A DNA stretch of 64,000 bases, from IMG/VR virus record IMGVR_UViG_3300049215_000223, positions 114,723 to 178,722 of that record; one strand, 5' to 3'. How positions within the stretch are numbered: the first letter of the stretch is position 1; each line of letters begins with the position of its first letter. The notes under the pieces were generated by a model that did no database searches, was not told the DNA's origin, and was given only the letters and a program-made list of their open reading frames with translations. Source of the DNA: a virus. Positions 1-64,000 of the stretch are shown one piece after another. Made by a program: the position numbers and the translations under genes.

Positions 1-3000
1 CTTGCATTGGTCAATGTCGATGGCATTGGAGCATTAAGAGTCAAGTTTTGACCGTTGATATTGATGATTTGATATCCTGCTGGATTAAATCCAATTTCAT
101 CAATAAAAATTGTGTCTCCATTAAAAATATTGTAGGCACTGAAATTGATAGTAGAGGTAACCAGCGGACTACCCAAGGCAGTGTACAAATCAGTTCCGGC
201 TACAATGTCACGAGTAACTGAACCGGCAATTTCTTCAGGATCAACTGTTCTGAATTTTTCATGAAGATATGGCTGTAATTTCTGACCATACCTAATAATG
301 TTTGGTACTTCAAATCCATCTAAGAATAGATGCAGCTCATCTCTACCATTAGCAGTATTTAGTTTCCAAGAAGCAGCAACATGATGAGGCATGTTTGTAT
401 TCCAAGAAGATACGTCTGCACTCACAGAATAAGAAGTTTTATCTCTATCATACGCGCGGAAGTTCATGTATCCGCTTACATCTTTGTAGATGGATAGACG
501 ATTCTTAGTCTTAGCCTCTCCGAAATCCAAAAGATAATGATCAAGATCTGAAACGAATGTAACGCCCTCATCTGCATAACCATCTGCACCAATTTTGAAA
601 CTCAATGTGTTCACACCAGTTGTGATGCTCAAATTTGATGGCTTTGGAAGCACTAAGCTTTTGCTATCATAAAAGGATCCGGTTGATGTAATTTTGAACT
701 GGAAAGCCGAGCTACAGGGGCTGACATAGCCATCAATTACTCTGATGTACCATCTGTTGAAGTTTCCAGAAATATCTTTATTGTAATAAATGAATATACC
801 ATCTTTATTAGTATTAGGAGTTCCTAAAACATTAGAGTTCTTGTCAAGAGTAAAAGTACCATTAACAATAGTTGGATGATATTCTGAAGCTCCAATAAAA
901 ACATTTCTAGGATTGATTTGATATCCGTCCTGAGTAATATTAAAAGTCAAATCGGCATCATTATCTAATCCATTCCATTGCGGAACGATCCAACTTTCAA
1001 ACGTACCTTCTTCTAGTCTCAGATTAGAGTTTGCCGGGAATGTAATGGTTTGGTTAGGCTCGCTCACCAATGTTCCGTCACCAAATTTTCCAGGCAATAA
1101 TTCAATAGTGCCGGTGGTGACAAGAGGCTCTGGATTAAGTATACTGCTGCCGAGAGACCAGTTTTGAAACACTGATTCAATAACTTCTGGTTCAATATGA
1201 GAGATGGTCTTACCAATATTTTTGATAGCATTAACCGTAGGTCCTTGAATGAAAGAAGATAATGCAGCTACCAATGCGTCACGGTATCTTTCTCTAGGAA
1301 AATCAATATCAAAATTTGACAGCTGTGGAACATTGACTAGCGTACCAAAGTTCTTGAGCAATGCATCTCTCAGGGCTCCCGCTTTGTAGGTTACGAAGTA
1401 CTGTGTATTTTCTGGAACTGTTTGACTTGTACGGAAGTCTAGGAAGTTGTCGCCATACTCATAGCTAATGATGATTTCATCGGCAATGTAGGTATAATCA
1501 ACGAAGTAATCACCTTTATTGTAATCAATTACTACGCGAGATAGATTGTTGATAGTGAATGTATAATCAATTTTAACTAATTGACCAACAACTGGCGTAT
1601 TTGTTGCATTTAAAATTAACTTCACTGGATTACCAGCAACTATCGATGATGCGCCAAGTACAGCATTATCGGATACTCTCACCAAATTGAAAGTGTAGGT
1701 AATGTTAGAAGATAAGAATGGAATATTCTCATTTACATCAAGGAACAGATTACTTCCATCTGTTTGAATATTAGTAAATACTTCCTTGGAGATCGGATTG
1801 ACTGTAATATTGAATCCGCTACTGGTGGTGCTAAATGCAAAATTTAGTGGAGCAGTGCTATGAAGAATATCACTATACTCATAAACCGATCTGACAAATT
1901 TTACTTGATTGGTTACTCCAGCCACGAAAGATGGAGAAAAAATACCAACGGCGCCATTTAGAATTTGATATGGTGCACCAACTGCGCTATTCAAATACAG
2001 CTCATCTGACGGATCTAAAGAGGTGGGAACAATAGTTCCATCACCGAAAGATGTAAAAGCAAAACTCTTGTTCTTAGGATTGAGAGCGCTGATACGGTAG
2101 TAAATATCTTCTACACTGATAACATGTGGAAACTGTGGAGAAACACTGTCATTCTTATAGGTAGCTGTACCTATGCTCAAGCCTTGTGTATTGGAGACTG
2201 CAACATAGACCACACCATTAGCATAATCTACCATGTAATCGCCAACATTGACTAGCCTATTAACGTTAGAGGCTTCAGCAAGTTCACGAGTAAACCATCT
2301 CTCTACTACGAATACGTTACCATTAGTAAACACCAAGCTGGTATTAAAGAATGATGCCAAGCTATCTTCTGTAGAAGACGCCAGAGTGTTATTATTCAAA
2401 AAGATTTTAAAGACCTTAAGACCGCCTGAAGTGGTCAGGGTAGTATTTACAAACAATAATTCATTCGTGATAGTATTAAAAGAGGCTCTCTCACCAGTTT
2501 GCGATACTACATTAGGTGGATTATTGTATCTGAAATAGATTTTATTATCATTCCATCTGTCTAGAGTATAAATCTCTCCAGAAGTTTCATTGAAGATTCT
2601 AAAAACATTAGTAATTGGAGAGTTTACTGCCTGAATTACGTTAAGAGCCAATAATCTGTTTTGAATTCTTTCTTCTAAAACTTCTATATGTAAATCTGAA
2701 TTATAATCGATGCCAGGAATTAATACCTGTTCATAATTAAAATTAATATTTCCGGTGTTGGTTACAAGATTGCCAGGAGGTAGTGCTACCAAATCAGAAG
2801 TATCTGGGTCATAAGTATAATCTAAGTCATTCTTATAAGTGAGTTGATAAAAATAGGTTGCTAGAGGTGGGAACGGACCAGTACCGTTATTAGTAAGATC
2901 ATTACCATATACATATACCTGACCAAGAGTGTAATCAATAGCATACTGACCTGGAGCAAATGGCAGTGCACTTAGTCTGAATGGAATCTCAACAACAAAT

Positions 3001-4178
3001 GCCGGATGAACAGCACCAGGAATATTAGAGTTGGGATCAAGGAAGGTGACCCCGCCAGAAGTAGAAACGGCGCCACTAGATGTAACTATTGGAGCATACT
3101 GCAAACTAAAAATGTTGATAATAGGAGGCAGAGTTTCTCTAATTGATTCTAGAACAGTTGTAACTGTAACTGAAGTAGGATCAACTACTATTCCCAAATT
3201 CTTATATTCATACTGAACATCAACCTTTAAAATGTTATCAAGAGCAAAAGTTGGATCGCTCAATATTTTATCGCTTAATCTGAGTTGATTATTTGCTAAT
3301 TGTTGATATGTAAACCCAAAATCTTGGTCATATCTAGAATCTAGAATTTGATATCCTAAAGTTGAAATACTATAGGTAAATGTAGACGCATCATTGAATG
3401 TGAATACTACACTGGTTAATCTAGTAACTGGTGCATTGCTCAAATTCAATGTTAGAGAGTTAATGTTGAAGTCCCCCGTAAGATCGAGAGAATTTGGATG
3501 CAATGTTTCCAGTGCTGTCTGTTTTTGAAGGGTGACAGGATAACTTGGGAAATCAGTAAATGGAAATGTTTGTTGGGCAGAGGCGGTGCTTGGACCCAGA
3601 CCAACTCTGCTAATTTCATAGGCAGCCTCTTCATTGAGTCTATCGAAAGGTCCTGCACCTCTAATTTTTCTCTCATCAGTAACGGTAAACGAAAGATAAT
3701 TTTCATTCTTAACTTGACGAATATCGTACAGAGCACGAGCCAGGGCAACGGATAGGGACTGAATATACTTGCTAACTACTGTATTGGAGTCTCCCAAATT
3801 ATAGATATTATCATTAAAGTAACTTGTTAGATAATTCTGTACTGGATTGTCTGGTCCCAAAGGTCCATTAATCAAATATCTATTGCTGACACCATCTGCA
3901 GAAATTTGCGCATCGCCATTGACAGACTCAAAAATATGAGATTGAACTGATTGGAAAGTTACATAATAGGCAGCCAGTGGTGTCAATGGTTGACATATGA
4001 TATTCAAGGTGTCTTGGGACACCTTTATTATCTGCGCCTGAGAGTCAGGCACGTTAGGCGTTTCAGAAATTATGGAAACGTTAGAAGTAACTAGATTAGG
4101 AGTCAAATCTTCAGTGAATTTGACACTTATGTTAGTGCTATCTATTACTTGAACGCTTACAATTCGAAGGATCTGCAT
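1..4178 (-). CDS. Giant baseplate/appendage protein with LamG-like domain (C-terminus cut by window edge)
   Basis: An open frame starts at the ATG at 4178 and reads without a stop to base 1, giving 1392 residues here; the C-terminus lies outside the window. An in-frame TAA about 20 nt upstream makes this ATG the first possible start, and it sits 1 nt after the stop of the gpJ-like gene, so the two are probably translationally coupled. The N-terminus begins MQILRIVSVQVIDS. The bulk is beta-rich, low in Cys, with many short Asp/Asn/Gly turns, as in phage baseplate and fiber proteins. From about residue 1045 to 1300 there is a concanavalin/LamG-like region, with an EGTFESWIVPQWNG segment and, near residue 1266, HHVAASWK followed by a LHLFLDGFEVP strand. 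LamG folds bind sugars, so an adhesin or wedge role is inferred. Its place after gp25-like and gpJ-like genes is where T4 encodes gp7, but homology to gp7 cannot be shown here. Confidence 0.85.
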   Translation of the reverse strand, partial: MQILRIVSVQVIDSTNISVKFTEDLTPNLVTSNVSIISETPNVPDSQAQIIKVSQDTLNIICQPLTPLAAYYVTFQSVQSHIFESVNGDAQISADGVSNRYLINGPLGPDNPVQNYLTSYFNDNIYNLGDSNTVVSKYIQSLSVALARALYDIRQVKNENYLSFTVTDERKIRGAGPFDRLNEEAAYEISRVGLGPSTASAQQTFPFTDFPSYPVTLQKQTALETLHPNSLDLTGDFNINSLTLNLSNAPVTRLTSVVFTFNDASTFTYSISTLGYQILDSRYDQDFGFTYQQLANNQLRLSDKILSDPTFALDNILKVDVQYEYKNLGIVVDPTSVTVTTVLESIRETLPPIINIFSLQYAPIVTSSGAVSTSGGVTFLDPNSNIPGAVHPAFVVEIPFRLSALPFAPGQYAIDYTLGQVYVYGNDLTNNGTGPFPPLATYFYQLTYKNDLDYTYDPDTSDLVALPPGNLVTNTGNINFNYEQVLIPGIDYNSDLHIEVLEERIQNRLLALNVIQAVNSPITNVFRIFNETSGEIYTLDRWNDNKIYFRYNNPPNVVSQTGERASFNTITNELLFVNTTLTTSGGLKVFKIFLNNNTLASSTEDSLASFFNTSLVFTNGNVFVVERWFTRELAEASNVNRLVNVGDYMVDYANGVVYVAVSNTQGLSIGTATYKNDSVSPQFPHVISVEDIYYRISALNPKNKSFAFTSFGDGTIVPTSLDPSDELYLNSAVGAPYQILNGAVGIFSPSFVAGVTNQVKFVRSVYEYSDILHSTAPLNFAFSTTSSGFNITVNPISKEVFTNIQTDGSNLFLDVNENIPFLSSNITYTFNLVRVSDNAVLGASSIVAGNPVKLILNATNTPVVGQLVKIDYTFTINNLSRVVIDYNKGDYFVDYTYIADEIIISYEYGDNFLDFRTSQTVPENTQYFVTYKAGALRDALLKNFGTLVNVPQLSNFDIDFPRERYRDALVAALSSFIQGPTVNAIKNIGKTISHIEPEVIESVFQNWSLGSSILNPEPLVTTGTIELLPGKFGDGTLVSEPNQTITFPANSNLRLEEGTFESWIVPQWNGLDNDADLTFNITQDGYQINPRNVFIGASEYHPTIVNGTFTLDKNSNVLGTPNTNKDGIFIYYNKDISGNFNRWYIRVIDGYVSPCSSAFQFKITSTGSFYDSKSLVLPKPSNLSITTGVNTLSFKIGADGYADEGVTFVSDLDHYLLDFGEAKTKNRLSIYKDVSGYMNFRAYDRDKTSYSVSADVSSWNTNMPHHVAASWKLNTANGRDELHLFLDGFEVPNIIRYGQKLQPYLHEKFRTVDPEEIAGSVTRDIVAGTDLYTALGSPLVTSTINFSAYNIFNGDTIFIDEIGFNPAGYQIININGQNLTLNAPMPSTLTNA

Positions 4179-4179
4179 A

Positions 4180-7100
4180 TTATCTTGTTTCAGTATTTAT
4201 TACTATATTGTTTGGTTCAAAGAATTCATCTTCTTGTGCTACTATTTTTTGTACAGAACCTGCTGCTCCAGTTTTATTGAAGTACAAAATTCTAGCCCTA
4301 GAAATTCCTTGTACTGCCTGAGCTACGTTGATAAGAGTTGGTTGGTCCACAGTTAGTCCTAGTGTAGTTGTGGTAAGAGCAGAGGTCAGTTGGTTACGCA
4401 AATTCTGTAAAACAGTTGTGGTAGAACTGGTAAAGTTTGGATCAATTACGACATTCATAGTTAAGTCTAATTGAACAAGCTTTGCTTCTCTTGCCAGTAC
4501 GTCTGCATTAATTGGTCTGGTTTCTTCCAGGTTGAAAGTGACGTCGCTGACCAGCTTATTGTAGTTGTAGTTAACTACAATTCTTTCGTTTTGTTTTGGT
4601 GCCAGGTAATCATAAAAGACCTTGTAACGGGCGCCTAGACTTGGTTGCGTAAAAGATGTGGCAGTAAACTTAGTAGATTGAGATGCGGTAAATCCGCTAG
4701 CCACATAGATCTTGTTAATAAACGCAAACTTCTTATTGGTATATAACGTTCCATTTCGAGTATATGATAAACTTTCTTGATCATTATCAGTTGTGTAATA
4801 GAAAGTTACTCTAATTTTATCACCTATTGATGGTAAATTATGAGTTTGAACATTTTGTGTGTTATTAGATGTTGCTGGTAAAACAAATTCTGTATTTGCT
4901 AGAGTTGGATCTGCTATCATATCATTAGAATACAATAAGTTATTTTGAATAGTAGTGTTGGTTGTATCATAAGTAACCAAGACTTCTAGAACCGTATTGT
5001 CGGTAACACTGGCAGTAACAACTTTTTCTACCTTGATGATTCTGGCAATTCTAACATTGGTTGGTAGAGTTGCAGATGAACTAAGGTTCAATGCAGTTCT
5101 CATGGCTTCTGCCAAATTAAGCTTCAATCCAGTGTTAGTTGCAGTGAAAACAATGTTTTGAGCATCTGCTAGCGTGGTACCCGCTGCTGTAACGATACCA
5201 GTATTGATGATCTGGTCAGCAATTGTTCCTGTAATGCGGGTCGGTCCTCTTCTTAGAGAATCAAATTCAAAGAACATTACTACAACAGAATCTCCAACTG
5301 CAGCTGGAGGAACTACTGGAAATAACACTTTATTATCGGTGACGTCTATGGTTCCAGTATAATTCCATACCTCTTGACCATCCAAAAGTCTGATGATGGA
5401 AATTTGGTCGGGAGTTACTTTGCTTAGACCTTCTCCAATGGTTATTTTGTTAGTAACGACATCATAAGAAAGAATGTCCCACTGACCATTGTTATTAAAA
5501 GTTGTTTGACCTAGCAAACTAGATCCATAAATTTTGATTTTCTTATTGGTTAAATCAGCCAAGGTATCAAAGTTGACAGACAAGCTAGACAATGTAGCAG
5601 TACCATCTGCATTTGGTGACACATAGCCATCAGTGATAGAAAATAATACAATATCAGTGTTAGGCTCAATGACACAGAAGTTAACTCCAGATTGCGCTTC
5701 TGGCTTATTGATGGCTACCGTAAATTTACCAGTAGCAGGATCTATTGCCAGCTTATCAATTCTGTATTTGATAATTTCATTGGTAAAACTAAATGGCTGA
5801 AATCTTCTAATATCTGTTGCTTGATAAACAGCCAGGACCCTATCTCCACTAACTGGCGTATTAATACCAGAGAAAATAAGCTGATAATTACCGTCAGAAC
5901 CGATAACGATTGTTCCTTGATTATCTGGTGTCCAAATTTCTAGACCGTCCGATAATCTGACCACACTTAATATCTGAGAGCCAATCAAAGAAAAATCTGT
6001 ACTTGGTAAATTAAGTTCTATCAAGATCTGATTACTTAGATTCTTTTGTACTATCTGATTTTCTCTTCTAAAGATATTAACTGGGCTAAAGTTATTAAAT
6101 CCTACATTACTATTTAAGAAATAACCATTTCCAACTCTACTAGTTGGAAGTGAAGTAGTAGCTGAGGAAAATAGATCTGACAAGCTAGTGATGTATGTAA
6201 CATCCAAATTGATAGTGCCAGCGGAAGTGTTGACCAAAGAGGACGGAATGGTAATCTGATTAGCGCTGCTACTGCCTTGAGTTAGAGTGGAATAAAATAC
6301 GTCTACGCTATTCAAAATACCAGTAACTCTATCTCCTGCTTGAGCTGTAGTATCGCTTGGTAAAACAACTGTCGTCTGATTTAGTAATTGGATACCAACT
6401 ACAATAGTTGTATTGGCAACGTTACCGTCCCCTTGAGCAGTTGCATAAACCTCTTCATTGGTATTTTTCAAAACAATAGAATCAACAGAAGTTGTTACTA
6501 CTGCCAAATTGGTAAATACAACAGCGAGTCTGTTGACAAAAGTTCCAGAGGTGACCTGCGTAACTGTACCGTCAATTTCCAAAAACTTCTTTGCAGAGAT
6601 AACTGTATCTACTGGGTGGCTGACAGTGCCCTGGAAAAAGTTAGGATTACCAGAGTCACTGAATGAAACTAATTCATTTTTAATAGCATTACCCAAACCC
6701 CAATCCACGCTGTCTGTAACTGGACGAGGATTAAGTGAGTTAACTAAACCATCATAATCAGAGTATCTGTCATAGCTTACAATCCAACTATAGTCCACTT
6801 GCAGTGTGTCGCTTGGAGCTGGGAGGGTATTTCCAGAAATCTGTATTCTGCCAGTAGTATTGAATGTCCCAGTATTATCAAAGTTTTGATTTGTGATAAT
6901 GTATCTTTCACCAGTGTTAACATTGAATACTCTGGTTACGTTGGTAGCGGGGGTGTGTAGCAGTTGGATGATAGAACGATCACTTGTAACAGTACTATTT
7001 TCATTAGTGATAGCTAAATTCTGTTGAACTTCTGGAACTTGAAGTACATCTGTGAAAGTAGTTGTATCTTGTCCGTTATATTGTCCCTTAATTCTATCTT

Positions 7101-8292
7101 CGCTAAAATTGGTAATCTTGTTGCTGACCCAGTGGAAAGTATCAAAACCGAATGGACTGCCGCCGTAAACGCCTGTGTCCTTTAAAAGTTGGAAATTACC
7201 AGAAACCCTGCCAAAGGAATCTGTGGTCATTGGTAAGAAATTGGCGCCACTAACAGATCCAGTTACCTGCAGAATAGTATCCACAGGTTGGGCTGGAAGT
7301 TGTCCATTAGCAATATCATCAAGTCTCTTTTGATTAATGGTCTTATTGAGGTCGGCAGAAATTTGACCCAATACTACGTTGTTCTTTACGCTCGTAGGAT
7401 CGTTGTTATTACTCTTATCTTGATAAATGAAACTGTCGGTATTTTGGACTAAGTTAGCTCCCAATACAACTACATCTACTTTACCGCCTGTTCCCTCAGA
7501 AACGATGGTAAGGGTTCCATCTGCAGCTGCTGTAGTGATAGTGCCATCTCTAGTCATCAATGGGTTGCCCGGTCCAATAACGGCAGCGTCTGAGACTCCA
7601 GTGGTACCTAGAGCGACGTTTAGATAGCCTAAGGTAGTTCCTACGCTGGAGCCGCTAAAAGAGGCTAGAACACGATTTCTAAAGGTAGCGTCGTTTTCTT
7701 GATCCGTTCCACCCGAAAAAGAGTTAATATTGGTTACGTTAGATACACCAGGGATATTACTTTGATTCAAGGAATAAGCACCGACGTTTCCAGCAGTACC
7801 AGCTGTTGTAGCTACAACGGTTACTTCTACGGCAAATTGATCGGTAATACCTACGAAAGCTAATTGGCTACTAAACTTACTAGCAACGGAACGATAGAAG
7901 TTGGCAGATGCTGGTGTGACCGAAATACCAGCAGCAATACTGTAAGAGAATCCATTATTAGCAACAACCGTATCGCCCTTGTTAATACCAATAGGGGCGT
8001 TAATAGCTGAAAATGTTAATAGGGCAACGCCAGTAGATGGGGTAGATTGTTTTCTTACAACACCAAAGTTCTTAGCCAGCTTATCTAGATCTGTGCCTAC
8101 AACCAATCTCATTGATTGTTGATTAGACACTCCAGACAATTCGTCATACAATAGGGCTAGCTGACTAGAAGGACCATCTACAAACAAATCCCTAGCCACT
8201 GTGCCGGGTTTTGTGTCTAAATCAGGCTGAGCCAATCTATAAAAGTCTATTAGGCTTAAGATAATTTCGTTTACAGAACGTATGGTTACCAT
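4180..8292 (-). CDS. Baseplate J-like wedge protein (gpJ/T4 gp6-type), greatly expanded
   Basis: 1370 residues. The N-terminal ~250 residues carry the Baseplate_J signature: a short helical start, then GTDLDKLAKNFGVVRK near residue 68, then a beta region and GGTDQENDATFRNRVL near 195. The last ~100 residues again look gpJ-like (LINVAQAVQGISRARIL). GpJ/gp6 proteins form the baseplate wedge ring that joins hub to fibers. Ordinary gpJ proteins are roughly 300-400 residues, so about 1000 residues of beta-rich sequence have been inserted between the two conserved ends. Within the insert a motif recurs: VVRLSDGLEIW near residue 784 and IIRLLDGQEVW near 967, suggesting an internally duplicated decoration domain. 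The start at 8292 has an AAGGAT Shine-Dalgarno. The gene follows the gp25-like gene by about 20 nt and abuts the LamG giant. Confidence 0.88.
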   Translation of the reverse strand: MVTIRSVNEIILSLIDFYRLAQPDLDTKPGTVARDLFVDGPSSQLALLYDELSGVSNQQSMRLVVGTDLDKLAKNFGVVRKQSTPSTGVALLTFSAINAPIGINKGDTVVANNGFSYSIAAGISVTPASANFYRSVASKFSSQLAFVGITDQFAVEVTVVATTAGTAGNVGAYSLNQSNIPGVSNVTNINSFSGGTDQENDATFRNRVLASFSGSSVGTTLGYLNVALGTTGVSDAAVIGPGNPLMTRDGTITTAAADGTLTIVSEGTGGKVDVVVLGANLVQNTDSFIYQDKSNNNDPTSVKNNVVLGQISADLNKTINQKRLDDIANGQLPAQPVDTILQVTGSVSGANFLPMTTDSFGRVSGNFQLLKDTGVYGGSPFGFDTFHWVSNKITNFSEDRIKGQYNGQDTTTFTDVLQVPEVQQNLAITNENSTVTSDRSIIQLLHTPATNVTRVFNVNTGERYIITNQNFDNTGTFNTTGRIQISGNTLPAPSDTLQVDYSWIVSYDRYSDYDGLVNSLNPRPVTDSVDWGLGNAIKNELVSFSDSGNPNFFQGTVSHPVDTVISAKKFLEIDGTVTQVTSGTFVNRLAVVFTNLAVVTTSVDSIVLKNTNEEVYATAQGDGNVANTTIVVGIQLLNQTTVVLPSDTTAQAGDRVTGILNSVDVFYSTLTQGSSSANQITIPSSLVNTSAGTINLDVTYITSLSDLFSSATTSLPTSRVGNGYFLNSNVGFNNFSPVNIFRRENQIVQKNLSNQILIELNLPSTDFSLIGSQILSVVRLSDGLEIWTPDNQGTIVIGSDGNYQLIFSGINTPVSGDRVLAVYQATDIRRFQPFSFTNEIIKYRIDKLAIDPATGKFTVAINKPEAQSGVNFCVIEPNTDIVLFSITDGYVSPNADGTATLSSLSVNFDTLADLTNKKIKIYGSSLLGQTTFNNNGQWDILSYDVVTNKITIGEGLSKVTPDQISIIRLLDGQEVWNYTGTIDVTDNKVLFPVVPPAAVGDSVVVMFFEFDSLRRGPTRITGTIADQIINTGIVTAAGTTLADAQNIVFTATNTGLKLNLAEAMRTALNLSSSATLPTNVRIARIIKVEKVVTASVTDNTVLEVLVTYDTTNTTIQNNLLYSNDMIADPTLANTEFVLPATSNNTQNVQTHNLPSIGDKIRVTFYYTTDNDQESLSYTRNGTLYTNKKFAFINKIYVASGFTASQSTKFTATSFTQPSLGARYKVFYDYLAPKQNERIVVNYNYNKLVSDVTFNLEETRPINADVLAREAKLVQLDLTMNVVIDPNFTSSTTTVLQNLRNQLTSALTTTTLGLTVDQPTLINVAQAVQGISRARILYFNKTGAAGSVQKIVAQEDEFFEPNNIVINTETR

Positions 8293-8313
8293 ATTTTATC
8301 CTTAAAGTAGACT

Positions 8314-8745
8314 TCAGATCGTATTCACGCTAAAAGATGTGGTGATGGGTTTGAGTCCCTTAGTTAGGGCTTTCACCGTGACATTAAACAGTCTAGGATC
8401 AATCTGATTTCTATTTACAGATATATCCAAAATCCCAGCAATTTGTTCATCTGCACTTACTCTTTGAAAGGACTTTAATTGAATATCCTGTAAATCTTTA
8501 AGGTTCTGCAAGGCTGTAATTAATTGAGATTTAGCAATTTGAACCAAAATAGTTGTATGTAATGGATTTCCCACTAATGTCCTCGTAACAAAAGAGCCAT
8601 ACCAAGGATGCAATGGATTGGAGCCAGCTGTAGTCAGACATAGCTTTAGAATGTCTTGAATAAGCTTCTCAGTATCAACTACGGTTTGAAGCAAACCATT
8701 GTTAATTACCAAGTTTCCACCTTGTATCTTTAAGTCAAAGGACAT
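8314..8745 (-). CDS. Baseplate wedge protein, gp25/GpW-like
   Basis: 143 residues, close to T4 gp25 (132). The family hallmark is visible: an LIQDILKLCLTTAGSNPLHPWYGS stretch whose core NPLHPWYG lies at residues 43-50, followed by a helical middle (to about residue 90) and a C-terminal beta part with NRNQIDPRLFNVTV, in the place where gp25 proteins carry their conserved EPR element. The protein is a small structural wedge component that helps link the sheath to the baseplate. It was once called lysozyme-like, but no lysozyme active site is seen. It has a good Shine-Dalgarno (AGGAG), and the gpJ-like gene follows closely, the usual gp25-gpJ pairing. An HNH endonuclease gene sits immediately upstream. 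Confidence 0.85.
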   Translation of the reverse strand: MSFDLKIQGGNLVINNGLLQTVVDTEKLIQDILKLCLTTAGSNPLHPWYGSFVTRTLVGNPLHTTILVQIAKSQLITALQNLKDLQDIQLKSFQRVSADEQIAGILDISVNRNQIDPRLFNVTVKALTKGLKPITTSFSVNTI

Positions 8746-8764
8746 ATCCGGCTCTCCTATCTAT

Positions 8765-9241
8765 TTATGCTAGAATATTGTTGATTTCATGCAATTTTGT
8801 TGTGAGAGCAGATACTACTTTAGTTAACTCCTCTATTGATGCATCACTTTTAATACTATTGGCGCGCCAACTAATTACCCATACATTGCCTTTTACATAT
8901 CCTTTAGAAGAATCGATTCTATCTAAAGAGGGACTATTGTCTGTGAAAAGACCATCTGATCTCACGAGAGGAATTTCTAATATTGGACAAATACTAGGTA
9001 TGTGTATATCGCTTTTATCTATAGAAAATTCTATATTTTTTCTTTTGGAACGTTGTTTCGCCGCACGTAACAACATTTCTTCAGGATGTGCATCTCTCCA
9101 TTTTTTATCTCTAATTTTCTTTTTACTGATGTATGTATGAGTTTTTCTTCTGTCTTTAGAGGATAAATCAAGAGACGCCCTATTGTCTTGATAGTACTGA
9201 GACATATATTCTTTGCTTTTCTGTTTATCTTTAAAAGGCAT
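8765..9241 (-). CDS. Free-standing HNH-type homing endonuclease
   Basis: 158 residues. The first 70 residues are very Lys/Arg-rich (helical DNA-contact arm). The C-terminal half has the phage HNH-type core: CPILEIPL at 85-92, SLDRIDSSKGYVKGNV at about 105-120, and ISWRAN ending near 128, followed by a helical KSDASIEEL segment. Enzymes of this type nick or cut DNA to copy their own gene into endonuclease-minus alleles. It lies between two baseplate genes without disrupting them, so it looks like an intercalated free-standing element rather than an intron or intein. The Shine-Dalgarno is weak (AGG just before the ATG), and a TGATATATA element sits directly upstream of the start. Confidence 0.82.
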   Translation of the reverse strand: MPFKDKQKSKEYMSQYYQDNRASLDLSSKDRRKTHTYISKKKIRDKKWRDAHPEEMLLRAAKQRSKRKNIEFSIDKSDIHIPSICPILEIPLVRSDGLFTDNSPSLDRIDSSKGYVKGNVWVISWRANSIKSDASIEELTKVVSALTTKLHEINNILA

Positions 9242-9269
9242 ACCTATATATCAAAAATTGTATAGATGT

Positions 9270-11057
9270 TTAGGTGCTCAAGCTCTGACTTTTAGCCAAG
9301 TCCTGGTAGATTTTATCCATTAAGTTGTAGAAATCTTTGACTTTTGCTATGAAGTCTGTTTGCGCCTGATTAATTCCAGGATTAGTTACCTGTGGAATTA
9401 TAGTGTTGGACCCAAGTTGGTCTTCCAGTTGCAGAGAGGTCTTCATTCTGGAAAAAGCATCGCTATCCAGAAAGCCCAACAAACTGGTCTTGGGCATTGT
9501 ATAAAGGGCGCCCAAAATAGCAACAATATCACAAAACCCTAAACCGCTCCACTCGCCCATAATGATTTCTATTGTGCGTAAAGATTCGGCAGCAATGGTC
9601 ATGTCATGGGTTCTCTTCTTAATCAGTGCATTTAGTTCGTCAGTGACAAGGTCTCCCAAAGCCTGACTATTATCATCAGTTGGGCTAGTCAAAGCACCCT
9701 TATCGGCTTGTGAATCGGTATTTCCCAAATCAGGTGATGCTACGTTATTTGCGTTGAGATTTAGGTTAGCAGACAAGAAGTTGAGGGTATTAGAGCCCTG
9801 GTTCAAAAGAGCCAAGTCGATTGCATTGTCGGCATCAGTAATGAAACTGTTGTTATCTCCATAAGGAAGCGTCGTGGAAAAGAATGGCGGAGTAATTGCC
9901 GAACCGCCTTCAGGTCCGAGCGTACCACTGGTAGAGTTAGAATTTGGGAGAGGTAACCAATAATATCTAGATTGAACAATTTGTATTTTCTTTTGAGCTT
10001 CTACTAGCTTTACACACATGGCTTGAATAATGTTCAGATATTTTAGGAACTGAATTTGGTCTCCTAATTTATAAATATCACCAGATGCCATTTGTTGAAT
10101 AATTTTCTCATTCTTAACAGCAGGGATACTTAGAATGTAATTGATGATATCTTTACCGGCTGTGGTGGTAGTAGACACTTGATCTTGCGCGGCAAATCTC
10201 TGACGAATTATTTTCTCTAGAATGGGAGTTTTTACGTAAGTATTTTCTCCTACCAGCAAGTTAGCTTTAGAAGGCACGAATGGAACGGCGACTATGCTAG
10301 AAGTGGGATTAAGACTAAAATCGATCCTAGGATCCACCATGAACGGCTTGATAAAATGGAATCTGTTACGCCTTAGCGGATTAGTATCGCTACCTGGAGG
10401 TAGACTGCCGTCAGCATTTACAATTGGTGTGTTGCCAAATGCATCCATATAATTAACTAGCAGTACCTGATCATTTCTGCCGATAACGCTTCGCAAATCC
10501 GCAGTGAATCCTTGGTTAGCTGGTGAGAAATCAAAGGGATCATCACTGGTAATAGGGATTGTAAATGAGCGCGTGTGCGTACTGGACGTAAGAGCTAGCG
10601 CGATAGAAGTGATTGTTGGTGGCGTGACGCTAAAGATTTTGTTGATAGCGTTGGTGTAATTTTCTCTCTGTAAAGAAATTCCCCTAAACCCATTTAGAGG
10701 CTGATTGGCAATTGTAACTTTTTGAGCCTTAGTTATATTCTTGGTACCAGAAATAGTGTCCAAACCAGGGTTGTAATATTGATTGTCAGTTCCTACTACA
10801 GGAAATCCGATCCATCGATAGAAGGCATGGGCTCGACTCTCCTGTGGAGTTTTCTCTACTTTCACACGAGAGTTGATAGTTGTTAAAGTCTTTTCATCAA
10901 ACACGTTGAGTACGGATTGATTGACTTGGATGTTAACAATGCTTCTAAGACTATCGATGACGGTAATGTAATCGGAATACACCTTGTCTATGTCTATCTC
11001 ATAATTTTGAGAAGTCTGGTAATTTGCCTGGTTGAGTATTTTACCTGGTACTCCCAT
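9270..11057 (-). CDS. Predicted baseplate-associated virion protein, unknown function
   Basis: 595 residues, family not recognised. The N-terminal third mixes helix and strand (residues 20-60 contain a likely helical YSDYITVIDSLRSIV stretch). The centre is beta-rich with aromatic patches, and residues ~290-370 and ~520-595 are helical with heptad-like Leu/Ile spacing, ending in KVKDFYNLMDKIYQDLAKS. There is no signal peptide, membrane segment or catalytic motif. Its start overlaps the stop of the 705-aa gene as TAATG, so the two are translationally coupled and probably needed in similar amounts. Position between hub/spike and gp25/gpJ genes suggests a baseplate or tail-tip component; this is inference from context only. 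Confidence 0.8.
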   Translation of the reverse strand: MGVPGKILNQANYQTSQNYEIDIDKVYSDYITVIDSLRSIVNIQVNQSVLNVFDEKTLTTINSRVKVEKTPQESRAHAFYRWIGFPVVGTDNQYYNPGLDTISGTKNITKAQKVTIANQPLNGFRGISLQRENYTNAINKIFSVTPPTITSIALALTSSTHTRSFTIPITSDDPFDFSPANQGFTADLRSVIGRNDQVLLVNYMDAFGNTPIVNADGSLPPGSDTNPLRRNRFHFIKPFMVDPRIDFSLNPTSSIVAVPFVPSKANLLVGENTYVKTPILEKIIRQRFAAQDQVSTTTTAGKDIINYILSIPAVKNEKIIQQMASGDIYKLGDQIQFLKYLNIIQAMCVKLVEAQKKIQIVQSRYYWLPLPNSNSTSGTLGPEGGSAITPPFFSTTLPYGDNNSFITDADNAIDLALLNQGSNTLNFLSANLNLNANNVASPDLGNTDSQADKGALTSPTDDNSQALGDLVTDELNALIKKRTHDMTIAAESLRTIEIIMGEWSGLGFCDIVAILGALYTMPKTSLLGFLDSDAFSRMKTSLQLEDQLGSNTIIPQVTNPGINQAQTDFIAKVKDFYNLMDKIYQDLAKSQSLST

Positions 11058-13174
11058 TAGATACCGTCTCTAGCTAGGTCGCCTAGGTCACGTCTTGGAG
11101 CACCAGTGGTGTCGCCTTCTCCGGTTGGAGTGATGCTTGGAGAGTAAACGAACTGATAAGTTTGTGATTGAAGCGTATGAGTTGGAGGTGTAGTCGTATC
11201 TGCCGGAATAGTGTTGGTGCAGAACGTTTGATTATCAAAAGAAATCATCAGTTGTCCAGTACCAGGAGAATCGCTGGTAAGTAGAGCAGTGAAAGCCTGA
11301 GTGCCATCGTAAGTAAAATTGCTGATATTTCCGAATGTGACATGACCTTTGATTCTGTTAGCCAAATCTGTAGCTACGGAGGCGGACATGCCGGTCGTCA
11401 AGTTGATGCCATTCTTTTCGTTCAAGCTAACAGACACAAGAATATCATTGGTGGTAAATTGAACGGTTGGAGTTAATGTAAAAGTGCTGCTGCAAGGATC
11501 GAAACCGATACCAATAACATCATTTAGTGCAGCGTTTGTATCATCCTGAAGCTTTTGCAAACATACGTTGGCAGTTGCCTGGAATTGAGCGACACCTTCA
11601 GTTGTTAGATTAGAGCGAAGGGCGGAGAGTGCAGTTGTAAGACATTGTTGAGCGGCTGCGGGGTCTGGAAACACCAGCTGTGATAGTTGCTGTGATTTGA
11701 GTGCTGCATCACCTGCGACAACAGTATTGATGAAGTCTCTATTTAAAGCGATATCAGGAACGCATCCCAAGGTAACCAAATTCTTTTGCAACAAAACAGC
11801 AATGTTTGGTTTGAAGGTGTATTCCATATTGTCAAATGTGTAACCATCATGAATTGAAAGGTTTGGTATTAAGCTAGACACTGTTGCCGTATGTATGAAA
11901 TTTTCTAGAGTAGCTTGGTCAGAAATTGGAGTGGTTCCATCGGTACCGAAGCCCGTAAGAACTGTGGTTCCATCGTCTTCATATCCCAATCCACCAGCTA
12001 ATAAAGCGACTGCATTATTAACAGTCTTATTACTGTTATCGCCTTCCTTCAGATTTATACTTGGCACATTAGTCATGATGCAGCTCTTGAATCTAATGAA
12101 GCGTGCAGTTCCGGTTCTGCCCCAATTTAATGGATTGTAGAACAATCTCAAATCTAGCGTGTATGCAGCCTGGGCTGGAGCTGTTTGAGAGTTGTAAGTA
12201 GAATCTGTTGGGAAGAAAATTGGCTTTGGTGGTGCGGTGGTAATATCGAACGCATCAAAGATATTTCTAAATTGCTCAGGTTGAGGCTGCTGAACGTCAA
12301 ACAACTGCCAGCTCTCGCCACGAACAGGAATACTAAGTCCAGCAATGGAGGTTCCTAAGTCCACTTCACCCAAATACTTAAACTCACCAGTGGTTCTTGT
12401 GTACTGACTTTGTACAATAGTTGGGCAGGTGTTTGGGGTGCAGCATCCACTGTCGCCAGAGTTGCCATCTTGGCAAGGTGGGATAGAGAATACAAGCTCA
12501 AGAATGTCTTTGATGACATCAATAATAATTCCGAAAACTGACAATAGGACAAAGAAGTTTTGGAAGATACATAGAAGAGAACCAAGCTTTTTGGCAATCG
12601 CCTGCACACCGCTAGAGTCTGCGTTCTGGAATGCCATCTGAAGAGCATTGATATTTTGTAGAATTGAATTTACTAATTTAAGAATCTGCTCAATCAAGTA
12701 CTCAACTAAAGCAAGCAACAAAAGAAGCAAAGAAATGATCATAATGATCATTGCGAATACTGGAAATATATTTAAAAATTCAGGAATACAAACTTTAAAT
12801 AATCTAATAAGTGCGTTGATTAAAGCGAATGGATTCATTAATGCACACAGAACTTCAATTATGCAAATAATAAGATTCAATACTGGTAAAAAGAATTTAT
12901 ACAGCATTAAAAATGGCATGAATTGATCAAGCATTTTCATAATGCCGTCGAAAACATCTTTACCGAAATTTGGATTCAATTGAGGCTTCAGCGCTCCAGG
13001 AGGAACCAAGAACTCTAAAGTATTTAAAATGTTTAACAAATCTTCTGGGAATCCGTCTGGGAAGGGAGCTGTATTTGGCAAGCTCGCGATAGACGGAACT
13101 CCAAATCCTTTAATGGCAGGACCACTAGGACCACTTGGATTTGGAAGGGAAACGTCGTTTGGCGAACAAGGCAT
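11057..13174 (-). CDS. Tail/baseplate-region protein with a long hydrophobic N-terminal third
   Basis: 705 residues, family not recognised. Residues 1-60 are Pro/Gly-rich. Residues ~85-245 hold several strongly hydrophobic helices (for example FMPFLMLYKFFLPVLNLIIC, IMIISLLLLLLALVEYLI and FFVLLSVFGIIIDVI), easily long enough to span a membrane. Next comes a Cys-rich GCCTPNTC turn near 250, then a soluble, mostly beta C-terminal two thirds. Such hydrophobicity is rare in a baseplate cassette. One possible role is insertion into the host membrane during DNA ejection; alternatives are a buried tail-tip plug or a membrane-bound assembly factor. It is coupled to the 595-aa gene by a TAATG overlap. 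A TGATATATA element lies between its start and the stop of the preceding 120-aa gene. Confidence 0.82.
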   Translation of the reverse strand: MPCSPNDVSLPNPSGPSGPAIKGFGVPSIASLPNTAPFPDGFPEDLLNILNTLEFLVPPGALKPQLNPNFGKDVFDGIMKMLDQFMPFLMLYKFFLPVLNLIICIIEVLCALMNPFALINALIRLFKVCIPEFLNIFPVFAMIIMIISLLLLLLALVEYLIEQILKLVNSILQNINALQMAFQNADSSGVQAIAKKLGSLLCIFQNFFVLLSVFGIIIDVIKDILELVFSIPPCQDGNSGDSGCCTPNTCPTIVQSQYTRTTGEFKYLGEVDLGTSIAGLSIPVRGESWQLFDVQQPQPEQFRNIFDAFDITTAPPKPIFFPTDSTYNSQTAPAQAAYTLDLRLFYNPLNWGRTGTARFIRFKSCIMTNVPSINLKEGDNSNKTVNNAVALLAGGLGYEDDGTTVLTGFGTDGTTPISDQATLENFIHTATVSSLIPNLSIHDGYTFDNMEYTFKPNIAVLLQKNLVTLGCVPDIALNRDFINTVVAGDAALKSQQLSQLVFPDPAAAQQCLTTALSALRSNLTTEGVAQFQATANVCLQKLQDDTNAALNDVIGIGFDPCSSTFTLTPTVQFTTNDILVSVSLNEKNGINLTTGMSASVATDLANRIKGHVTFGNISNFTYDGTQAFTALLTSDSPGTGQLMISFDNQTFCTNTIPADTTTPPTHTLQSQTYQFVYSPSITPTGEGDTTGAPRRDLGDLARDGI

Positions 13175-13190
13175 TGTAATTGTTTATATA

Positions 13191-13553
13191 TCAGGTTATT
13201 TGTTTTTCGCCTGGAAGCTTTGGTTCCAAAGGACCTTTAATCATTGAATCAACACCTAATGTTTGCTCCATTTCATCCAACATCTCAGATGCCCAAACTG
13301 TAATATTTTTATCTAATTTTTGAACATCAGTAGAATCAAGATCATAATACTTCATCATGAGGGTGGCTGCTTTCCATAATTGCTTATGAACATCATCCTG
13401 TAATTGAGCATAAGAATATTCTTTTAATTGTTCCTCAGGCTCTTCAGCTATTGCCTCTGCGATACTATTAGCTAGCTTAGTCAAGCCTTGCTCTTTAGCT
13501 TCTTCTGCTTGAGCCATTAATTTACGATAAATGATAGGGTTAAGTTTTGTCAT
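13191..13553 (-). CDS. Small acidic helical protein, unknown function
   Basis: 120 residues, almost entirely predicted helix, rich in Glu, Lys and Ala (AQAEEAKEQGLTKLANSIAEAIAEEPEEQLKEY region), with no membrane segment or known motif. It lies between the spike-like gene (8 nt upstream) and the 705-aa protein gene (17 nt downstream), with a GAGG Shine-Dalgarno. Small helical proteins in this position in tail cassettes are often assembly chaperones or minor baseplate subunits, but nothing in the sequence decides between these. Confidence 0.75.
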   Translation of the reverse strand: MTKLNPIIYRKLMAQAEEAKEQGLTKLANSIAEAIAEEPEEQLKEYSYAQLQDDVHKQLWKAATLMMKYYDLDSTDVQKLDKNITVWASEMLDEMEQTLGVDSMIKGPLEPKLPGEKQIT

Positions 13554-13560
13554 ATTGTCC

Positions 13561-15597
13561 TCATATAGATCCGCCGAACTCTTTTAGAATCATTCTCCCT
13601 TGCGCAATCAAGGTTTCAGATTCCAAAATAATGTTATGATCTGAAGTGAATTTAATATCTCCAGCTGCGTGAAATGCCATGTTACCAGGAGTCATTAAAG
13701 TTACTCCATTGTTGTCACATCTGAACATATGGACGTTACCAGTTGCAGTCATGATTCTTAGATCTAGCACTGCTCCATAACTTCCATTAAATTCTTTTGC
13801 AAATCTTTGGTCTCCGGTTACACCGAAACCACCAATTTGCATATAAAAATCACCATCCATATTGACAGCGGCGCTGCGCATGCTACCATTAGAATCCGCC
13901 AAACCTCTACCAATATGAGCAACCATACCACCAGCCATATCCATCCACAAAGATTGTCTGTCTATGGTATTTGCCCCAATATTCACCTCTACTGAACCAT
14001 CAAAATTCATGGAACCGCTACGACCGCCAGCATTAGCTCCAGTGCCAGATAGCATGATAACTGGGGAAACGATTTTAGTTAGGGGCTTAATGGTGCTAAG
14101 ATCCACGGTTAGCGGTTGAGTTGTGCCTGATTGATAGTTGATAAAGTCATTGGACTGATGCACATAACAGGTTTGTAAAATGTCATGATAAGCGGTACCA
14201 TGCTTGATGTGTGAACCAGTAATTCTATCAATTGGGGCGCCATCTGCATCTCCATCCTTTAATTGGACAGAGCCTTTATCTGGTGCATAGTCAAAACCAG
14301 TAGTTGATGGTGTAGCTGTAGGGGCAGCAAAAGAATCCTGAAAAATATCTAGGTTATCATCTCTGAATATTAACTTGTTTGGATTATTATTATCCTCAGA
14401 ACCAAAAGTAGAATAGTTCTCATATCTAGTCAGTAATGGAATGTTACCAGTTTCACTGGAGGCTGGCACATTGATCTTGAATTGACCTTCTTTGTCAATA
14501 TCTACAAAGAATCGGCTACGACTTCTAGCATGATCATCATTAGAGTTAATATCTGGCAAAGAAATTTGACCGTTACTTCCGCTCAAATCTTTACGAGCAT
14601 TGATCTCGAAATGATAAGCAATACTTCTTCTTTCCATTGCCTTAATATTTAGGAAAGATTGAACTGTATTACTATTTTGATCAGAACGGATAGTTGCTTG
14701 ATTTTTATTGACTGATCTCGACTTAAGCAAAGGGCTTCTATTAAGATCTAAAATGTTACCAAAGATATCTACTACTGTACCTTTGATAGTTTCCATCAAG
14801 TAATTAGGAGAGGCTAAAGTTAAACTTAGAGTATCTGCCCTGCTAGTGCGACGATTAGGAAAGCTGAATGATTGAGTTTTAGTGCCAGTACTACTATAAA
14901 GGGTAGATTCATTTAGATCATCAGTAATATTAGAATCATACTGAAATTCATAAACTAACTCTCTATCTTCTACAAAAGGCGGATTCTTGGTAGAACCAGT
15001 AATGACAGAGTTGGAACTTGCAGTTGGGTCAAGTCCGATTACGAAAAACTGCGCATCGTAGTTATCACTCTCTAATTTTGAATCTTGATCGAAATTGGTA
15101 TTAAGAACTAAATCTCTTTTTACTATACCATTTACTTTTCTAACAGCTTGAGTAAAATTAAACTCATTATCAAAATTACTACTAATATAGCTACGATCTG
15201 TGTTTACATGAAATCTATTTCCATCAGATCCAAGTAAGATATCGAAACTATCATTTAGTGTAATTTTAGTGGTATCATTAGCTTGGATTAACATCTCTCC
15301 AAGAGTCAATGTAGGAAGAATAGTCAAATCTTCGGCTAAGAAAGAAACGAAATGATACTGACCACCACTGCCCTGAGCTACTGTTACGGGGGTGCCAGGA
15401 GATGGCATAGTAGTTATCAACATACCATTGTTAAAGAACATGGTATGAGGGGCGGGCATGCCGATAGCTGGGTTGTTGCTAGTTATTGGACCTACGTTTA
15501 ATTTAACAAAAATACGATCCGTTTTAGCGTCGTAACTATCAATCCAACCACGGTGTAATAACCCGACTTCTTCATTGAACAGATTTGGATTCGGCAT
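13561..15597 (-). CDS. Baseplate central spike / gpV-gp5-like protein
   Basis: 678 residues. The N-terminal ~100 residues look like the OB-fold of phage spike proteins: LLHRGWIDSYDAKTDRIFVKL followed by PAPHTMFFNNGMLITTMPSPGTPVTVAQG, which matches the usual 'point along the tail axis' barrel. The middle is a beta-rich expansion. The C-terminal ~130 residues have regularly spaced short strands (GDFYMQIGG, GAVLDLRIMTATGNVHMF, GNMAFHAAGDIKFTSDHNIIL) typical of a trimeric beta-helix needle. No lysozyme domain is evident. The protein would cap the tail tube and pierce the outer envelope. The start overlaps the hub gene stop as TAATG, consistent with a hub-spike pair produced together. Confidence 0.72.
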   Translation of the reverse strand: MPNPNLFNEEVGLLHRGWIDSYDAKTDRIFVKLNVGPITSNNPAIGMPAPHTMFFNNGMLITTMPSPGTPVTVAQGSGGQYHFVSFLAEDLTILPTLTLGEMLIQANDTTKITLNDSFDILLGSDGNRFHVNTDRSYISSNFDNEFNFTQAVRKVNGIVKRDLVLNTNFDQDSKLESDNYDAQFFVIGLDPTASSNSVITGSTKNPPFVEDRELVYEFQYDSNITDDLNESTLYSSTGTKTQSFSFPNRRTSRADTLSLTLASPNYLMETIKGTVVDIFGNILDLNRSPLLKSRSVNKNQATIRSDQNSNTVQSFLNIKAMERRSIAYHFEINARKDLSGSNGQISLPDINSNDDHARSRSRFFVDIDKEGQFKINVPASSETGNIPLLTRYENYSTFGSEDNNNPNKLIFRDDNLDIFQDSFAAPTATPSTTGFDYAPDKGSVQLKDGDADGAPIDRITGSHIKHGTAYHDILQTCYVHQSNDFINYQSGTTQPLTVDLSTIKPLTKIVSPVIMLSGTGANAGGRSGSMNFDGSVEVNIGANTIDRQSLWMDMAGGMVAHIGRGLADSNGSMRSAAVNMDGDFYMQIGGFGVTGDQRFAKEFNGSYGAVLDLRIMTATGNVHMFRCDNNGVTLMTPGNMAFHAAGDIKFTSDHNIILESETLIAQGRMILKEFGGSI

Positions 15598-18500
15598 TAG
15601 GAACCTGGACCAGTATCTGTACCTGTGCTGGTACTGTTAGTTTGTGACTGTTGTGGTGGTACTGGTACAAATTTGAGCCAACAATCTACCACATACTTGA
15701 ACAATGCTGCTCTAAGTTTATCTTTCTGTTGTGGGGATGCTGGTGAGGCTCCAGTTGTGCTTTGAGTTGCTCCAGTGCTAGTTGCAGTGCCACCGCTACT
15801 ATTGCCACTTGGTGGTGAAGCTCCTCCTCCACTAAGACTGGAATTAGCCATTTTATTGCGGGCTGCATCAATAGCCTTTTGTGATGGTGAACTCATAACC
15901 GTGTCATCATCTAGCTTTATGGTAACTACATTGACATCGGACGGTTGCAAACGAGGGTTAGACTGAACGCCGGTAACACCCTGCAATTGCTGCTTTGGTC
16001 CAGTATTGTCGCTAGTCAACAGCGTCTTGATGCTGTTGGCAAAATCCATTAGATTGGAATCTGGCTGGTTGTTAGAGTCATAATAAATTCTCAAATCAAC
16101 ACTAGCCTGAACGTTATTTCCTCTAACGCTATTTGCATTTATCATGTATGCAGATGTATATAGGATATTGCTAATAGTTGAATTATTAGCGTTCTGTAGA
16201 GATACGTTAGCTGAGGAGGTACCAGGATTTCCGGAACTTGTTGCTGTCGTGGTATTATCATCTCTCTGTACAACTCCAATATTGGAATCGTTAGATGAAC
16301 TAGACTGTCTTTGAACAATGTATCCAGATATATCTCTGTTGTTATAGATTAGCTTTCCAATAACGTCTACAGTAGTTGGAATATACTCACCTGGACTGTG
16401 ACCAAACGTCAAATCCATAGTCGTAGTGAAGCCGCTGGCGTAGTTAAAATTGTGTCTAACTGAGCTGACGTAGAAAAGCATTCCTCTATCTTCTAGGTAA
16501 ATTACTTCGCCTGGCTGCTGAAACTCATTACCGGAAATTGTGATGCTTCCTCTTAAAATATTACGACGAGCACGACTCAAAATCATGCTAGCATAAGGGG
16601 CACACTGAGAGTTGGGATCGCTAAGAAATGGAACGTTGATGGGATTCTGCTGCCTGAATCCATAATTTCTCCACGTATCATAATCGACGGCGGCGGCAGT
16701 GACCAATCCATTTCCTCCATTTGGAAAAGAGTTAAGTCCTTCTGGAAGAGCGTTTGGCGCAAACGGATTGAGGATGCCTCTTACTTCCACCAGCGTAAAA
16801 TCAGGCGGAGTTTCCGAGATAGTGATGCTCCTAATTTGAGCGCGCTTGATGACGTACCTAGATCCAGAACCTGGTCCATAATCATCGTAAGTCTCATCTT
16901 GGATCATGTGCTCGAAAATTTCTGGAACATGTGAGTTAGCAAAATTTCCTGGAGTTAGCATGGCACTACTAGTTGTGATATCATCATCTAGTGATCTGGC
17001 TTCAATGGAATTTTTGACGGCTCCATACAACAGCTTGAGAACCTTTTGTCTCTCTTTGATTTTGTCAGATAGCTCACTGGTCACCTTAAAAATATCAATG
17101 GATTGACCGGCTGGCGCAACGACACCGTTATCCAACAACGAACTGCTAATTAGATAGTTATCACGCGAAATCTGTTGACCAGAGTTAGTCTTGATTCTTT
17201 GTATCAATTCATCGATTCGGGCGTTCGTGCTGTATTGAGGAACATCATAGATACCGTATCCTGCTTGGTTCAGTTTTCCGGTGGTGATTGCTTGAATGAC
17301 TGCCCTGTACTTCTGGGTGTCGGTAAAAACATCCTTGGTAGAAACTGCTTGATTCTGCAATGTGGTAAATGTTCTGCTGGACTGATTGATAGCATCTCTT
17401 TGATCTGGATTAGCCGCATTCATAGTGGAAACTAAATCTGAAATTCTGCCATTGGTGTCAGACAAGAATCCGAAACTATCACCAGTACCAGAAGTAGAGC
17501 CGTTGCTCAAAATAAAAGCTTTAGAAGAATCATCGTCATTGTAACCCAGTACAGCACAATCCAGTCTAATTTGGTCCTCAACTATTTCAATTCTCTGTAT
17601 TAGAGTATTGATTTGATCGGTGAATAGATCTTCTAAGAACTGTGGATATACTTGTACTCCTAATGCTTGCTTTAGGAATATCATTCTATAAAAAATAGAG
17701 CTGGGCATCCTGTTGTACTGAGGAGGTCTAACTCTAATATGTCCTTGAGTGTCAGCAAATACCTCTAGGTTGAGAAGATCAGCAGTAGCGGTAATCTTTT
17801 CTCTCACGCTGGTGAATTCGTTATTGTATAGTTTGATACCATCTGCCAAGGACTGCTCATACGCTAGCAAATCATAGTCTTTGTCATAATAATCATCGAC
17901 AATGAACAGGTTTTTATCTGCATTAGCACGGACATTGTAAGACATTCTGCGAGTCAAATAGTTAATTTGTCTTCTGAACATCTTTCTAAATGAAGGATCC
18001 GACAATTGATTGTTCGAGTTATTTAAGAACTCATTGGAGTCGTAGGAAACATCGCTGCCAGCGGTTACCAATGCATTGTTGGATTGATTATCCGTTTGAA
18101 TTGCTGCTACTAAGCCATCAATCTGAGTTTGCAGTGTTTGAACAATCGACTGTGCCTTGGCATGATCCTGGTCAAATTTAGTTTTGTCTCCAACTGTTAG
18201 AACTGAAGATGCACCGAACATGACAGCTTGTCGTTTGGCTTCGGACAATTTTTGTAGCTTTGAATCTAGTTCTTGGTTACGAGCTACTATGCTAAATTGT
18301 GCTTTCATAGCCTTAGCAAAAGACTGCTCATCTACCGACAACCCTTTGAATGGCACGAAGTTACCCCAAATGATGTTGTTCTTTTTCAAATCGGTACGCA
18401 AAGCATCAAAATAGGAATAGGCTCCATCTTGCTGACTTTGAGGATCGCGCTGAAAGCCGTCAAAATTGGAAACAGCACGCCAGTAGGTAGTAAAGTTATA

Positions 18501-20654
18501 TGGTTGACCAGTAATCAACAGAGAAAGAACGTTCATCACGTCCTGTCCAGCAAATGGCTCCTTAGTTAAAGCTGGGTAACCAACTTTGTTAGGATCATTA
18601 AGATCGATAGAGTTACCAAATTGAACTAGAGTGCCGATACCCTCTTTCCATTTATAGACTAGTCCGTCAGGGGCATAAAAAACTTTACTGACAGCACCCG
18701 TGCCCTTATCGATGCTAGTGTTTTGAATGAAGCTGTCTGCATGAGCGGCTTGTCCTACATTAGGTCCTAATTTAAACTTGACAAGAGGCGAACTGTTATC
18801 TTGAGATGTGCCCAAGAGCACCTTGTTTTCATCCAATAGTTCTGGAGTGTTATCTTTGGCGTTGCTACTAATGGTGTCGAACTTGGTCTTGAAAGGAGTT
18901 AGCGGATCGAACAAAGCTCCGTTAAAAACATCCACACCAGGCTTAAAATTGACTTTGCCCATGTCGAAATAAGTAGAGTTATCCTTACCTCGTACATCAA
19001 CAGTAAATTTGCCATCCGACCAGTTGTCGGTAGCACCTTCGATTACACCGGCAAAAACGTGGGTTCCTTCTCTTTCAGTAACAAACTGCCCCCTAAGAAG
19101 TGCCCACAAAAAATTAGGGAAGTCGGGACCAACGAAAGCAGATTTTTCAACTTGTACCTGGACACTACCAGATGGATTGAATAAGGTATTAGCTTGATTT
19201 TTGAAATCAATAATGGTGTTGTTCAAATTCTGCAAAATACCCACACCACTGAACATGTTTTGCAAGCCTGATAGTAACTTGGTATCAAATCTGCTCTTTG
19301 AGTTCATGTAGATATGAACAGTATCCATTGGCTGAACAATCAATTTTCCAGAGAAGTTGAACTTCAATTTTCTTCTTGGATAGTTGGTGGCTCTGTTGGT
19401 TGTTTGAAAGGCATTTTTGGAATTTGCATCGAGCTGTAACTTGTTAAATATGGCAGTGATTAGTCTTTGAAATACGGACAACTCAGCTTCTGGAGATGCG
19501 GCAATCACAGTAGTATTAGAGCCTAAACTATTTTGGGGAGTGGTGCTCAAGCCATCAATACCCGCCACTGCACCACCCTGTAGGTATGCATCGGCTACTG
19601 TTACGCCACTTCCAAGACCAGCAAATCCTGCGTTGTACTGGAATGGAAGCTCAATACCTAATCTGTCAAAGACCGCTATTACTCTTCTGCCAAGTAAGGT
19701 ATCTGGATTTGTCTTGATGGTGATGGGGCTGACTCCTCGGGCGCTTCTTAGTTGATTGAGTCTAGTTTGCGTATCATTGATAACTTGTACGGCACTATCT
19801 TGACCAAACTGATAAATCTTGTGGTTGTAATAAGAGTTAGTAGCATCACTTAAAGCTCTTTCTATATCGTATTCAGTAATCAACATCGACTCATAAGGGT
19901 CGCTGATGTTGAAGCTGAAGGAGCCGGGAGATCTCAAATCAGTGCCCACATTGGTGCTAAAAGTCATGACGTTAGTTAGTTCAATGACGCCAGTACCTTG
20001 TCCGAACTGTGATTGGAATAGATTGGTGGGATCAGTAATCCAAGTGGTACTTTGATTGGTAGTATTGAAAGCATATAGTCTTCTAATTCTATCGATAGCT
20101 TTGGTAAAATTAGTTACATCACCGTTGGAGTTGATTTGTCCAAACAGGTTGTTGCCACCCACACCGCTACCAGTTCCAGTAGCTTCATCTGATAATGTAA
20201 TGATAATGGGCAGTAGCTGGTCTGAGATATTACCCACAGCGTCAGTAATTTGTTGAATTTTAGATAGCTTCTCAAGAGCAGCAATTTGACGACATTTGTT
20301 TTGAAACAAAATCTTCATTGCTTTATAGTAAAGCTTTTCGTCTGCATCCATATAATCAGGACGATAATTTTCGTTAATAGAAGAGAACATTCTCTTTTTA
20401 ACTAAAACAGTTATATTTGGTTCTTGCATCAATATTTCAAACTGTTTTGGATCAGTATTATAAGGATCTCTACGGAGATACCCTTCTTCAACATATCTAC
20501 GCTCGGCAGATTGATCAAATTTCGTAGCAAAATCACCCAAGGAACCATACTTTTGGTTCTGTCCGTTTACGACAGCATCCAAAGTATGGTCGGTGTTTTC
20601 GCCAATAGAAAATTGATTATTAATTTGATCTGCTAAGGCGCCCAAAAAGGTCAT
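15597..20654 (-). CDS. Baseplate hub protein, very large (gpD/gp27-type features)
   Basis: 1685 residues from the ATG at 20654 (MTFLGALADQ). The frame is open further upstream to 20735, but the inner ATG has an AGGAT Shine-Dalgarno and begins just after the stop of the preceding gene, so it is preferred. A hub-type beta domain is visible at about residues 430-580 (KLIVQPMDTVHIYMNSK, then GTHVFAGVIEGATDNW and FTVDVRGKD). A second is at about 1370-1430 (GSITISGNEFQQPGEVIYLE, YVSSVRHNFNYASGF, FGHSPGEYIPT), the pattern of tail hub proteins that bind the spike. Long helical sections lie between. The C-terminal ~80 residues include a Ser/Gly/Thr-rich linker near 1605-1640. It is unusually large for a hub and may combine hub and attached-enzyme or wedge functions; no enzyme domain was recognised. 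Confidence 0.8.
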   Translation of the reverse strand: MTFLGALADQINNQFSIGENTDHTLDAVVNGQNQKYGSLGDFATKFDQSAERRYVEEGYLRRDPYNTDPKQFEILMQEPNITVLVKKRMFSSINENYRPDYMDADEKLYYKAMKILFQNKCRQIAALEKLSKIQQITDAVGNISDQLLPIIITLSDEATGTGSGVGGNNLFGQINSNGDVTNFTKAIDRIRRLYAFNTTNQSTTWITDPTNLFQSQFGQGTGVIELTNVMTFSTNVGTDLRSPGSFSFNISDPYESMLITEYDIERALSDATNSYYNHKIYQFGQDSAVQVINDTQTRLNQLRSARGVSPITIKTNPDTLLGRRVIAVFDRLGIELPFQYNAGFAGLGSGVTVADAYLQGGAVAGIDGLSTTPQNSLGSNTTVIAASPEAELSVFQRLITAIFNKLQLDANSKNAFQTTNRATNYPRRKLKFNFSGKLIVQPMDTVHIYMNSKSRFDTKLLSGLQNMFSGVGILQNLNNTIIDFKNQANTLFNPSGSVQVQVEKSAFVGPDFPNFLWALLRGQFVTEREGTHVFAGVIEGATDNWSDGKFTVDVRGKDNSTYFDMGKVNFKPGVDVFNGALFDPLTPFKTKFDTISSNAKDNTPELLDENKVLLGTSQDNSSPLVKFKLGPNVGQAAHADSFIQNTSIDKGTGAVSKVFYAPDGLVYKWKEGIGTLVQFGNSIDLNDPNKVGYPALTKEPFAGQDVMNVLSLLITGQPYNFTTYWRAVSNFDGFQRDPQSQQDGAYSYFDALRTDLKKNNIIWGNFVPFKGLSVDEQSFAKAMKAQFSIVARNQELDSKLQKLSEAKRQAVMFGASSVLTVGDKTKFDQDHAKAQSIVQTLQTQIDGLVAAIQTDNQSNNALVTAGSDVSYDSNEFLNNSNNQLSDPSFRKMFRRQINYLTRRMSYNVRANADKNLFIVDDYYDKDYDLLAYEQSLADGIKLYNNEFTSVREKITATADLLNLEVFADTQGHIRVRPPQYNRMPSSIFYRMIFLKQALGVQVYPQFLEDLFTDQINTLIQRIEIVEDQIRLDCAVLGYNDDDSSKAFILSNGSTSGTGDSFGFLSDTNGRISDLVSTMNAANPDQRDAINQSSRTFTTLQNQAVSTKDVFTDTQKYRAVIQAITTGKLNQAGYGIYDVPQYSTNARIDELIQRIKTNSGQQISRDNYLISSSLLDNGVVAPAGQSIDIFKVTSELSDKIKERQKVLKLLYGAVKNSIEARSLDDDITTSSAMLTPGNFANSHVPEIFEHMIQDETYDDYGPGSGSRYVIKRAQIRSITISETPPDFTLVEVRGILNPFAPNALPEGLNSFPNGGNGLVTAAAVDYDTWRNYGFRQQNPINVPFLSDPNSQCAPYASMILSRARRNILRGSITISGNEFQQPGEVIYLEDRGMLFYVSSVRHNFNYASGFTTTMDLTFGHSPGEYIPTTVDVIGKLIYNNRDISGYIVQRQSSSSNDSNIGVVQRDDNTTTATSSGNPGTSSANVSLQNANNSTISNILYTSAYMINANSVRGNNVQASVDLRIYYDSNNQPDSNLMDFANSIKTLLTSDNTGPKQQLQGVTGVQSNPRLQPSDVNVVTIKLDDDTVMSSPSQKAIDAARNKMANSSLSGGGASPPSGNSSGGTATSTGATQSTTGASPASPQQKDKLRAALFKYVVDCWLKFVPVPPQQSQTNSTSTGTDTGPGS

Positions 20655-20656
20655 TG

Positions 20657-21559
20657 TTATCCTGAAGTAATATTTCCAGAGAAAGAATTTGGAGTAGTAT
20701 AGTCGCTTGGACCATCCTTGGCACTGTGAGTCCAAGGAAAATAATTGACTCTGTAGCCTCTTCTCTGAGTAGCAGTGAAAGTCATCTGATATTCGAGCAA
20801 GAAGTTGTTAGCTCTTTCGTTGATTGTCATATTTTCAAAGAACCCTCTGTAAACCCATCCATTATAATACATTTCTACTGTGAAAGCTAATTGAGCTAAA
20901 GAAGGAATATTTTTAGCGGACAAGTTATTGTTAGGGGAGTTCATTCCTAATATACCACCTAGTAATCCAGATCCACCTGCGGCAGCAGTAGGAGAATTAG
21001 GGTCTCCTCCAAATAATCCATTGATAGTTCCACCCAAAGCGCCACCAGCACCACTAACTAAGTTGTTTGCTAGATCAGCCGAAGCATTATTGGCAGCAAG
21101 CATTAATCCAGTACCATCAAATGCTAATTGTTCAGCTCTATATATCTCATACAGAGCATTAATTCCTTCAATTCCAGAACTACCAGTAGTACCTGATAGA
21201 TTTATAGTAGTTAGGTCTTCTCCCCAATATTGCAAAGTAAACCCTCCCTTTGTTCTATCCTTAGTGATTAACTTTCTGTTAACATAACTAATATTTTCTG
21301 GGTTAACATACATTCTGACAATACCAAATTCAGGAACGAACCAAGTAATGATGTTTCTTTTAAGTTGAGCGGGTTTGTAGCTAGGAACTTTAGTGAAAGG
21401 AAGTCCATTTCCATCTGGTGAAAAGGTGGCGGGAACCAAGAAGCCATCAGACTTGAAAGAAGCTGTTTGACTTTGACTAAGAGCGCCATTATTGTTATTC
21501 AGTGCGTTTTGTGCCTGATTAACTGCCGTTGTAAGTTCATTCAGTGTAGTTGTAGCCAT
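20657..21559 (-). CDS. Conserved tail-tip/hub-adapter type virion protein
   Basis: 300 residues. The N-terminal ~70 residues are low-complexity and Asn/Ser/Gln-rich. Conserved-looking blocks are MYVNPENISYVNRKLITKD with TKGGFTLQYWGEDL (about 83-115), SGTTGSSGIEGINALYEIYRAEQ (about 120-143), and a C-terminal FTVEMYYNGWVYRGFFENMTINERANN followed by LLEYQMTFTATQRRGYRVNYFPW. Residues ~165-215 form a Gly/Ala-rich loop. Proteins with this sort of block between tape measure and hub genes act as tube-to-hub adapters. Assignment is by motif style and position, not a firm family match. It has an AAGGAA Shine-Dalgarno, and the hub gene starts 2 nt after its stop. Confidence 0.75.
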   Translation of the reverse strand: MATTTLNELTTAVNQAQNALNNNNGALSQSQTASFKSDGFLVPATFSPDGNGLPFTKVPSYKPAQLKRNIITWFVPEFGIVRMYVNPENISYVNRKLITKDRTKGGFTLQYWGEDLTTINLSGTTGSSGIEGINALYEIYRAEQLAFDGTGLMLAANNASADLANNLVSGAGGALGGTINGLFGGDPNSPTAAAGGSGLLGGILGMNSPNNNLSAKNIPSLAQLAFTVEMYYNGWVYRGFFENMTINERANNFLLEYQMTFTATQRRGYRVNYFPWTHSAKDGPSDYTTPNSFSGNITSG

Positions 21560-21568
21560 GTAAATTCC

Positions 21569-23779
21569 TTATGATTTTTTCGCTCTTTGCCCTACGTTCA
21601 CAGCAGTGCTTTGCGTAGTGCCTTTCATCTTTTCGCCACATTCCAAACAATAACCTTCCACGTGAACTGTAATCTCTCCCAGGTGTCCGCCTGACTTTGT
21701 AAGGGGCACTTTTGCGCCTCCGCCCTGAGTTATTCTCGATGCTTGATCTGTAGTGTTTTTCCCAGTTTTACCGAGAACGCCAGAAGTTGCCGTTCCTAAA
21801 GTGCCTGGCGTAGTTTCAGTCAAATCACTATAGTCAAACTTTGGTATCGTACCGGCACGATTCATCGTCTCTTTGCGTTGACGAATGTCGTCGACTAATT
21901 GGACTGCCATTTTGTTAGCATCATCCACGTGACCACTCTTGATAAGAGACTGAATCTTATCTTTGGGTGCCTTGATAGCATTTCTCAACTCTCCAAACAT
22001 CTTAGTGTACTCGTCAGCTATTTGAACAGCAAATTCTCCCGTCTTATCTTGAAGAATTTTTGTCTGTAAGTCTGTGGCAACTCCAGCCGTTGTACGACCG
22101 CTTTCTGCTGCACCACGAACCATGTGCTCATTTAGATTATCTCTAAATTCAGCGGCAGCATCAGCTCCTTCCATTGGAGTGCCAACACCTGCTGTTAAAG
22201 CCTGTTGGGCTGTGCCAAGGTTAGCAATACCTGCTATGCCACGCATGTCTTCTAACAGACTTCTGAATATAGTTAACTCAGTAACAGGCTTCTGTTGCAA
22301 ATCTACGCCATGCTTCATGTTGTCTTGAACTACCTTGCCACTCAAATCAGGAGGAGCGCCGGTTTTGCCTTTTGAGAAGGCTTCGAGCATTCTGATGGCG
22401 CTCTGATCATCTTTGACGAATTGTCCAAGAGGTCCCTGTTTCAAAATCATCATCTGCTTAGTCAACTGCGCAGCTGCCTGAGGGCTCTTAGAAGCTTCAT
22501 CTAGAGTGACAATTTGACCAAACTGTTTGGTCATCTGTTGTCTGACCTTACCAAACACTTCGTCGATCTTGCCTTCTCTCAATAGCTTTTCAATTTGAAA
22601 GGCGCCTTGCAATCCACCAGCTCCGCCCGTTTGTGATGACAAGAAAGCTTTTTGAGCAATACCCATATTCTTGATACCGCCAGTTAGATCATTCATCATA
22701 TCCAGAGCAACAGTTCCACTGACACCAGTTGCTTTCAAAGCTCCAACATATTGATTGACCATCTTGGCAGCGCCTTCAGATTCATCACCGAATCTCTTAA
22801 AGGCATCAGCAGTACCAAGTAAAAATTTCCTTACGTCTTGCAATGGAACATATAGATTGTTAGCTAACTCGCCCATTCTAGCCGTAAATCTTAGGGCGGA
22901 CTCGCCAGTCAAGTTGTAGTCTTCGTAGGCATGTTTCAAATCTTCGATGACTTCAGCATATTTTCTTCCACTGCCAGTCGCATACTGAATAGTAGCAGTT
23001 AGCATGCTGACATTTTCACCAGCATTAGTTCCACTCTGAACTGTCTTCTGTAAAGCATCTGGAATGGTTCCTAAGGCAGCGTAATACTGTTCTACTGCCT
23101 CGATAGGCAATTGTGTTGCAGTCGCAGCATCAGTTACAGCCTTTTGCTGTTGGACTAAGAGAAGATTCATCTTATCAAGACTCTCGCCTGCGGCATCATA
23201 TACATTCTGCAAATTACCGGTTTGAGCGGATAATTGTACAAAGACATTTTGTAATCTAAGTGCGTTATCAGCACTTTCGAAAAACTTTCCCGCAAATCCC
23301 AAAAGTGCGCTCGTTCCAGCTGATGCCAATTTTTTGATTGTATCCATTGGAACGCCAAGCTTATTTAGACTTTCAGATAAAGCACTCGCTCCAGCCACAG
23401 CTACCTTGCTTCCTGGAGACTTCAACATAATTTCTTGCAAATCGTTGAACTGCTTAGTAAACGTATTTAGATATGTAGTGTCAATTCCCGATAAATTATC
23501 AAAAGCAGATCTAGTACTCAATAATGTAGTAGTTAGCAAGCCTAGTGCTTGTGTTTGTTGCTGTGTCAATTCATAATTTTGCTTCATGCTAATTCCGAGG
23601 GTACCCAACTTATTTTGTAAGTTAGAAAATACACCTCTAGCACTATCTGCAATACTAGCAAATCCATTCAATGCATGAGCAGCTTTATCTGTCAATTCAG
23701 CTTGAGCCTGAAGAGTAGCATTATGCTCTTCGGTTACAGTTGCTTGCGCTGTTGGATCTGTCGGGTCTGTGCCAGCCAT
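21569..23779 (-). CDS. Tape measure protein (probable)
   Basis: 736 residues, mostly Ala/Gln/Lys/Leu-rich helix, as expected for a tail-length ruler threaded through the tail tube. It comes directly after the frameshifting chaperone pair, the classical position of the tape measure gene. The middle (about 150-350) resembles the helical core of tape measures with repeated GxxAxxxL spacing. At about residue 720 a CLECGEK element could bind a metal or form a disulfide. With the usual ~0.15 nm per residue, the tail would be about 110 nm long (inference). It is rather short for a large myophage, so an additional length contribution from other proteins is possible. It has a good AAGGAT Shine-Dalgarno. 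Confidence 0.78.
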   Translation of the reverse strand: MAGTDPTDPTAQATVTEEHNATLQAQAELTDKAAHALNGFASIADSARGVFSNLQNKLGTLGISMKQNYELTQQQTQALGLLTTTLLSTRSAFDNLSGIDTTYLNTFTKQFNDLQEIMLKSPGSKVAVAGASALSESLNKLGVPMDTIKKLASAGTSALLGFAGKFFESADNALRLQNVFVQLSAQTGNLQNVYDAAGESLDKMNLLLVQQQKAVTDAATATQLPIEAVEQYYAALGTIPDALQKTVQSGTNAGENVSMLTATIQYATGSGRKYAEVIEDLKHAYEDYNLTGESALRFTARMGELANNLYVPLQDVRKFLLGTADAFKRFGDESEGAAKMVNQYVGALKATGVSGTVALDMMNDLTGGIKNMGIAQKAFLSSQTGGAGGLQGAFQIEKLLREGKIDEVFGKVRQQMTKQFGQIVTLDEASKSPQAAAQLTKQMMILKQGPLGQFVKDDQSAIRMLEAFSKGKTGAPPDLSGKVVQDNMKHGVDLQQKPVTELTIFRSLLEDMRGIAGIANLGTAQQALTAGVGTPMEGADAAAEFRDNLNEHMVRGAAESGRTTAGVATDLQTKILQDKTGEFAVQIADEYTKMFGELRNAIKAPKDKIQSLIKSGHVDDANKMAVQLVDDIRQRKETMNRAGTIPKFDYSDLTETTPGTLGTATSGVLGKTGKNTTDQASRITQGGGAKVPLTKSGGHLGEITVHVEGYCLECGEKMKGTTQSTAVNVGQRAKKS

Positions 23780-23782
23780 TTA

Positions 23783-24145
23783 TTATCCTTTTACGGTGCC
23801 GCGACGTCTTCTCTTCCTAACACCAGGTTTTTGTTCCATTCCTAGCAACTTTAGATTCATGTCTCTAACTATCTTGCTAGACTCTTCAAACTCTTCTTCA
23901 CTCGATGCGTGTACATTACCCTCTCCAAGTATCTGCTTGACAGCCTCTGGATGAGAGAAAGACGCTAATAGATATGCGTGGTTTTTAGCTAGTTCGGCTT
24001 TATCTAATTGGTCAGCCCACCAGTTTTCGAACATCCATATCTTTTGAACCGGGTCCATATCAGTAATACGTGGATCATCGGGGGTTGTCTTGAACACCTC
24101 TTTACAAAGGTACCAATGAAATCGATGTTCCGGTTCATTTATTAT
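23783..24145 (-). CDS. Tail assembly chaperone, -1 frameshift extension (gpT-like part of a gpG-gpGT pair)
   Basis: This frame has no ATG near its beginning and no useful ribosome site. It is open from the A7 slippery run at 24145-24151 and continues in the -1 frame for 120 residues (IINEPEHRFHWYLCKEVFK..., ending RRRGTVKG). The only internal start candidate is a GTG at 24097. Translation is therefore best explained by ribosomes slipping back one base at the end of the upstream chaperone, giving a fusion of 234+120 = 354 residues. In lambda-type and many myophage tails such G/GT proteins coat the tape measure and recruit tube subunits; here the tape measure gene follows by 3 nt. The segment is Trp- and charge-rich (WMFENWWADQLDKAELAKN) with a basic C-terminus. 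Confidence 0.85.
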   Translation of the reverse strand: MINEPEHRFHWYLCKEVFKTTPDDPRITDMDPVQKIWMFENWWADQLDKAELAKNHAYLLASFSHPEAVKQILGEGNVHASSEEEFEESSKIVRDMNLKLLGMEQKPGVRKRRRRGTVKG

Positions 24146-24846
24146 TTTTTTAGGTCTTCAACGACCTCCTGCGCCTCTTCTGGCGTCTTGATGGTAAAGC
24201 GGTCCCTAGACTCCTTAGCCATTAATAGATATTCGTTATACAGCCTATTTAGCAGCGCCTCATCCATCTCATCGATTAATGCAAATTTAGCTTCCAGGTC
24301 AGCAGAGCCTACAAACTGGCTGATTTCTACCCCTGCAATCTCTACTAGAGAACGGGCTAGTAATTGGCGTCTAATTTCAAAAACAGACTGGATTGTACCA
24401 TCAAACTCGGAGGCAGATGACATGGCATCGCGCATTTCTTTGGATTTAAGAGTTTGGAAAACATAAGTATTTCCCTCAATTTCGGCAGTACGATTGCCAC
24501 GGGTCATACCAATCAGCCTATCAATACGGCGTCGGGCGCCGTCATTTAGACGCTCTTTGCCAGTATTTCTCTTAGCCTCCCTTTGTCTCTTGATTTCAAT
24601 TTCTACATCAGAGAGATTGCTATCTGGATCAGCTTGAGCTTGCAGTCTTTCTTGAAATTCGCGAATGGCATTTTCATCCATTGGCTCACTAGAATAACGT
24701 CTAGTAACAGATGGGGCAAAATTTCCTCCACCTGTTGGTCCTGAATACCCACTTTCATCGGGTACTTCAAACTCTCTTAGGGCTGGTTGACCAGCAATTT
24801 TTTTACTACCAAGGGGACTATCATATTGAGGCATGTTGAACTCCAC
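24142..24846 (-). CDS. Tail assembly chaperone (gpG-like), upstream partner of the frameshift pair
   Basis: 234 residues, starting at an ATG with a GGAG Shine-Dalgarno. The N-terminal ~100 residues are disordered and charged (PSVTRRYSSEPMDENAI, ERLQAQADPDSN). The C-terminal half is a compact helical/strand domain (EIEGNTYVFQTLKSKEMRDAM through EYLLMAKESRDRFTIK) resembling the folded part of tail chaperones. It stops at TAA just after the slippery A7 run. It would be made in excess of the frameshifted fusion, and both would bind the tape measure during tail assembly and be absent from the virion. It is separated from the tail tube gene by a strong hairpin. Confidence 0.82.
   Translation of the reverse strand: MEFNMPQYDSPLGSKKIAGQPALREFEVPDESGYSGPTGGGNFAPSVTRRYSSEPMDENAIREFQERLQAQADPDSNLSDVEIEIKRQREAKRNTGKERLNDGARRRIDRLIGMTRGNRTAEIEGNTYVFQTLKSKEMRDAMSSASEFDGTIQSVFEIRRQLLARSLVEIAGVEISQFVGSADLEAKFALIDEMDEALLNRLYNEYLLMAKESRDRFTIKTPEEAQEVVEDLKK
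24145..24151 (-). promoter_or_regulatory. Programmed -1 frameshift slippery site (A AAA AAA) with internal Shine-Dalgarno
   Basis: On the minus strand the zero frame reads CTA AAA AAA TAA. The heptamer A AAA AAA is in the X XXY YYZ register needed for a tandem -1 slip and sits directly before the TAA stop. A strong internal Shine-Dalgarno-like AGGAGGT (24164-24170) lies 13 nt upstream, the same arrangement that stimulates -1 frameshifting in E. coli dnaX. A weak downstream hairpin (AATGAA pairing with TTCATT, 24134-24139 with the matching arm after it) could add to the effect. The -1 frame is open across the junction into the second chaperone frame. Confidence 0.85.
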
Positions 24847-24852
24847 TAAAAC

Positions 24853-24897
24853 AAAATATCCTACAAGAGATTATATATCTCAATTGCAGGATATTTT
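24853..24897 (-). terminator. Long imperfect hairpin between tail tube and chaperone genes
   Basis: Arms at 24853-24871 and 24877-24897 pair almost perfectly: a 10-bp AAAATATCCT/AGGATATTTT base, a G-U, three more pairs, a 2-nt bulge, then GAGAT/ATCTC around a 5-nt loop. On the minus-strand transcript the 3' arm ends in TATTTTGTTTTAG, so it could work as an intrinsic (partial) terminator, or as an mRNA-stabilising or processing structure. It lies after the abundant tube gene and before the low-abundance chaperones, which fits a role in lowering downstream expression. Confidence 0.65.
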
Positions 24898-24931
24898 ACG
24901 TATTTAGGGGATTACCCTTTATTCAAACTAA

Positions 24932-25615
24932 TTAGAATAGATCGCCAGCAGAACCAATGTCGATAAGACCGGATGCATCAAGAGATCCTCTTCTGCCATT
25001 AGCACCAGTATCAACAAGTTGTTCGATGTTGACAATGCCGTCACCGCTTGTGATATTAACAGTACCGTTAGGACCAGCGCCCATATGAGTAATGCCTCTT
25101 TCACCACCAACTGCCACTGGTTGAGAGTTGCCATTGTTAAGTACGCTGAAGATAGTCTCTGCTTCCCAGGTCATAGAATCGGTAATTACCCAATCACTGA
25201 CTTGGTAGGTATAGTCTAATCCAGAAATCCAAACGTTCTTGATAACAGTAGAAATTTGGCTTCCTTGATCTCTCTTTTGCTTATCCAAGATAACGATATC
25301 GAATGGGTAAACTTGAGAGGCAGCGTGTACGAATCCTCTGCTAAAAGCTTCGGTGATTCTTAATCTGTCAAATCTGATTCTTTGGCATGTACCTGTAACG
25401 TTGGTTGACATGTTTGGTACGGAGTCAATATGACCGTCTGTTCCAACCTCATCAATCATCTTAATGTTTCTCTTTTCGGCAATAGCCATAGATTGAATAG
25501 CTCCTACAGGAGTGTTATTCACCATAATGATGATATTTGTTGAGATTGCTGTACTAGTCTTATTTACGCCGTTTGGTACGGTTAATGTAGACTGAGTGTT
25601 AGGTGCGTTAGCCAT
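24932..25615 (-). CDS. Tail tube protein
   Basis: 227 residues, directly after the sheath gene, the usual sheath-tube order. Tube-like features: a beta-rich fold with ISTNIIIMVNNTPVGAIQSMAIAEKRNIKMIDEVGTDGHIDS near residues 25-65, then TGTCQRIRFDRLRITEAFSRGF and YPFDIVILDKQ, and TDSMTWEAETIFSVLN near 147-162. Hexameric rings of this protein would stack inside the sheath to form the DNA conduit. The last ~60 residues are Gly/Asn-rich and may be an extra surface tail. It has a strong AGGAG-type Shine-Dalgarno and is spaced 14 nt from the sheath gene. Confidence 0.87.
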   Translation of the reverse strand: MANAPNTQSTLTVPNGVNKTSTAISTNIIIMVNNTPVGAIQSMAIAEKRNIKMIDEVGTDGHIDSVPNMSTNVTGTCQRIRFDRLRITEAFSRGFVHAASQVYPFDIVILDKQKRDQGSQISTVIKNVWISGLDYTYQVSDWVITDSMTWEAETIFSVLNNGNSQPVAVGGERGITHMGAGPNGTVNITSGDGIVNIEQLVDTGANGRRGSLDASGLIDIGSAGDLF

Positions 25616-25629
25616 TTATATTCTCCTAA

Positions 25630-28437
25630 TTATAGTTGACCCAAGCTTACTCTGATGTAGATGAAGTTGACTGGGTAGGTTGGCTGTACTCTTACCGAGA
25701 TATCCCATTGTCTTGGATCTACACTGTCTTGTACTACGGCTAGGTCTGCGTAAGCTGTGATTAGTCCTTGTGATACCAAGGAGTTCAATAGAATGACTGC
25801 ACGAGTATTCAAGACGGCTCCAGTATCTGGAGTTTGTGGAGTTCCAATAAAGCCTTGGAATCCAGCTCTTAAAGTCTTGGCAACTCTATCTCTGATGAAG
25901 ACGATAGAAATTTCTTGTTCCTCTGGGAAACCACTCTGAGTAGTAGTAATGCCCCAAACAACTCTTCCACCGCCAGCAACTGGTTGTAAGGTAGTTACAC
26001 CAGCAGTTGCTAGTGACTCTAGAATTTGTTGTGAGAACATCTTGTTTCTCAAGATGGTAAATCCGCCTAGTACCTTATTGGTAAGTGGATTTTCTAGTCT
26101 GACATCAGCGCACTCATAACCTGCAGCAGCTGCGGCAATATAGAAACCATCAATCAAAACGTTATCTGAACCTGCTTGTACAACAATCTGGTCAGGATAG
26201 AAGTAAACTGCTCTAAAGGTGTTACCGAAGGCATCTGGCACTGAGTAGTTGGTCAAGTCTTCAACGTTACCAGCTAGTACGTCAGTTACAGTTTCTCCTT
26301 GGATTCCTTCCAAGATACCAATGTCTTCAACTGCAGCAGGTTGTGCACCAGTCAAATTCTCTGGCTCCAATCCACTAATAGCTCCGATAAACAACACTCT
26401 TTCTTTCTTGTTACGGATATTGCTCATGGTTAAGCAGTGGTGTAGTGCATTCTGGAAAATGACGGAAATGGTTTGCTTTGGTAGCGGAACCAAAATATCA
26501 CACTCTACTGGCTCAAGAGAAGCAAGAGCATTGATCCAGCCTGCATCAAAGAAGGTTGCATCACGAGCATCTACGATAGTAACTCTAAGTTGATTACCAT
26601 TTGGAACTACGTTGTGGTTAACAACTACGTAGTTGCTTACTCCAGTTGGATCAAGTACTTCGTACTCAAGATTATTCTCGCTAGTAACTGACTTACGAAG
26701 AGTAACAGTATAAGATCCTACTGAAACTACATCATAAAGACCATTGTTTCCGACTGGATTGTTTTGGTCGGCTTCAGTAGATCCATTTAACTGAACTTTC
26801 CAATTGGTCATGCCTGGAATGGCGCTAAAGTCAACTGATGTGCTGGTCAAAGTTGCAGTTCCAGAGCCTGGTCCAGAAGTCGTCAATACACCATCAAGTG
26901 CTGAGCCTCCAGGAATTGGCAACAAGGTAGCTGGATCGGTTGTTACGAAAGCAATTGGGTTTTCGTTGATGAAATCTGATAGGTAAGTTGGGTTAGCAAA
27001 CAATGAGCCGGAAATAACTGCACCGTCAGCTACGAAGTACAGTGCACCACCAGTAACTGCAGTAACGTGGAAGTATCCATAGTTACCAGAGTTTTCAGAA
27101 TCAATGATTCTTAGAACCTTACCAACATAGCTTGCATCAAAGCTGAAGGAGGATGTGCTAAAAGTTCCTTGATTATGGAAAGATGGGTTCCTTGCGATAT
27201 AACCGTCTTCTCCGAAGTTAAGATCCTCTAAGTCCTGAATTACGGTATAAGCGTAAGAGTTTCCACCAGGAGCTGGAGTATTATCGGTAATGAATTGATG
27301 AGTGGTTGGTTGACCAGCTGTATTCAAAAGATAATACTGGAACTTGTTTGGAAGAATCTGAGTTTCTACGTTAGTAGTGTTATTCTTAACAAAGAAGTGG
27401 ATGTTAGAGTTGAAATCTGGTACTACACCAACTGGTAGTGGGAAGATAAATTCTGCATCATCTGGTGATATAGAGTTGACATCTGTATCCAAAACATAAG
27501 ATGTTCTTCTTGGAAGAGGAGGCGCTGCTTGTACAGTGATTAAGTTTGGGGTGTTATTAGCAAAAGCTAGTTGGGCGCCCAAGGAAAGATTGTTGCTAAT
27601 GCTTGGGAATCCGTGTCTATTGGTAACATCGTCCATTCCTTGAAGTAGAACTGGATCGTTAAGGAAAGATGTTGGAATATAGCTGGCGGTTAATGAATCA
27701 TTTCTGACCAAAACACCACTAGCTACGATGATGCTAAAGCCATCACCCTCTCTAAATGGGGTTACTCCATCAACAACTGCGAATTGCAAAATTCCGTTGG
27801 AAACAGATTGCCCATTGGCTACCCAAATAATTGGATTACCATTAACATCAAGTACAGCTCCAGAAACAGAACCGGTTGCTAGGAACTTAGCAGTTCCAGA
27901 AATTGGGTTATTGAAAGCGTCTCTTTGAACAGAAGAGCATCTAACGGTCCAGGTCTCTGGTGGAGCATTGGCATCCAACAAAGATAGACCAGTCAAAGTT
28001 CCATTACCAACGTTAGTGCTAAGTGGAAGGAAATTGGTTCCGCCTTGATCCTTCAAATAACCGCGTTGAAGCTCGATATGACCAGTGGAAATATCAATTC
28101 TATAATCATATTTAGTATTGAATGGGTTGGAATCAATAAGAGACTCTAAACCGACCAACGGGATGCCATTCTTGAAAAGAGTGGTTCTGTTGGAAATAAT
28201 TGGAAAATTAACTAAGGCGAAGTGTCTGCCATCCGCACCATTCGTGGTAGTATAAGTTGGGTCTAAGCCGTCTTGACCGCCACCTAAAGCTTGTGAAACA
28301 ATGGTTTCAGCTGTAGAGCCCTCGCCGATCATTGCAGCAAGACGAGAACCCCCAGGAACCGCGACTCCACGTGATTGAGTAATTACATCAGTAAATACTC
28401 CTGGTAGGACATTTGTTGCGCCTGGGATATTAGCCAT
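25630..28437 (-). CDS. Contractile tail sheath protein
   Basis: 935 residues. The N-terminus (NVLPGVFTDVITQSRGVAVPGGSRLAAMIGEGSTAE) and the C-terminal domain (GGRVVWGITTTQSG, IFIRDRVAKTLRAGFQGFIGTPQTPDTG, WDISVRVQPTYPVNFIYIRVSL) are typical of sheath proteins, including the strands exchanged between neighbouring subunits. Typical sheaths are about 400-700 residues. The extra length is a beta-rich insertion at residues ~130-500. Part of it (about 142-237) is closely similar to a domain in the 643-aa virion protein (37978-39909). The AAAGGAAA Shine-Dalgarno is strong, in line with high expression, and the tube gene follows. Confidence 0.9.
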   Translation of the reverse strand: MANIPGATNVLPGVFTDVITQSRGVAVPGGSRLAAMIGEGSTAETIVSQALGGGQDGLDPTYTTTNGADGRHFALVNFPIISNRTTLFKNGIPLVGLESLIDSNPFNTKYDYRIDISTGHIELQRGYLKDQGGTNFLPLSTNVGNGTLTGLSLLDANAPPETWTVRCSSVQRDAFNNPISGTAKFLATGSVSGAVLDVNGNPIIWVANGQSVSNGILQFAVVDGVTPFREGDGFSIIVASGVLVRNDSLTASYIPTSFLNDPVLLQGMDDVTNRHGFPSISNNLSLGAQLAFANNTPNLITVQAAPPLPRRTSYVLDTDVNSISPDDAEFIFPLPVGVVPDFNSNIHFFVKNNTTNVETQILPNKFQYYLLNTAGQPTTHQFITDNTPAPGGNSYAYTVIQDLEDLNFGEDGYIARNPSFHNQGTFSTSSFSFDASYVGKVLRIIDSENSGNYGYFHVTAVTGGALYFVADGAVISGSLFANPTYLSDFINENPIAFVTTDPATLLPIPGGSALDGVLTTSGPGSGTATLTSTSVDFSAIPGMTNWKVQLNGSTEADQNNPVGNNGLYDVVSVGSYTVTLRKSVTSENNLEYEVLDPTGVSNYVVVNHNVVPNGNQLRVTIVDARDATFFDAGWINALASLEPVECDILVPLPKQTISVIFQNALHHCLTMSNIRNKKERVLFIGAISGLEPENLTGAQPAAVEDIGILEGIQGETVTDVLAGNVEDLTNYSVPDAFGNTFRAVYFYPDQIVVQAGSDNVLIDGFYIAAAAAGYECADVRLENPLTNKVLGGFTILRNKMFSQQILESLATAGVTTLQPVAGGGRVVWGITTTQSGFPEEQEISIVFIRDRVAKTLRAGFQGFIGTPQTPDTGAVLNTRAVILLNSLVSQGLITAYADLAVVQDSVDPRQWDISVRVQPTYPVNFIYIRVSLGQL

Positions 28438-28502
28438 AGTTCGTTTCCTTTAATCCTGAGTTTCTATTGTTATATAGTATTATTCGCATACTAACGCATA
28501 AT

Positions 28503-29105
28503 TTATGTGTTTTTATGCCTGGTTCTCCTCGCCCCTTCTAATCTATTCTGATTAGCCTCTAAGGGGCGTAAATTACCGAGAGACCAGCACTTTCTAAATT
28601 CTTCATCTTCCATTGAATTGTACTTAAATGTGCTGTGAGGAACTATATGATCTATGTGCCAGTAGAAACCATAGTTTTCCCAAGTCATATTCTTGTCAAA
28701 CTGGACCTCTAAATGACACTTTAAATCACTTATAGTGTATGGCAAAAATTTGATAGCAGAGTTGCCATCTTTTAAAATAGCATGTCCAATAGCACGAGAA
28801 ATATTCTTTTTTAATTTGAAATTAATATCAGTTTGGCGTCGTTTTCTCTCGCGTTTATTAATTCTGTCTCTGTTATCTATTTTCCATTGTTTTATGTAAT
28901 TGGGGTTCTCTTGCAAAAACACTTGTTGATACTTTTTTCTTTCTTCTCTATGTTCTTTTGCATAACCTCTAGAGTGTTGTTTTTCACAATCTTTGCAAGT
29001 TGATTTAAAATAGGTACCACCGCACTTATATTTGCACAAACGAAAATTATCTTCGTCCTCTTCTTTATTTATTTTGCATTTGCCACATACTCGAAAAGTA
29101 CTCAT
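28503..29105 (-). CDS. Free-standing HNH homing endonuclease with N-terminal zinc finger
   Basis: 200 residues. Four Cys (7, 10, 37, 40) form a likely zinc ribbon. A long Lys/Arg-rich helix (about 45-100) follows, then the HNH core WHIDHIVPHS at 149-158 with Asn178 and Asn185 in GNLRPLEANQN. This is the usual architecture of phage HNH enzymes that spread their own gene. Its ATG overlaps the stop of the preceding 273-aa gene (ATGA), so it has hitched onto a structural operon between the neck-type gene and the sheath. About 65 nt without a gene separate it from the sheath start and contain a TATGCG direct repeat. Confidence 0.85.
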   Translation of the reverse strand: MSTFRVCGKCKINKEEDEDNFRLCKYKCGGTYFKSTCKDCEKQHSRGYAKEHREERKKYQQVFLQENPNYIKQWKIDNRDRINKRERKRRQTDINFKLKKNISRAIGHAILKDGNSAIKFLPYTISDLKCHLEVQFDKNMTWENYGFYWHIDHIVPHSTFKYNSMEDEEFRKCWSLGNLRPLEANQNRLEGARRTRHKNT

Positions 29106-29923
29106 GTGTTTAGTAGCATGTCCGTAATGCTGGTCTCAGTATTGATAGTGAGGTTAGGGGCAATAGGACTATTTGGGTTAGCCAGATTTTCGAACGTTGC
29201 AGTAAAGAAAATGGCGTCAATTATATTACCTACAGGAATTTCACGTCTCCATTCGGTCCTTATATCTAATGTCAAAGTTTGCCTAAATAGCTTATCGTTT
29301 CTGTCGTCTGTTTCAGTGGCAGCCCCAATAGTAATGGGTTTAATTATTAAACCTACATCATAAAGAGTGTCAAAAGTTACTTCTGTAAAGCACATAGCCA
29401 CTAATTCTACCAAATCATCTCTAGATCGAAGACTTCGGGTCATTACGTCTATATTTATAGTACCTTCCCAAGCTCCTGCAGTAATTAGGGCTTTAGGTCG
29501 GTGAACTATTGTTTGATTTCCATATCCATCCTCAAAAACGACATCCTCATATTGAATGCCGTCCTGGTCTCTATTGATGGAGATTGGTACGTATCTGCTA
29601 CCGCCACTCTTGATTAAAATGGATGGGTAATAGGTGCCATCGTATCTATAATTTTCTCCAATGAACAACCTAGTGCTCAGACCCTCTTGGCGGGCTCCAT
29701 TATTATCAAATTGAGTTGGGATGTCGGCGCCAGGTGGTAAATCAGTGTGGTCAGTGGTATTAGCAAATCCCCATTGATCCTTAGCATAATGATAATAGCT
29801 ATCTTTAGAAAAGAAATCTCTTAAAGTTGCTATTATAATCTCTTTTGGATATACCAACATCGATGCTTGAATGATATTGTGTATTCCAAATAGATCAGAT
29901 TTGAAAAAATTATTAGTACTCAT
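29102..29923 (-). CDS. Putative tail-completion/neck protein
   Basis: 273 residues. It opens with a helical region (FGIHNIIQASMLVYPKEIIIATLRDFF), followed by a beta-rich part with TRLFIGENYRYDGTYYPSILIK and GTINIDVMTRSLRSRDDLVELVAMCF, a pattern seen in proteins that terminate tails or link them to the head. It is placed just upstream of the sheath gene, where tail terminator or sheath-terminator genes are common. No firm family match is claimed. It is translationally coupled to the downstream HNH gene by an ATGA overlap and lies 3 nt after the 1961-aa appendage gene. Confidence 0.72.
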   Translation of the reverse strand: MSTNNFFKSDLFGIHNIIQASMLVYPKEIIIATLRDFFSKDSYYHYAKDQWGFANTTDHTDLPPGADIPTQFDNNGARQEGLSTRLFIGENYRYDGTYYPSILIKSGGSRYVPISINRDQDGIQYEDVVFEDGYGNQTIVHRPKALITAGAWEGTINIDVMTRSLRSRDDLVELVAMCFTEVTFDTLYDVGLIIKPITIGAATETDDRNDKLFRQTLTLDIRTEWRREIPVGNIIDAIFFTATFENLANPNSPIAPNLTINTETSITDMLLNT

Positions 29924-29926
29924 CAG

Positions 29927-32900
29927 TTACCATCTATATTGAACTACTATTGGAGAAAGATACCAAGTTACGAAGTGAGCGGATGTAGATCCACCAGTTC
30001 TTACATAGTTCAAATCAAAAGTAGCTGCAATTCTGTGATTTCCATCAGTCGTAAATGTACTTTGTAGTGGAGCTATTTGAGAAGCACTAATGGTCATATA
30101 TTGAGTCGCGCTGGTCAAATCTGATATCTGTCTCTCATTTGCAGTTGTGGATCCTCCAACAAAGAAAGTGCTTTGTAGAAGTGCTGCAATATTTTCAGAA
30201 ATATCGTTTGGTCCGCCAAAGAAGCTCAAATTGCTCTTAACATCTGCAACTCCATGAGCAGAGTTAGATGTAGCAGTTGGATTAAATGGAATCAGACTTA
30301 GTGTATATTGGTTGTTAATATCTGCACCGATATCTAAAGTTGCCACGTTAGTTTGCAACCAAATACCCATATTTACAGAAATAATTTTTACACCAATTGG
30401 CAGAGCATTATCTAATGGAACTGTAAAGCTGTAATTTCTTGAAGCCGCACCCGCAGTACAGTCATAGTCAGATACAGTCATATATTGTGCTGCTGGACCA
30501 AATCCAGGAGGTGGGAACAAATTAATCCATGGAATAAATCTTGCTACCATATATTTGTTGGTAGTGTCAACAAAGATAGCGTCAGCTGGGCGAGCGCCAC
30601 CTGCAGTGTTTGAGTTATTGGTATTTGATTGGAATATGCCAAGCTGAGCATAGTTGACATAATCAGTTGGTGAAATAGCCAAATAAGCAGTCTGATTGAT
30701 ATTGGTATGGAATGCCCAAGCAGGTGGAATATTCAAACCAACAGCCGTACTGACACCATCAATAGTTGGTAAGTCGAACGTGTTGTTAGTGATAGTAACT
30801 GTATTGATAGCGTTACTATTTGCTGCTTGTACATATGCACTTACAGTGCTACCCTTTCTATTAAGGGTGTTATTCTGGAACCTGATCGTTGGACCACCAG
30901 TAGAAGTTCCTCCAAGGAAGACCATTGGATTAGTCGTGTTTATTATATTTCCAATTATGTTTCCATAAATATTGGCGCTAGCTTCGCACTTGATACCAAC
31001 AGTATACTGGAAGCTTGCAAACGTTGGACCAATTCCATCAAACCAAGTTCTGTTCTCTAAAATGTTTTCACTTATTACACTATCAGATGCACTGAAATCA
31101 GATTGAGAAGATGTTTCTTGTCTCAATAAAATACCGATAGCTGGAGGCGTAATGTTGCTGTTGCTTACATCTCTGTATGCAGTTAAAAATGCCGGATTTC
31201 CAACAGTCAATCTATTACGAGAAATACGTATACCAGTACCGTTGATGGTTGCATAAGATGCACCGGACATCCAAGCAGAAGCTCCAACCAATATCCAGCT
31301 GCATTGGTTTTTCTCAATAGCACAGCCTCCGGTACTTACTTGTACCCAATCGAAATTGTTGGTATCAGTTGCTTTGAATGGAATATATTGACCAATTGCA
31401 TCTAGGTTAGTGATTAGTTTACAGGTATTACCAGCGATGGTAAGTTGATCCGTTTTGTCTCTGATAGTGCCCAAGTTGGCTGGTTCAGAATTATCTCCGC
31501 TAGCTGGTAAGTCAGCTGCAGTCATGTAACCAATGGTTCCACAAATATTATCGTTGATAGTGCAGTTATCACAAGCTAACATTGATCCAGTCATTGGAGT
31601 TGGTGATAATGTAGAAACTGGTCTAGCAGTTGATAGAAGAATTATCTGGTCGTAATTACATTCGTTTCCATTAATAATTATATTGACTACCTTTGGTAGA
31701 GCTGGATAGACTCCAATCGTCTGAACTGCAAGAAGATTAGATGTAATTGCAACGACTGCTCTACGATCATTCCCAACAAACTGGCTATTGAATTTGTTAC
31801 CCGTTATAGAGATATTTTGAGCGTAGGCACCATATCCATCAGATAGTGGTCCGCCAAGCTGTATACTTATGAATGGAAAGTGATCTGCCAGCGTGTTATT
31901 GAAGGTACACTTATCAACCATAACATCTGACAAAGATGTACTAACGTTGGCATACATCAATCCAGACCCTACGTTTACTAAATCTGTAGTAGAATAAGTT
32001 GGCGAGCCGCCCAATGGATTGTAGGTATAGTTGAATGTGCAGTTCTGGAACTTAAGACCATTTCCGATGGCAAAACCTTGGGCAATGCTTACATTAATGG
32101 TTGTATCTCTTATAACAGATGAACCGGTATTGCTAATAAGTGCATTAACATTAATTACAGAAGGATCGATAATTACGTTATTAAAGGTAGTTGCGCCATT
32201 AAATGTAACAGTGCAGTCGTTGAAAGTAACATTGGTTGCAGTTAATGCTGCATTAAAAGTCACATTGATACCATTGAAGGTAACGTTGGACATATTCATG
32301 CTGCCGTTGAACACCAAAGTTGCAGCAGATCCTTGACCAATAATATCAAGAGGGAAATTTAATCCAGGATCAGAAGCAAGCGAGAAGGCGCCCTTTACTT
32401 GCAATTCATCTTGGAATGCGCTATTAAGCTTGAGCCAATTAAGGGCTGCCGCTAGAGTCTTGAAATTTCCTTGAGAGTTATCACTCGTCAAAACTGCTGG
32501 AATGCTAGAGTCAGCATCGTTTATAAATCTTCTAACGTCACGAACAGTAAGTGTAGTAGCTGCTGAATTACCTGATCCAGTTACTGTTGCTGATACAACA
32601 TACAAGATAGTCAAATCTTTTCTATTGTTCAAAATGTAAGAGAAGGTATTAGAATCTACTTGATAAGTATTTCCAGAAACTAAATTATTAACAGTTACTA
32701 TTCTGTTTGGAGCATTTGGGGTGCCTAATATCGAGTCAAAATCAGTTAGAACGATAGTAACTAAATCACCACCTGTAGTTACGCACAATGCGTAGTTGAT
32801 TGGATAAGCAATAGCTGTATAGATTTCTTGAAGTGGTGGTACAGTGAAAATTTGTTGGTTGGTATCTACGAAATTTCCATTAACAAGAGCCAAACCACCC

Positions 32901-35812
32901 TTTGAAATGAACAGTCCGTCATTACCATAGGCTCCAGCAACATAACCGTCAAATCCTCTGACGACACCATTGAAATGTAATAGTCTTTCAGGAAGAGAAA
33001 CGAAATTGAGTGCTGAAGTAGTGAACTCTTCTTCACTGGTATTACCAAACTGTCTTAAATCTACAATTTGAGTGACAGTGTTGGTGTCAGAACGCTCCTG
33101 GCAGGAAGCAAGTAACATTACCTCTTGGTCTAGTGACAAGGTTGGGAACAACTGAATGTCAATAAACTGGTTAGTAAAGGTTGGGATAGTGTTACCAAAT
33201 TCAAAGATGACATCAATGTAATCAACGTTGCTTTCATCATAGAATCTGATCTTCTCTCCAATTTTACCAGAGACAGTTGGTCCTTGCTTACCGAAGACAG
33301 CTCCGTCATAAGAGGCTAGATTTCCAGTGAATAATCCGCTGGTCGTATCAAAACTAGAGATTTGTAGGGTAATCTTGTTAACTGGTCCGAACTGATATCC
33401 TCTCAATTTTGGAGAGATGCTGACAATATCCATCTGACCCAGTTGGGGCAAACTGTTATACAAAGTAACACCATTAACAGAAACGTTACCGTTAACATTT
33501 AATCTGCCACGTTCGTGAGTGAAGGTGTTACCATCGATATCTACATATACTTCAAAGTGTCTCTTGAAGGCAGCACTGATAGCAGTAAAGTCTGTAGCAG
33601 TTTCTCCGCTGAATGAGACGGAAGAGGCGCTCAAATAAATTGCTACCTGAGTTCCTACCGGAGCAATCAAAGAAGGAGATACACCGGTGCCATGCACACC
33701 GTCATAAACTGTTATTTCAGTTTGAATTGGTGGACAGCAGCTAAAGTTGACGCTTTGAATGATGAAACGACCGTAGTTAACTATACCAGTATTACCATTA
33801 AGTGGCTGTACAACGATAGTCTTACCTGCCTTCAATTTTGAAGCGGACAAGTCTAGTGGAATACCATATGTAACTGTTACGTGTCCTGGAGGACCTGGGT
33901 TATCAGTATATCCATCAATAGTTGCAGTCCAAAAACCATCACCATAGGTATCTAGAACTTGATTGACATCTAAGTTTAGTAACTCACGCTCAGCACCGTT
34001 GACATAATAGTTGTTACGTCTTAATGGAGGGAACAAATAGGTTGGAAACTGTGCTGCCTGAGGGGAACCGTAGGTCTCCTGGAATGGTGGGCTTGCAATA
34101 TTTGCACCAAATGGACCAAATCCAAGAGGATCTGGTGCAGTAATACCAACTGCTGGAAATACGTCAATAACGTTATTTGGGAAATTTAATTGAGTAGATG
34201 TTTGATCGTATGATCCGGCGCCACTTACTACCGCACTAATAACAGAGAACGATGCATTGTTGATAGAGTCAGCTAATGCAATTCCAAACTCTCCATCCTT
34301 CTGGAAAGCAATAAATCTATAATTGAATCCAGCCTTCCTGAAGGCTTGGTTAGTTGCATATACAACGGAATCCAAAGTATAAGAGCCTGGAGTTTTTCCT
34401 AGATTTCCCGTTACGTCAATTCCTGGAAGAATAGTATAACCATCTAGTGGATTGCCAGTGGTAAACAATGCAAGATACAACAGATAATGTGTTTCGTTGA
34501 ATTGATCGGGGCTGAAGTTTACACCCATGCATTGAGCACCACGAGGATTGACAACGATTAGACTTGGTGGTACAGTAGTTGGGGAATCTACGCCTGCAAC
34601 TGCAAGAACACCATATTTATTTTGATTGAACAGAGGTCTGTCGATGCGGGCAGATGCGTTAGGAGAGTAGGCAATGTTTTTACCAGCAATTCTAACGATG
34701 TAAATTTTATTACCACCACCCTGGATGTATTTCTTCTCAGAAATGACAAACGGAACTTCCACATTATAGCCGTCCCCTGCATAACTAATCGTAACTATGT
34801 CGCCTGGTCTAACTAAAGCAAATTGCTCATCGAAGCTGTTGTTGCTGCTGTTGGTCGAAGATGGCATGAATTGAATAATATCTTCACCGATAGCGATATC
34901 ATCAATTGGAATGCTGCTGTTGCCGTTACCTCTCAAGTAGGCAATGGCTGGAGTCACTGGAACTAATGCTTGACCATATCCATCAGCAGTTAGGCTGGAA
35001 GAGCGAGAATTTCTAGAGATACCGTTGTGGTACAGATTTTGAATTCTGGTTCCCAAAGTCAAAATGCTGGCGCCATCGATAAAGTCAGCGAATGCCTGTA
35101 CATCTTGTGCAGTTTGCGGAATTACTGCGAATCTGCTGGTGTTAAGGAAAATACCGCTTGCAGTATGAGCATAATCAGATGGATATGTAGAGCCATTGTT
35201 GGTGACAACATTTTGGATGATCCCGAATGGAGTTCCATCTGCCCACTGGTGTGCTAGCAACTCACTGTTTATATCGTTGATTGCAAAATACGCATTAGTG
35301 TTGTTTCTAGGAACACTGAACTTGTTATCGAAGAATGGAAAATGGGTCAAATCAACGCTAACATCAATTTGATCCAAAGTGTGTCTATAGATAGCTCCAA
35401 TAAGATGTGCTTCTAGTTTTACGCCGCTAGACGAAATCCACCCCAAAGCAGTATTAACTCCATTAGATAAGTCTTGAATATAGTTAAACAAGTCTTGTGT
35501 TCTGTGGTCTAGCATTAGCTTAGACTCAGGGATTCCGGCGTTGTTGGCGATCTGATCTTGAGTGATTGGTAGAGTAACTAAGCCCAAACTGGTTAAAGCA
35601 GAGGTCTTTAGAGTTCCATCTGGATTAAAAGAAACGGCTAAACGACTGGCAACTGAGTCAGCAGTTCCTGCGGCTCCAATGCCAATGTTACACTCTACCG
35701 CAAACGTAGCATCACGAAGAGCATTAATGGCGGTATCGCCTATCTCATCGATGTTATTGTTTACAGCTGGGAGTGTTGTGTCGTCGTCCAGTGAGACTGG
35801 GAAGTTACTCAT
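29927..35812 (-). CDS. Very large tail appendage/fiber protein with parallel beta-helix region
   Basis: 1961 residues. The N-terminal ~130 residues (MSNFPVSLDDDTTLPAV, DQIANNAGIPESKLMLDHRTQDL) resemble virion-attachment domains of large phage appendages. Residues ~150-1100 are beta-rich with many hydroxylated turns. From about 1115 (FKTLAAALNWLKLNSAF) to about 1690, regularly spaced NVTFNGINVTFN, NVTFNDCTVTFN and FQNCTFNYTYN rungs indicate a right-handed parallel beta-helix, as in tailspikes and pectate lyases. The last ~250 residues form a beta C-terminal domain. Tailspike helices bind and often cleave surface polysaccharide; no catalytic residues can be assigned by eye. The GGAA Shine-Dalgarno is well placed. 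Confidence 0.83.
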   Translation of the reverse strand: MSNFPVSLDDDTTLPAVNNNIDEIGDTAINALRDATFAVECNIGIGAAGTADSVASRLAVSFNPDGTLKTSALTSLGLVTLPITQDQIANNAGIPESKLMLDHRTQDLFNYIQDLSNGVNTALGWISSSGVKLEAHLIGAIYRHTLDQIDVSVDLTHFPFFDNKFSVPRNNTNAYFAINDINSELLAHQWADGTPFGIIQNVVTNNGSTYPSDYAHTASGIFLNTSRFAVIPQTAQDVQAFADFIDGASILTLGTRIQNLYHNGISRNSRSSSLTADGYGQALVPVTPAIAYLRGNGNSSIPIDDIAIGEDIIQFMPSSTNSSNNSFDEQFALVRPGDIVTISYAGDGYNVEVPFVISEKKYIQGGGNKIYIVRIAGKNIAYSPNASARIDRPLFNQNKYGVLAVAGVDSPTTVPPSLIVVNPRGAQCMGVNFSPDQFNETHYLLYLALFTTGNPLDGYTILPGIDVTGNLGKTPGSYTLDSVVYATNQAFRKAGFNYRFIAFQKDGEFGIALADSINNASFSVISAVVSGAGSYDQTSTQLNFPNNVIDVFPAVGITAPDPLGFGPFGANIASPPFQETYGSPQAAQFPTYLFPPLRRNNYYVNGAERELLNLDVNQVLDTYGDGFWTATIDGYTDNPGPPGHVTVTYGIPLDLSASKLKAGKTIVVQPLNGNTGIVNYGRFIIQSVNFSCCPPIQTEITVYDGVHGTGVSPSLIAPVGTQVAIYLSASSVSFSGETATDFTAISAAFKRHFEVYVDIDGNTFTHERGRLNVNGNVSVNGVTLYNSLPQLGQMDIVSISPKLRGYQFGPVNKITLQISSFDTTSGLFTGNLASYDGAVFGKQGPTVSGKIGEKIRFYDESNVDYIDVIFEFGNTIPTFTNQFIDIQLFPTLSLDQEVMLLASCQERSDTNTVTQIVDLRQFGNTSEEEFTTSALNFVSLPERLLHFNGVVRGFDGYVAGAYGNDGLFISKGGLALVNGNFVDTNQQIFTVPPLQEIYTAIAYPINYALCVTTGGDLVTIVLTDFDSILGTPNAPNRIVTVNNLVSGNTYQVDSNTFSYILNNRKDLTILYVVSATVTGSGNSAATTLTVRDVRRFINDADSSIPAVLTSDNSQGNFKTLAAALNWLKLNSAFQDELQVKGAFSLASDPGLNFPLDIIGQGSAATLVFNGSMNMSNVTFNGINVTFNAALTATNVTFNDCTVTFNGATTFNNVIIDPSVINVNALISNTGSSVIRDTTINVSIAQGFAIGNGLKFQNCTFNYTYNPLGGSPTYSTTDLVNVGSGLMYANVSTSLSDVMVDKCTFNNTLADHFPFISIQLGGPLSDGYGAYAQNISITGNKFNSQFVGNDRRAVVAITSNLLAVQTIGVYPALPKVVNIIINGNECNYDQIILLSTARPVSTLSPTPMTGSMLACDNCTINDNICGTIGYMTAADLPASGDNSEPANLGTIRDKTDQLTIAGNTCKLITNLDAIGQYIPFKATDTNNFDWVQVSTGGCAIEKNQCSWILVGASAWMSGASYATINGTGIRISRNRLTVGNPAFLTAYRDVSNSNITPPAIGILLRQETSSQSDFSASDSVISENILENRTWFDGIGPTFASFQYTVGIKCEASANIYGNIIGNIINTTNPMVFLGGTSTGGPTIRFQNNTLNRKGSTVSAYVQAANSNAINTVTITNNTFDLPTIDGVSTAVGLNIPPAWAFHTNINQTAYLAISPTDYVNYAQLGIFQSNTNNSNTAGGARPADAIFVDTTNKYMVARFIPWINLFPPPGFGPAAQYMTVSDYDCTAGAASRNYSFTVPLDNALPIGVKIISVNMGIWLQTNVATLDIGADINNQYTLSLIPFNPTATSNSAHGVADVKSNLSFFGGPNDISENIAALLQSTFFVGGSTTANERQISDLTSATQYMTISASQIAPLQSTFTTDGNHRIAATFDLNYVRTGGSTSAHFVTWYLSPIVVQYRW

Positions 35813-35827
35813 TTTTGTTCCATAAGA

Positions 35828-36286
35828 TTATTGATCAACAGATGGTCCTGTTGCGGCAGGCTTTGCTGTATTAGTTGATGGATCTGCTTCGAGGGCTGGT
35901 GGTGCTGGTGGTGCTTCAGGAGCTGGATCGGCTGCAGCAGTGCCAGGGACTATAGAGCCTATTTTTTGCTGTAGTAAAGATTTGATAACTCCATAAAGGA
36001 AGGTGGATAAAAGACCAGCCACAACACCAAACATAACCCTATCCCATTTAAGAGTTAAATCATCAGGATATGGAAACATTTTGAAAAACAATCCTAACAA
36101 TCCGCCCAAAATGATTGGTAAAATTGGTAAGACTAGATTATTCCACAATTTTGATTCTTTAGCTATAGCCGCATACTGAGACATCAAATATTCTACGATT
36201 GTTCTGATAACAAAAATTACCGCAGAAATAGATAGTCCAAAAATGATAAACTGCCAGCTTAATAGGGTCTGAAGAATAGGATCCAT
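35828..36286 (-). CDS. Small membrane protein with three transmembrane helices (holin-like candidate)
   Basis: 152 residues. Predicted membrane helices lie at about 12-33, 49-69 and 83-104, followed by a hydrophilic Pro/Ala-rich tail (PAPEAPPAPPALEADPS). A GAGGAG Shine-Dalgarno precedes the ATG. Size, three helices and a charged or disordered tail would suit a holin, but no endolysin gene is next to it and no holin family is recognised. It could equally be a membrane-located assembly factor. It is the only gene between the 531-aa fiber and the 1961-aa appendage. Confidence 0.75.
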   Translation of the reverse strand: MDPILQTLLSWQFIIFGLSISAVIFVIRTIVEYLMSQYAAIAKESKLWNNLVLPILPIILGGLLGLFFKMFPYPDDLTLKWDRVMFGVVAGLLSTFLYGVIKSLLQQKIGSIVPGTAAADPAPEAPPAPPALEADPSTNTAKPAATGPSVDQ

Positions 36287-36331
36287 ACGATCTCCTCATT
36301 GAGCATGCAAAATAAGTAATATATCGCTATA

Positions 36332-37927
36332 TTATCCTTGGATTTGTACAACAAAGCCCGGAAAGCCTGGCAAACCAGCACCATGTGGTCCTGCGCCCTG
36401 AACTCCGCCTGTAACCTGATATCCACCACTGAAGCTGTTGGTCCCAGCAATAATTACAATAACACCACCACCTCCGCCACCACCACCTGCCCAACCTCCA
36501 GTATTAGCTCCGCTACCACCATTAGCTCTAATGATTCCGTTGCCTGCAAGTACACTAGTGCTGATTAGAACAATGCCTCCGCCGCCGCCTCCTGCACCAC
36601 CGTCAACAGCAGGACCACCACTAGGAGAGGCTCCACCTCCGCCACCAGAACCGCCACCAAATGCAATAGTTACTGGAGTACTAACGGCATTAGCACTGTT
36701 TATGAAGTTAGAAGAGAACCATTGACTTATAGTCAAACGCCTGACATCGAAAGAAGTAGGGGAAGGGTTATTCAAAGAGCCTGCTGTATTGGAGATATTC
36801 CCTCCAGTACCACCCATTCCTCCTAACCCAACTGTACTGCTAGTTCCAGCAGTAACAAAGCTAAATCCTTGTTGTGTGCCGCTAAAATGAAGTCCAGAAC
36901 CACCATCAGAACCGCCGCCCATAAAGGACCATGCAGCACCAGTGCCACCAACAGTACCAGAAGCATTTGCTCCAGAATTGTCTATAGTTCCATTGTTTGT
37001 CAATGTTCCTGTACACATAATAACAAAGCCATTAGTTATGATAGTAACACCAACATCAATTGTTATTGATGAACAAACAAGATTGAAAGTTAATAGGTAA
37101 ACAGCGCCTGCTATTGGAGCAATCCCCAGTACCGTACTAACTCCGTCAAAATGAGCACTTCCATCTCCTCCAGTACCGTAATATGCTCTAGTAGCTCCGG
37201 TAGAATTGGCTGGTGCCCAAGCAGATCCATTAAAAGTTAGAACCTGAGAGCTTGATGGTGCAGAAGCTGAAACTGCAGTTCCCTGTAATTGAGCTACAGT
37301 TGGATTTGGATAAGTTCCTGACAAATCTCCGCCAGCCGAACCAGATGGTGGCAATGAAGATATTGTAGTTGGGGTCCAGGCACCACCAGTAAATTGTAAC
37401 AATTGGTTAAGGCTAGGAACTGCCGCAGACACTGCATTGCCCTGCAATTTAACAACAGATGGATTAGGATAAGAGCCTGACAAATCACCACCAGCAGAAC
37501 CTCCTGGAGGTGGAGCAGAGGCAGGAGCCCAAGCAGCTCCATTGAATGCCAATACTTGTCCCAAAGTTGGAGCAATATTAACAATCGGGGTTCCTTGCAA
37601 TCCACCTACTTTAGGTGCTAAAGCACTAGAGCCGGTACCGGCAAAATCGCCACCCAAAGTAACGATACCCAAATTATTGGTGCTCGAACCAATGGTTGCT
37701 TGAGGAATAACTGGAGCAGAAATAAGTCCAGCTAATAGCTGCAAAGCTTGTTGCACATTGGTTGTGGTTGTGCTATTGATAACTATAGTTGGAAATAAAT
37801 CGATCTGATCAGCGTGATGCCTAAAATTGGTACCCTCAATATGAGCTTCAAAGTCATATCTATCCGTAGCGAGTCTGCCCACGCCTGGATTGAAATTTGG
37901 GGCTTGTGGTGGTGGAGGATTTGGCAT
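36332..37927 (-). CDS. Tail fiber with three sequence repeats and a glycine-rich C-terminal domain
   Basis: 531 residues, starting MPNPPPPQAPNF. Residues ~100-245 contain three repeats of about 45 residues of the form GGDLSGxYPNPxVxxLQG...QLLxFxGxAWxP (the first copy is divergent, GGDFAGTGSSALAPKV). This unit is common in phage fibers and adopts short beta-prism segments. The region ~300-531 is unusually Gly-rich (GGGSGGGGGASPSGGPAVDGG, GGWAGGGGGGGGVIVIIAG). Gly-rich tips in T-even gp38 adhesins and related fibers form polyglycine-II lattices that bind receptors, so this C-terminus may be the receptor-binding end (inference). A weak AGAGAG element serves as Shine-Dalgarno. Confidence 0.82.
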   Translation of the reverse strand: MPNPPPPQAPNFNPGVGRLATDRYDFEAHIEGTNFRHHADQIDLFPTIVINSTTTTNVQQALQLLAGLISAPVIPQATIGSSTNNLGIVTLGGDFAGTGSSALAPKVGGLQGTPIVNIAPTLGQVLAFNGAAWAPASAPPPGGSAGGDLSGSYPNPSVVKLQGNAVSAAVPSLNQLLQFTGGAWTPTTISSLPPSGSAGGDLSGTYPNPTVAQLQGTAVSASAPSSSQVLTFNGSAWAPANSTGATRAYYGTGGDGSAHFDGVSTVLGIAPIAGAVYLLTFNLVCSSITIDVGVTIITNGFVIMCTGTLTNNGTIDNSGANASGTVGGTGAAWSFMGGGSDGGSGLHFSGTQQGFSFVTAGTSSTVGLGGMGGTGGNISNTAGSLNNPSPTSFDVRRLTISQWFSSNFINSANAVSTPVTIAFGGGSGGGGGASPSGGPAVDGGAGGGGGGIVLISTSVLAGNGIIRANGGSGANTGGWAGGGGGGGGVIVIIAGTNSFSGGYQVTGGVQGAGPHGAGLPGFPGFVVQIQG

Positions 37928-37977
37928 CTATTGCTCTCTGTTTTCTTAAGTATTATGTTACTTTATTACTCTGCATT

Positions 37978-39909
37978 TTATAAAATGATTGTATGCGTAT
38001 GACCCAATACTTCCATTACTTCACCATTAACAATTGGATGATTGTGTCCCTGTGATACGCCTGTAGTTTGATTGATTTGACCGACAGATAAAACTTTTTC
38101 ATTTACCACAATAGTGTGGGTATGTGGAGGAATGCCTGGCACAAATCCAATGCTGGTGTTGAGTTGTTGTGGGAAATCAGAGGTGTTTCTAAAGATTCTT
38201 ATTTGATAAATTGGATCAAACTTTCTAACTCTGAATACTCTGAAGTGTTGACCGCCATCCAAACCATTAATCGTATTATTTCTAGTTACTCCAGCTACTT
38301 CATATCTAAACTCTTCATTATCGTCCTGATCAAATAATACTAACACGTCTCTGGTTTTAATAGTAGGAACAGTTAAAGTCCAGCAATCTAATGGGAACTC
38401 AGACTCTAATCCACCTTCATACATCTTTAAATTTTCTTCGGTTGGTCCAACTCTGACTTCGATTCTGCCATCAGATGATCTTGGATTAAAATATTGTTCA
38501 TAACCAAAAACAAATTTAGTACCGTAGCACAATGGACATCTATCATCCTGATATTCGCTGGATGGCAAGTAACAAGAACAAGTGATGCCTGTTTGTACTC
38601 TTCTAATCAAAACAGCAACTCTACCAGTAAGAGACAATAATACGTCTTGTCTTTGAGTATTCTGATCCTGCAAAGAAAAGCCGCGCAAAATATTATAGTT
38701 GCCATAGCCGTCAATGCATCCCATTTCGCCACCAATATAGCTTCCTACGCAAGTACCATTTAATAATTGCACAGGATCGGTTCTATGATAACCTGCAAAG
38801 TCATATTCGGGGAATTGGACGTTAGCGGCATCTGCAGCACTCAAGTCAGTAGATAATAAATCTTTAAGGACTTGATGATATCCATCGATCATAGTGAAAG
38901 CATAGTGTGGATATTCAAATCTAGATTGGCAAGCAAAAATCCTATCCCATTGATTGCTCTCTCCGATGGTGAACAAAAATACGGCAGGATTCCAGGTATT
39001 GTATCCATCAGAGCCATTTACATTATGAGGGAGGGCTACCGTGTTGTTGTAACCCCTTCCATTAAAGCCTGGTACGGGTCCAGTTACTTTAATGACAAAA
39101 GAATCTCCCAATTTGAATCCAGTACCACCGTCTACTATATTGAAACTAAATGTACCATTATCGACAGTCGTTCCATTAGCAACCCAAGTAATTTGATTGC
39201 CATGTATGTCTAGACTGGTTCCAGAAACAGAACCAGTAGCAATAAACACTGCTTGAGCAGGACCATCTGCCTGAACACATCTAATTGTCCAAGTCTGAGT
39301 AACAGCTGTAGAACTAGTAAGCGTTAATCCATTAATGGTACCATTACCAGTGTTGCCTGCGGCTGGTAGATAAAAATGTCCGCCACCCTGATCTACCAAC
39401 TTTGAATTTTGTGGAGAATTGCCACCATACACGATCAAGTTATTATTAAAAGAGTCAACCGCTGAATACAAAATCAGCTCAACACCAACTTTGATAACTC
39501 CTGTGCTAGGAAACCCTGTGACATCCAATAATGGTATAATTAGATCTGTAAATCCAATATTACTTCTTAATAAACTTTGTGGATAAACTCTTAAATTATT
39601 ATATGCTATTTGAAGATTAGATAGTGGGAATTGAACCGGATCATATTCTACGGGTCTAACAGCAAAAAAGTACATTTGACCAGGAATTAGATCAACGATA
39701 TTGTCTTGTAGGGATCCGTCGATAGAGACATACTTCACCCCATCAGTAAAAACATCTTCTTTTACTGTAGAGTAGTAAATGTGATAGGCTATCTTGTTCG
39801 TTGGATGAGAATGCTCTGCCTGGAACCACTTGATGTTGACGGTATAACCGTCTCCAAGTGACCCAACTGCATCTGTTCCTGCTCGAACTGGATTAGGGTA
39901 GAAAATCAT
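37978..39909 (-). CDS. Virion protein with FN3-like start, sheath-type insert, Cys cluster and His-rich tail
   Basis: 643 residues. Residues 1-100 look like a fibronectin-III-type domain (YTVNIKWFQAEHSHPTNKIAYHIYYS, LIPGQMYFFAVRPVEY). Residues ~188-276 are clearly similar to an insert in the tail sheath (GNGTINGLTL, TWTIRC, ATGSVSG, ITWVANGTTVDNG, FKLGDSFVIKV). Near 437-460 a CSC...CPLCYGTKF cluster could bind zinc. The final ~50 residues carry PPHTHTI, GHNHPI and GHTHTI motifs, the HxH pattern that binds iron in T4-type long-fiber tips. A role as an appendage with a metal-stabilised tip is inferred. The ATG at 39909 lacks a clear Shine-Dalgarno. Confidence 0.82.
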   Translation of the reverse strand: MIFYPNPVRAGTDAVGSLGDGYTVNIKWFQAEHSHPTNKIAYHIYYSTVKEDVFTDGVKYVSIDGSLQDNIVDLIPGQMYFFAVRPVEYDPVQFPLSNLQIAYNNLRVYPQSLLRSNIGFTDLIIPLLDVTGFPSTGVIKVGVELILYSAVDSFNNNLIVYGGNSPQNSKLVDQGGGHFYLPAAGNTGNGTINGLTLTSSTAVTQTWTIRCVQADGPAQAVFIATGSVSGTSLDIHGNQITWVANGTTVDNGTFSFNIVDGGTGFKLGDSFVIKVTGPVPGFNGRGYNNTVALPHNVNGSDGYNTWNPAVFLFTIGESNQWDRIFACQSRFEYPHYAFTMIDGYHQVLKDLLSTDLSAADAANVQFPEYDFAGYHRTDPVQLLNGTCVGSYIGGEMGCIDGYGNYNILRGFSLQDQNTQRQDVLLSLTGRVAVLIRRVQTGITCSCYLPSSEYQDDRCPLCYGTKFVFGYEQYFNPRSSDGRIEVRVGPTEENLKMYEGGLESEFPLDCWTLTVPTIKTRDVLVLFDQDDNEEFRYEVAGVTRNNTINGLDGGQHFRVFRVRKFDPIYQIRIFRNTSDFPQQLNTSIGFVPGIPPHTHTIVVNEKVLSVGQINQTTGVSQGHNHPIVNGEVMEVLGHTHTIIL

Positions 39910-39931
39910 ACTAATATGCTATTTTATTAGT

Positions 39932-40453
39932 TTAGACTTTAGCCATTAGCGTTTCTTTCTTTTCTTCACGCTCTTCTTCGTCTTCAACATCATGATGCTC
40001 TAATAAATCGTCCACATAATCCTCGGCGTGTTCTTCTCCAAACATATCAGCTAGATATTCGATTTGATTCTGAAAACCCTCTTGTTCGAAAGGGTTATCC
40101 AAATAACTGCCGTCATCAGAGCTTTTAGTGGGCTTAGTTCCAGTGGTTTGTTGTAACCAGTGGGTCATTTCATGAACGCCATAAGAAAAATCCTCAAAAA
40201 AGTCGCCATCAGCCAACAATCTGTAATTAAAAATTATAACGCCATGGTCAGTTTTTGCCGACACGTCTAGCTTACCAAATTTCATAGGAATATAGTCGAT
40301 CTCGTCTAAATCAACTTCATATTCTCTGAACATTTGCTGAACAGTTTCGTTCTTTTTCAAAAACTCCCTCATTTTATTGATCATTCGATTCAAGCTCTTA
40401 TAGGGTAGCTTTTTAATTTCAGAGATGGGGATTTTTTCTGATTCGGAAGCCAT
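39932..40453 (-). CDS. Zinc metallopeptidase-like protein (HExxH)
   Basis: 173 residues. A gluzincin/zincin motif HEMTH is at residues 94-98 (YGVHEMTHWLQQ), and an acidic helix PFEQEGFQNQIEYLAD at about 121-136 can supply the third zinc ligand. The N-terminal part is helical (NRMINKMREFLKKNETVQQMF) with a beta strand block (VIIFNYRLL). The C-terminus is very acidic (EHHDVEDEEEREEKKE). Substrates are unknown. Phage-encoded small zincins have been proposed to process virion or host regulatory proteins. It is transcribed divergently from the 2H phosphoesterase gene, with only 78 nt between them. No signal peptide is seen, so it is probably cytoplasmic. Confidence 0.78.
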   Translation of the reverse strand: MASESEKIPISEIKKLPYKSLNRMINKMREFLKKNETVQQMFREYEVDLDEIDYIPMKFGKLDVSAKTDHGVIIFNYRLLADGDFFEDFSYGVHEMTHWLQQTTGTKPTKSSDDGSYLDNPFEQEGFQNQIEYLADMFGEEHAEDYVDDLLEHHDVEDEEEREEKKETLMAKV

Positions 40454-40494
40454 AACTTTATGATAAAATAGTCATATCCGCATAATTTTACATC

Positions 40495-40523
40495 TTGACA
40501 GACACAACAATCAGATATAAGAT
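40495..40523 (+). promoter_or_regulatory. Possible sigma70-type promoter before the 2H phosphoesterase gene
   Basis: A perfect TTGACA (40495-40500) is followed after 17 nt by TAAGAT (40518-40523; four of six matches to TATAAT). The predicted start of transcription falls at about the start codon (40532), so the message would be almost leaderless even though a GGG-type Shine-Dalgarno is present. Either another start is used or the match is accidental. Confidence 0.3.
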
Positions 40524-40531
40524 AGGGCAGC

Positions 40532-41149
40532 ATGGCTTTTCTTGGAATTAGAGTTCCCATTGAGACAGGAAGATTGCTAAAAGGTATTGAAGTTCCCGGT
40601 GAAAAAGAAGGGGCTTCAGAGTATCATATTACCCTTCTATGTTTTGAAGATAATTGGCCAGTTTCTGAGATTGCTAAAGCCTTAGAGGCAACTTACGATG
40701 TTATCTGTAAGATTAAACCATTCACTGTTAAGGTCGAAGATGTCTTTTCTTTTCCTGCAAGAGAAGATAAACCTGTCCCTATTGTTGCTAAAGTAAAATC
40801 AGATGACTTACACGACATGCGCGATGAGCTTGCCAAAGAATTTGATAAGTGTGGAATCGATTTTTCTAAAATCTTTAAGGACTTCAAGCCGCACATCACT
40901 CTAGCTTATGCTAAAGAGTCGATAGACAAGTTTAAAATTGATCCAGTCATAGAGTTTGCTGTCCAAGAGGTAGTCTTGTGGGGCGGAGACAATGGCGATG
41001 ATCGAATCTTCATTACGTTCCCACTCAAGGGACCGGAAAAACAAAAGCATTCTCTTCTCCTGCAAAAGGCAGAAGTATTCTGTAAACTAGCAAGCAACCC
41101 GCAAGAGTTTTTGACACCTTCTTTTGAAAGAAGAAAAACAGAACACTGA
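40532..41149 (+). CDS. 2H phosphoesterase (LigT/2'-5' RNA ligase-like)
   Basis: 205 residues on the plus strand. Two HxT motifs define the 2H fold: YHITLLCF with His32 and PHITLAYA with His121, spaced as in LigT and cyclic phosphodiesterases. The two lobes are visible (residues 25-110 and 115-170), followed by a helical tail. 2H enzymes open 2',3'-cyclic phosphates or cleave 2'-5' and 3'-5' phosphodiester bonds; the phage T4 protein Acb1 uses the same fold to destroy CBASS signal nucleotides. Substrate cannot be told from sequence. The gene is alone on this strand between minus-strand genes, with its own possible promoter and a palindromic terminator, so it is probably expressed at a different time from its neighbours. 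Confidence 0.83.
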   Translation: MAFLGIRVPIETGRLLKGIEVPGEKEGASEYHITLLCFEDNWPVSEIAKALEATYDVICKIKPFTVKVEDVFSFPAREDKPVPIVAKVKSDDLHDMRDELAKEFDKCGIDFSKIFKDFKPHITLAYAKESIDKFKIDPVIEFAVQEVVLWGGDNGDDRIFITFPLKGPEKQKHSLLLQKAEVFCKLASNPQEFLTPSFERRKTEH

Positions 41150-41151
41150 TT

Positions 41152-41178
41152 AATTGGAATTAAACTTTAATTGCAATT
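41152..41178. terminator. Bidirectional terminator-like palindrome between convergent genes
   Basis: A 27-bp near-perfect palindrome with arms 41152-41164 and 41166-41178 (AATTGGAATTAAA and TTTAATTGCAATT, one mismatch). It begins 2 nt after the stop of the plus-strand 2H gene and covers the stop of the minus-strand LAGLIDADG gene. Being AT-rich and symmetric, it could end transcription from both sides. Confidence 0.55.
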
Positions 41179-42152
41179 TCTTGTTTGCGTGGAAGATAAA
41201 TGGTTGCATCTCGATACAAATAATCTGTGATCTTTTTGACAATTCCATTTCCACCATATTCTAAACATCCATGACCGGATGAAATTCTGATTGGTTTATC
41301 TCTTTCGTCAAGACCGCATTCTTGTTCTAATATATATCTTACATCTGCTAAAAAAGCAGGCGTTCCACGCATGGAAAAGTAGATTTGTTCAGATTTTCTA
41401 CCGTCTTTTAACTTGGGTATGTAGAAGCTACCATCACCATCGTTGTAGCCACGAATAAAATGATGCTTGAGTGGGTGCGTTTTCATCCATTCTGGAAAAG
41501 TATAGATAAGACTTTTGCGTGGAACAATGTTGAAGCGTCCAAGATCCTCGCACATTTGTTTTGATGTGATAATTATTTCGCTTTTCCAACAATCATTCCA
41601 TTCTGGATTGCGTTTGGAATTTTTGACAATAAAATCTCTAATAGGTGTTTCCGCTTTCATTATTTGACGAAGTTGCTCAAGAAAATCTTTGTCTTCTTTC
41701 GATAAACCTATCCCCAATTCATATCTTGTATTTCCAGAGCTATTTTTTCTATCTTTGACGCAACCATCTGCTGCAATAAAGCCAGCCACATAGAATGTCT
41801 CTTCGTTATCTCGTGAAAAGAATTCATGATCGCAATTGTAGATGATTTGCTTTTGGTACTCTAGCCCGAATTTATCCATGTAAAGGGCAACGCTTTCGGA
41901 ATCAATTTTTAGTTCGCGCCCTACCCCTTTCAATGTTTTCAATCGAGCATAAGCTTCTTCCAAAATTTCTTTGGTTACCATTGATGACACATCCTGGCGA
42001 ACAGAGCAATCGTAATTTATGATTTTGAATGCCGTGTAAACGGTTGCCACATTGATGCCATATTTGGCTGCAATTTTGTGGGCAGAACCTAATTGTTGAA
42101 AATCTTGAATGAGTTGTTCGGGGCTGATTTGGGAAAGGAGTTTGTTTTTCAT
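41160..42152 (-). CDS. LAGLIDADG homing endonuclease (free-standing)
   Basis: 330 residues. Two LAGLIDADG-type helices are visible: FYVAGFIAADG at 120-130 and HFIRGYNDGDG at 231-241, each ending in the metal-binding acidic residue, so a single chain carries both halves of the active site. The N-terminal ~95 residues contain helix-turn-helix-like repeats (AHKIAAKYGINVATVYTAF; GVGRELKIDSESVALYM) that probably read DNA. No intron or intein surrounds it; the neighbouring genes look intact. LAGLIDADG enzymes as free-standing phage genes are less common than HNH or GIY-YIG types. A TGATATATA element lies just upstream of the ATG, and no good Shine-Dalgarno is seen. Confidence 0.87.
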   Translation of the reverse strand: MKNKLLSQISPEQLIQDFQQLGSAHKIAAKYGINVATVYTAFKIINYDCSVRQDVSSMVTKEILEEAYARLKTLKGVGRELKIDSESVALYMDKFGLEYQKQIIYNCDHEFFSRDNEETFYVAGFIAADGCVKDRKNSSGNTRYELGIGLSKEDKDFLEQLRQIMKAETPIRDFIVKNSKRNPEWNDCWKSEIIITSKQMCEDLGRFNIVPRKSLIYTFPEWMKTHPLKHHFIRGYNDGDGSFYIPKLKDGRKSEQIYFSMRGTPAFLADVRYILEQECGLDERDKPIRISSGHGCLEYGGNGIVKKITDYLYRDATIYLPRKQEIAIKV

Positions 42153-42192
42153 ACTGACTTATATATCAGCACTTGAACAAACCTTCATGCCC

Positions 42193-43092
42193 TCAAATGA
42201 GGCGTCTCGCGCGGAGGTGGCGTAATCTTGCAAAGGCTGGGTTAATACCGCTATTCATGCTGAACACACCCAAACCTCTTGGTGACGGACGTAGGCTGTT
42301 CTTGATGTATTTTAATTTTTCCCAGTAATGGGCTAGTAGCGTACTATATTGAGTTTGCATTAACTCAGACACAGTTGGTGGATTGAAATTGACACCATTA
42401 TCAGTGATTTGAAATTCACGACCACGCTCAATCAAAGCCTTAGATGCTAATGCATATAGGGTTGCACCCTCTACCAATATTTCTCCAAATTGCTCGATGA
42501 AATCGGAGTCGTCGAAGTCAAAGAACGTAAAATATGGAACTTGGTTGAAATCCCATAATGATGTAGCAATAAACGTAGTTAGCATATCAACTGAGAAGAT
42601 ATCGCAGTCTACATAGATAACATTTCCATAGGCATCGGCAGCCTTAGCTTTGCCAGCACTATTAAGTCTTGCTTTTAGTGACTTGATGAGCTTGTTGATG
42701 TTCTTAATAGCAATTTGAGAGTATTGGAAACCCGGATCGTCACCCAAATGAACGTAACCGTCTGTATTAAGGGCTGGAAGATCAGTGTGGGATACCACAA
42801 ACTGAAAAGTAGTTTCTACTCTAAACCCACCGATATAGCCAACCCAAACATCAGCGAACACACCATATGGACCGTTGATAGGAATAGTGTAAATAAAAGA
42901 GTACTGTCCGACGCCAGTGCGAGCTACACCAGTAGAAGTCGGCGCCAATGCAACTAAACCACTTGGCTGAATGATAGTAATTTGTGGAAAAGAATCCGTA
43001 TCGATAGGATTACCAAACTGGTCTTTGAATTGAACAGTTAAGTTAACCTGATCTGTTACGTCTAGTAATTCGCCACGAGCTTTAATTACCAT
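42193..43092 (-). CDS. Virion protein with Ig-like N-terminal domain, unknown function
   Basis: 299 residues from the ATG at 43092. The frame extends to 43134, but that would overlap the upstream gene, and the inner ATG follows a GGTGGG site. Residues ~10-105 form an Ig-like beta sandwich (VNLTVQFKDQFGNPID ... GQYSFIYTIPINGPYGVFADVWVGYIGG). The rest is mainly helical (KNINKLIKSLKARLNSAGKA; ILVEGATLYALASKALIERG; YSTLLAHYWEKLKYIKNS), with a basic end (RLRHLRARRLI). It is likely a structural or neck protein. The Ig-like part resembles the whole of the preceding 111-aa protein, suggesting tandem duplication. Confidence 0.78.
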   Translation of the reverse strand: MVIKARGELLDVTDQVNLTVQFKDQFGNPIDTDSFPQITIIQPSGLVALAPTSTGVARTGVGQYSFIYTIPINGPYGVFADVWVGYIGGFRVETTFQFVVSHTDLPALNTDGYVHLGDDPGFQYSQIAIKNINKLIKSLKARLNSAGKAKAADAYGNVIYVDCDIFSVDMLTTFIATSLWDFNQVPYFTFFDFDDSDFIEQFGEILVEGATLYALASKALIERGREFQITDNGVNFNPPTVSELMQTQYSTLLAHYWEKLKYIKNSLRPSPRGLGVFSMNSGINPAFARLRHLRARRLI

Positions 43093-43093
43093 T

Positions 43094-43429
43094 TTAACCC
43101 ACCACCGTTGTGCTGAAGTTACCGAATGGAGCAAGCACTACAATTTGATATAATTGACTATTTACATATCCATCTTGATAAGTATAAGAGGCTTCAACTA
43201 AATAGCTGCCTACTGCAGAGGCGCCTTGAGGCAATACAAATTGGTAGTAATATAGACCAATGTCTAATTGTGACATAGGTTGTGGATATCCAGGAGCTGC
43301 TGTAAAAGTGGGCAGTAAAATACCATCTATTTGAGGTGTGGTAATGCTATTTACTCTGCCATAACCATCTACAACCTCTAGAAAAAGAGTGACTTTGTTT
43401 CCTGGAAAGTAAGATAAGACCGTGATCAT
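43094..43429 (-). CDS. Small Ig-like virion protein
   Basis: 111 residues, consisting of one beta-sandwich domain: VTLFLEVVDGYGRVNSITTP, then LDIGLYYYQFVLP and GSYLVEASYTYQDGYVNSQLYQIVVL. The strand order and spacing match the N-terminal domain of the following 299-aa protein, and the two genes are joined with a 1-nt gap (TAAAATG), so they are probably co-translated and may interact. Ig-like domains decorate many phage capsids and tails and mediate weak sugar binding. A GAGG Shine-Dalgarno precedes the ATG. Confidence 0.75.
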   Translation of the reverse strand: MITVLSYFPGNKVTLFLEVVDGYGRVNSITTPQIDGILLPTFTAAPGYPQPMSQLDIGLYYYQFVLPQGASAVGSYLVEASYTYQDGYVNSQLYQIVVLAPFGNFSTTVVG

Positions 43430-43457
43430 GATGCCTCTATTTGTATGGCAATTTATG

Positions 43458-43473
43458 AATATGCCAGCATATT
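43458..43473. repeat. Inverted repeat in divergent intergenic region
   Basis: AATATGC-CA-GCATATT is a perfect 7+2+7 inverted repeat in the 47-bp gap between the divergent genes starting at 43429 (minus) and 43477 (plus). It is placed like an operator but is short. Confidence 0.4.
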
Positions 43474-43476
43474 ATT

Positions 43477-43872
43477 ATGAAAATAGCTCAGCCCACCTTT
43501 TGGGTGACCAATATTTCGGCAAGGAATGTTAGCTTGGCAGATCTAAATCTGACCATTAAGGCTTATTCCTCTGTCAATTTATTGGATAAAAGACATTACC
43601 AATACACCGCTGAGCAGTTAACAAAATCAGTAGAGTCAGGCTCTATTTGGAAGAAAAGAGACAAAATCATTGTTCGTAAATTGGAACCAGAAATTTTTAA
43701 AGCGAACGTACCAATGACTCGCGAGACATTTATTCCAAGTCGCGAGCGATCAGTGCTAGTCATTAAAGAAGAAAAGTACGAAGAACTAAATGTATCGGAT
43801 GAAGATTTTGCCAAAGAAAATGCCGATACCGCAGAGTTGGATACCATGCCACTCATCACAAAAAAGGGATAA
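43477..43872 (+). CDS. Hypothetical protein, plus-strand island
   Basis: 131 residues, not recognised. The N-terminal ~70 residues look folded (FWVTNISARNVSLADLNLTIKAYSSVNLLD, then a helical QYTAEQLTKSVESGSIWKK and a strand KIIVRKLEP). The C-terminal 60 residues are charged and probably extended. It is the first of three plus-strand genes with small gaps (5 and 19 nt), which look like a mini-operon ending at the bidirectional terminator near 44360. The start has no evident Shine-Dalgarno, and an inverted repeat lies just upstream. Opposite orientation to the structural genes suggests separate control. Confidence 0.7.
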   Translation: MKIAQPTFWVTNISARNVSLADLNLTIKAYSSVNLLDKRHYQYTAEQLTKSVESGSIWKKRDKIIVRKLEPEIFKANVPMTRETFIPSRERSVLVIKEEKYEELNVSDEDFAKENADTAELDTMPLITKKG

Positions 43873-43877
43873 CTGCT

Positions 43878-44051
43878 ATGCACAGTAATCACAAGACCGC
43901 TGCCGCCGAAGAACTATCTTTACTTGAATCTGAAACAGATAATGTTGAAGAGAAAACGCTCAACGAATATAAAGAGTTGAATGAAAAGTGTGACAAGGTA
44001 ATCACTAAGATAAAAACTCGTAAGGAAAAGAAAACTCAAGCTAAAAAATAA
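43878..44051 (+). CDS. Small charged helical protein, 57 residues
   Basis: An ATG at 43878, 5 nt after the preceding stop, opens a 57-residue frame ending at TAA 44049-44051. The sequence is nearly all Glu/Lys/Leu (EELSLLESETDNVEEKTL ... KIKTRKEKKTQAKK), predicted as one helix with a basic tail, possibly a coiled coil. It fits between two other plus-strand genes in a compact series, which supports its being real. Function unknown. Confidence 0.6.
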   Translation: MHSNHKTAAAEELSLLESETDNVEEKTLNEYKELNEKCDKVITKIKTRKEKKTQAKK

Positions 44052-44070
44052 TTTCTATTTTGAGGGATTT

Positions 44071-44352
44071 ATGGCAAACGACGACAATATCAAAAAAAGA
44101 GACATGGAAATTATTCTAGAAGTTAATAGAAAGGCTATCGAAATCGAAACTGCGGTAGCGGAGCAAAATGAAGAAATTATTACACATCTAGAAGATGGCG
44201 CTAAAAGAGATGCCGACATGGAAGAAAAGATGGAAAAACTGGTCACTAACTCTGAACGGACCAGTAAAGATCTATTCAGAATTCAAGTGTTATTCGTCAC
44301 AGGATTGTTATCCCTGATTGTTCAAATAATTGAGATGTTTATAAAGAAGTAA
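44071..44352 (+). CDS. Coiled-coil protein with C-terminal membrane anchor (XhlA-like architecture)
   Basis: 93 residues. A charged coiled coil (about 5-65, KKRDMEIILEVNRKAIEIET, EEKMEKLVTNSERTSKDL) is followed by a single hydrophobic helix at about 71-90 (VLFVTGLLSLIVQIIEMF) and a terminal Lys pair. This is the layout of XhlA-type phage proteins that help holin/endolysin lysis, though the match is architectural only. GAGGG lies well placed before the ATG. It is last in the plus-strand island and converges on the cold-shock gene. Confidence 0.72.
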   Translation: MANDDNIKKRDMEIILEVNRKAIEIETAVAEQNEEIITHLEDGAKRDADMEEKMEKLVTNSERTSKDLFRIQVLFVTGLLSLIVQIIEMFIKK

Positions 44353-44376
44353 TTAGTTCTTAAGAACTGTTACTTC
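44346..44376. terminator. Bidirectional terminator at convergent stops
   Basis: A 31-nt palindromic stretch: GAAGTAA paired with TTACTTC, enclosing the perfect palindrome AGTTCTTAAGAACT, with only a small asymmetry. The plus-strand coiled-coil gene and the minus-strand cold-shock gene stop exactly here (44352 and 44353), so the hairpin can terminate both transcripts. Confidence 0.6.
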
Positions 44377-44589
44377 TGTGGCTTTTGGATCGCCGCGAAC
44401 GTTGGTACCGAGACCAAACGACACTTTCTGACTCTTGTATAAGGTTTTAAAGCCTTCACAAGAAATATCGGAGAAATGAACGAACAGATCTTTCTGTTTC
44501 ACTCCCTCTTTTTCCCAGCCAATAAATCCAAATCCTCTCTTAGGATCGAACCACAATACTTCACCAACAAACTTGCTATCATTACTCAT
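44353..44589 (-). CDS. Cold-shock domain RNA-binding protein
   Basis: 78 residues, the typical Csp size. The RNA-binding motifs are intact: RNP1 as KRGFGFIG at 17-24 and RNP2 as DLFVHFS at 34-40. It begins with the canonical GEVLWFDPKRGFGF type strand. Csp proteins bind single-stranded RNA or DNA, melt secondary structure and act as RNA chaperones or antiterminators. In a phage it may favour translation of its own messages or act at low temperature. The AAAGGAAA Shine-Dalgarno is strong. It is the only gene in the window with a host-type housekeeping fold of this sort. Confidence 0.9.
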   Translation of the reverse strand: MSNDSKFVGEVLWFDPKRGFGFIGWEKEGVKQKDLFVHFSDISCEGFKTLYKSQKVSFGLGTNVRGDPKATEVTVLKN

Positions 44590-44605
44590 TACATTTCCTT
44601 TTATT

Positions 44606-44881
44606 TTAGCCTTTGCAGACTATCTGTCCATCAACAACTAACTCACCACCGCCGCCGAGTAGCTTGTAAACTTCTACATTGGCTAACTTACCAATATCCG
44701 ATCTTTCTTTATCATCAGTGCAGGCTTTCATCATTCTGTCATACTTTGCGAAAAGTAGGAGCATGTCTTTTTCGCAACCCATTTCACGAGCCAAATTCAA
44801 AACTCTACGGCGAGATTCTCGCTCAGGTAAAATTTTGGCACTCAAATTTGTAGGATCACTTGCATCAATTTTATAACTCAT
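44606..44881 (-). CDS. Small helical hypothetical protein
   Basis: 91 residues, not recognised. It is predicted helical from about 20 to 75 (ESRRRVLNLAREMGCEKDMLLLFAKYDRMMKACTDDKERSDIGKL), with a short Gly-rich turn LGGGGELVVDG near the end. No catalytic motif, signal peptide or membrane segment is visible. It starts 3 nt after the stop of the HNH gene upstream and precedes the cold-shock gene by about 16 nt, so the three are probably co-transcribed. Confidence 0.65.
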   Translation of the reverse strand: MSYKIDASDPTNLSAKILPERESRRRVLNLAREMGCEKDMLLLFAKYDRMMKACTDDKERSDIGKLANVEVYKLLGGGGELVVDGQIVCKG

Positions 44882-44884
44882 TCA

Positions 44885-45205
44885 TCACCCATGTAGTTTA
44901 AAAGATTTGTTTACAAATTGGACATATGGAAAATCAACTCCATCTATATTCCTTTTACCATCCAACTCATATACTAAAACTCTTTTATTTGGTAATTTTG
45001 TTGAAGGAAATACTCCAATGATCTTTAGTTTGCCAGTATGCGTTAAAGCGTGGCAGTTGGCACAAAGGATGGCTAAATTGAAATCATGATTGTTGGTATT
45101 TACTTCCGTTCTTTCAATAATATGATGGAAATGTAGTAGCTTAGGCTCCGAAACATTGCATGTCTCGATTTCACACTTGTTCTTAACTAACTTGCTCTTT
45201 CTCAT
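44885..45205 (-). CDS. Small HNH nuclease
   Basis: 106 residues. Cys11 and Cys16 pair with Cys48/Cys51 around the nuclease core; LLHFHHIIERTE holds the catalytic His pair at 27-28, Asn43 follows in NHDFNLAILC, and CANCHALTH supplies the final His. This is a minimal HNH of the kind found both as homing enzymes and as packaging-associated nucleases. No terminase or portal gene is near, so homing is more likely. A TGATATA element lies upstream of the start. The C-terminal 45 residues beyond the nuclease core are of unknown role. Confidence 0.83.
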   Translation of the reverse strand: MRKSKLVKNKCEIETCNVSEPKLLHFHHIIERTEVNTNNHDFNLAILCANCHALTHTGKLKIIGVFPSTKLPNKRVLVYELDGKRNIDGVDFPYVQFVNKSFKLHG

Positions 45206-45253
45206 CTTCCATACCTATATCATATTATTGGCTAATTAGGCGCAATAGTTCAT

Positions 45254-45583
45254 TTAACGAATTGCCCATGCCTCAATACGAACAGTTCCAGATCCTTTAA
45301 ACCAAATTTTAGAAATGGTGCGATTTTGGAAGACCAAACTGTTGCTTGTAATATAGCCAGTTGTACCTTGCTGCATATCGCCGTGTACAGTGGTTCCATT
45401 GAAAGAATATTGGACTGAACTACCAGCTTCTAGCTGGAAAGTTACAGTATAGGTAGGAGCTTTCATGTTAATGAGAACATCACAATCAGTATTAAAATTA
45501 CCAGCTGTAACGACTACTTTTTGAAAAAAGTTAAAGTCATAACCATAGTCTTTAGCGGCGTTTGGATCGGCAAAATTAGGCAT
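45254..45583 (-). CDS. Small beta-rich virion-type protein
   Basis: 109 residues, predicted all-beta: VVVTAGNFNTDCDVLINM, YTVTFQLEAGSSVQYSFNGTTVHGDM, SLVFQNRTISKIWFKGSGTVRIEAWAIR. Small proteins with this 'sandwich with WFKGSG ending' are frequent among phage decoration or fiber-associated proteins; assignment is by appearance only. Its AAAAGGAG Shine-Dalgarno is one of the best in the window, suggesting abundant production. A short AT-rich inverted repeat lies between it and the patatin-like gene. Confidence 0.7.
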   Translation of the reverse strand: MPNFADPNAAKDYGYDFNFFQKVVVTAGNFNTDCDVLINMKAPTYTVTFQLEAGSSVQYSFNGTTVHGDMQQGTTGYITSNSLVFQNRTISKIWFKGSGTVRIEAWAIR

Positions 45584-45603
45584 TGATAGTCTCCTTTTAC
45601 TAT

Positions 45604-45618
45604 ATGTAATTATTACAT
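45604..45618. repeat. AT-rich inverted repeat at the patatin gene stop
   Basis: ATGTAAT-T-ATTACAT is a perfect 7+1+7 inverted repeat overlapping the stop codon of the patatin-like gene and lying upstream of the strongly translated 109-aa gene. A weak hairpin only; it may be an operator or nothing. Confidence 0.35.
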
Positions 45619-46473
45619 TATGTACTTGTATTTGGCGTCTGTGTAGCCTTTTTCCATCATTTCCTTGATTTTTTCTGGTCTAAAATCAAGGAGATCCTCA
45701 ATCAGATTGTAGTCCGGACGTAAAATATTAATTTTTACATACTTATAGCCTTCAAATCCTGCCTCTGCCATTTTATTGTGCATTTGTACTTTCTCAATAT
45801 CATTTGCCATAATTTTATCTGTAGATAAATCGACACTGCGCTTGAGAATATCAACAGTGGTAGGATTTTCTATAAAACGAACAACACGAGTTTGCGGCGA
45901 CGTGATAATAACATCAATTTCATCAGCGCCCATCTCTACTGCCTTCTTAATTGGAGAGATTTCTTTTACACCACCATCTGTCCAGAGTTGTCCTAGAAAA
46001 GACACTGGTGTCAACATACCCGGAAAAGATGCAGAGGCGATTACTGCTTCGATAAAATAATCTGAATGCTGGTTGAAAAGTGTGTATTTGCCAGAACTAA
46101 GAGAAACTGTACCTACATTGATGTCTTTGCCACTCTGTCTAATTTTTTCTAATGACAAATGACTTCTTAACAGATCACCAAGTGGGGAGCTGTCATAAAA
46201 GCTTTTCTTCCAAATGGCATGCCATCTGCCGAATGGAAAATGTCTTTTGTATATTTTACTGTTATCTAATTTACTCCACATATTTTTAAGAGTGATAGCT
46301 GACTCTTTTTCGTCTCCATGCTTATACATTGCTAGGAAAGCTGTGTTTATTGCACCAACTGATACTCCACATAAAATGTCATATTTAATCTCAAGTTCAC
46401 CAAGTATATATTGTAATGCACCGGATTGATAACTACCTTTCGATCCTCCTCCACTGAGTACAAGAGCCCTCAT
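45613..46473 (-). CDS. Patatin-like phospholipase
   Basis: 286 residues from the ATG at 46473. An upstream in-frame GTG at 46485 is possible, but GTGGAG serves as Shine-Dalgarno for the ATG. The complete catalytic set is present: oxyanion loop GGGSKG at 8-13, nucleophile elbow GVSVG with Ser38, and Asp166 in WTDGGV, forming the Ser-Asp dyad of patatins. Such enzymes hydrolyse acyl chains from phospholipids; they are known as bacterial effectors, as CBASS/defence toxins and in lipid turnover. No signal peptide is seen, so it acts in the cell or is carried in the virion. A role in membrane disruption at lysis, or in countering or mimicking defence lipases, is speculation. Start and stop overlap (ATGA) with the GIY-YIG gene. 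Confidence 0.88.
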   Translation of the reverse strand: MRALVLSGGGSKGSYQSGALQYILGELEIKYDILCGVSVGAINTAFLAMYKHGDEKESAITLKNMWSKLDNSKIYKRHFPFGRWHAIWKKSFYDSSPLGDLLRSHLSLEKIRQSGKDINVGTVSLSSGKYTLFNQHSDYFIEAVIASASFPGMLTPVSFLGQLWTDGGVKEISPIKKAVEMGADEIDVIITSPQTRVVRFIENPTTVDILKRSVDLSTDKIMANDIEKVQMHNKMAEAGFEGYKYVKINILRPDYNLIEDLLDFRPEKIKEMMEKGYTDAKYKYIM

Positions 46474-47201
46474 ATGTGACTCCACGATGTTCTCTTAATA
46501 ATACTACGTATCGTTTCATCGTGGACACCATATTCTTTTGATAATTTGACATACCCATATTTGCCAGGAATGTATTTGGATCTAATTTCTAGAACTTCTT
46601 TTTCTGTTAGTTTAGCCCGTGAACTTTTTTCACCAGTTTGAGCTTCGGACATTTTCTTTTTTGTTTCATCCGAAACAAATCGTCCTTTCATCATTTTTGA
46701 CAGATGGTCTTTTTCTTTTTGAGGTAGTTTTCGTCCCTTAGTATACTGATTGCCCTTATGAACATTTGATAAAAATCCAGGATTGTCCTGATGTCGTTTC
46801 TTCATCATATCTGATGATAGTTTTATCTTTTCTGGCTTGTTGGCAGCAGCAATCAACTTCTGCCTGGTCTCGGGACTTGGCGAAATACCTCCCTCACCGC
46901 CAAGATTGCAGTTGTATCCAAATTTTTTAAGGTTAGAACACGATAGTAAAATATACTGCGTCTCAGCTCGATAAGCCTCGTTCTCATCATCGAATTCATC
47001 TATAATTTTAAATATAAAATTATAGATGCCATACTTGTGTAAGGCGGCATGGATAGCAAAGAAGTCTTCTGGATATTTTTCCCGACCTCCAAGTGCTACT
47101 TTTTTGTGGTCATGCCATCTTACCGTTGGATTATTGGTTTTACCCACATATAATTTATTATTTATCTGGTTGATGACCACATAAACATAATACTTACTCA
47201 T
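46470..47201 (-). CDS. GIY-YIG homing endonuclease with NUMOD3 repeats
   Basis: 243 residues. The N-terminal nuclease has YYVYVVINQ and KLYVGKT as the GIY-YIG pair (about 4-21), Arg28 and Glu80 (AYRAETQYI) as expected active-site residues, then GYNCNLGGEGG. Downstream are NUMOD3-type DNA-binding repeats (SPETRQKLIAAAN, LSKMMKGRFVSDETKKKMSEAQTG) and a helix-turn-helix-like end (EKEVLEIRSKYIP ... YGVHDETIRSII). It is a typical free-standing SegA-like enzyme. It has a GGAGG Shine-Dalgarno and its stop overlaps the patatin-like gene start. It sits at the border of the sugar cluster and the accessory genes. Confidence 0.88.
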   Translation of the reverse strand: MSKYYVYVVINQINNKLYVGKTNNPTVRWHDHKKVALGGREKYPEDFFAIHAALHKYGIYNFIFKIIDEFDDENEAYRAETQYILLSCSNLKKFGYNCNLGGEGGISPSPETRQKLIAAANKPEKIKLSSDMMKKRHQDNPGFLSNVHKGNQYTKGRKLPQKEKDHLSKMMKGRFVSDETKKKMSEAQTGEKSSRAKLTEKEVLEIRSKYIPGKYGYVKLSKEYGVHDETIRSIIKRTSWSHI

Positions 47202-47239
47202 TCAACCTCCAGCATAGGTCTTATAAGAGATATACCAAA

Positions 47240-48031
47240 TTAATGAGGCAAATTCAGCAGATTGTGACAAGATTCTAGTATTTTAATGACTTTTATTGAT
47301 AAGTCTAAACCTAATCTATAATCTTTCTCCCCATCAATTGCTCTAATAAAGGTATTGAGGGCGTTTGTTAAAGGAGGAGAGTGATTAGGTGAGCGCATTT
47401 TATCATCATAGGCTATTTTAAGACCACCACACTCCACCTTTAGCTTCCTGACTGGCTTTTGCCCACCATTTCCTACAAGACTCTCTGCAGAAAAGGTTAC
47501 AAAATCTAATTTTATATTAAACAAACTTCCAGTATCAGTAGAAATTTGATTAGCTTGGATTCCAAATGGAAAAGTTCTAGTTAAATCTAAAATCATAGAT
47601 AAATCATGACAGCCATAATCCCAAAGACTAGAATAACTTCTAATGGGTCCATTGTTATAGCCTAACGAAACTATTTTATCAATAGTGTGTGGCTTAATCA
47701 TTCTTTGTAAATTTTGATAAGCAGTAGAGAAAAGATGAATATGATTAACAAGGATAGGTGCTGAGAATTTCTGTAGTATACTTGCCTCTGCAACTGATAG
47801 GCTGAGTGGTTTTTCTATCATAGTTGGAATGTCTTTTTCAAGAGAATAAGCCGCTAACTCTACATGAGACTCTGGTGGAGTGCATACCATTACACCATCG
47901 GGACGCTCATCTACAAGAGATTTCCAATTACTACGAGTAGCAACTTGTAATTTTACATTTGGAAATGCAGATAAAGTAGAGATATATTTTTGTCCCCATT
48001 TACCATTACCAATTAACAATAAATTTTTCAT
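47240..48031 (-). CDS. Gfo/Idh/MocA-family NAD(P)-dependent oxidoreductase
   Basis: 263 residues from the ATG at 48031, which overlaps the dehydratase stop as ATGA. A Rossmann nucleotide-binding motif GNGKWG is at 8-13, CTPPESHVELA near 50-60, and the family's EKPLS signature at 73-77. The C-terminal half is the alpha/beta catalytic domain with LWDYGCHDLSMILDL. These enzymes oxidise or reduce nucleotide-linked sugars, often producing or consuming 3-keto sugars. Shorter than many family members (about 330). It is last in the carbohydrate cluster, and translational coupling with the RmlB-like enzyme suggests successive steps on one sugar. Confidence 0.85.
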   Translation of the reverse strand: MKNLLLIGNGKWGQKYISTLSAFPNVKLQVATRSNWKSLVDERPDGVMVCTPPESHVELAAYSLEKDIPTMIEKPLSLSVAEASILQKFSAPILVNHIHLFSTAYQNLQRMIKPHTIDKIVSLGYNNGPIRSYSSLWDYGCHDLSMILDLTRTFPFGIQANQISTDTGSLFNIKLDFVTFSAESLVGNGGQKPVRKLKVECGGLKIAYDDKMRSPNHSPPLTNALNTFIRAIDGEKDYRLGLDLSIKVIKILESCHNLLNLPH

Positions 48032-48993
48032 AATTTGACTGAATCTAAATACCACTTATTGTTAAGATACCAATCAACACATTTATTCATGCCTGCATCA
48101 AAATCAAAACTTGGGAACCAGCCTAAATTGTGTATTTTGGCACAATCAACCGAGTATCTGAAATCATGTCCAGGACGGTCCTTGACAAAATTGACCACAG
48201 CACCTTCATTTCCAATTAATTTGGAAATTTTATGTACCATTTTAAGATTGGTGGACTCAATACCCGAACCAATGTTGTATGTCTCATTCAATGGAGCATC
48301 TTTTACAATCTTCATGATAGCAGAGCAATGATCCTCTACATAAATCCATTCACGGAACTGCTTTCCATTTCCATGGATAGGAATGGGCGTCCCGTTTAGT
48401 ATGCAGGAAATGGCTTTAGGAATTAAGTTACGGGGCGGTTGGCTAGGTCCGTAGTTATTGCAGCACCTGGTAATGTTATAATTTAAACCGTGAGTTTGGT
48501 TGGCTGCCTTAACAATTAGCTCCCCAGCTGCTTTAGATGCTGAGTATGGATTTCTAGGGCTGAGTGGAGACTTTTCGGTCCAAGATTCATCTTTGTCACT
48601 AGTTAGTTGTCCATATACTTCGTCAGTGCTAACATACACAAAACGCTCTACTCCATGTTTGAGTGCCAGGTCTACCATAACCTGCGTTCCAACAACATTG
48701 GAATGAATAAATGGTCCTGCACTTCTAATGGAATCGTCTACAAAACTTTCTGCTGCACCATGAATGATAATATCTGGCTTTTCAATGCTAAATACATTAT
48801 TCATAAACATTTCATCAGCAATGTCACCCATGTAAAAATTGTGGTCTTGATTAATTTCCACATTATAACGATTATATGGAGCAATTACTTTATCTACACT
48901 AACAAAATCGTAATAGGCAGTCTCTCGTATTACTTTTCTCATAAAATTAGAGAAAATGAATCCACATGAGCCTGTTACAAGTATTTTCTTCAT
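48028..48993 (-). CDS. NDP-sugar 4,6-dehydratase (RmlB-like extended SDR)
   Basis: 321 residues. Extended SDR features: Rossmann TGSCGFIF at 7-14, GDIAD near 56, GAAESFVDDSI near 79-89, VSTDEVYG with Thr123-Asp124-Glu125, and catalytic Tyr150/Lys154 in YSASK. The RmlB C-terminal signature DRPGHDFRYSVD is present. RmlB converts dTDP-glucose to dTDP-4-keto-6-deoxyglucose, the gateway to deoxysugars such as rhamnose and anthrose. Odd points: the third glycine of GxxGxxG is Phe14, and the usual AAESHVDRSI is AAESFVDDSI. It could therefore use a different nucleotide sugar. AAAGG lies before the ATG, 7 nt after the upstream stop. Confidence 0.87.
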   Translation of the reverse strand: MKKILVTGSCGFIFSNFMRKVIRETAYYDFVSVDKVIAPYNRYNVEINQDHNFYMGDIADEMFMNNVFSIEKPDIIIHGAAESFVDDSIRSAGPFIHSNVVGTQVMVDLALKHGVERFVYVSTDEVYGQLTSDKDESWTEKSPLSPRNPYSASKAAGELIVKAANQTHGLNYNITRCCNNYGPSQPPRNLIPKAISCILNGTPIPIHGNGKQFREWIYVEDHCSAIMKIVKDAPLNETYNIGSGIESTNLKMVHKISKLIGNEGAVVNFVKDRPGHDFRYSVDCAKIHNLGWFPSFDFDAGMNKCVDWYLNNKWYLDSVKL

Positions 48994-49000
48994 ATAACCT

Positions 49001-49915
49001 TTATATCAATTCAGCTAAAGCTTGTTCTATTGATCCAATATAGGTTTGATGATAGCCGTGATAACCATAATTGTGAGATGGATAGCTCTCATTTATTTTT
49101 TCTAAAGCTTGCTGAGGGGTCATATTATAACAGTATCTTAAAACCGCATATGCAAATGCTGGGCTACGTGAAGCTCCCATTTGGCAGTGCACATAGATGT
49201 TTTTATCCATGTTATTTTTAGAAAATAGCACTGCCTTTTTAACGACATCAAATGGAAATGGCGTACCATTATCTGGAACTTGAATTTCTAGAAGTTTATC
49301 AATTCCTTTACCAACATCAGAATGCTCTGTTTCAACGTTGATAACGGCGCCCATATTGTAGGCTTTTTGCAAATGTTCCCAGTCTTCTTTGCTTGTCACA
49401 CTGCCACCAACCATTATATTTGGCATGACCCAATATCTAGTAGCAGTAGGTGTGTTGATACAAACAGTATTAACGTATGTTTCAGCAATTCCAACATTAG
49501 CTTGTTTTAATCCAAGTATTGTTTTAATAAGATCATCGACTTGCCCTCTAATAACTTCTTCTTTCCCGGCTAGATGAGTGGCGCCCGCAGCCATCATGTT
49601 AGCATTATTCTGAGCAATTCCAGAAAAGGTAATTATTGGGATATCCTTCTTATTTTCTTTCATCCAAGCTATCAAATCAGCCCCATTGCCCTCAGGCATG
49701 TCATGATCTAAAATTACCAAATCAATTTTACAGCTGCTAATGATTGATGCGGCTGCCACAGCACCAGGTACAAAACTGAACTGAACTATTCCTTGAGTAT
49801 CAAATACCGAACTAAAATGTTCTGCTATTCTTTTTTGCTGTGTAAGATCATCCTCACAAACTAATACGTGCTTTTGTGGATAAGTCATCCTATTAACGTG
49901 TCTAAAATAAAACAT
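49001..49915 (-). CDS. Receiver domain fused to dual-specificity protein phosphatase
   Basis: 304 residues from the ATG at 49915 (AAAGGAAG Shine-Dalgarno; a TTG three bases earlier is unlikely). Residues ~15-135 are a response-regulator receiver: acidic pocket Glu21-Asp22-Asp23, phosphoacceptor Asp70 in VILDHDMPEG, Ser98 in ITFSG and Lys118 in AGKEE, all in place. Residues ~155-304 are a cysteine phosphatase: general acid Asp215 in VPD and the P-loop HCQMGASRS with Cys244 and Arg250. This is a two-domain regulator: phosphorylation of the receiver would switch a Tyr/Ser/Thr (or carbohydrate) phosphatase. No histidine kinase is in the window, so a host kinase may feed it. It overlaps the sugar methyltransferase stop (TGATG), inside the sugar operon. 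Confidence 0.88.
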   Translation of the reverse strand: MFYFRHVNRMTYPQKHVLVCEDDLTQQKRIAEHFSSVFDTQGIVQFSFVPGAVAAASIISSCKIDLVILDHDMPEGNGADLIAWMKENKKDIPIITFSGIAQNNANMMAAGATHLAGKEEVIRGQVDDLIKTILGLKQANVGIAETYVNTVCINTPTATRYWVMPNIMVGGSVTSKEDWEHLQKAYNMGAVINVETEHSDVGKGIDKLLEIQVPDNGTPFPFDVVKKAVLFSKNNMDKNIYVHCQMGASRSPAFAYAVLRYCYNMTPQQALEKINESYPSHNYGYHGYHQTYIGSIEQALAELI

Positions 49916-51111
49916 CAAACTTCCTTTAGTTCCGGAATTGGAACGATGAACTTGCCACCAAAATTGCGATGTCTTTCAATGATAGAATCGGCAAAATTCC
50001 ACGCTAAAACTAGAAGATAGTCAGGATGCTTAGCATAAATCATTTTAGTTGGGAAAACTGGAATGTGTTTGCCCGGTGTAAATGTTCCTTGCTTTAAAGG
50101 TGCATCATCCACAGCAAAATCAATCATATTTTCATCGATATTCAAAGCATACATGAGCGTGGTTGCTTTTGCTGGTACCCCATAGATGGCAATAGATTTT
50201 CCTTGTGACTTTAGCTCTTGTAATTTTTCTCTTAATTCATATCCAAGCAGCTTGATATCTTTTTGTAATCTAGCTACTTTATTTTCCATATAATATTTCG
50301 AATGAATAAAAGAGTCAAGACTCAAAGCAGAGTAATCTCCATATGCATTTTCAACATATACACGAATAGAGCCGCCATGATTAGTTATAGGCTCAATATC
50401 AAATACTTCCATTTGATATTGATTGAAAAATGATATTAGTGGTTTCACCGTATGATAACTGGTATGTTCATGATAAATAGTATCAAATAAAGTTTTATCA
50501 CATACATCGCCAAAATAAGATACTTCAAAAGTAAAAACTCCATTTGGTTTGAGAAGTTTTTTTACACCCTTTGCAAATCCAATCATATCGGGCACATGAG
50601 CAAACACATTGTTTGCTGTAATCAAATCAAATTGACCATATTTCTCCAGCATAACATCAGCATATTGTTCGGTAAAAAATTCCGCAATCGTCTCTATGCC
50701 ATTTTTAGTAGCTTTTTCGGCTAAATTTACAGCCGGGTCAATGCCAAGTATTTGCAAACCTAAATCTTTGAAGTGCTTCAATAAGGTACCATCATTGCTG
50801 GCGATATCTAGCACTTTACTATCAGATTGTAAATCAAATCTTTCAACCATTTGGAGGGCGTATTGTCTGAAATGTTCAACATTAACTGGAGATGTCCCAG
50901 CAACGAAAAGATAGTTTCTAAACATTCTTTCGGGCTCTACTTGCTCATTTAACTGATAGTGTTCACAAGACTCGCAAACACATACTTCCAGCGGAAACAA
51001 GTCCTGAGGCTCTTTAGTTTTTACAAACTCATTAGCAAGCGGAGTTTTCCCAAGATTTATCTTGGGCTCACTTAGTCTTCCCTTACACAGTCTGCATTCA
51101 AATACTTTCAT
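49915..51111 (-). CDS. Sugar C-methyltransferase (SAM-dependent, zinc-binding N-terminus)
   Basis: 398 residues. Cys6/Cys9 and Cys46/Cys49 form the zinc site of the Methyltransf_13 domain. SAM-binding motif VLDIASNDGTL is at 100-110, then GIDPAVNLA, and FDLITANNVFAHVPD. The catalytic region DTIYHEHTSYHT and NHGGSIRVYVE follow; the C-terminal third has a Rossmann-like IAIYGVPAKATTLMYAL part. This is the TylC3/NovU type that puts a methyl group on C-3 of a 4-keto-6-deoxy (TDP) sugar, giving branched sugars. Fits well downstream of an RmlB-type step. TAATG overlap with the cupin gene upstream. Confidence 0.9.
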   Translation of the reverse strand: MKVFECRLCKGRLSEPKINLGKTPLANEFVKTKEPQDLFPLEVCVCESCEHYQLNEQVEPERMFRNYLFVAGTSPVNVEHFRQYALQMVERFDLQSDSKVLDIASNDGTLLKHFKDLGLQILGIDPAVNLAEKATKNGIETIAEFFTEQYADVMLEKYGQFDLITANNVFAHVPDMIGFAKGVKKLLKPNGVFTFEVSYFGDVCDKTLFDTIYHEHTSYHTVKPLISFFNQYQMEVFDIEPITNHGGSIRVYVENAYGDYSALSLDSFIHSKYYMENKVARLQKDIKLLGYELREKLQELKSQGKSIAIYGVPAKATTLMYALNIDENMIDFAVDDAPLKQGTFTPGKHIPVFPTKMIYAKHPDYLLVLAWNFADSIIERHRNFGGKFIVPIPELKEV

Positions 51112-51530
51112 TAGAACTCCACGCGAACAACATCCTCTTCGTGATGCTCATGATCTCTGACATTCTTTGCAAAGCTCATCATCACGGTATCTTCTAAAAA
51201 CTCTGTTTTGTGAACTTTCATTGGTCCTGTAAATACCATTTCGCCTGCTTTTACAACAATAGGCTCAATTTGATTATCAGAGTCAACATCTCGCTCATAA
51301 TATTTCATAGAGCCAGAAATAACATATAAATAATGCCAATCAGTCTTATGATAATGATTCGATCTAACCGTTCCAGCTTTACTGGTAATGATTGCAACGC
51401 TAGTAATTGGATCTAGCACAAGATTTTGGATTTTGCCCCTAGCATCTTCGAATGGTTTATCCAATGGAACACGAAGTTCACTTGGAAATTTACCCTCATT
51501 AACTAAACTGGTATATTCTTTATTTTTCAT
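51111..51530 (-). CDS. Cupin-fold protein, sugar-modifying enzyme candidate
   Basis: 139 residues, a single cupin barrel. The metal/substrate motif RSNHYHKTDWHYLYVISG (His59, His61, His66) is followed by GEMVFTGPMKVHKTEF with His107, the second cupin motif. In sugar clusters this fold gives 3,5-epimerases, 3,4-ketoisomerases (FdtA/WxcM type) or bupicomide-like enzymes; which of these cannot be decided. It starts with TAATG overlap at the GT4 gene stop and ends with TAATG into the C-methyltransferase, so it is tightly coupled in the sugar operon. Note an acidic/His-rich end (DHEHHEED). Confidence 0.8.
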   Translation of the reverse strand: MKNKEYTSLVNEGKFPSELRVPLDKPFEDARGKIQNLVLDPITSVAIITSKAGTVRSNHYHKTDWHYLYVISGSMKYYERDVDSDNQIEPIVVKAGEMVFTGPMKVHKTEFLEDTVMMSFAKNVRDHEHHEEDVVRVEF

Positions 51531-52651
51531 TATATTTCCGGATATTTTTTGATTAGTGTTTCTAGTTTTTCAGCAATACTAGTCCAAGTATAGTTTAGAG
51601 AAAACTTCTTGCACTTATCTATAACTTCTGAACGATAAGATGAATCAGTTAATCCTTTAATTACTAAAGAATCAAATTCAGCCATATGTTCCCCAGCAGG
51701 AGACTTAACCATAGGTACTGTTCCTCCATAAATGCTTCCTAAACAATCGGCATCAGAAATAACAGGAAATACTCCAGCTGCACATGATTCCATTATTGAA
51801 ATGGAAAATCCTTCGGTAAACGCTACAGTTGAAACAGGATAAGCTAGTACCATAGCCTCACTCAATTCTTGTTCCATGCGTGCGCGACTAATAGAACCCA
51901 CATGCTCCACGCCCAATGGTTTCAGTCTTTTCATCATTTCCATCATGTATCTTGCTCTATTAGCAATTTCCTTTACATGTGGATGAGTATTTTGATCATT
52001 GAATTCAAGATTTTCTATATGGGAGTAGTTGAAATTATAGAATACTTTCAAATGAGCTTCTGGAACAGCTGCTTTAATTTTTGGCCATTCTTGTAATAGC
52101 AAATGAAGCCCACGATCAGCAGAAGACGTCCAAACTACTCTACCAGGAACTCTTGGTCCGTCTTTGTACCAAGATGGTTCACAGCCAAGAGGTAGCACAG
52201 TCCATTTCTTTGGGTCTGGAGCGGTTTTTTTAAGATGTTCCATATGCATTTGACATGGGGAACACCAAACATCAACAAAATCATCAAAGCCAGGCTTGCA
52301 GTAAGTAAAATCATTTAACATCTGATTGCAAATACGAAGAGGCTTCTTAGATATTCCTCGAAGAGCGTCTGGTTCGTTCCAACTGATAACGGCATCCCAA
52401 TCTGGCTTAATGACTGTTGCAGCATCTTCGAAATTATATAGCTTAACGCCTTCCCATGATTCTAGCTTGTTAGCTGGGTCAGTATGGAAAGTAAACAGAG
52501 AAACCTCATGTCCACGTTTAACCATTTCTTTTGCAATAATGGCAATGCCAAGATCGCTGCCAGTCAAGCCTCTGGAACTTGTCCAAAGCTCTTTAAAATC
52601 TAGCGGTCTGTTGCCAGCTCCCCAAGGACTGAATAAGAAAGCAATCTTCAT
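51530..52651 (-). CDS. GT4-family glycosyltransferase
   Basis: 373 residues with GT-B layout. The N-terminal domain begins MKIAFLFSPWGAGN. The hinge/nucleotide-sugar part has WTSSADRGLHLLLQEWPKI near 174-192, and the EX7E-type motif is TEGFSISIMESCAAGVFPV with Glu280 and Glu288, the usual retaining GT4 active site. Donor and acceptor unknown. Its C-terminal domain resembles the C-terminal GT4 domain of the giant protein encoded just upstream (also PDRSWPVLLDVWPEI), so one may be a relative of the other. Start overlaps that gene's stop (ATGA). Confidence 0.87.
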   Translation of the reverse strand: MKIAFLFSPWGAGNRPLDFKELWTSSRGLTGSDLGIAIIAKEMVKRGHEVSLFTFHTDPANKLESWEGVKLYNFEDAATVIKPDWDAVISWNEPDALRGISKKPLRICNQMLNDFTYCKPGFDDFVDVWCSPCQMHMEHLKKTAPDPKKWTVLPLGCEPSWYKDGPRVPGRVVWTSSADRGLHLLLQEWPKIKAAVPEAHLKVFYNFNYSHIENLEFNDQNTHPHVKEIANRARYMMEMMKRLKPLGVEHVGSISRARMEQELSEAMVLAYPVSTVAFTEGFSISIMESCAAGVFPVISDADCLGSIYGGTVPMVKSPAGEHMAEFDSLVIKGLTDSSYRSEVIDKCKKFSLNYTWTSIAEKLETLIKKYPEI

Positions 52652-55600
52652 TTCGTATACTCTTTCGTTGGTTGATATGGAATGACAGGATTAGATTTTT
52701 TAGAATCTATTAACTGTTCAAACATCTTTCCCCAGTCTGATGCTAATATATCCAGGCTAAAATGTTCTTTAGCATATTGTTGAAGTGCAACTCGGTCGCT
52801 ATTGTCTTCCTTTTGAAGTGCTGCAACTACAGAATCTACAAACTTTTTCTTATACTCTGGTGTGGTCCAATCCCCATCAATTCTAACACCCCTATCAGCA
52901 ATGGTTTCATTAAGCGCAGCAATGCTTGATGTAATAGGTCTTAAACCAGCTGCTTGGACTTCCATTCCAGTAATACAAGAGGTCTCGGAGAACCAAGTTG
53001 GATAAATCCATGCGCCAGCAGACAGGAATTCTTCTGCCAATTTTTCCTGGGTCACTCTATCATGATAGACAACTCCTTGACCTTCCAAATCCTTTATTTG
53101 TTGTTTTAATCTATTAATCAAATCCATATGTCCTGGCTGATATTGAGCTGAAAATTCCCAATTTTTGAAACCATAATACAAGTGTAATTCGGCTTGAGGA
53201 ACTTTTGCTTTAATTTCTGGCCAAACATCTAATAGAACTGGCCAAGATCTATCTGGACTACTAGAATTAACAGTTTTGAATCTGTTTCTTGGAACGGACT
53301 TTTCAAATCTAGACAAATTAATACCATTTCTAGTTACTAAGATGTGTTCTGGATGAACATTATGATAACTAATCAGAAATTGCTTATGCCATTCTGAAAG
53401 GGCAAGAATCTTATCTGCCTTTAGTAGTAATTTATTAGATGCATTGATTGCAAATACATCATGAACCCAAAGTAACTTTAGGCTGGCTTGGATGTTGTAT
53501 TTATCATCCAACATATCGGCGCGGCGAGACACAACTAGTACGTCACACTTAAGATCTTGGAACTTGTTAGTGAATCTATATTCGACACCATCATAAATTC
53601 CTTCTCCATTTTTGCCGCAGCTATTATATGCCCTAACTTTGTGACCCAGCGCTGCTAAACGTTTAGTCATTTCTATAGCCATTAGTTCGCTGCCACCAAT
53701 GCCAGTTTTCTTAACTGTTTCTGGTGTCCACTGCTCAACTCCATCACCGATGAAGAATACGATATCAAGTCCAGGATAGTTTGATGGCGGCTTAACGCAA
53801 GCCTCTGCGAAAATGTTTCCCTGATCCTCGACACTCTTAAAGCTATCTGCACACAAGTCAGCATAACTATTTTTGACCCAATAACCTGCCTTTTGGAAAT
53901 CAGCAGCAACTGTCCAAGGTGTAGGGGCAATTAAGTGTGCTCTTGGAGTGACTTTCAGCCAGCTCTCTCCGGTATGCGTCCAATTCCAAGGATGTGCCCA
54001 AGGGATATATTGTCCACGCATCCACGCACCATATGGCGTTGCAAGCAAAAATGTACCATCTTCCTTGAGCATTTTCTTGGCAGGAACAAACATTTCTTTT
54101 ACTGGGTCTTTTATGTGCTCATAGGTATCAGTACTTGTTGCGTAATCGAAAGAATGTGCAGGAACCTTATTCTCTGCCTCACTAAAATAGGTGTGAATGT
54201 GTTGCGCACCAGTGTTGAATTCAGCCGCCTTTCTATTGGCTAATTTGACCGTGTGATCACAGCCATCTAATCCAACTGGTTTGTGTCCTGCCATGCCATA
54301 ACGGTTTGTGAAACAGCCATCCATGCTACCAAAGTCTACTATTGAGGAACTTGGCTTCATATGAGCCATCATCAAATCAAAACGATGTGCTTCGGCAGAA
54401 TCTCTTAATTGAAGTGGTAATGGAGTTCCAGCCTCTCTATCTAAACCTGGAGAGTTCACTTTCTCAAATGCTTCGTCTGTTCCCATCCATTCGAGACATC
54501 CCTTAGTAAGACTTAGGGCTTTCTCTGTTGCAACCGAGTGGCGTACATTATATGGCGCATTTTCTAAGAATGAAATGGCTGACAACACTTCATCATGTAA
54601 CATGTATTGTTTCCAAATCATGATGACTGCTGCTTGCAGCTGTTCATCTGTCATCTTAATTGGGAAACCAGAAAAATCATATGTGTTCGGGATAGCCCAC
54701 TCTTGTCCATTAGAGGTTGTGCCAGCTATTGGAAACTGATTATCTACAACAACTGGAGTGCTACCAGTTGGAGGCGTACTATTTATCAAATTACCAGGCA
54801 CTGGAAGATTGTTTATGATGGCAGAAACAGCTTCAACTGAGGCTTGATTTATCGTACCGTTGTCCCTCATAGCTCCAAGAAACTTAACGATTTCTTGGCG
54901 TGCCAAGAAATCTTCATATAATTTTCTGTTGTTAGCCAACATTGTGTCATTAGGTTGCTTTTGCAAGGCAATCATAACACTAGCCAGAGCAGCTTTGACA
55001 TCACCTATCTTATTAAGTGCTAAATTTAAGTATTTATGTATGTCAACTTCTCTTTCATTTGGATTGACAAACAATAAAGTTTTGGTAGGAGGCAATCTTA
55101 GACCAGTTCTTGCAAAATGAACGCAGCGCTCCCAATTTCTTCTTTCATTGGGTCCTCCAGCTGATGCTAAGTGATAAAACATTTTAGCTAAAGCGAAATA
55201 ACCCTCACCCCAATTTTCTTGAATAGCAACAGTTTTGAATGCCCACTTGAGCCCATTTTCCCAATCACCTCTAGCATAGTAAATATCTACTAACTTTAGG
55301 CATGCCATGGCGCGCTCGTCGTCCCATCCAGAAATATCTACATACTTTGAAAGATGACCAATGGCTTCATCGATTAATCCAGCATTACAGCACTCAAGAC
55401 CAAGATAATACATTTGGCGAGCATCACTGCCACCAACTTCCTCAAAATATTTTCTTAAAATACGTAGATTACGACCGGGCTCTGGCGCTTTTGGACTATA
55501 TTGACGATTATGTTTCCATATAATATCTTCTCTAGTAACTAAAGAAACTCTAGCGCCCTCATTTGGTACAGCAACTTCATGCACTGGTCCAAGCCATCGG

Positions 55601-56052
55601 AAAAACTTCTTATTAGAGAATACTCTTTCTCTGTAATGTAAACATGTACATCGATTATTTGCATCATATGCATACTCATATGGAAATAAATAAGAAATTG
55701 CATCTAATTCTGAATTAGATTTTTCGAAATCTTCAATTATTTGATGTAAATTTTCAATTCCAACAATAGTATCATCAGCATCAGCCCACATAACCCATTT
55801 TTTGGTTGCTAAATCAAAAGAGCGCTGACGTGCCTTAGAAAAATTTGCAATTAATCCTGTTTGAGGATCATTACAGTCTCTATAAACTTCAAAAATATTC
55901 GCGTATCTCTTAGCAACTTCTGGGGTATTGTCAGTAGAGCCAGTATCTACTATTACAATTTCTTCCACATAATCACGAATAGATTTTAGACAATTTTCTA
56001 AAAGGGGCTCGTTTTTAACGATGATGCAGACACTTACATTGGCTTTAGGCAT
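52648..56052 (-). CDS. Giant GT2-TPR-methyltransferase-GT4 glycan-assembly protein
   Basis: 1134 residues with four recognisable parts. (1) A GT2 GT-A glycosyltransferase at 1-200 with SVCIIVKNE, VDTGSTDNT and metal-binding DADD at 91-94. (2) A TPR-like helical array at about 210-390 (MYYLGLECCNAGLIDEAIGHL, LVDIYYARGDWENGLKW). (3) A SAM methyltransferase at about 560-730 (VDFGSMDGCFTNRYG, GLDGCDH, YATSTDTYEHIKDP, LLATPYGAW). (4) A GT-B/GT4 glycosyltransferase at about 760-1105 (GIGGSELMAIEMTKRLA, VTRNGINLSRF, ETSCITGMEVQAAGLRP). Two transferases and a methylase in one chain would build and methylate a short glycan, with the TPR holding the acceptor or partner proteins. It heads the sugar cluster behind its own promoter. 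Confidence 0.88.
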   Translation of the reverse strand: MPKANVSVCIIVKNEPLLENCLKSIRDYVEEIVIVDTGSTDNTPEVAKRYANIFEVYRDCNDPQTGLIANFSKARQRSFDLATKKWVMWADADDTIVGIENLHQIIEDFEKSNSELDAISYLFPYEYAYDANNRCTCLHYRERVFSNKKFFRWLGPVHEVAVPNEGARVSLVTREDIIWKHNRQYSPKAPEPGRNLRILRKYFEEVGGSDARQMYYLGLECCNAGLIDEAIGHLSKYVDISGWDDERAMACLKLVDIYYARGDWENGLKWAFKTVAIQENWGEGYFALAKMFYHLASAGGPNERRNWERCVHFARTGLRLPPTKTLLFVNPNEREVDIHKYLNLALNKIGDVKAALASVMIALQKQPNDTMLANNRKLYEDFLARQEIVKFLGAMRDNGTINQASVEAVSAIINNLPVPGNLINSTPPTGSTPVVVDNQFPIAGTTSNGQEWAIPNTYDFSGFPIKMTDEQLQAAVIMIWKQYMLHDEVLSAISFLENAPYNVRHSVATEKALSLTKGCLEWMGTDEAFEKVNSPGLDREAGTPLPLQLRDSAEAHRFDLMMAHMKPSSSIVDFGSMDGCFTNRYGMAGHKPVGLDGCDHTVKLANRKAAEFNTGAQHIHTYFSEAENKVPAHSFDYATSTDTYEHIKDPVKEMFVPAKKMLKEDGTFLLATPYGAWMRGQYIPWAHPWNWTHTGESWLKVTPRAHLIAPTPWTVAADFQKAGYWVKNSYADLCADSFKSVEDQGNIFAEACVKPPSNYPGLDIVFFIGDGVEQWTPETVKKTGIGGSELMAIEMTKRLAALGHKVRAYNSCGKNGEGIYDGVEYRFTNKFQDLKCDVLVVSRRADMLDDKYNIQASLKLLWVHDVFAINASNKLLLKADKILALSEWHKQFLISYHNVHPEHILVTRNGINLSRFEKSVPRNRFKTVNSSSPDRSWPVLLDVWPEIKAKVPQAELHLYYGFKNWEFSAQYQPGHMDLINRLKQQIKDLEGQGVVYHDRVTQEKLAEEFLSAGAWIYPTWFSETSCITGMEVQAAGLRPITSSIAALNETIADRGVRIDGDWTTPEYKKKFVDSVVAALQKEDNSDRVALQQYAKEHFSLDILASDWGKMFEQLIDSKKSNPVIPYQPTKEYTK

Positions 56053-56075
56053 ATCTTTCCTTGATTATGAAATAG

Positions 56076-56140
56076 AGTCAGTCCGATATAATGTATTATA
56101 TCATCAAAATTAAGCGCTTACCAATTGTATCGGACTGTCT
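56076..56140 (-). promoter_or_regulatory. Promoter flanked by a 13-bp inverted repeat (glycan cluster)
   Basis: On the minus strand an extended -10 TGATATAAT (TATAAT at 56095-56100) is preceded after 18 nt by a TTGGTA -35 (56119-56124). Arms at 56076-56088 and 56128-56140 (AGTCAGTCCGATA and TATCGGACTGTCT, one mismatch) flank the promoter, and a TAAGCGCTTA palindrome (56111-56120) lies in the spacer. This layout suits a regulated promoter for the downstream sugar genes; the outer arms could also fold as a transcript hairpin after the glycine-rich gene. Confidence 0.55.
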
Positions 56141-56147
56141 GTTCTAT

Positions 56148-56927
56148 TTAGTAAATAAGATAAAGATAACCTGAACCACCATTTCCGCCTTTGCCGCCAA
56201 TTAGCGTAGTTCCGTCGCTTCCTGCACCGCCGCCGCCTGCACTGCTGTTTGATGCTGCATCGATGCCATTACCATTAGTAATTCCTGCGCCGCCATTTCC
56301 ACCAATACCTTTAGGACCTGCACCACCACCGCCACCGTAACAGCCTCCGTCATGTCCACCCATACCAGCTGCAAATGTACCAAGAAAATTCATCATTCCA
56401 TTAACGCTTGGTGCTGAGCCAATTCCAGAAATAAGGCTACTGCCAGCGCCGCCGCTGCCAGGAAAAGTATAAAATGTTTCGCCGCCAGCTGATATTACAC
56501 TTTTAATATAGGTATCAAAACCATTAGATTTTGCAAATGGCGTTCCACCATACATTGGTGATAAACTATAATCTTGAGTTTCTGATCCAGCACCACCACC
56601 ACCCAACGCATTGAATCTTATGACGGAAAGTGAGTTAACTATTGTAGTAGAATATCCGTCTCCCCCATAGCCACTGAATAAATTACTTCCATCATAATAT
56701 CCGCCAGCTCCTCCTGCCCCAATGTTGATAGTATAAACTTTCCCAGAAGTAACTGATAAATAGTCAGATTGTTGTAAGGCAGCGCCACCACCGCCGCCGC
56801 CGCCCCAGGCTGAGGAGCCGCCGCCGCCTCCTCCTGCACCTCCAGCTCCAACTACTAAAACATTAGTTATTCCTCCTGGACAAGTCCAAGTTCCGTGGCT
56901 TGAAAAATAAACAGTTGTAAATGGCAT
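56148..56927 (-). CDS. Glycine-rich fiber-tip/adhesin-like protein
   Basis: 259 residues, starting MPFTTVYFSSHGTWTCPGGITNVLVVGAGG, the typical entry strand of phage 'glycine-rich domain' fiber proteins. Over a third of residues are Gly, in blocks such as GGGGGGSSAWGGGGGGG and GGCYGGGGGAGPKGIGGNGG, ending YLYLIY. Such proteins fold as bundles of polyglycine-II helices, known from the adhesin gp38 of T-even-type phages, which determines receptor choice. It follows the collagen-like fiber gene and may cap it, or act as a separate adhesin or chaperone. The GGGAG Shine-Dalgarno is clear. Similar Gly-rich sequence ends the 531-aa fiber at 36332. Confidence 0.83.
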   Translation of the reverse strand: MPFTTVYFSSHGTWTCPGGITNVLVVGAGGAGGGGGGSSAWGGGGGGGAALQQSDYLSVTSGKVYTINIGAGGAGGYYDGSNLFSGYGGDGYSTTIVNSLSVIRFNALGGGGAGSETQDYSLSPMYGGTPFAKSNGFDTYIKSVISAGGETFYTFPGSGGAGSSLISGIGSAPSVNGMMNFLGTFAAGMGGHDGGCYGGGGGAGPKGIGGNGGAGITNGNGIDAASNSSAGGGGAGSDGTTLIGGKGGNGGSGYLYLIY

Positions 56928-56988
56928 GTAATCTCCCGCTCGATTGGTAGCTTAAATTAATATATTTAATTATACCTATAAATATTAA
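56928..56988 (-). other. Very AT-rich intergenic gap after the collagen gene
   Basis: 61 bp of nearly pure A/T with several overlapping short palindromes (TTAAAT...ATTTAA, TAATTA). It could act as a weak terminator for the collagen-like gene; no clear GC stem is present. Confidence 0.3.
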
Positions 56989-59900
56989 TTAGCCAACACA
57001 CTGTAAGAAGAACATGCTTCCAGTTGGTGATACGGCTAATCCAGTAGCGATAGCTGCACCAACTTTTCTATAATATGTTTCAATACTAGTTCCAGAAGGA
57101 ATATATACTATGTAGCTTTTATCTAGTGATTGAACATTTGTATTTGAAGTATTAGTTAAATAAGCAAGAGATTGCGCAATTGGAGTTCCTGATCCATATC
57201 CAAATTGTCCGTTTCCACCAGTAGCTCCTAAGAATTGTGTAACTTCAACTGCTACTCCACTTGGCATTCCAGTAAAAGCAACACTATAGTTAACTTCCCA
57301 GTATCCAGATTTTTGAACAGTAATCCATCCTGCTGCCGTTCCAATAGTAGTATGTCCAAGTAATCCTTGAAGATATTGCGCGCTATTCCATTGAATCATA
57401 CCACCAGATGCTCCTGCACCAGAAGCATTTAAGTTAGCACCAGTTACACCAACTTGAACGAAATCATTTAGGGAGTTTATATTAATGGTATTTGCTGGAC
57501 CGGTTGTACCTAACAATCCACCAAGCAAGTTAATGTTAGCAGTTCCAGCATTTATAAGAGAGCCGCCAGCATAAATAGGCACGCTGGTAGTTGCTACACC
57601 ATAGTCACTTACAATTCCCCATTGAGTTCCATTGTAACCAAAGTAATAAGATGCATACGGTTTAGTGATCACGAATGTGGTAGCTGCATCAATATTTTTT
57701 CCGTTACCAGAAACAGTAATATTGAATGTTCTAGCGCTACCCAAAGCATCCTTAACACCATAGGTATCTCCAATAGTTGGATTATCTGGCAATGTAATTG
57801 TAATTGCTTGTGTCAATGGTCCGACTGCAATCAAATAATCATTAACGTTAATAGTATAGTTGGCAGTCTTAATATTAGAGTAATAAGCCATTGTTTGTGG
57901 CTTTCTCCAACCGCCGTTCGTTGCATCGTATACATATCCAAAATCTTGTGACACTGCATTCTGTCCCGCAACCATTACTTGAACACCAGTTGTTGGAACC
58001 ATGAAAGTATAGGACGCACCAGGTGCATTGCTGTTCATCTGAACAATTTGTCCCGTTTTGTTAGCAAATGAACCAGTTGGTAAATATGATGTAGGATTTC
58101 CTCTTGGACCAGTGGCTCCAATAACAAAAATTTGACCGGTCTGAATTATAGACCCAGTAATATCGGTCCATCCAGAGGCGCCTACTGCAGAATAACCGAA
58201 CTGAAGTAAATGTCCATCCATTCCAGTCCAACCACCTGTAGCACCAGAAGCAACAAGATATGTATCTAAGAAGTTTGGTCCAGTAGGTGCGGCATTATAA
58301 TTATCACCCAAAATGTGGATTGATAGAACAGGAGAAACGAAACCCGAAGGAACGTTAGTTAATAACGAGCCAGGAGTACCGGCAGGTCCTTGAGGTCCCG
58401 TAGCTCCCTGAGGTCCTGTTGGACCTTGAGGTCCTGTAGGTCCTGTAGCGCCGATAGTGCCAGTTGGACCTTGTGGTCCTGTAGGTCCTGTAGCGCCGAT
58501 AGTGCCAGTTGGACCTTGTGGTCCTGTAGGACCCGTAGCTCCTATAGTTCCTGTTGGACCTTGAGGTCCAGTAGGTCCTGTCGCACCAATAGTTCCGGTT
58601 GGACCTTGAGGTCCTGTAGGTCCAGTAGCTCCTATAGTTCCGGTTGGACCTTGTGGTCCTGTAGGACCCGTAGCTCCTATAGTTCCTGTTGGACCTTGTG
58701 GTCCTGTAGGTCCTGTCGCACCAATAGTTCCTGTTGGACCTTGAGGTCCTGTAGGACCCGTAGCTCCTATAGTTCCTGTTGGACCTTGAGGTCCAGTAGG
58801 TCCTGTCGCACCAATAGTTCCTGTTGGACCTTGAGGTCCTGTAGGTCCAGTAGCTCCTATAGTTCCGGTTGGACCTTGTGGTCCTGTAGGTCCTGTAGCT
58901 CCAATGGTTCCAGTTGGTCCTTGTGGACCTGTTACGCCAGTTACTCCTGGTACACCATCTGGAGATATAAAGGCTGCAGATACCAAACTTCCAACAGGAA
59001 TATTAACTCCGCTGATTCCAAGATTCTGCAAACTGAATGTTGGAACAGAACCAGATGCGACAACATAAGCGCCGCCAGATGGAATGAACACATATTGACC
59101 AATCTGCATCCAATATGCGGAAGGAACTTGTATTGCTATAGCTGCACCTACAGCTGGTTGAGTGAAACCTGCAGAAGTAGAGTAAGCGTTTATTCCCGGA
59201 TTACCTGTTGCACCAACACTTCCTGTTGGACCTTGAGGTCCAGTAGGTCCTGTTGCACCAACACTTCCTGTTGGACCCTGAGGTCCGGTAGGTCCAGTAG
59301 CTCCTATAGTTCCGGTTGGACCTTGAGGTCCAGTAGGTCCAGTAGCTCCTATAGTGCCAGTTGGACCTTGTGGTCCTGTAGGTCCTGTAGCGCCGATAGT
59401 GCCAGTTGGACCTTGTGGTCCTGTAGGTCCTGTCGCACCAATAGTTCCTGTTGGACCTTGAGGTCCTGTAGGACCTGTAGCTCCAATGGTTCCAGTTGGT
59501 CCCTGTGGACCTGTTACACCAGTTACTCCTGGTATCCCGTCTGGGGATACAAAGCTTGCAGCAACTGTACTGCCTACAGGAATGTTTACACCAGACAATC
59601 CAAGATTCTGAATCGAGAAGGTTGGAACTGCACCTGATGCTACTACATAAGCTCCACCACTTGCGATAAAAACATATTGTCCTACCTGCAGCCAATAAGC
59701 AGAAGGAATCTGAATTGCTATAGCAGCACCAACAGCAGGCTGTGTGAAACCAGCAGAGGTTGAATAAGCATTAATACCTGGGTTGCCTGTAGCACCTATG
59801 GTGCCAATTGGTCCTTGAGGACCTGTTGGACCTGTAGTGCCTATTGAGCCGGTTGCACCAGCAGGACCTGTTGGACCTGTTGCTCCAACGCTGCCAGTTG

Positions 59901-62900
59901 GTCCTTGAGGACCTGTTGGACCTGTAGTGCCTATTGAGCCGGTTGCACCAGCAGGACCTGTTGGACCTGTAGCACCTATGGTGCCAGTTGGTCCTTGAGG
60001 ACCTGTTACGCCGGTAACGCCAGGGATACCATCAGGAGAAACAAATGATGCAGCAACTGTACTGCCTACAGGAATGTTTACGCCAGATAGTCCAAGATTT
60101 TGAATAGAGAAAGTTGGCACTGCACCCGAGACTACTACATAAGCGCCTCCAGAAGCAATGAAGACGTGCTGTCCAACTTGCAACCAATAAGCAGATGGAA
60201 CTTGTATTGCTATAGCTGCACCTACAGCTGGTTGAGTGAAACCTGCAGAAGTAGAGTAAGCGTTTATTCCCGGATTACCTGTTGCACCAACACTTCCTGT
60301 TGGACCCTGAGGTCCGGTAGGTCCAGTAGCGCCGATAGTGCCAGTTGGACCCTGAGGTCCGGTAGGACCTGTTGCACCAACACTTCCTGTTGGACCCTGA
60401 GGTCCGGTAGGACCTGTTGCACCAACACTTCCTGTTGGACCTTGAGGTCCTGTAGGTCCAGTAGCTCCTATAGTTCCGGTTGGACCTTGAGGTCCTGTAG
60501 GTCCAGTAGCTCCTATAGTTCCGGTTGGACCTTGAGGTCCAGTAGGTCCAGTAGCTCCTATAGTGCCAGTTGGACCTTGTGGTCCTGTAGGTCCTGTAGC
60601 GCCGATAGTGCCAGTTGGACCTTGAGGTCCAGTAGGTCCAGTAGCTCCTATAGTTCCTGTTGGACCTTGTGGTCCTGTAGGTCCTGTCGCACCAATAGTT
60701 CCTGTTGGACCCTGAGGTCCTGTAGGACCTGTTGCACCAACACTTCCTGTTGGACCTTGTGGTCCTGTAGGTCCTGTCGCACCAATAGTTCCGGTTGGAC
60801 CTTGAGGTCCAGTTGGACCCGTTACGCCAGTAGCTCCTGCTACTCCTCCTGGAGAAACAAACGCAGCAGCAACTGTGGATCCTACCGGAATATTTACACC
60901 AGAGTAACCTAAATTCTGTAGCGAGAAGGTTGGCACACTGCCAGAAGCAACAACATAATATCCACCAGAAGGGATAAATACATATTGACCTTGCTGCATC
61001 CAATAACCACTTGGCACTTGAATTGCAATTGCAGCTCCAACAGCAGGTTGAGTGAAACCTGCAGAAGTAGAGTATGCATTAATGCCTGGCGCTCCAGTTG
61101 GTCCGGTTGCTCCAATTGATCCAGTTGGACCAACAGATCCTGTTGGACCCTGAGGTCCAGTAGGTCCTGTCGCACCAATAGTTCCCGTTGGACCTTGAGG
61201 TCCTGTAGGACCAGTAGCGCCGATAGTGCCTGTTGGACCTTGAGGTCCTGTAGGACCAGTAGCGCCGATAGTGCCTGTTGGACCTTGAGGTCCTGTAGGA
61301 CCCGTAGCTCCTATAGTTCCGGTTGGACCTTGAGGTCCGGTAGGTCCAGTAGCTCCTATAGTTCCCGTTGGACCTTGAGGTCCTGTAGGACCTGTAGCAC
61401 CAATAGTTCCTGTTGGACCTTGAGGTCCTGTAGGACCTGTAGCTCCAATGGTTCCGGTTGGACCTTGAGGTCCTGTAGGACCAGTAGCGCCGATAGTGCC
61501 TGTTGGACCTTGAGGTCCTGTAGGACCCGTAGCTCCTATAGTTCCGGTTGGACCTTGAGGTCCTGTAGGTCCTGTCGCACCAATAGGTCCTGTCGCACCA
61601 ATAGTTCCTGTTGGACCTTGAGGTCCTGTAGGTCCTGTCGCACCAATAGTTCCGGTTGGACCTTGAGATCCTGTTACGCCAGTAGCGCCTGCAACTCCTC
61701 CAGGTGATACAAAGGCAGCAGCGACTGTAGATCCGACTGGAATGTTGACGCCAGAATATCCAAGATTCTGTAAACTAAATGTTGGCACAGATCCAGAAGC
61801 TACTGTGTAATAACCGCCAGATGGAATAAATACATATTGACCAGCCTGCATCCAATAGGCAGATGGAATCTGAATAGCAATAGCTGCACCTACTGCAGGT
61901 TGAGTAAATCCTGCCGAAGTAGAGTAAGCATTGATACCTGGTGCACCCGTTGGTCCTGTGGCGCCTATAGTGCCTGTTGGACCTTGAGGACCTGTTGGTC
62001 CCGTAGTGCCTATTGAGCCGGTTGGACCTTGAGGACCTGTTGGTCCTGTAGCTCCTTGCGGACCAGTTGGTCCTGTAGCACCTATAGTTCCAGTTGGACC
62101 TTGAGGACCTGTTGGTCCTGTAGCACCTATAGTTCCAGTTGGACCTTGAGGACCTGTTGGTCCTGTAGCTCCTTGCGGACCAGTTGGTCCTGTAGCACCT
62201 ATAGTTCCAGTTGGACCTTGAGGACCTGTTGGACCTGTAGTGCCTATAGTTCCAGTTGGACCTTGCGGACCAGTTGGTCCTGTAGTGCCTATTGAGCCGG
62301 TTGGACCTTGAGGACCTGTTGGTCCTGTAGCGCCTTGAGGACCAGTAGGACCTGTTGCTCCAATGGTGCCAGTTGGTCCTTGAGGACCTGTAGGACCCGT
62401 AGTTCCTTGTATACCAGTTGCTCCCGTCGCTCCTGCTACTCCTCCTGGAGAAATAAAGGCGGCTGCAACAGTACTACCAACTGGAATGTTAACGCCAGAA
62501 TAACCTAAGTTTTGTATCGAGAAGGTTGGTACACTTCCAGAGGCTACAACATAGTATCCACCACTTGGGATAAAGACATATTGACCTTGTTGCATCCAGT
62601 AGCCGCTTGGGACTTGAATAGCTATTGCTGCACCAACAGCTGGCTGAGTGAAGCCTGCCGAAGTAGAATAAGCATTGATTCCTGGCGCTCCTGTAGGACC
62701 CGGTGATCCTTGTGAGCCGCCACCAGCTGGACCAGTTGGACCTTGTGCGCCAGTTGGACCTTGAGGACCAGTTGGACCTGTTGCTCCTTGTGGACCTCCA
62801 GGACCTGTAGCTCCAGTTAATCCTGTTGGTCCTGCGATACCTGCTGGTGATAAGAATGCTGGATTGATTGCACTACCAACTGGTGCATTTCCTTGATAAC

Positions 62901-63765
62901 CAAGATTTTGGAGAGTAAGTGTTGCGCCTGCAGCAGTTGCTATTTGATAATAACCACCACCAGATACGAAGACTGTTTGTTGATTTTGTGCCCAACCAAT
63001 TCCGGTTGCGATACTAATAATAACAGTAGTTCCAACTAGTGGCTGAATGAATGTTGGCGTATTAGAAAAAGCATTGACACCAGCAGGACCTGTTGCACCT
63101 TGAGGACCAGTTGCTCCCGCAGGACCTGTAGGTCCGGTTGCTCCAACACTTCCTGTTGGTCCTGTAGCACCAATAGTTCCGGTTGGACCTTGAGATCCTG
63201 TAGGTCCAGTAGCTCCTATAGTTCCTGTTGGACCGATTGATCCAGTTGGACCTTGTGCTCCCGTAGTACCAACACTTCCTGTTGGACCTTGAGGTCCTGT
63301 AGGTCCAGTAGCTCCTATAGTTCCTGTTGGACCGATTGATCCAGTTGGACCTTGTGCTCCCGTAGTACCAACACTTCCTGTTGGACCTTGCGGTCCTGTA
63401 GGACCCGTAGCTCCTATAGTTCCGGTTGGACCTTGAGGACCTGTTGGTCCTGTAGCACCAATAGTTCCTGTTGGACCGATTGATCCAGTTGGACCTTGAG
63501 GTCCGGTAGGTCCGGTTGCACCAGCAGGACCTGTTGGACCTGTAGGTCCCTGAGGTCCTGCAGTACCAGTTGCTGAGGTGTTAATTAGAATATCAGCAGT
63601 AATGCCTGTTCCAACAGTGGTTACACCATTACCATGAAAATTGATTGAATCAAATAGTCCGAGAGTAACACCGTTATTTAGAACGTAAATTCCAGACGAA
63701 ACACCGCCGCCACCATCAGAACCTGATGGCACTCCTTTGATTTGGCTGGCGTTTATTTTACTCAT
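56989..63765 (-). CDS. Collagen-like fiber protein with interrupting modules and C1q/TNF-like C-terminus
   Basis: 2258 residues. Residues 1-60 are a short attachment region. From about 68 to 1795 the protein is collagen-like: Gly-X-Y triplets, mainly [15 protein letters not shown] in a 15-residue unit, with Thr in most Y positions. Seven ~85-residue modules ([16 protein letters not shown], [15 protein letters not shown], [18 protein letters not shown]) break the rod. The last ~450 residues are beta domains, ending at about 2110-2258 in a C1q/TNF-like head ([32 protein letters not shown]) that would nucleate trimers. Threonine-rich GPT collagen of BclA type is known to be O-glycosylated, and a glycan cluster lies directly downstream. 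No hydroxylase is needed if Thr supplies stability. AAGG Shine-Dalgarno. Confidence 0.9.
58380..63560 (-). repeat. 45-bp collagen minisatellite with seven dispersed ~265-bp modules
   Basis: The coding DNA is a long run of 45-bp units (15 residues) with changing third bases, interrupted by modules at about 58937-59200, 59520-59785, 60015-60275, 60830-61092, 61680-61940, 62430-62690 and 62840-63085. The first-translated module (62840-63085) is the most divergent; the other six are near copies. Such arrays can expand or contract by recombination, changing fiber length. Assembly errors are also possible here. Confidence 0.85.
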
Positions 63766-63775
63766 TATTTAGACC

Positions 63776-64000
63776 TTATGGATTAAATACATAGTAGTCA
63801 GCAGTAATAACGTCTACTGGTGCAGGCGTAGTTGTAGGTGGTACAACCATGATTACTGTGTCGTAGCCTGTACCAGGTCCTCCACTTTCAGCAATGAAAT
63901 AGTCATCAGCAAAAACTTGCTTGACTCCGTTTTTATAAACTATGATATTGTAGGTAGGGTTCTCAATAAAAGTACCAGAAGGAATACTAAAGACAGTATT
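63776..64000 (-). CDS. C-terminal end of a virion-type protein (5' part outside window)
   Basis: The frame is open from base 64000 and stops at TAA 63776-63778, 10 nt before the collagen-like gene. The 74 residues visible (NTVFSIPSGTFIENPTYNIIVYKNGVKQ, DDYFIAESGGPGTGYDTVIM, then a Pro/Thr-rich PPTTTPAPVD) look like the end of a beta-rich appendage protein. The DDYFxAESGGPGTGYD element is common in phage fiber domains. Length and family cannot be judged. Confidence 0.7.
   Translation of the reverse strand, partial: NTVFSIPSGTFIENPTYNIIVYKNGVKQVFADDYFIAESGGPGTGYDTVIMVVPPTTTPAPVDVITADYYVFNP

Follow-up and report, generated by a model that had tools for sequence, protein, structure and literature searches.

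A collagen-like fibre gene beside a candidate virion-protein glycosylation operon in a contractile-tail phage

Introduction

SunS and ThuS, encoded by the SPbeta prophage and its relatives, are peptide S-glycosyltransferases whose acceptor is a Cys of a small bacteriocin, and TylC3 and TcaB9 are 3-C-methyltransferases that serve antibiotic sugars. The pathway to a further rare sugar, anthrose, includes aminotransferase and acylation genes. GmaR of Listeria is a GlcNAc transferase that glycosylates flagellin, and its TPR has been proposed to recognise flagellin and to bind a polymeric protein substrate (PMC9638930, in excerpt).

For phage glycosyltransferases, the substrate has mostly been taken to be host LPS or the phage's DNA (PMC7029224, PMC10202952, both in excerpt). 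In mycobacteriophages they modify capsid and tail tube subunits (Freeman 2023, cited in PMC12619734); the available text of PMC12619734 mentions neither a dedicated C-methylated deoxysugar pathway nor a collagen partner. Among collagens, the GPT-rich collagen region of BclA in the Bacillus exosporium is glycosylated (PMC8968730, PMC9614988, in excerpt), and the lysyl hydroxylase/glucosyltransferase L230 of Mimivirus provides a case of a virus glycosylating its own collagen-like protein (available text of PMC9614988). A search of the open-access literature, which leaves most subscription journals outside, found no paper that connects a sugar operon with the collagen fibre of a phage.

Results and discussion

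A fibre gene and a sugar operon in a phage tail region

Nine minus-strand ORFs span positions 47240-63765 of the window, by which we mean the whole 64-kb stretch analysed. The window is the last 64 kb of a 178,722-base virus record, so the edge of the record lies 235 bases upstream of the collagen start codon. An earlier sequence-only reading had described a collagen ORF followed by a compact glycan cluster, and the gene order, the coordinates and the Pfam families agree with that description (Table 1). The operon is embedded in a minus-strand tail region, with gene overlaps of 1, 4 and 28 bases, and the window also encodes tail sheath and baseplate wedge families, indicating a contractile-tail phage. 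Between the collagen ORF and the giant enzyme sits a Gly-rich ORF, whose product is a probable virion or fibre accessory protein and a second candidate glycan acceptor.

Table 1. Features of the locus in window coordinates
Feature	Length (aa)	Position	Strand	Basis
Collagen-like fibre protein	2258	56989..63765	-	Pfam Collagen E 1.5e-153
Gly-rich protein	259	56148..56927	-	Pfam Gly_rich_2 E 2.7e-13; weak phrog_863 tail fibre assembly E 2e-4
Giant enzyme: GT2 (GT-A) - TPR - methyltransferase - GT4	1134	52648..56052	-	Pfam, PDB, fold
Second GT4-like glycosyltransferase	373	51530..52651	-	Pfam GT4 E 1.1e-5, bits just below cut-offs
Sugar cupin	139	51111..51530	-	Pfam Polysacc_synt_C and Cupin_2; relatives 43-65% identical
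Sugar 3-C-methyltransferase, TylC3/TcaB9 type	398	49915..51111	-	PDB 4rv9 E 2.5e-74, TcaB9 E 1.3e-58
Receiver domain and dual-specificity phosphatase fusion	305	49001..49918	-	Pfam Response_reg and DSPc
dTDP-glucose 4,6-dehydratase-like (RmlB type)	321	48028..48993	-	Pfam NAD epimerase/dehydratase; PDB 2hun E 1.9e-80
Gfo/Idh/MocA sugar oxidoreductase	271	47240..48055	-	Pfam E 1.9e-10; PDB 3c1a E 5.8e-21; relatives 34-45% identical
Conserved neighbour ORF		45613..46485	-	48-59% identical at matching place in three related lineages

The collagen-like chain

The collagen ORF contains 398 Gly-X-Y triplets, most commonly GPT (134), GAT (73) and GPQ (66), and Thr occupies Y in 224 of them (56%), bearing out the Thr-rich GPT/GAT composition reported earlier. 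This composition had also been offered as a pointer to glycosylation, which we reject because Thr-rich collagen is ordinary in bacteria: Thr accounts for 48.3% of Y positions in Gram-positives and 31.6% in all bacteria (PMC8968730, in excerpt), and for a fraction of 0.33 to 0.57 among relatives of the fibre. The fibre is still a candidate glycan acceptor. The Lys share of X and Y positions is 0.00, so the chemistry must differ from that of Mimivirus L230, which targets hydroxylysine.

A non-collagen part of about 450 aa forms the C-terminus. The proposed C1q/TNF-like identity of the head was not confirmed: it has no Pfam match, to BclA-type heads or otherwise, its one PDB sequence match is irrelevant (E 0.062), and an AlphaFold model built from two sequences (pLDDT 35) merely suggests beta structure. 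The last 158 aa matched nothing among 50,697 phage records. Segmentation and insert alignment also revealed seven 77-aa non-collagen inserts that interrupt the collagen and were absent from the earlier description. A Nodularia phage protein with the insert domain was considered as a collagen and set aside, having only 5 counted triplets.

The giant enzyme resembles polypeptide glycosyltransferases

Pfam supports the GT2, methyltransferase and GT4 parts that the sequence-only reading had assigned to the giant enzyme. The TPR part is weak in Pfam (TPR_P4H only, E 0.0066) but clear in the predicted structure of the GT2-TPR half (pLDDT 83.6), where TPR-like helices extend from residue 194 to 413. 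With this model as a Foldseek query, the top six chains were all ThuS/SunS (E 1.5e-16 to 6e-13) and the next entry was the teichoic acid enzyme RmlT (E 1.2e-8). VIA-align gave Z-scores of 23.9, 23.2 and 23.2 for SunS/ThuS, compared with 16.0 for the next glycosyltransferase, WrtF. In a sequence search of the PDB with residues 1-441 (E <= 0.01), the glycosyltransferases recovered were GmaR (E 1.4e-17, to the GT domain), a ThuS-like protein, SunS and GalT1, alongside designed or consensus TPRs. A DXD-type metal site is present as DAD at residues 91-93; its first Asp is invariant in five aligned sequences, and both are kept in the three close ones.

By predicted fold and by family, the GT2-TPR half is of the type seen in the polypeptide glycosyltransferases SunS, ThuS and GmaR. 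It is no SunS, merely like one, since it scores 34.1 bits on the NCBIfam SunS model (TIGR04195) against a cut-off of 350. Its GT2 domain followed by TPR-like helices matches SunS/ThuS across both domains, at 16-20% identity; unlike them, it is fused to a GT4 and, in some lineages, also to a methyltransferase (homologues exist with and without this insert). GmaR shares the GT2-TPR order but doubles as an anti-repressor, and we know of neither a GT4 nor an adjoining sugar pathway for it. The best reading, by analogy, is that the GT2-TPR enzyme targets a polypeptide of the virion. The giant enzyme as a whole may combine a first-sugar transferase with glycan extension and methylation.

Relatives of the free GT4 (37-56% identical) lie beside relatives of the giant enzyme. 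Its E-X7-E motif is present in the window and in one related locus (L006), and the second Glu is replaced by Gln in another (L057). Neither GT4 part matched the PDB by sequence at E <= 0.01.

Glycosylated DNA is known from other phages, and hydroxymethylases differ from thymidylate synthases at the Asn of the PFN motif. The record's own thymidylate synthase carries the Asn expected of a true thymidylate synthase, the operon lies among tail genes, and the enzyme that heads it is similar to peptide glycosyltransferases. These observations argue against modification of phage DNA by this operon, a reading that draws on DNA hypermodification by virus glycosyltransferases (cited in PMC12619734, in excerpt) and that we consider highly improbable here.

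A pathway that probably yields a branched deoxysugar

The C-methyltransferase chain scores above the Pfam cut-offs for Methyltransf_13, _23 and _14 and matches TylC3 and TcaB9 over its full length, including a Zn-type Cys motif and a YHEH-type motif. C6, C9, C46, C49 and Y213-H214-E215-H216 do not vary among three lineages in an alignment that includes TylC3 and TcaB9, and presumably include the Zn-binding and catalytic residues. Unlike those enzymes, the phage protein sits in a fibre operon. Given this likeness, the sugar is probably 3-C-methylated rather than anthrose. No aminotransferase occurs among the Pfam matches of the cluster proteins, which makes an anthrose-like sugar unlikely; anthrose acylation families are likewise absent from these matches, in a record that is a fragment and whose missing part may hold genes of both kinds. 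The sequence-only reading, which proposed a branched deoxysugar akin to anthrose, was therefore right on C-methylation and probably not on the likeness to anthrose, and the absent aminotransferase and the C-methylation also set the cluster apart from the BclA system.

The RmlB-like enzyme scores 350.5 bits on TIGR01181, just under the cut-off of 365.1, and its TDE and YxxxK motifs are invariant in three aligned relatives. The cupin may act as a keto-sugar epimerase or isomerase. In a 642-kb phage (LR756502), a single 867-aa ORF fuses RmlB-like, cupin and C-methyltransferase parts, evidence that the three work in a common pathway. RmlA was found in two of five related records and not in the window's own record. 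Both aligned copies of the receiver-phosphatase keep the receiver Asp and the CX5R motif, and the protein possibly serves in control.

Distant relatives of the C-methyltransferase also occur in other glycan clusters: large megaphage clusters with no collagen nearby (L007-L009) and a cyanophage cluster with many glycosyltransferases. These settings favour an operon that acts late in infection to change the glycans on the host surface, blocking superinfection or keeping progeny from re-adsorbing to debris. Such a role is the usual published view of fibre-region glycosyltransferases in pelagimyophages (PMC7029224, in excerpt), and a 685-aa pectate-lyase-like ORF in a related genome (G002) implies contact with polysaccharide. 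However, peptides are the substrates of the enzymes closest in structure to the GT2-TPR module, and we judge a host-glycan target improbable. The cluster also encodes no membrane-spanning enzyme (19-residue Kyte-Doolittle maxima below 1.6 for all cluster enzymes and 1.76 for the receiver-phosphatase), but this is a weak objection: the megaphage clusters likewise lack membrane-spanning proteins, so the test does not discriminate between host surface and virion.

Glycosyltransferase genes neighbour virion protein genes

We surveyed the neighbourhoods of the best 80 of 94 relatives of the giant enzyme, with flanks of up to 10 kb, many of them cut by contig ends. Relatives were grouped, after the list had been seen, as close (>450 bits), middle (at least 145 bits and a span >550; distant full-length relatives) or distant (the rest), and an ORF qualified as collagen with at least 10 consecutive triplets. 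Seven of the eight close-tier loci have a collagen ORF 1-8 genes upstream in the same orientation (six of seven distinct proteins, L065 and L066 carrying an identical one), compared with 0/30 in the middle tier and 6/42 in the distant tier (Fisher p 6e-7 for 7/8 against 0/30, with kinship among loci ignored). Because the downstream tail genes are syntenic, the collagen-bearing lineages are related rather than independent.

In the middle tier, 22 of the 30 loci encode a relative of the major capsid protein, sought with two query families only, on the enzyme's strand at a distance of 2, 3 or 5 genes upstream, and collagen is therefore not a universal partner of this enzyme family. Scanning the three genes upstream of each against PHROG agrees with this: 21 of the 90 proteins matched the major head family phrog_1328. 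More than one major head family was counted among these 90, and their matches may overlap on one protein. No major head protein was among the 25 families listed, out of 50, for 89 downstream neighbours. The glycosyltransferase genes are thus recurrently coupled to virion protein genes. Elsewhere, some distant relatives lie beside replication and nucleotidyltransferase genes (Tunturi_5) or among mixed genes (PaBG).

The expected co-occurrence of collagen with the enzyme in related phages holds for most close relatives and for few beyond them. The sequence-only reading would be refuted by clusters lacking any collagen gene where host LPS or capsule is modified, a condition that two cases only graze: one close-tier locus (L070) carries both glycosyltransferases and the C-methyltransferase but lacks a collagen ORF within its 18 kb, and a 634-kb phage (LR745206), with a distant C-methyltransferase cluster, shows no collagen match anywhere in its record.

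The survey also bears on which virion protein is modified. In a third lineage fibre-like genes lie inside the sugar operon itself (L057:7976-9687), in keeping with a virion target. The gene between collagen and enzyme differs in each lineage, which leaves room for a different fibre protein as the acceptor. More broadly, the acceptor might be the Gly-rich protein, the capsid or the tail tube, with collagen a mere neighbour in a variable fibre module, as the capsid-linked middle tier would suggest. Against this, collagen is kept in all but one of the close loci while other fibre genes change, and the two capsid query families, a narrow set, have no relative in these eight loci. We regard an acceptor other than collagen as unlikely, if less so than a host-surface target.

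We also looked for flagellin beside bacterial GT2-TPR genes. A motif for flagellin-like starts matched at only 3 of the 33 genome loci, which is not enough to be informative, and its control (0 of 80 viral loci) was unfair.

A model for virion glycosylation

We favour, with somewhat better than even confidence, a phage-encoded cytoplasmic system that glycosylates the phage's own virion protein, most likely the collagen-like fibre. That the phage sugar-coats its collagen was the central suggestion of the sequence-only reading. Its virion-polypeptide part is now the best reading, given the likeness to SunS, ThuS and GmaR, the collagen and capsid neighbours, and the proposal for the GmaR TPR (PMC9638930, in excerpt); its argument from Thr content has fallen away, and we infer collagen as the acceptor.

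In this model, dTDP-glucose would come from the host or from an RmlA-like enzyme encoded elsewhere in the genome. The RmlB-like enzyme would convert it to a 4-keto-6-deoxy sugar, which the cupin would epimerise or isomerise, the TylC3-like enzyme would methylate at C-3, and the Gfo/Idh enzyme would reduce to an NDP-3-C-methyl-6-deoxyhexose. The TPR solenoid may grip a fibre chain that is unfolded or repetitive, with the GT2 domain placing the first sugar straight onto Ser or Thr. Fused and free GT4 enzymes would then lengthen the glycan, and the fused methyltransferase would O-methylate it.

More tentatively, and as less likely than not, GT2-TPR-GT4 proteins could be a widespread family of tailed-phage enzymes dedicated to glycosylating virion proteins, with the TPR picking the target, capsid in small phages and collagen fibre in jumbo ones. 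On this view, jumbo phages would have added the 3-C-methyl deoxysugar pathway and would be the first known to make a branched sugar for a collagen of their own.

If the enzyme family does act on virion proteins, many environmental phages may have sugar-coated capsids or fibres, with consequences for adsorption, decay and immune recognition. The operon could also offer a self-contained set of soluble enzymes for glycosylating recombinant collagen with a rare sugar.

Margins of the operon

A promoter-like TTGGTA-18-TATAAT element with an extended -10 lies at 56124-56095, just before the giant gene. Such sites number 58, against 45.3 +/- 6.2 in shuffled sequences, so this one proves nothing. At the other end, the conserved neighbour ORF, which has no PHROG match and which we take on sight of its sequence to be patatin-like, marks the end of the block and probably lies outside the pathway.

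Operon layout in the window and in related phages

The record that holds the window is 178,722 b long, with the window as its terminal 64 kb. Family searches placed contractile-tail genes on the minus strand, and at the window's end lie a collagen-like ORF (2258 aa), a Gly-rich ORF and seven sugar-related ORFs. By coordinates, neighbours from the giant enzyme (GT2-TPR-methyltransferase-GT4) through the C-methyltransferase and phosphatase overlap by 4, 1, 1 and 4 b; a 7-b gap precedes the dehydratase, which shares 28 b with the Gfo/Idh ORF. In the nearly identical record G006 (193.5 kb), where all 11 proteins compared, from the collagen to the patatin-like ORF, are 100% identical, the collagen ORF is complete, with two more ORFs upstream.

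Coordinates of the features discussed (L, single loci with relatives; G, virus records)
Feature	Location	Strand
Baseplate wedge, contractile tail	window 4180-8292	-
Tail sheath, contractile tail	window 25630-28437	-
Patatin-like ORF	window 45613-46485	
Endonuclease-like ORFs	window 46470-47201; L006:18496-19116; L069:3525-4352, 7732-8511	
Dehydratase	window 48028-48993	
Receiver domain-dual-specificity phosphatase fusion	window 49001-49918; L057:13293-14204; L069:12537-12819	
C-methyltransferase	window 49915-51111	
Giant enzyme	window 52648-56052	-
Giant-enzyme relatives	L071:9998-13423; L057:2846-5335	
Separate methyltransferase	L006:13557-14804	
Collagen region with inserts	window 57000-63073	
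Second collagen-like ORF	G000:C1:80605-80760	
Dehydratase-like-cupin-C-methyltransferase fusion	L007:13633-16236 (megaphage LR756502)	
Phage GroEL	L016:5640-7208	

The related operon of a 428-kb record (G005) comprises, in this order, a 1005-aa collagen, a 252-aa ORF, a 911-aa GT2-TPR-GT4 that lacks an internal methyltransferase, a pair of methyltransferases, GT4, cupin, C-methyltransferase, dehydratase, an ORF of 206 aa, Gfo/Idh and a patatin-like ORF; no receiver-phosphatase was found in it. The G001/G002 lineage has 2349-aa and 318-aa collagens, a pectate-lyase-like ORF, GT2-TPR-GT4 (66-67% identity to the giant enzyme), GT4, a methyltransferase, a pair of ORFs of fibre- or virion-like character, a further pair of epimerase type, cupin, C-methyltransferase, receiver-phosphatase, dehydratase, Gfo/Idh and a patatin-like ORF. 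In a 394-kb record (L071), two collagens precede a full-length GT2-TPR-methyltransferase-GT4 relative of the giant enzyme (47% over 1142 aa); after it come GT4, cupin, C-methyltransferase, a dehydrogenase-type ORF of a different kind, Gfo/Idh and a patatin-like ORF. Collagen also lies upstream of the enzyme in two shorter contigs, L069 and L068.

The receiver-phosphatase sits within the sugar operon in three lineages (window, G002 and L069), with catalytic residues intact in both aligned copies. Its relatives were not found in L006 or L071, the L068 contig stops at the enzyme, and it had no match among 50,697 phage records. The methyltransferase domain is mobile, lying inside the enzyme in the window and L071, forming a separate 415-aa ORF with apparent flanking pieces of the fusion in L006, and missing from the L057 enzyme. 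The ORF that we take to be patatin-like from the look of its sequence trails the operon in four lineages (48-59% identity). GIY-YIG and other endonuclease-like ORFs are strewn in or beside the operon in several lineages.

Predicted sugar product

In PDB sequence searches, D-mycarose 3-C-methyltransferase (4rv9, E 2.5e-74) and TcaB9 (E 1.3e-58) both matched the full length of the C-methyltransferase, and the dehydratase matched dTDP-glucose 4,6-dehydratases (2hun, E 1.9e-80). The dehydratase's family-model score of 350.5 bits falls narrowly below the equivalog cut-off of 365.1. Matches of the cupin and Gfo/Idh proteins are less exact. Because a single 867-aa ORF of the 642-kb phage LR756502 matches dehydratase (23%), cupin (34%) and C-methyltransferase (38%), these three belong to one pathway. 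RmlA-like and RmlD-like genes are adjacent in G006 and G005, distant from the operon; RmlA is present in two of five related records searched and was not found in the window's own record, a fragment. The product is likely an NDP-3-C-methyl-6-deoxyhexose.

Acceptor of the giant enzyme

Residues 1-441 of the giant enzyme are confidently modelled as a GT-A domain and a TPR solenoid. The six top Foldseek chains are all ThuS/SunS, and VIA-align ranks SunS (7msp, Z 23.9, 271 residues, 2.6 A) and ThuS ahead of the next glycosyltransferase, WrtF (Z 16.0). Human O-GlcNAc transferase reaches a Z of about 15, a value frequent among helical repeats, with the match within the TPR part. A PDB sequence search placed GmaR first (E 1.4e-17), then ThuS-like, SunS and GalT1, with designed or consensus TPRs also among the matches. 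This likeness to SunS, ThuS and GmaR suggests a polypeptide acceptor, and does not go beyond suggestion because polysaccharide-type GT2 models (NCBIfam, comparably weak scores) and, at lower Foldseek ranks, teichoic acid and O-antigen enzymes also match. In BFVD, the GT2-TPR fold is common among phages and giant viruses.

A viral scan returned 94 relatives of the giant enzyme, and the best 80 of the 94 loci were analysed in tiers defined after inspecting the list (close, >450 bits; middle, at least 145 bits and span >550; distant, the rest). A same-strand upstream collagen ORF occurs in 7/8 close loci; collagen occurs in 0/30 middle loci and, anywhere in the locus, in 6/42 distant ones. A same-strand upstream capsid protein relative accompanies 22 of the 30 middle-tier enzymes, at two genes' distance in 14 loci, three in 7 and five in 1 (close tier, 0/8; distant, 2/42). 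The middle-tier enzymes form 28 clusters at 80% identity, so the pattern is not one phage counted thirty times, and the arrangements likely descend from a single one. PHROG scans agree: among 90 upstream neighbours, 21 matched phrog_1328 major head protein and 6 matched GroEL, and no major head family appeared for 89 downstream proteins among the 25 of 50 families listed, which include several glycosyltransferases, methyltransferases and virion proteins. A phage GroEL gene also adjoins a GT2-TPR enzyme in ctf1B273.

Because a peptide-glycosyltransferase-like enzyme gene accompanies collagen in one branch and a capsid gene in another, action on virion proteins is the best explanation, and we consider it probable that the collagen fibre is the main acceptor. 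Another virion protein could be the acceptor instead, which we consider unlikely. Several facts speak to the contrary: L070 carries the GT pair and C-methyltransferase with no collagen across 18 kb (none of its eight proteins scanned matched virion families), the PaBG and Tunturi_5 relatives lie in other gene settings, three megaphage C-methyltransferase clusters lack nearby collagen, with collagen elsewhere in two of those three records, and the composition of the collagen is ordinary. That the operon instead acts on host glycans seems to us improbable, and glycosyltransferase action on DNA hardly credible.

Phage-encoded virion glycosylation (as cited in PMC12619734) and collagen glycosylation by mimivirus (PMC9614988) are already known. 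The new part is the combination of a dedicated C-methyl sugar operon and a SunS-like transferase adjoining a phage collagen, which was not found in the open-access literature searched.

Collagen inserts

The window collagen contains seven 77-aa inserts. Copies of this collagen-interrupting domain occur in contigs of other large phages (L022-L026), where identity is 79-100%, and in Nodularia phages, where it is about 45%. A second collagen-like ORF, with an open frame of 706 aa, lies outside the window in its own record.
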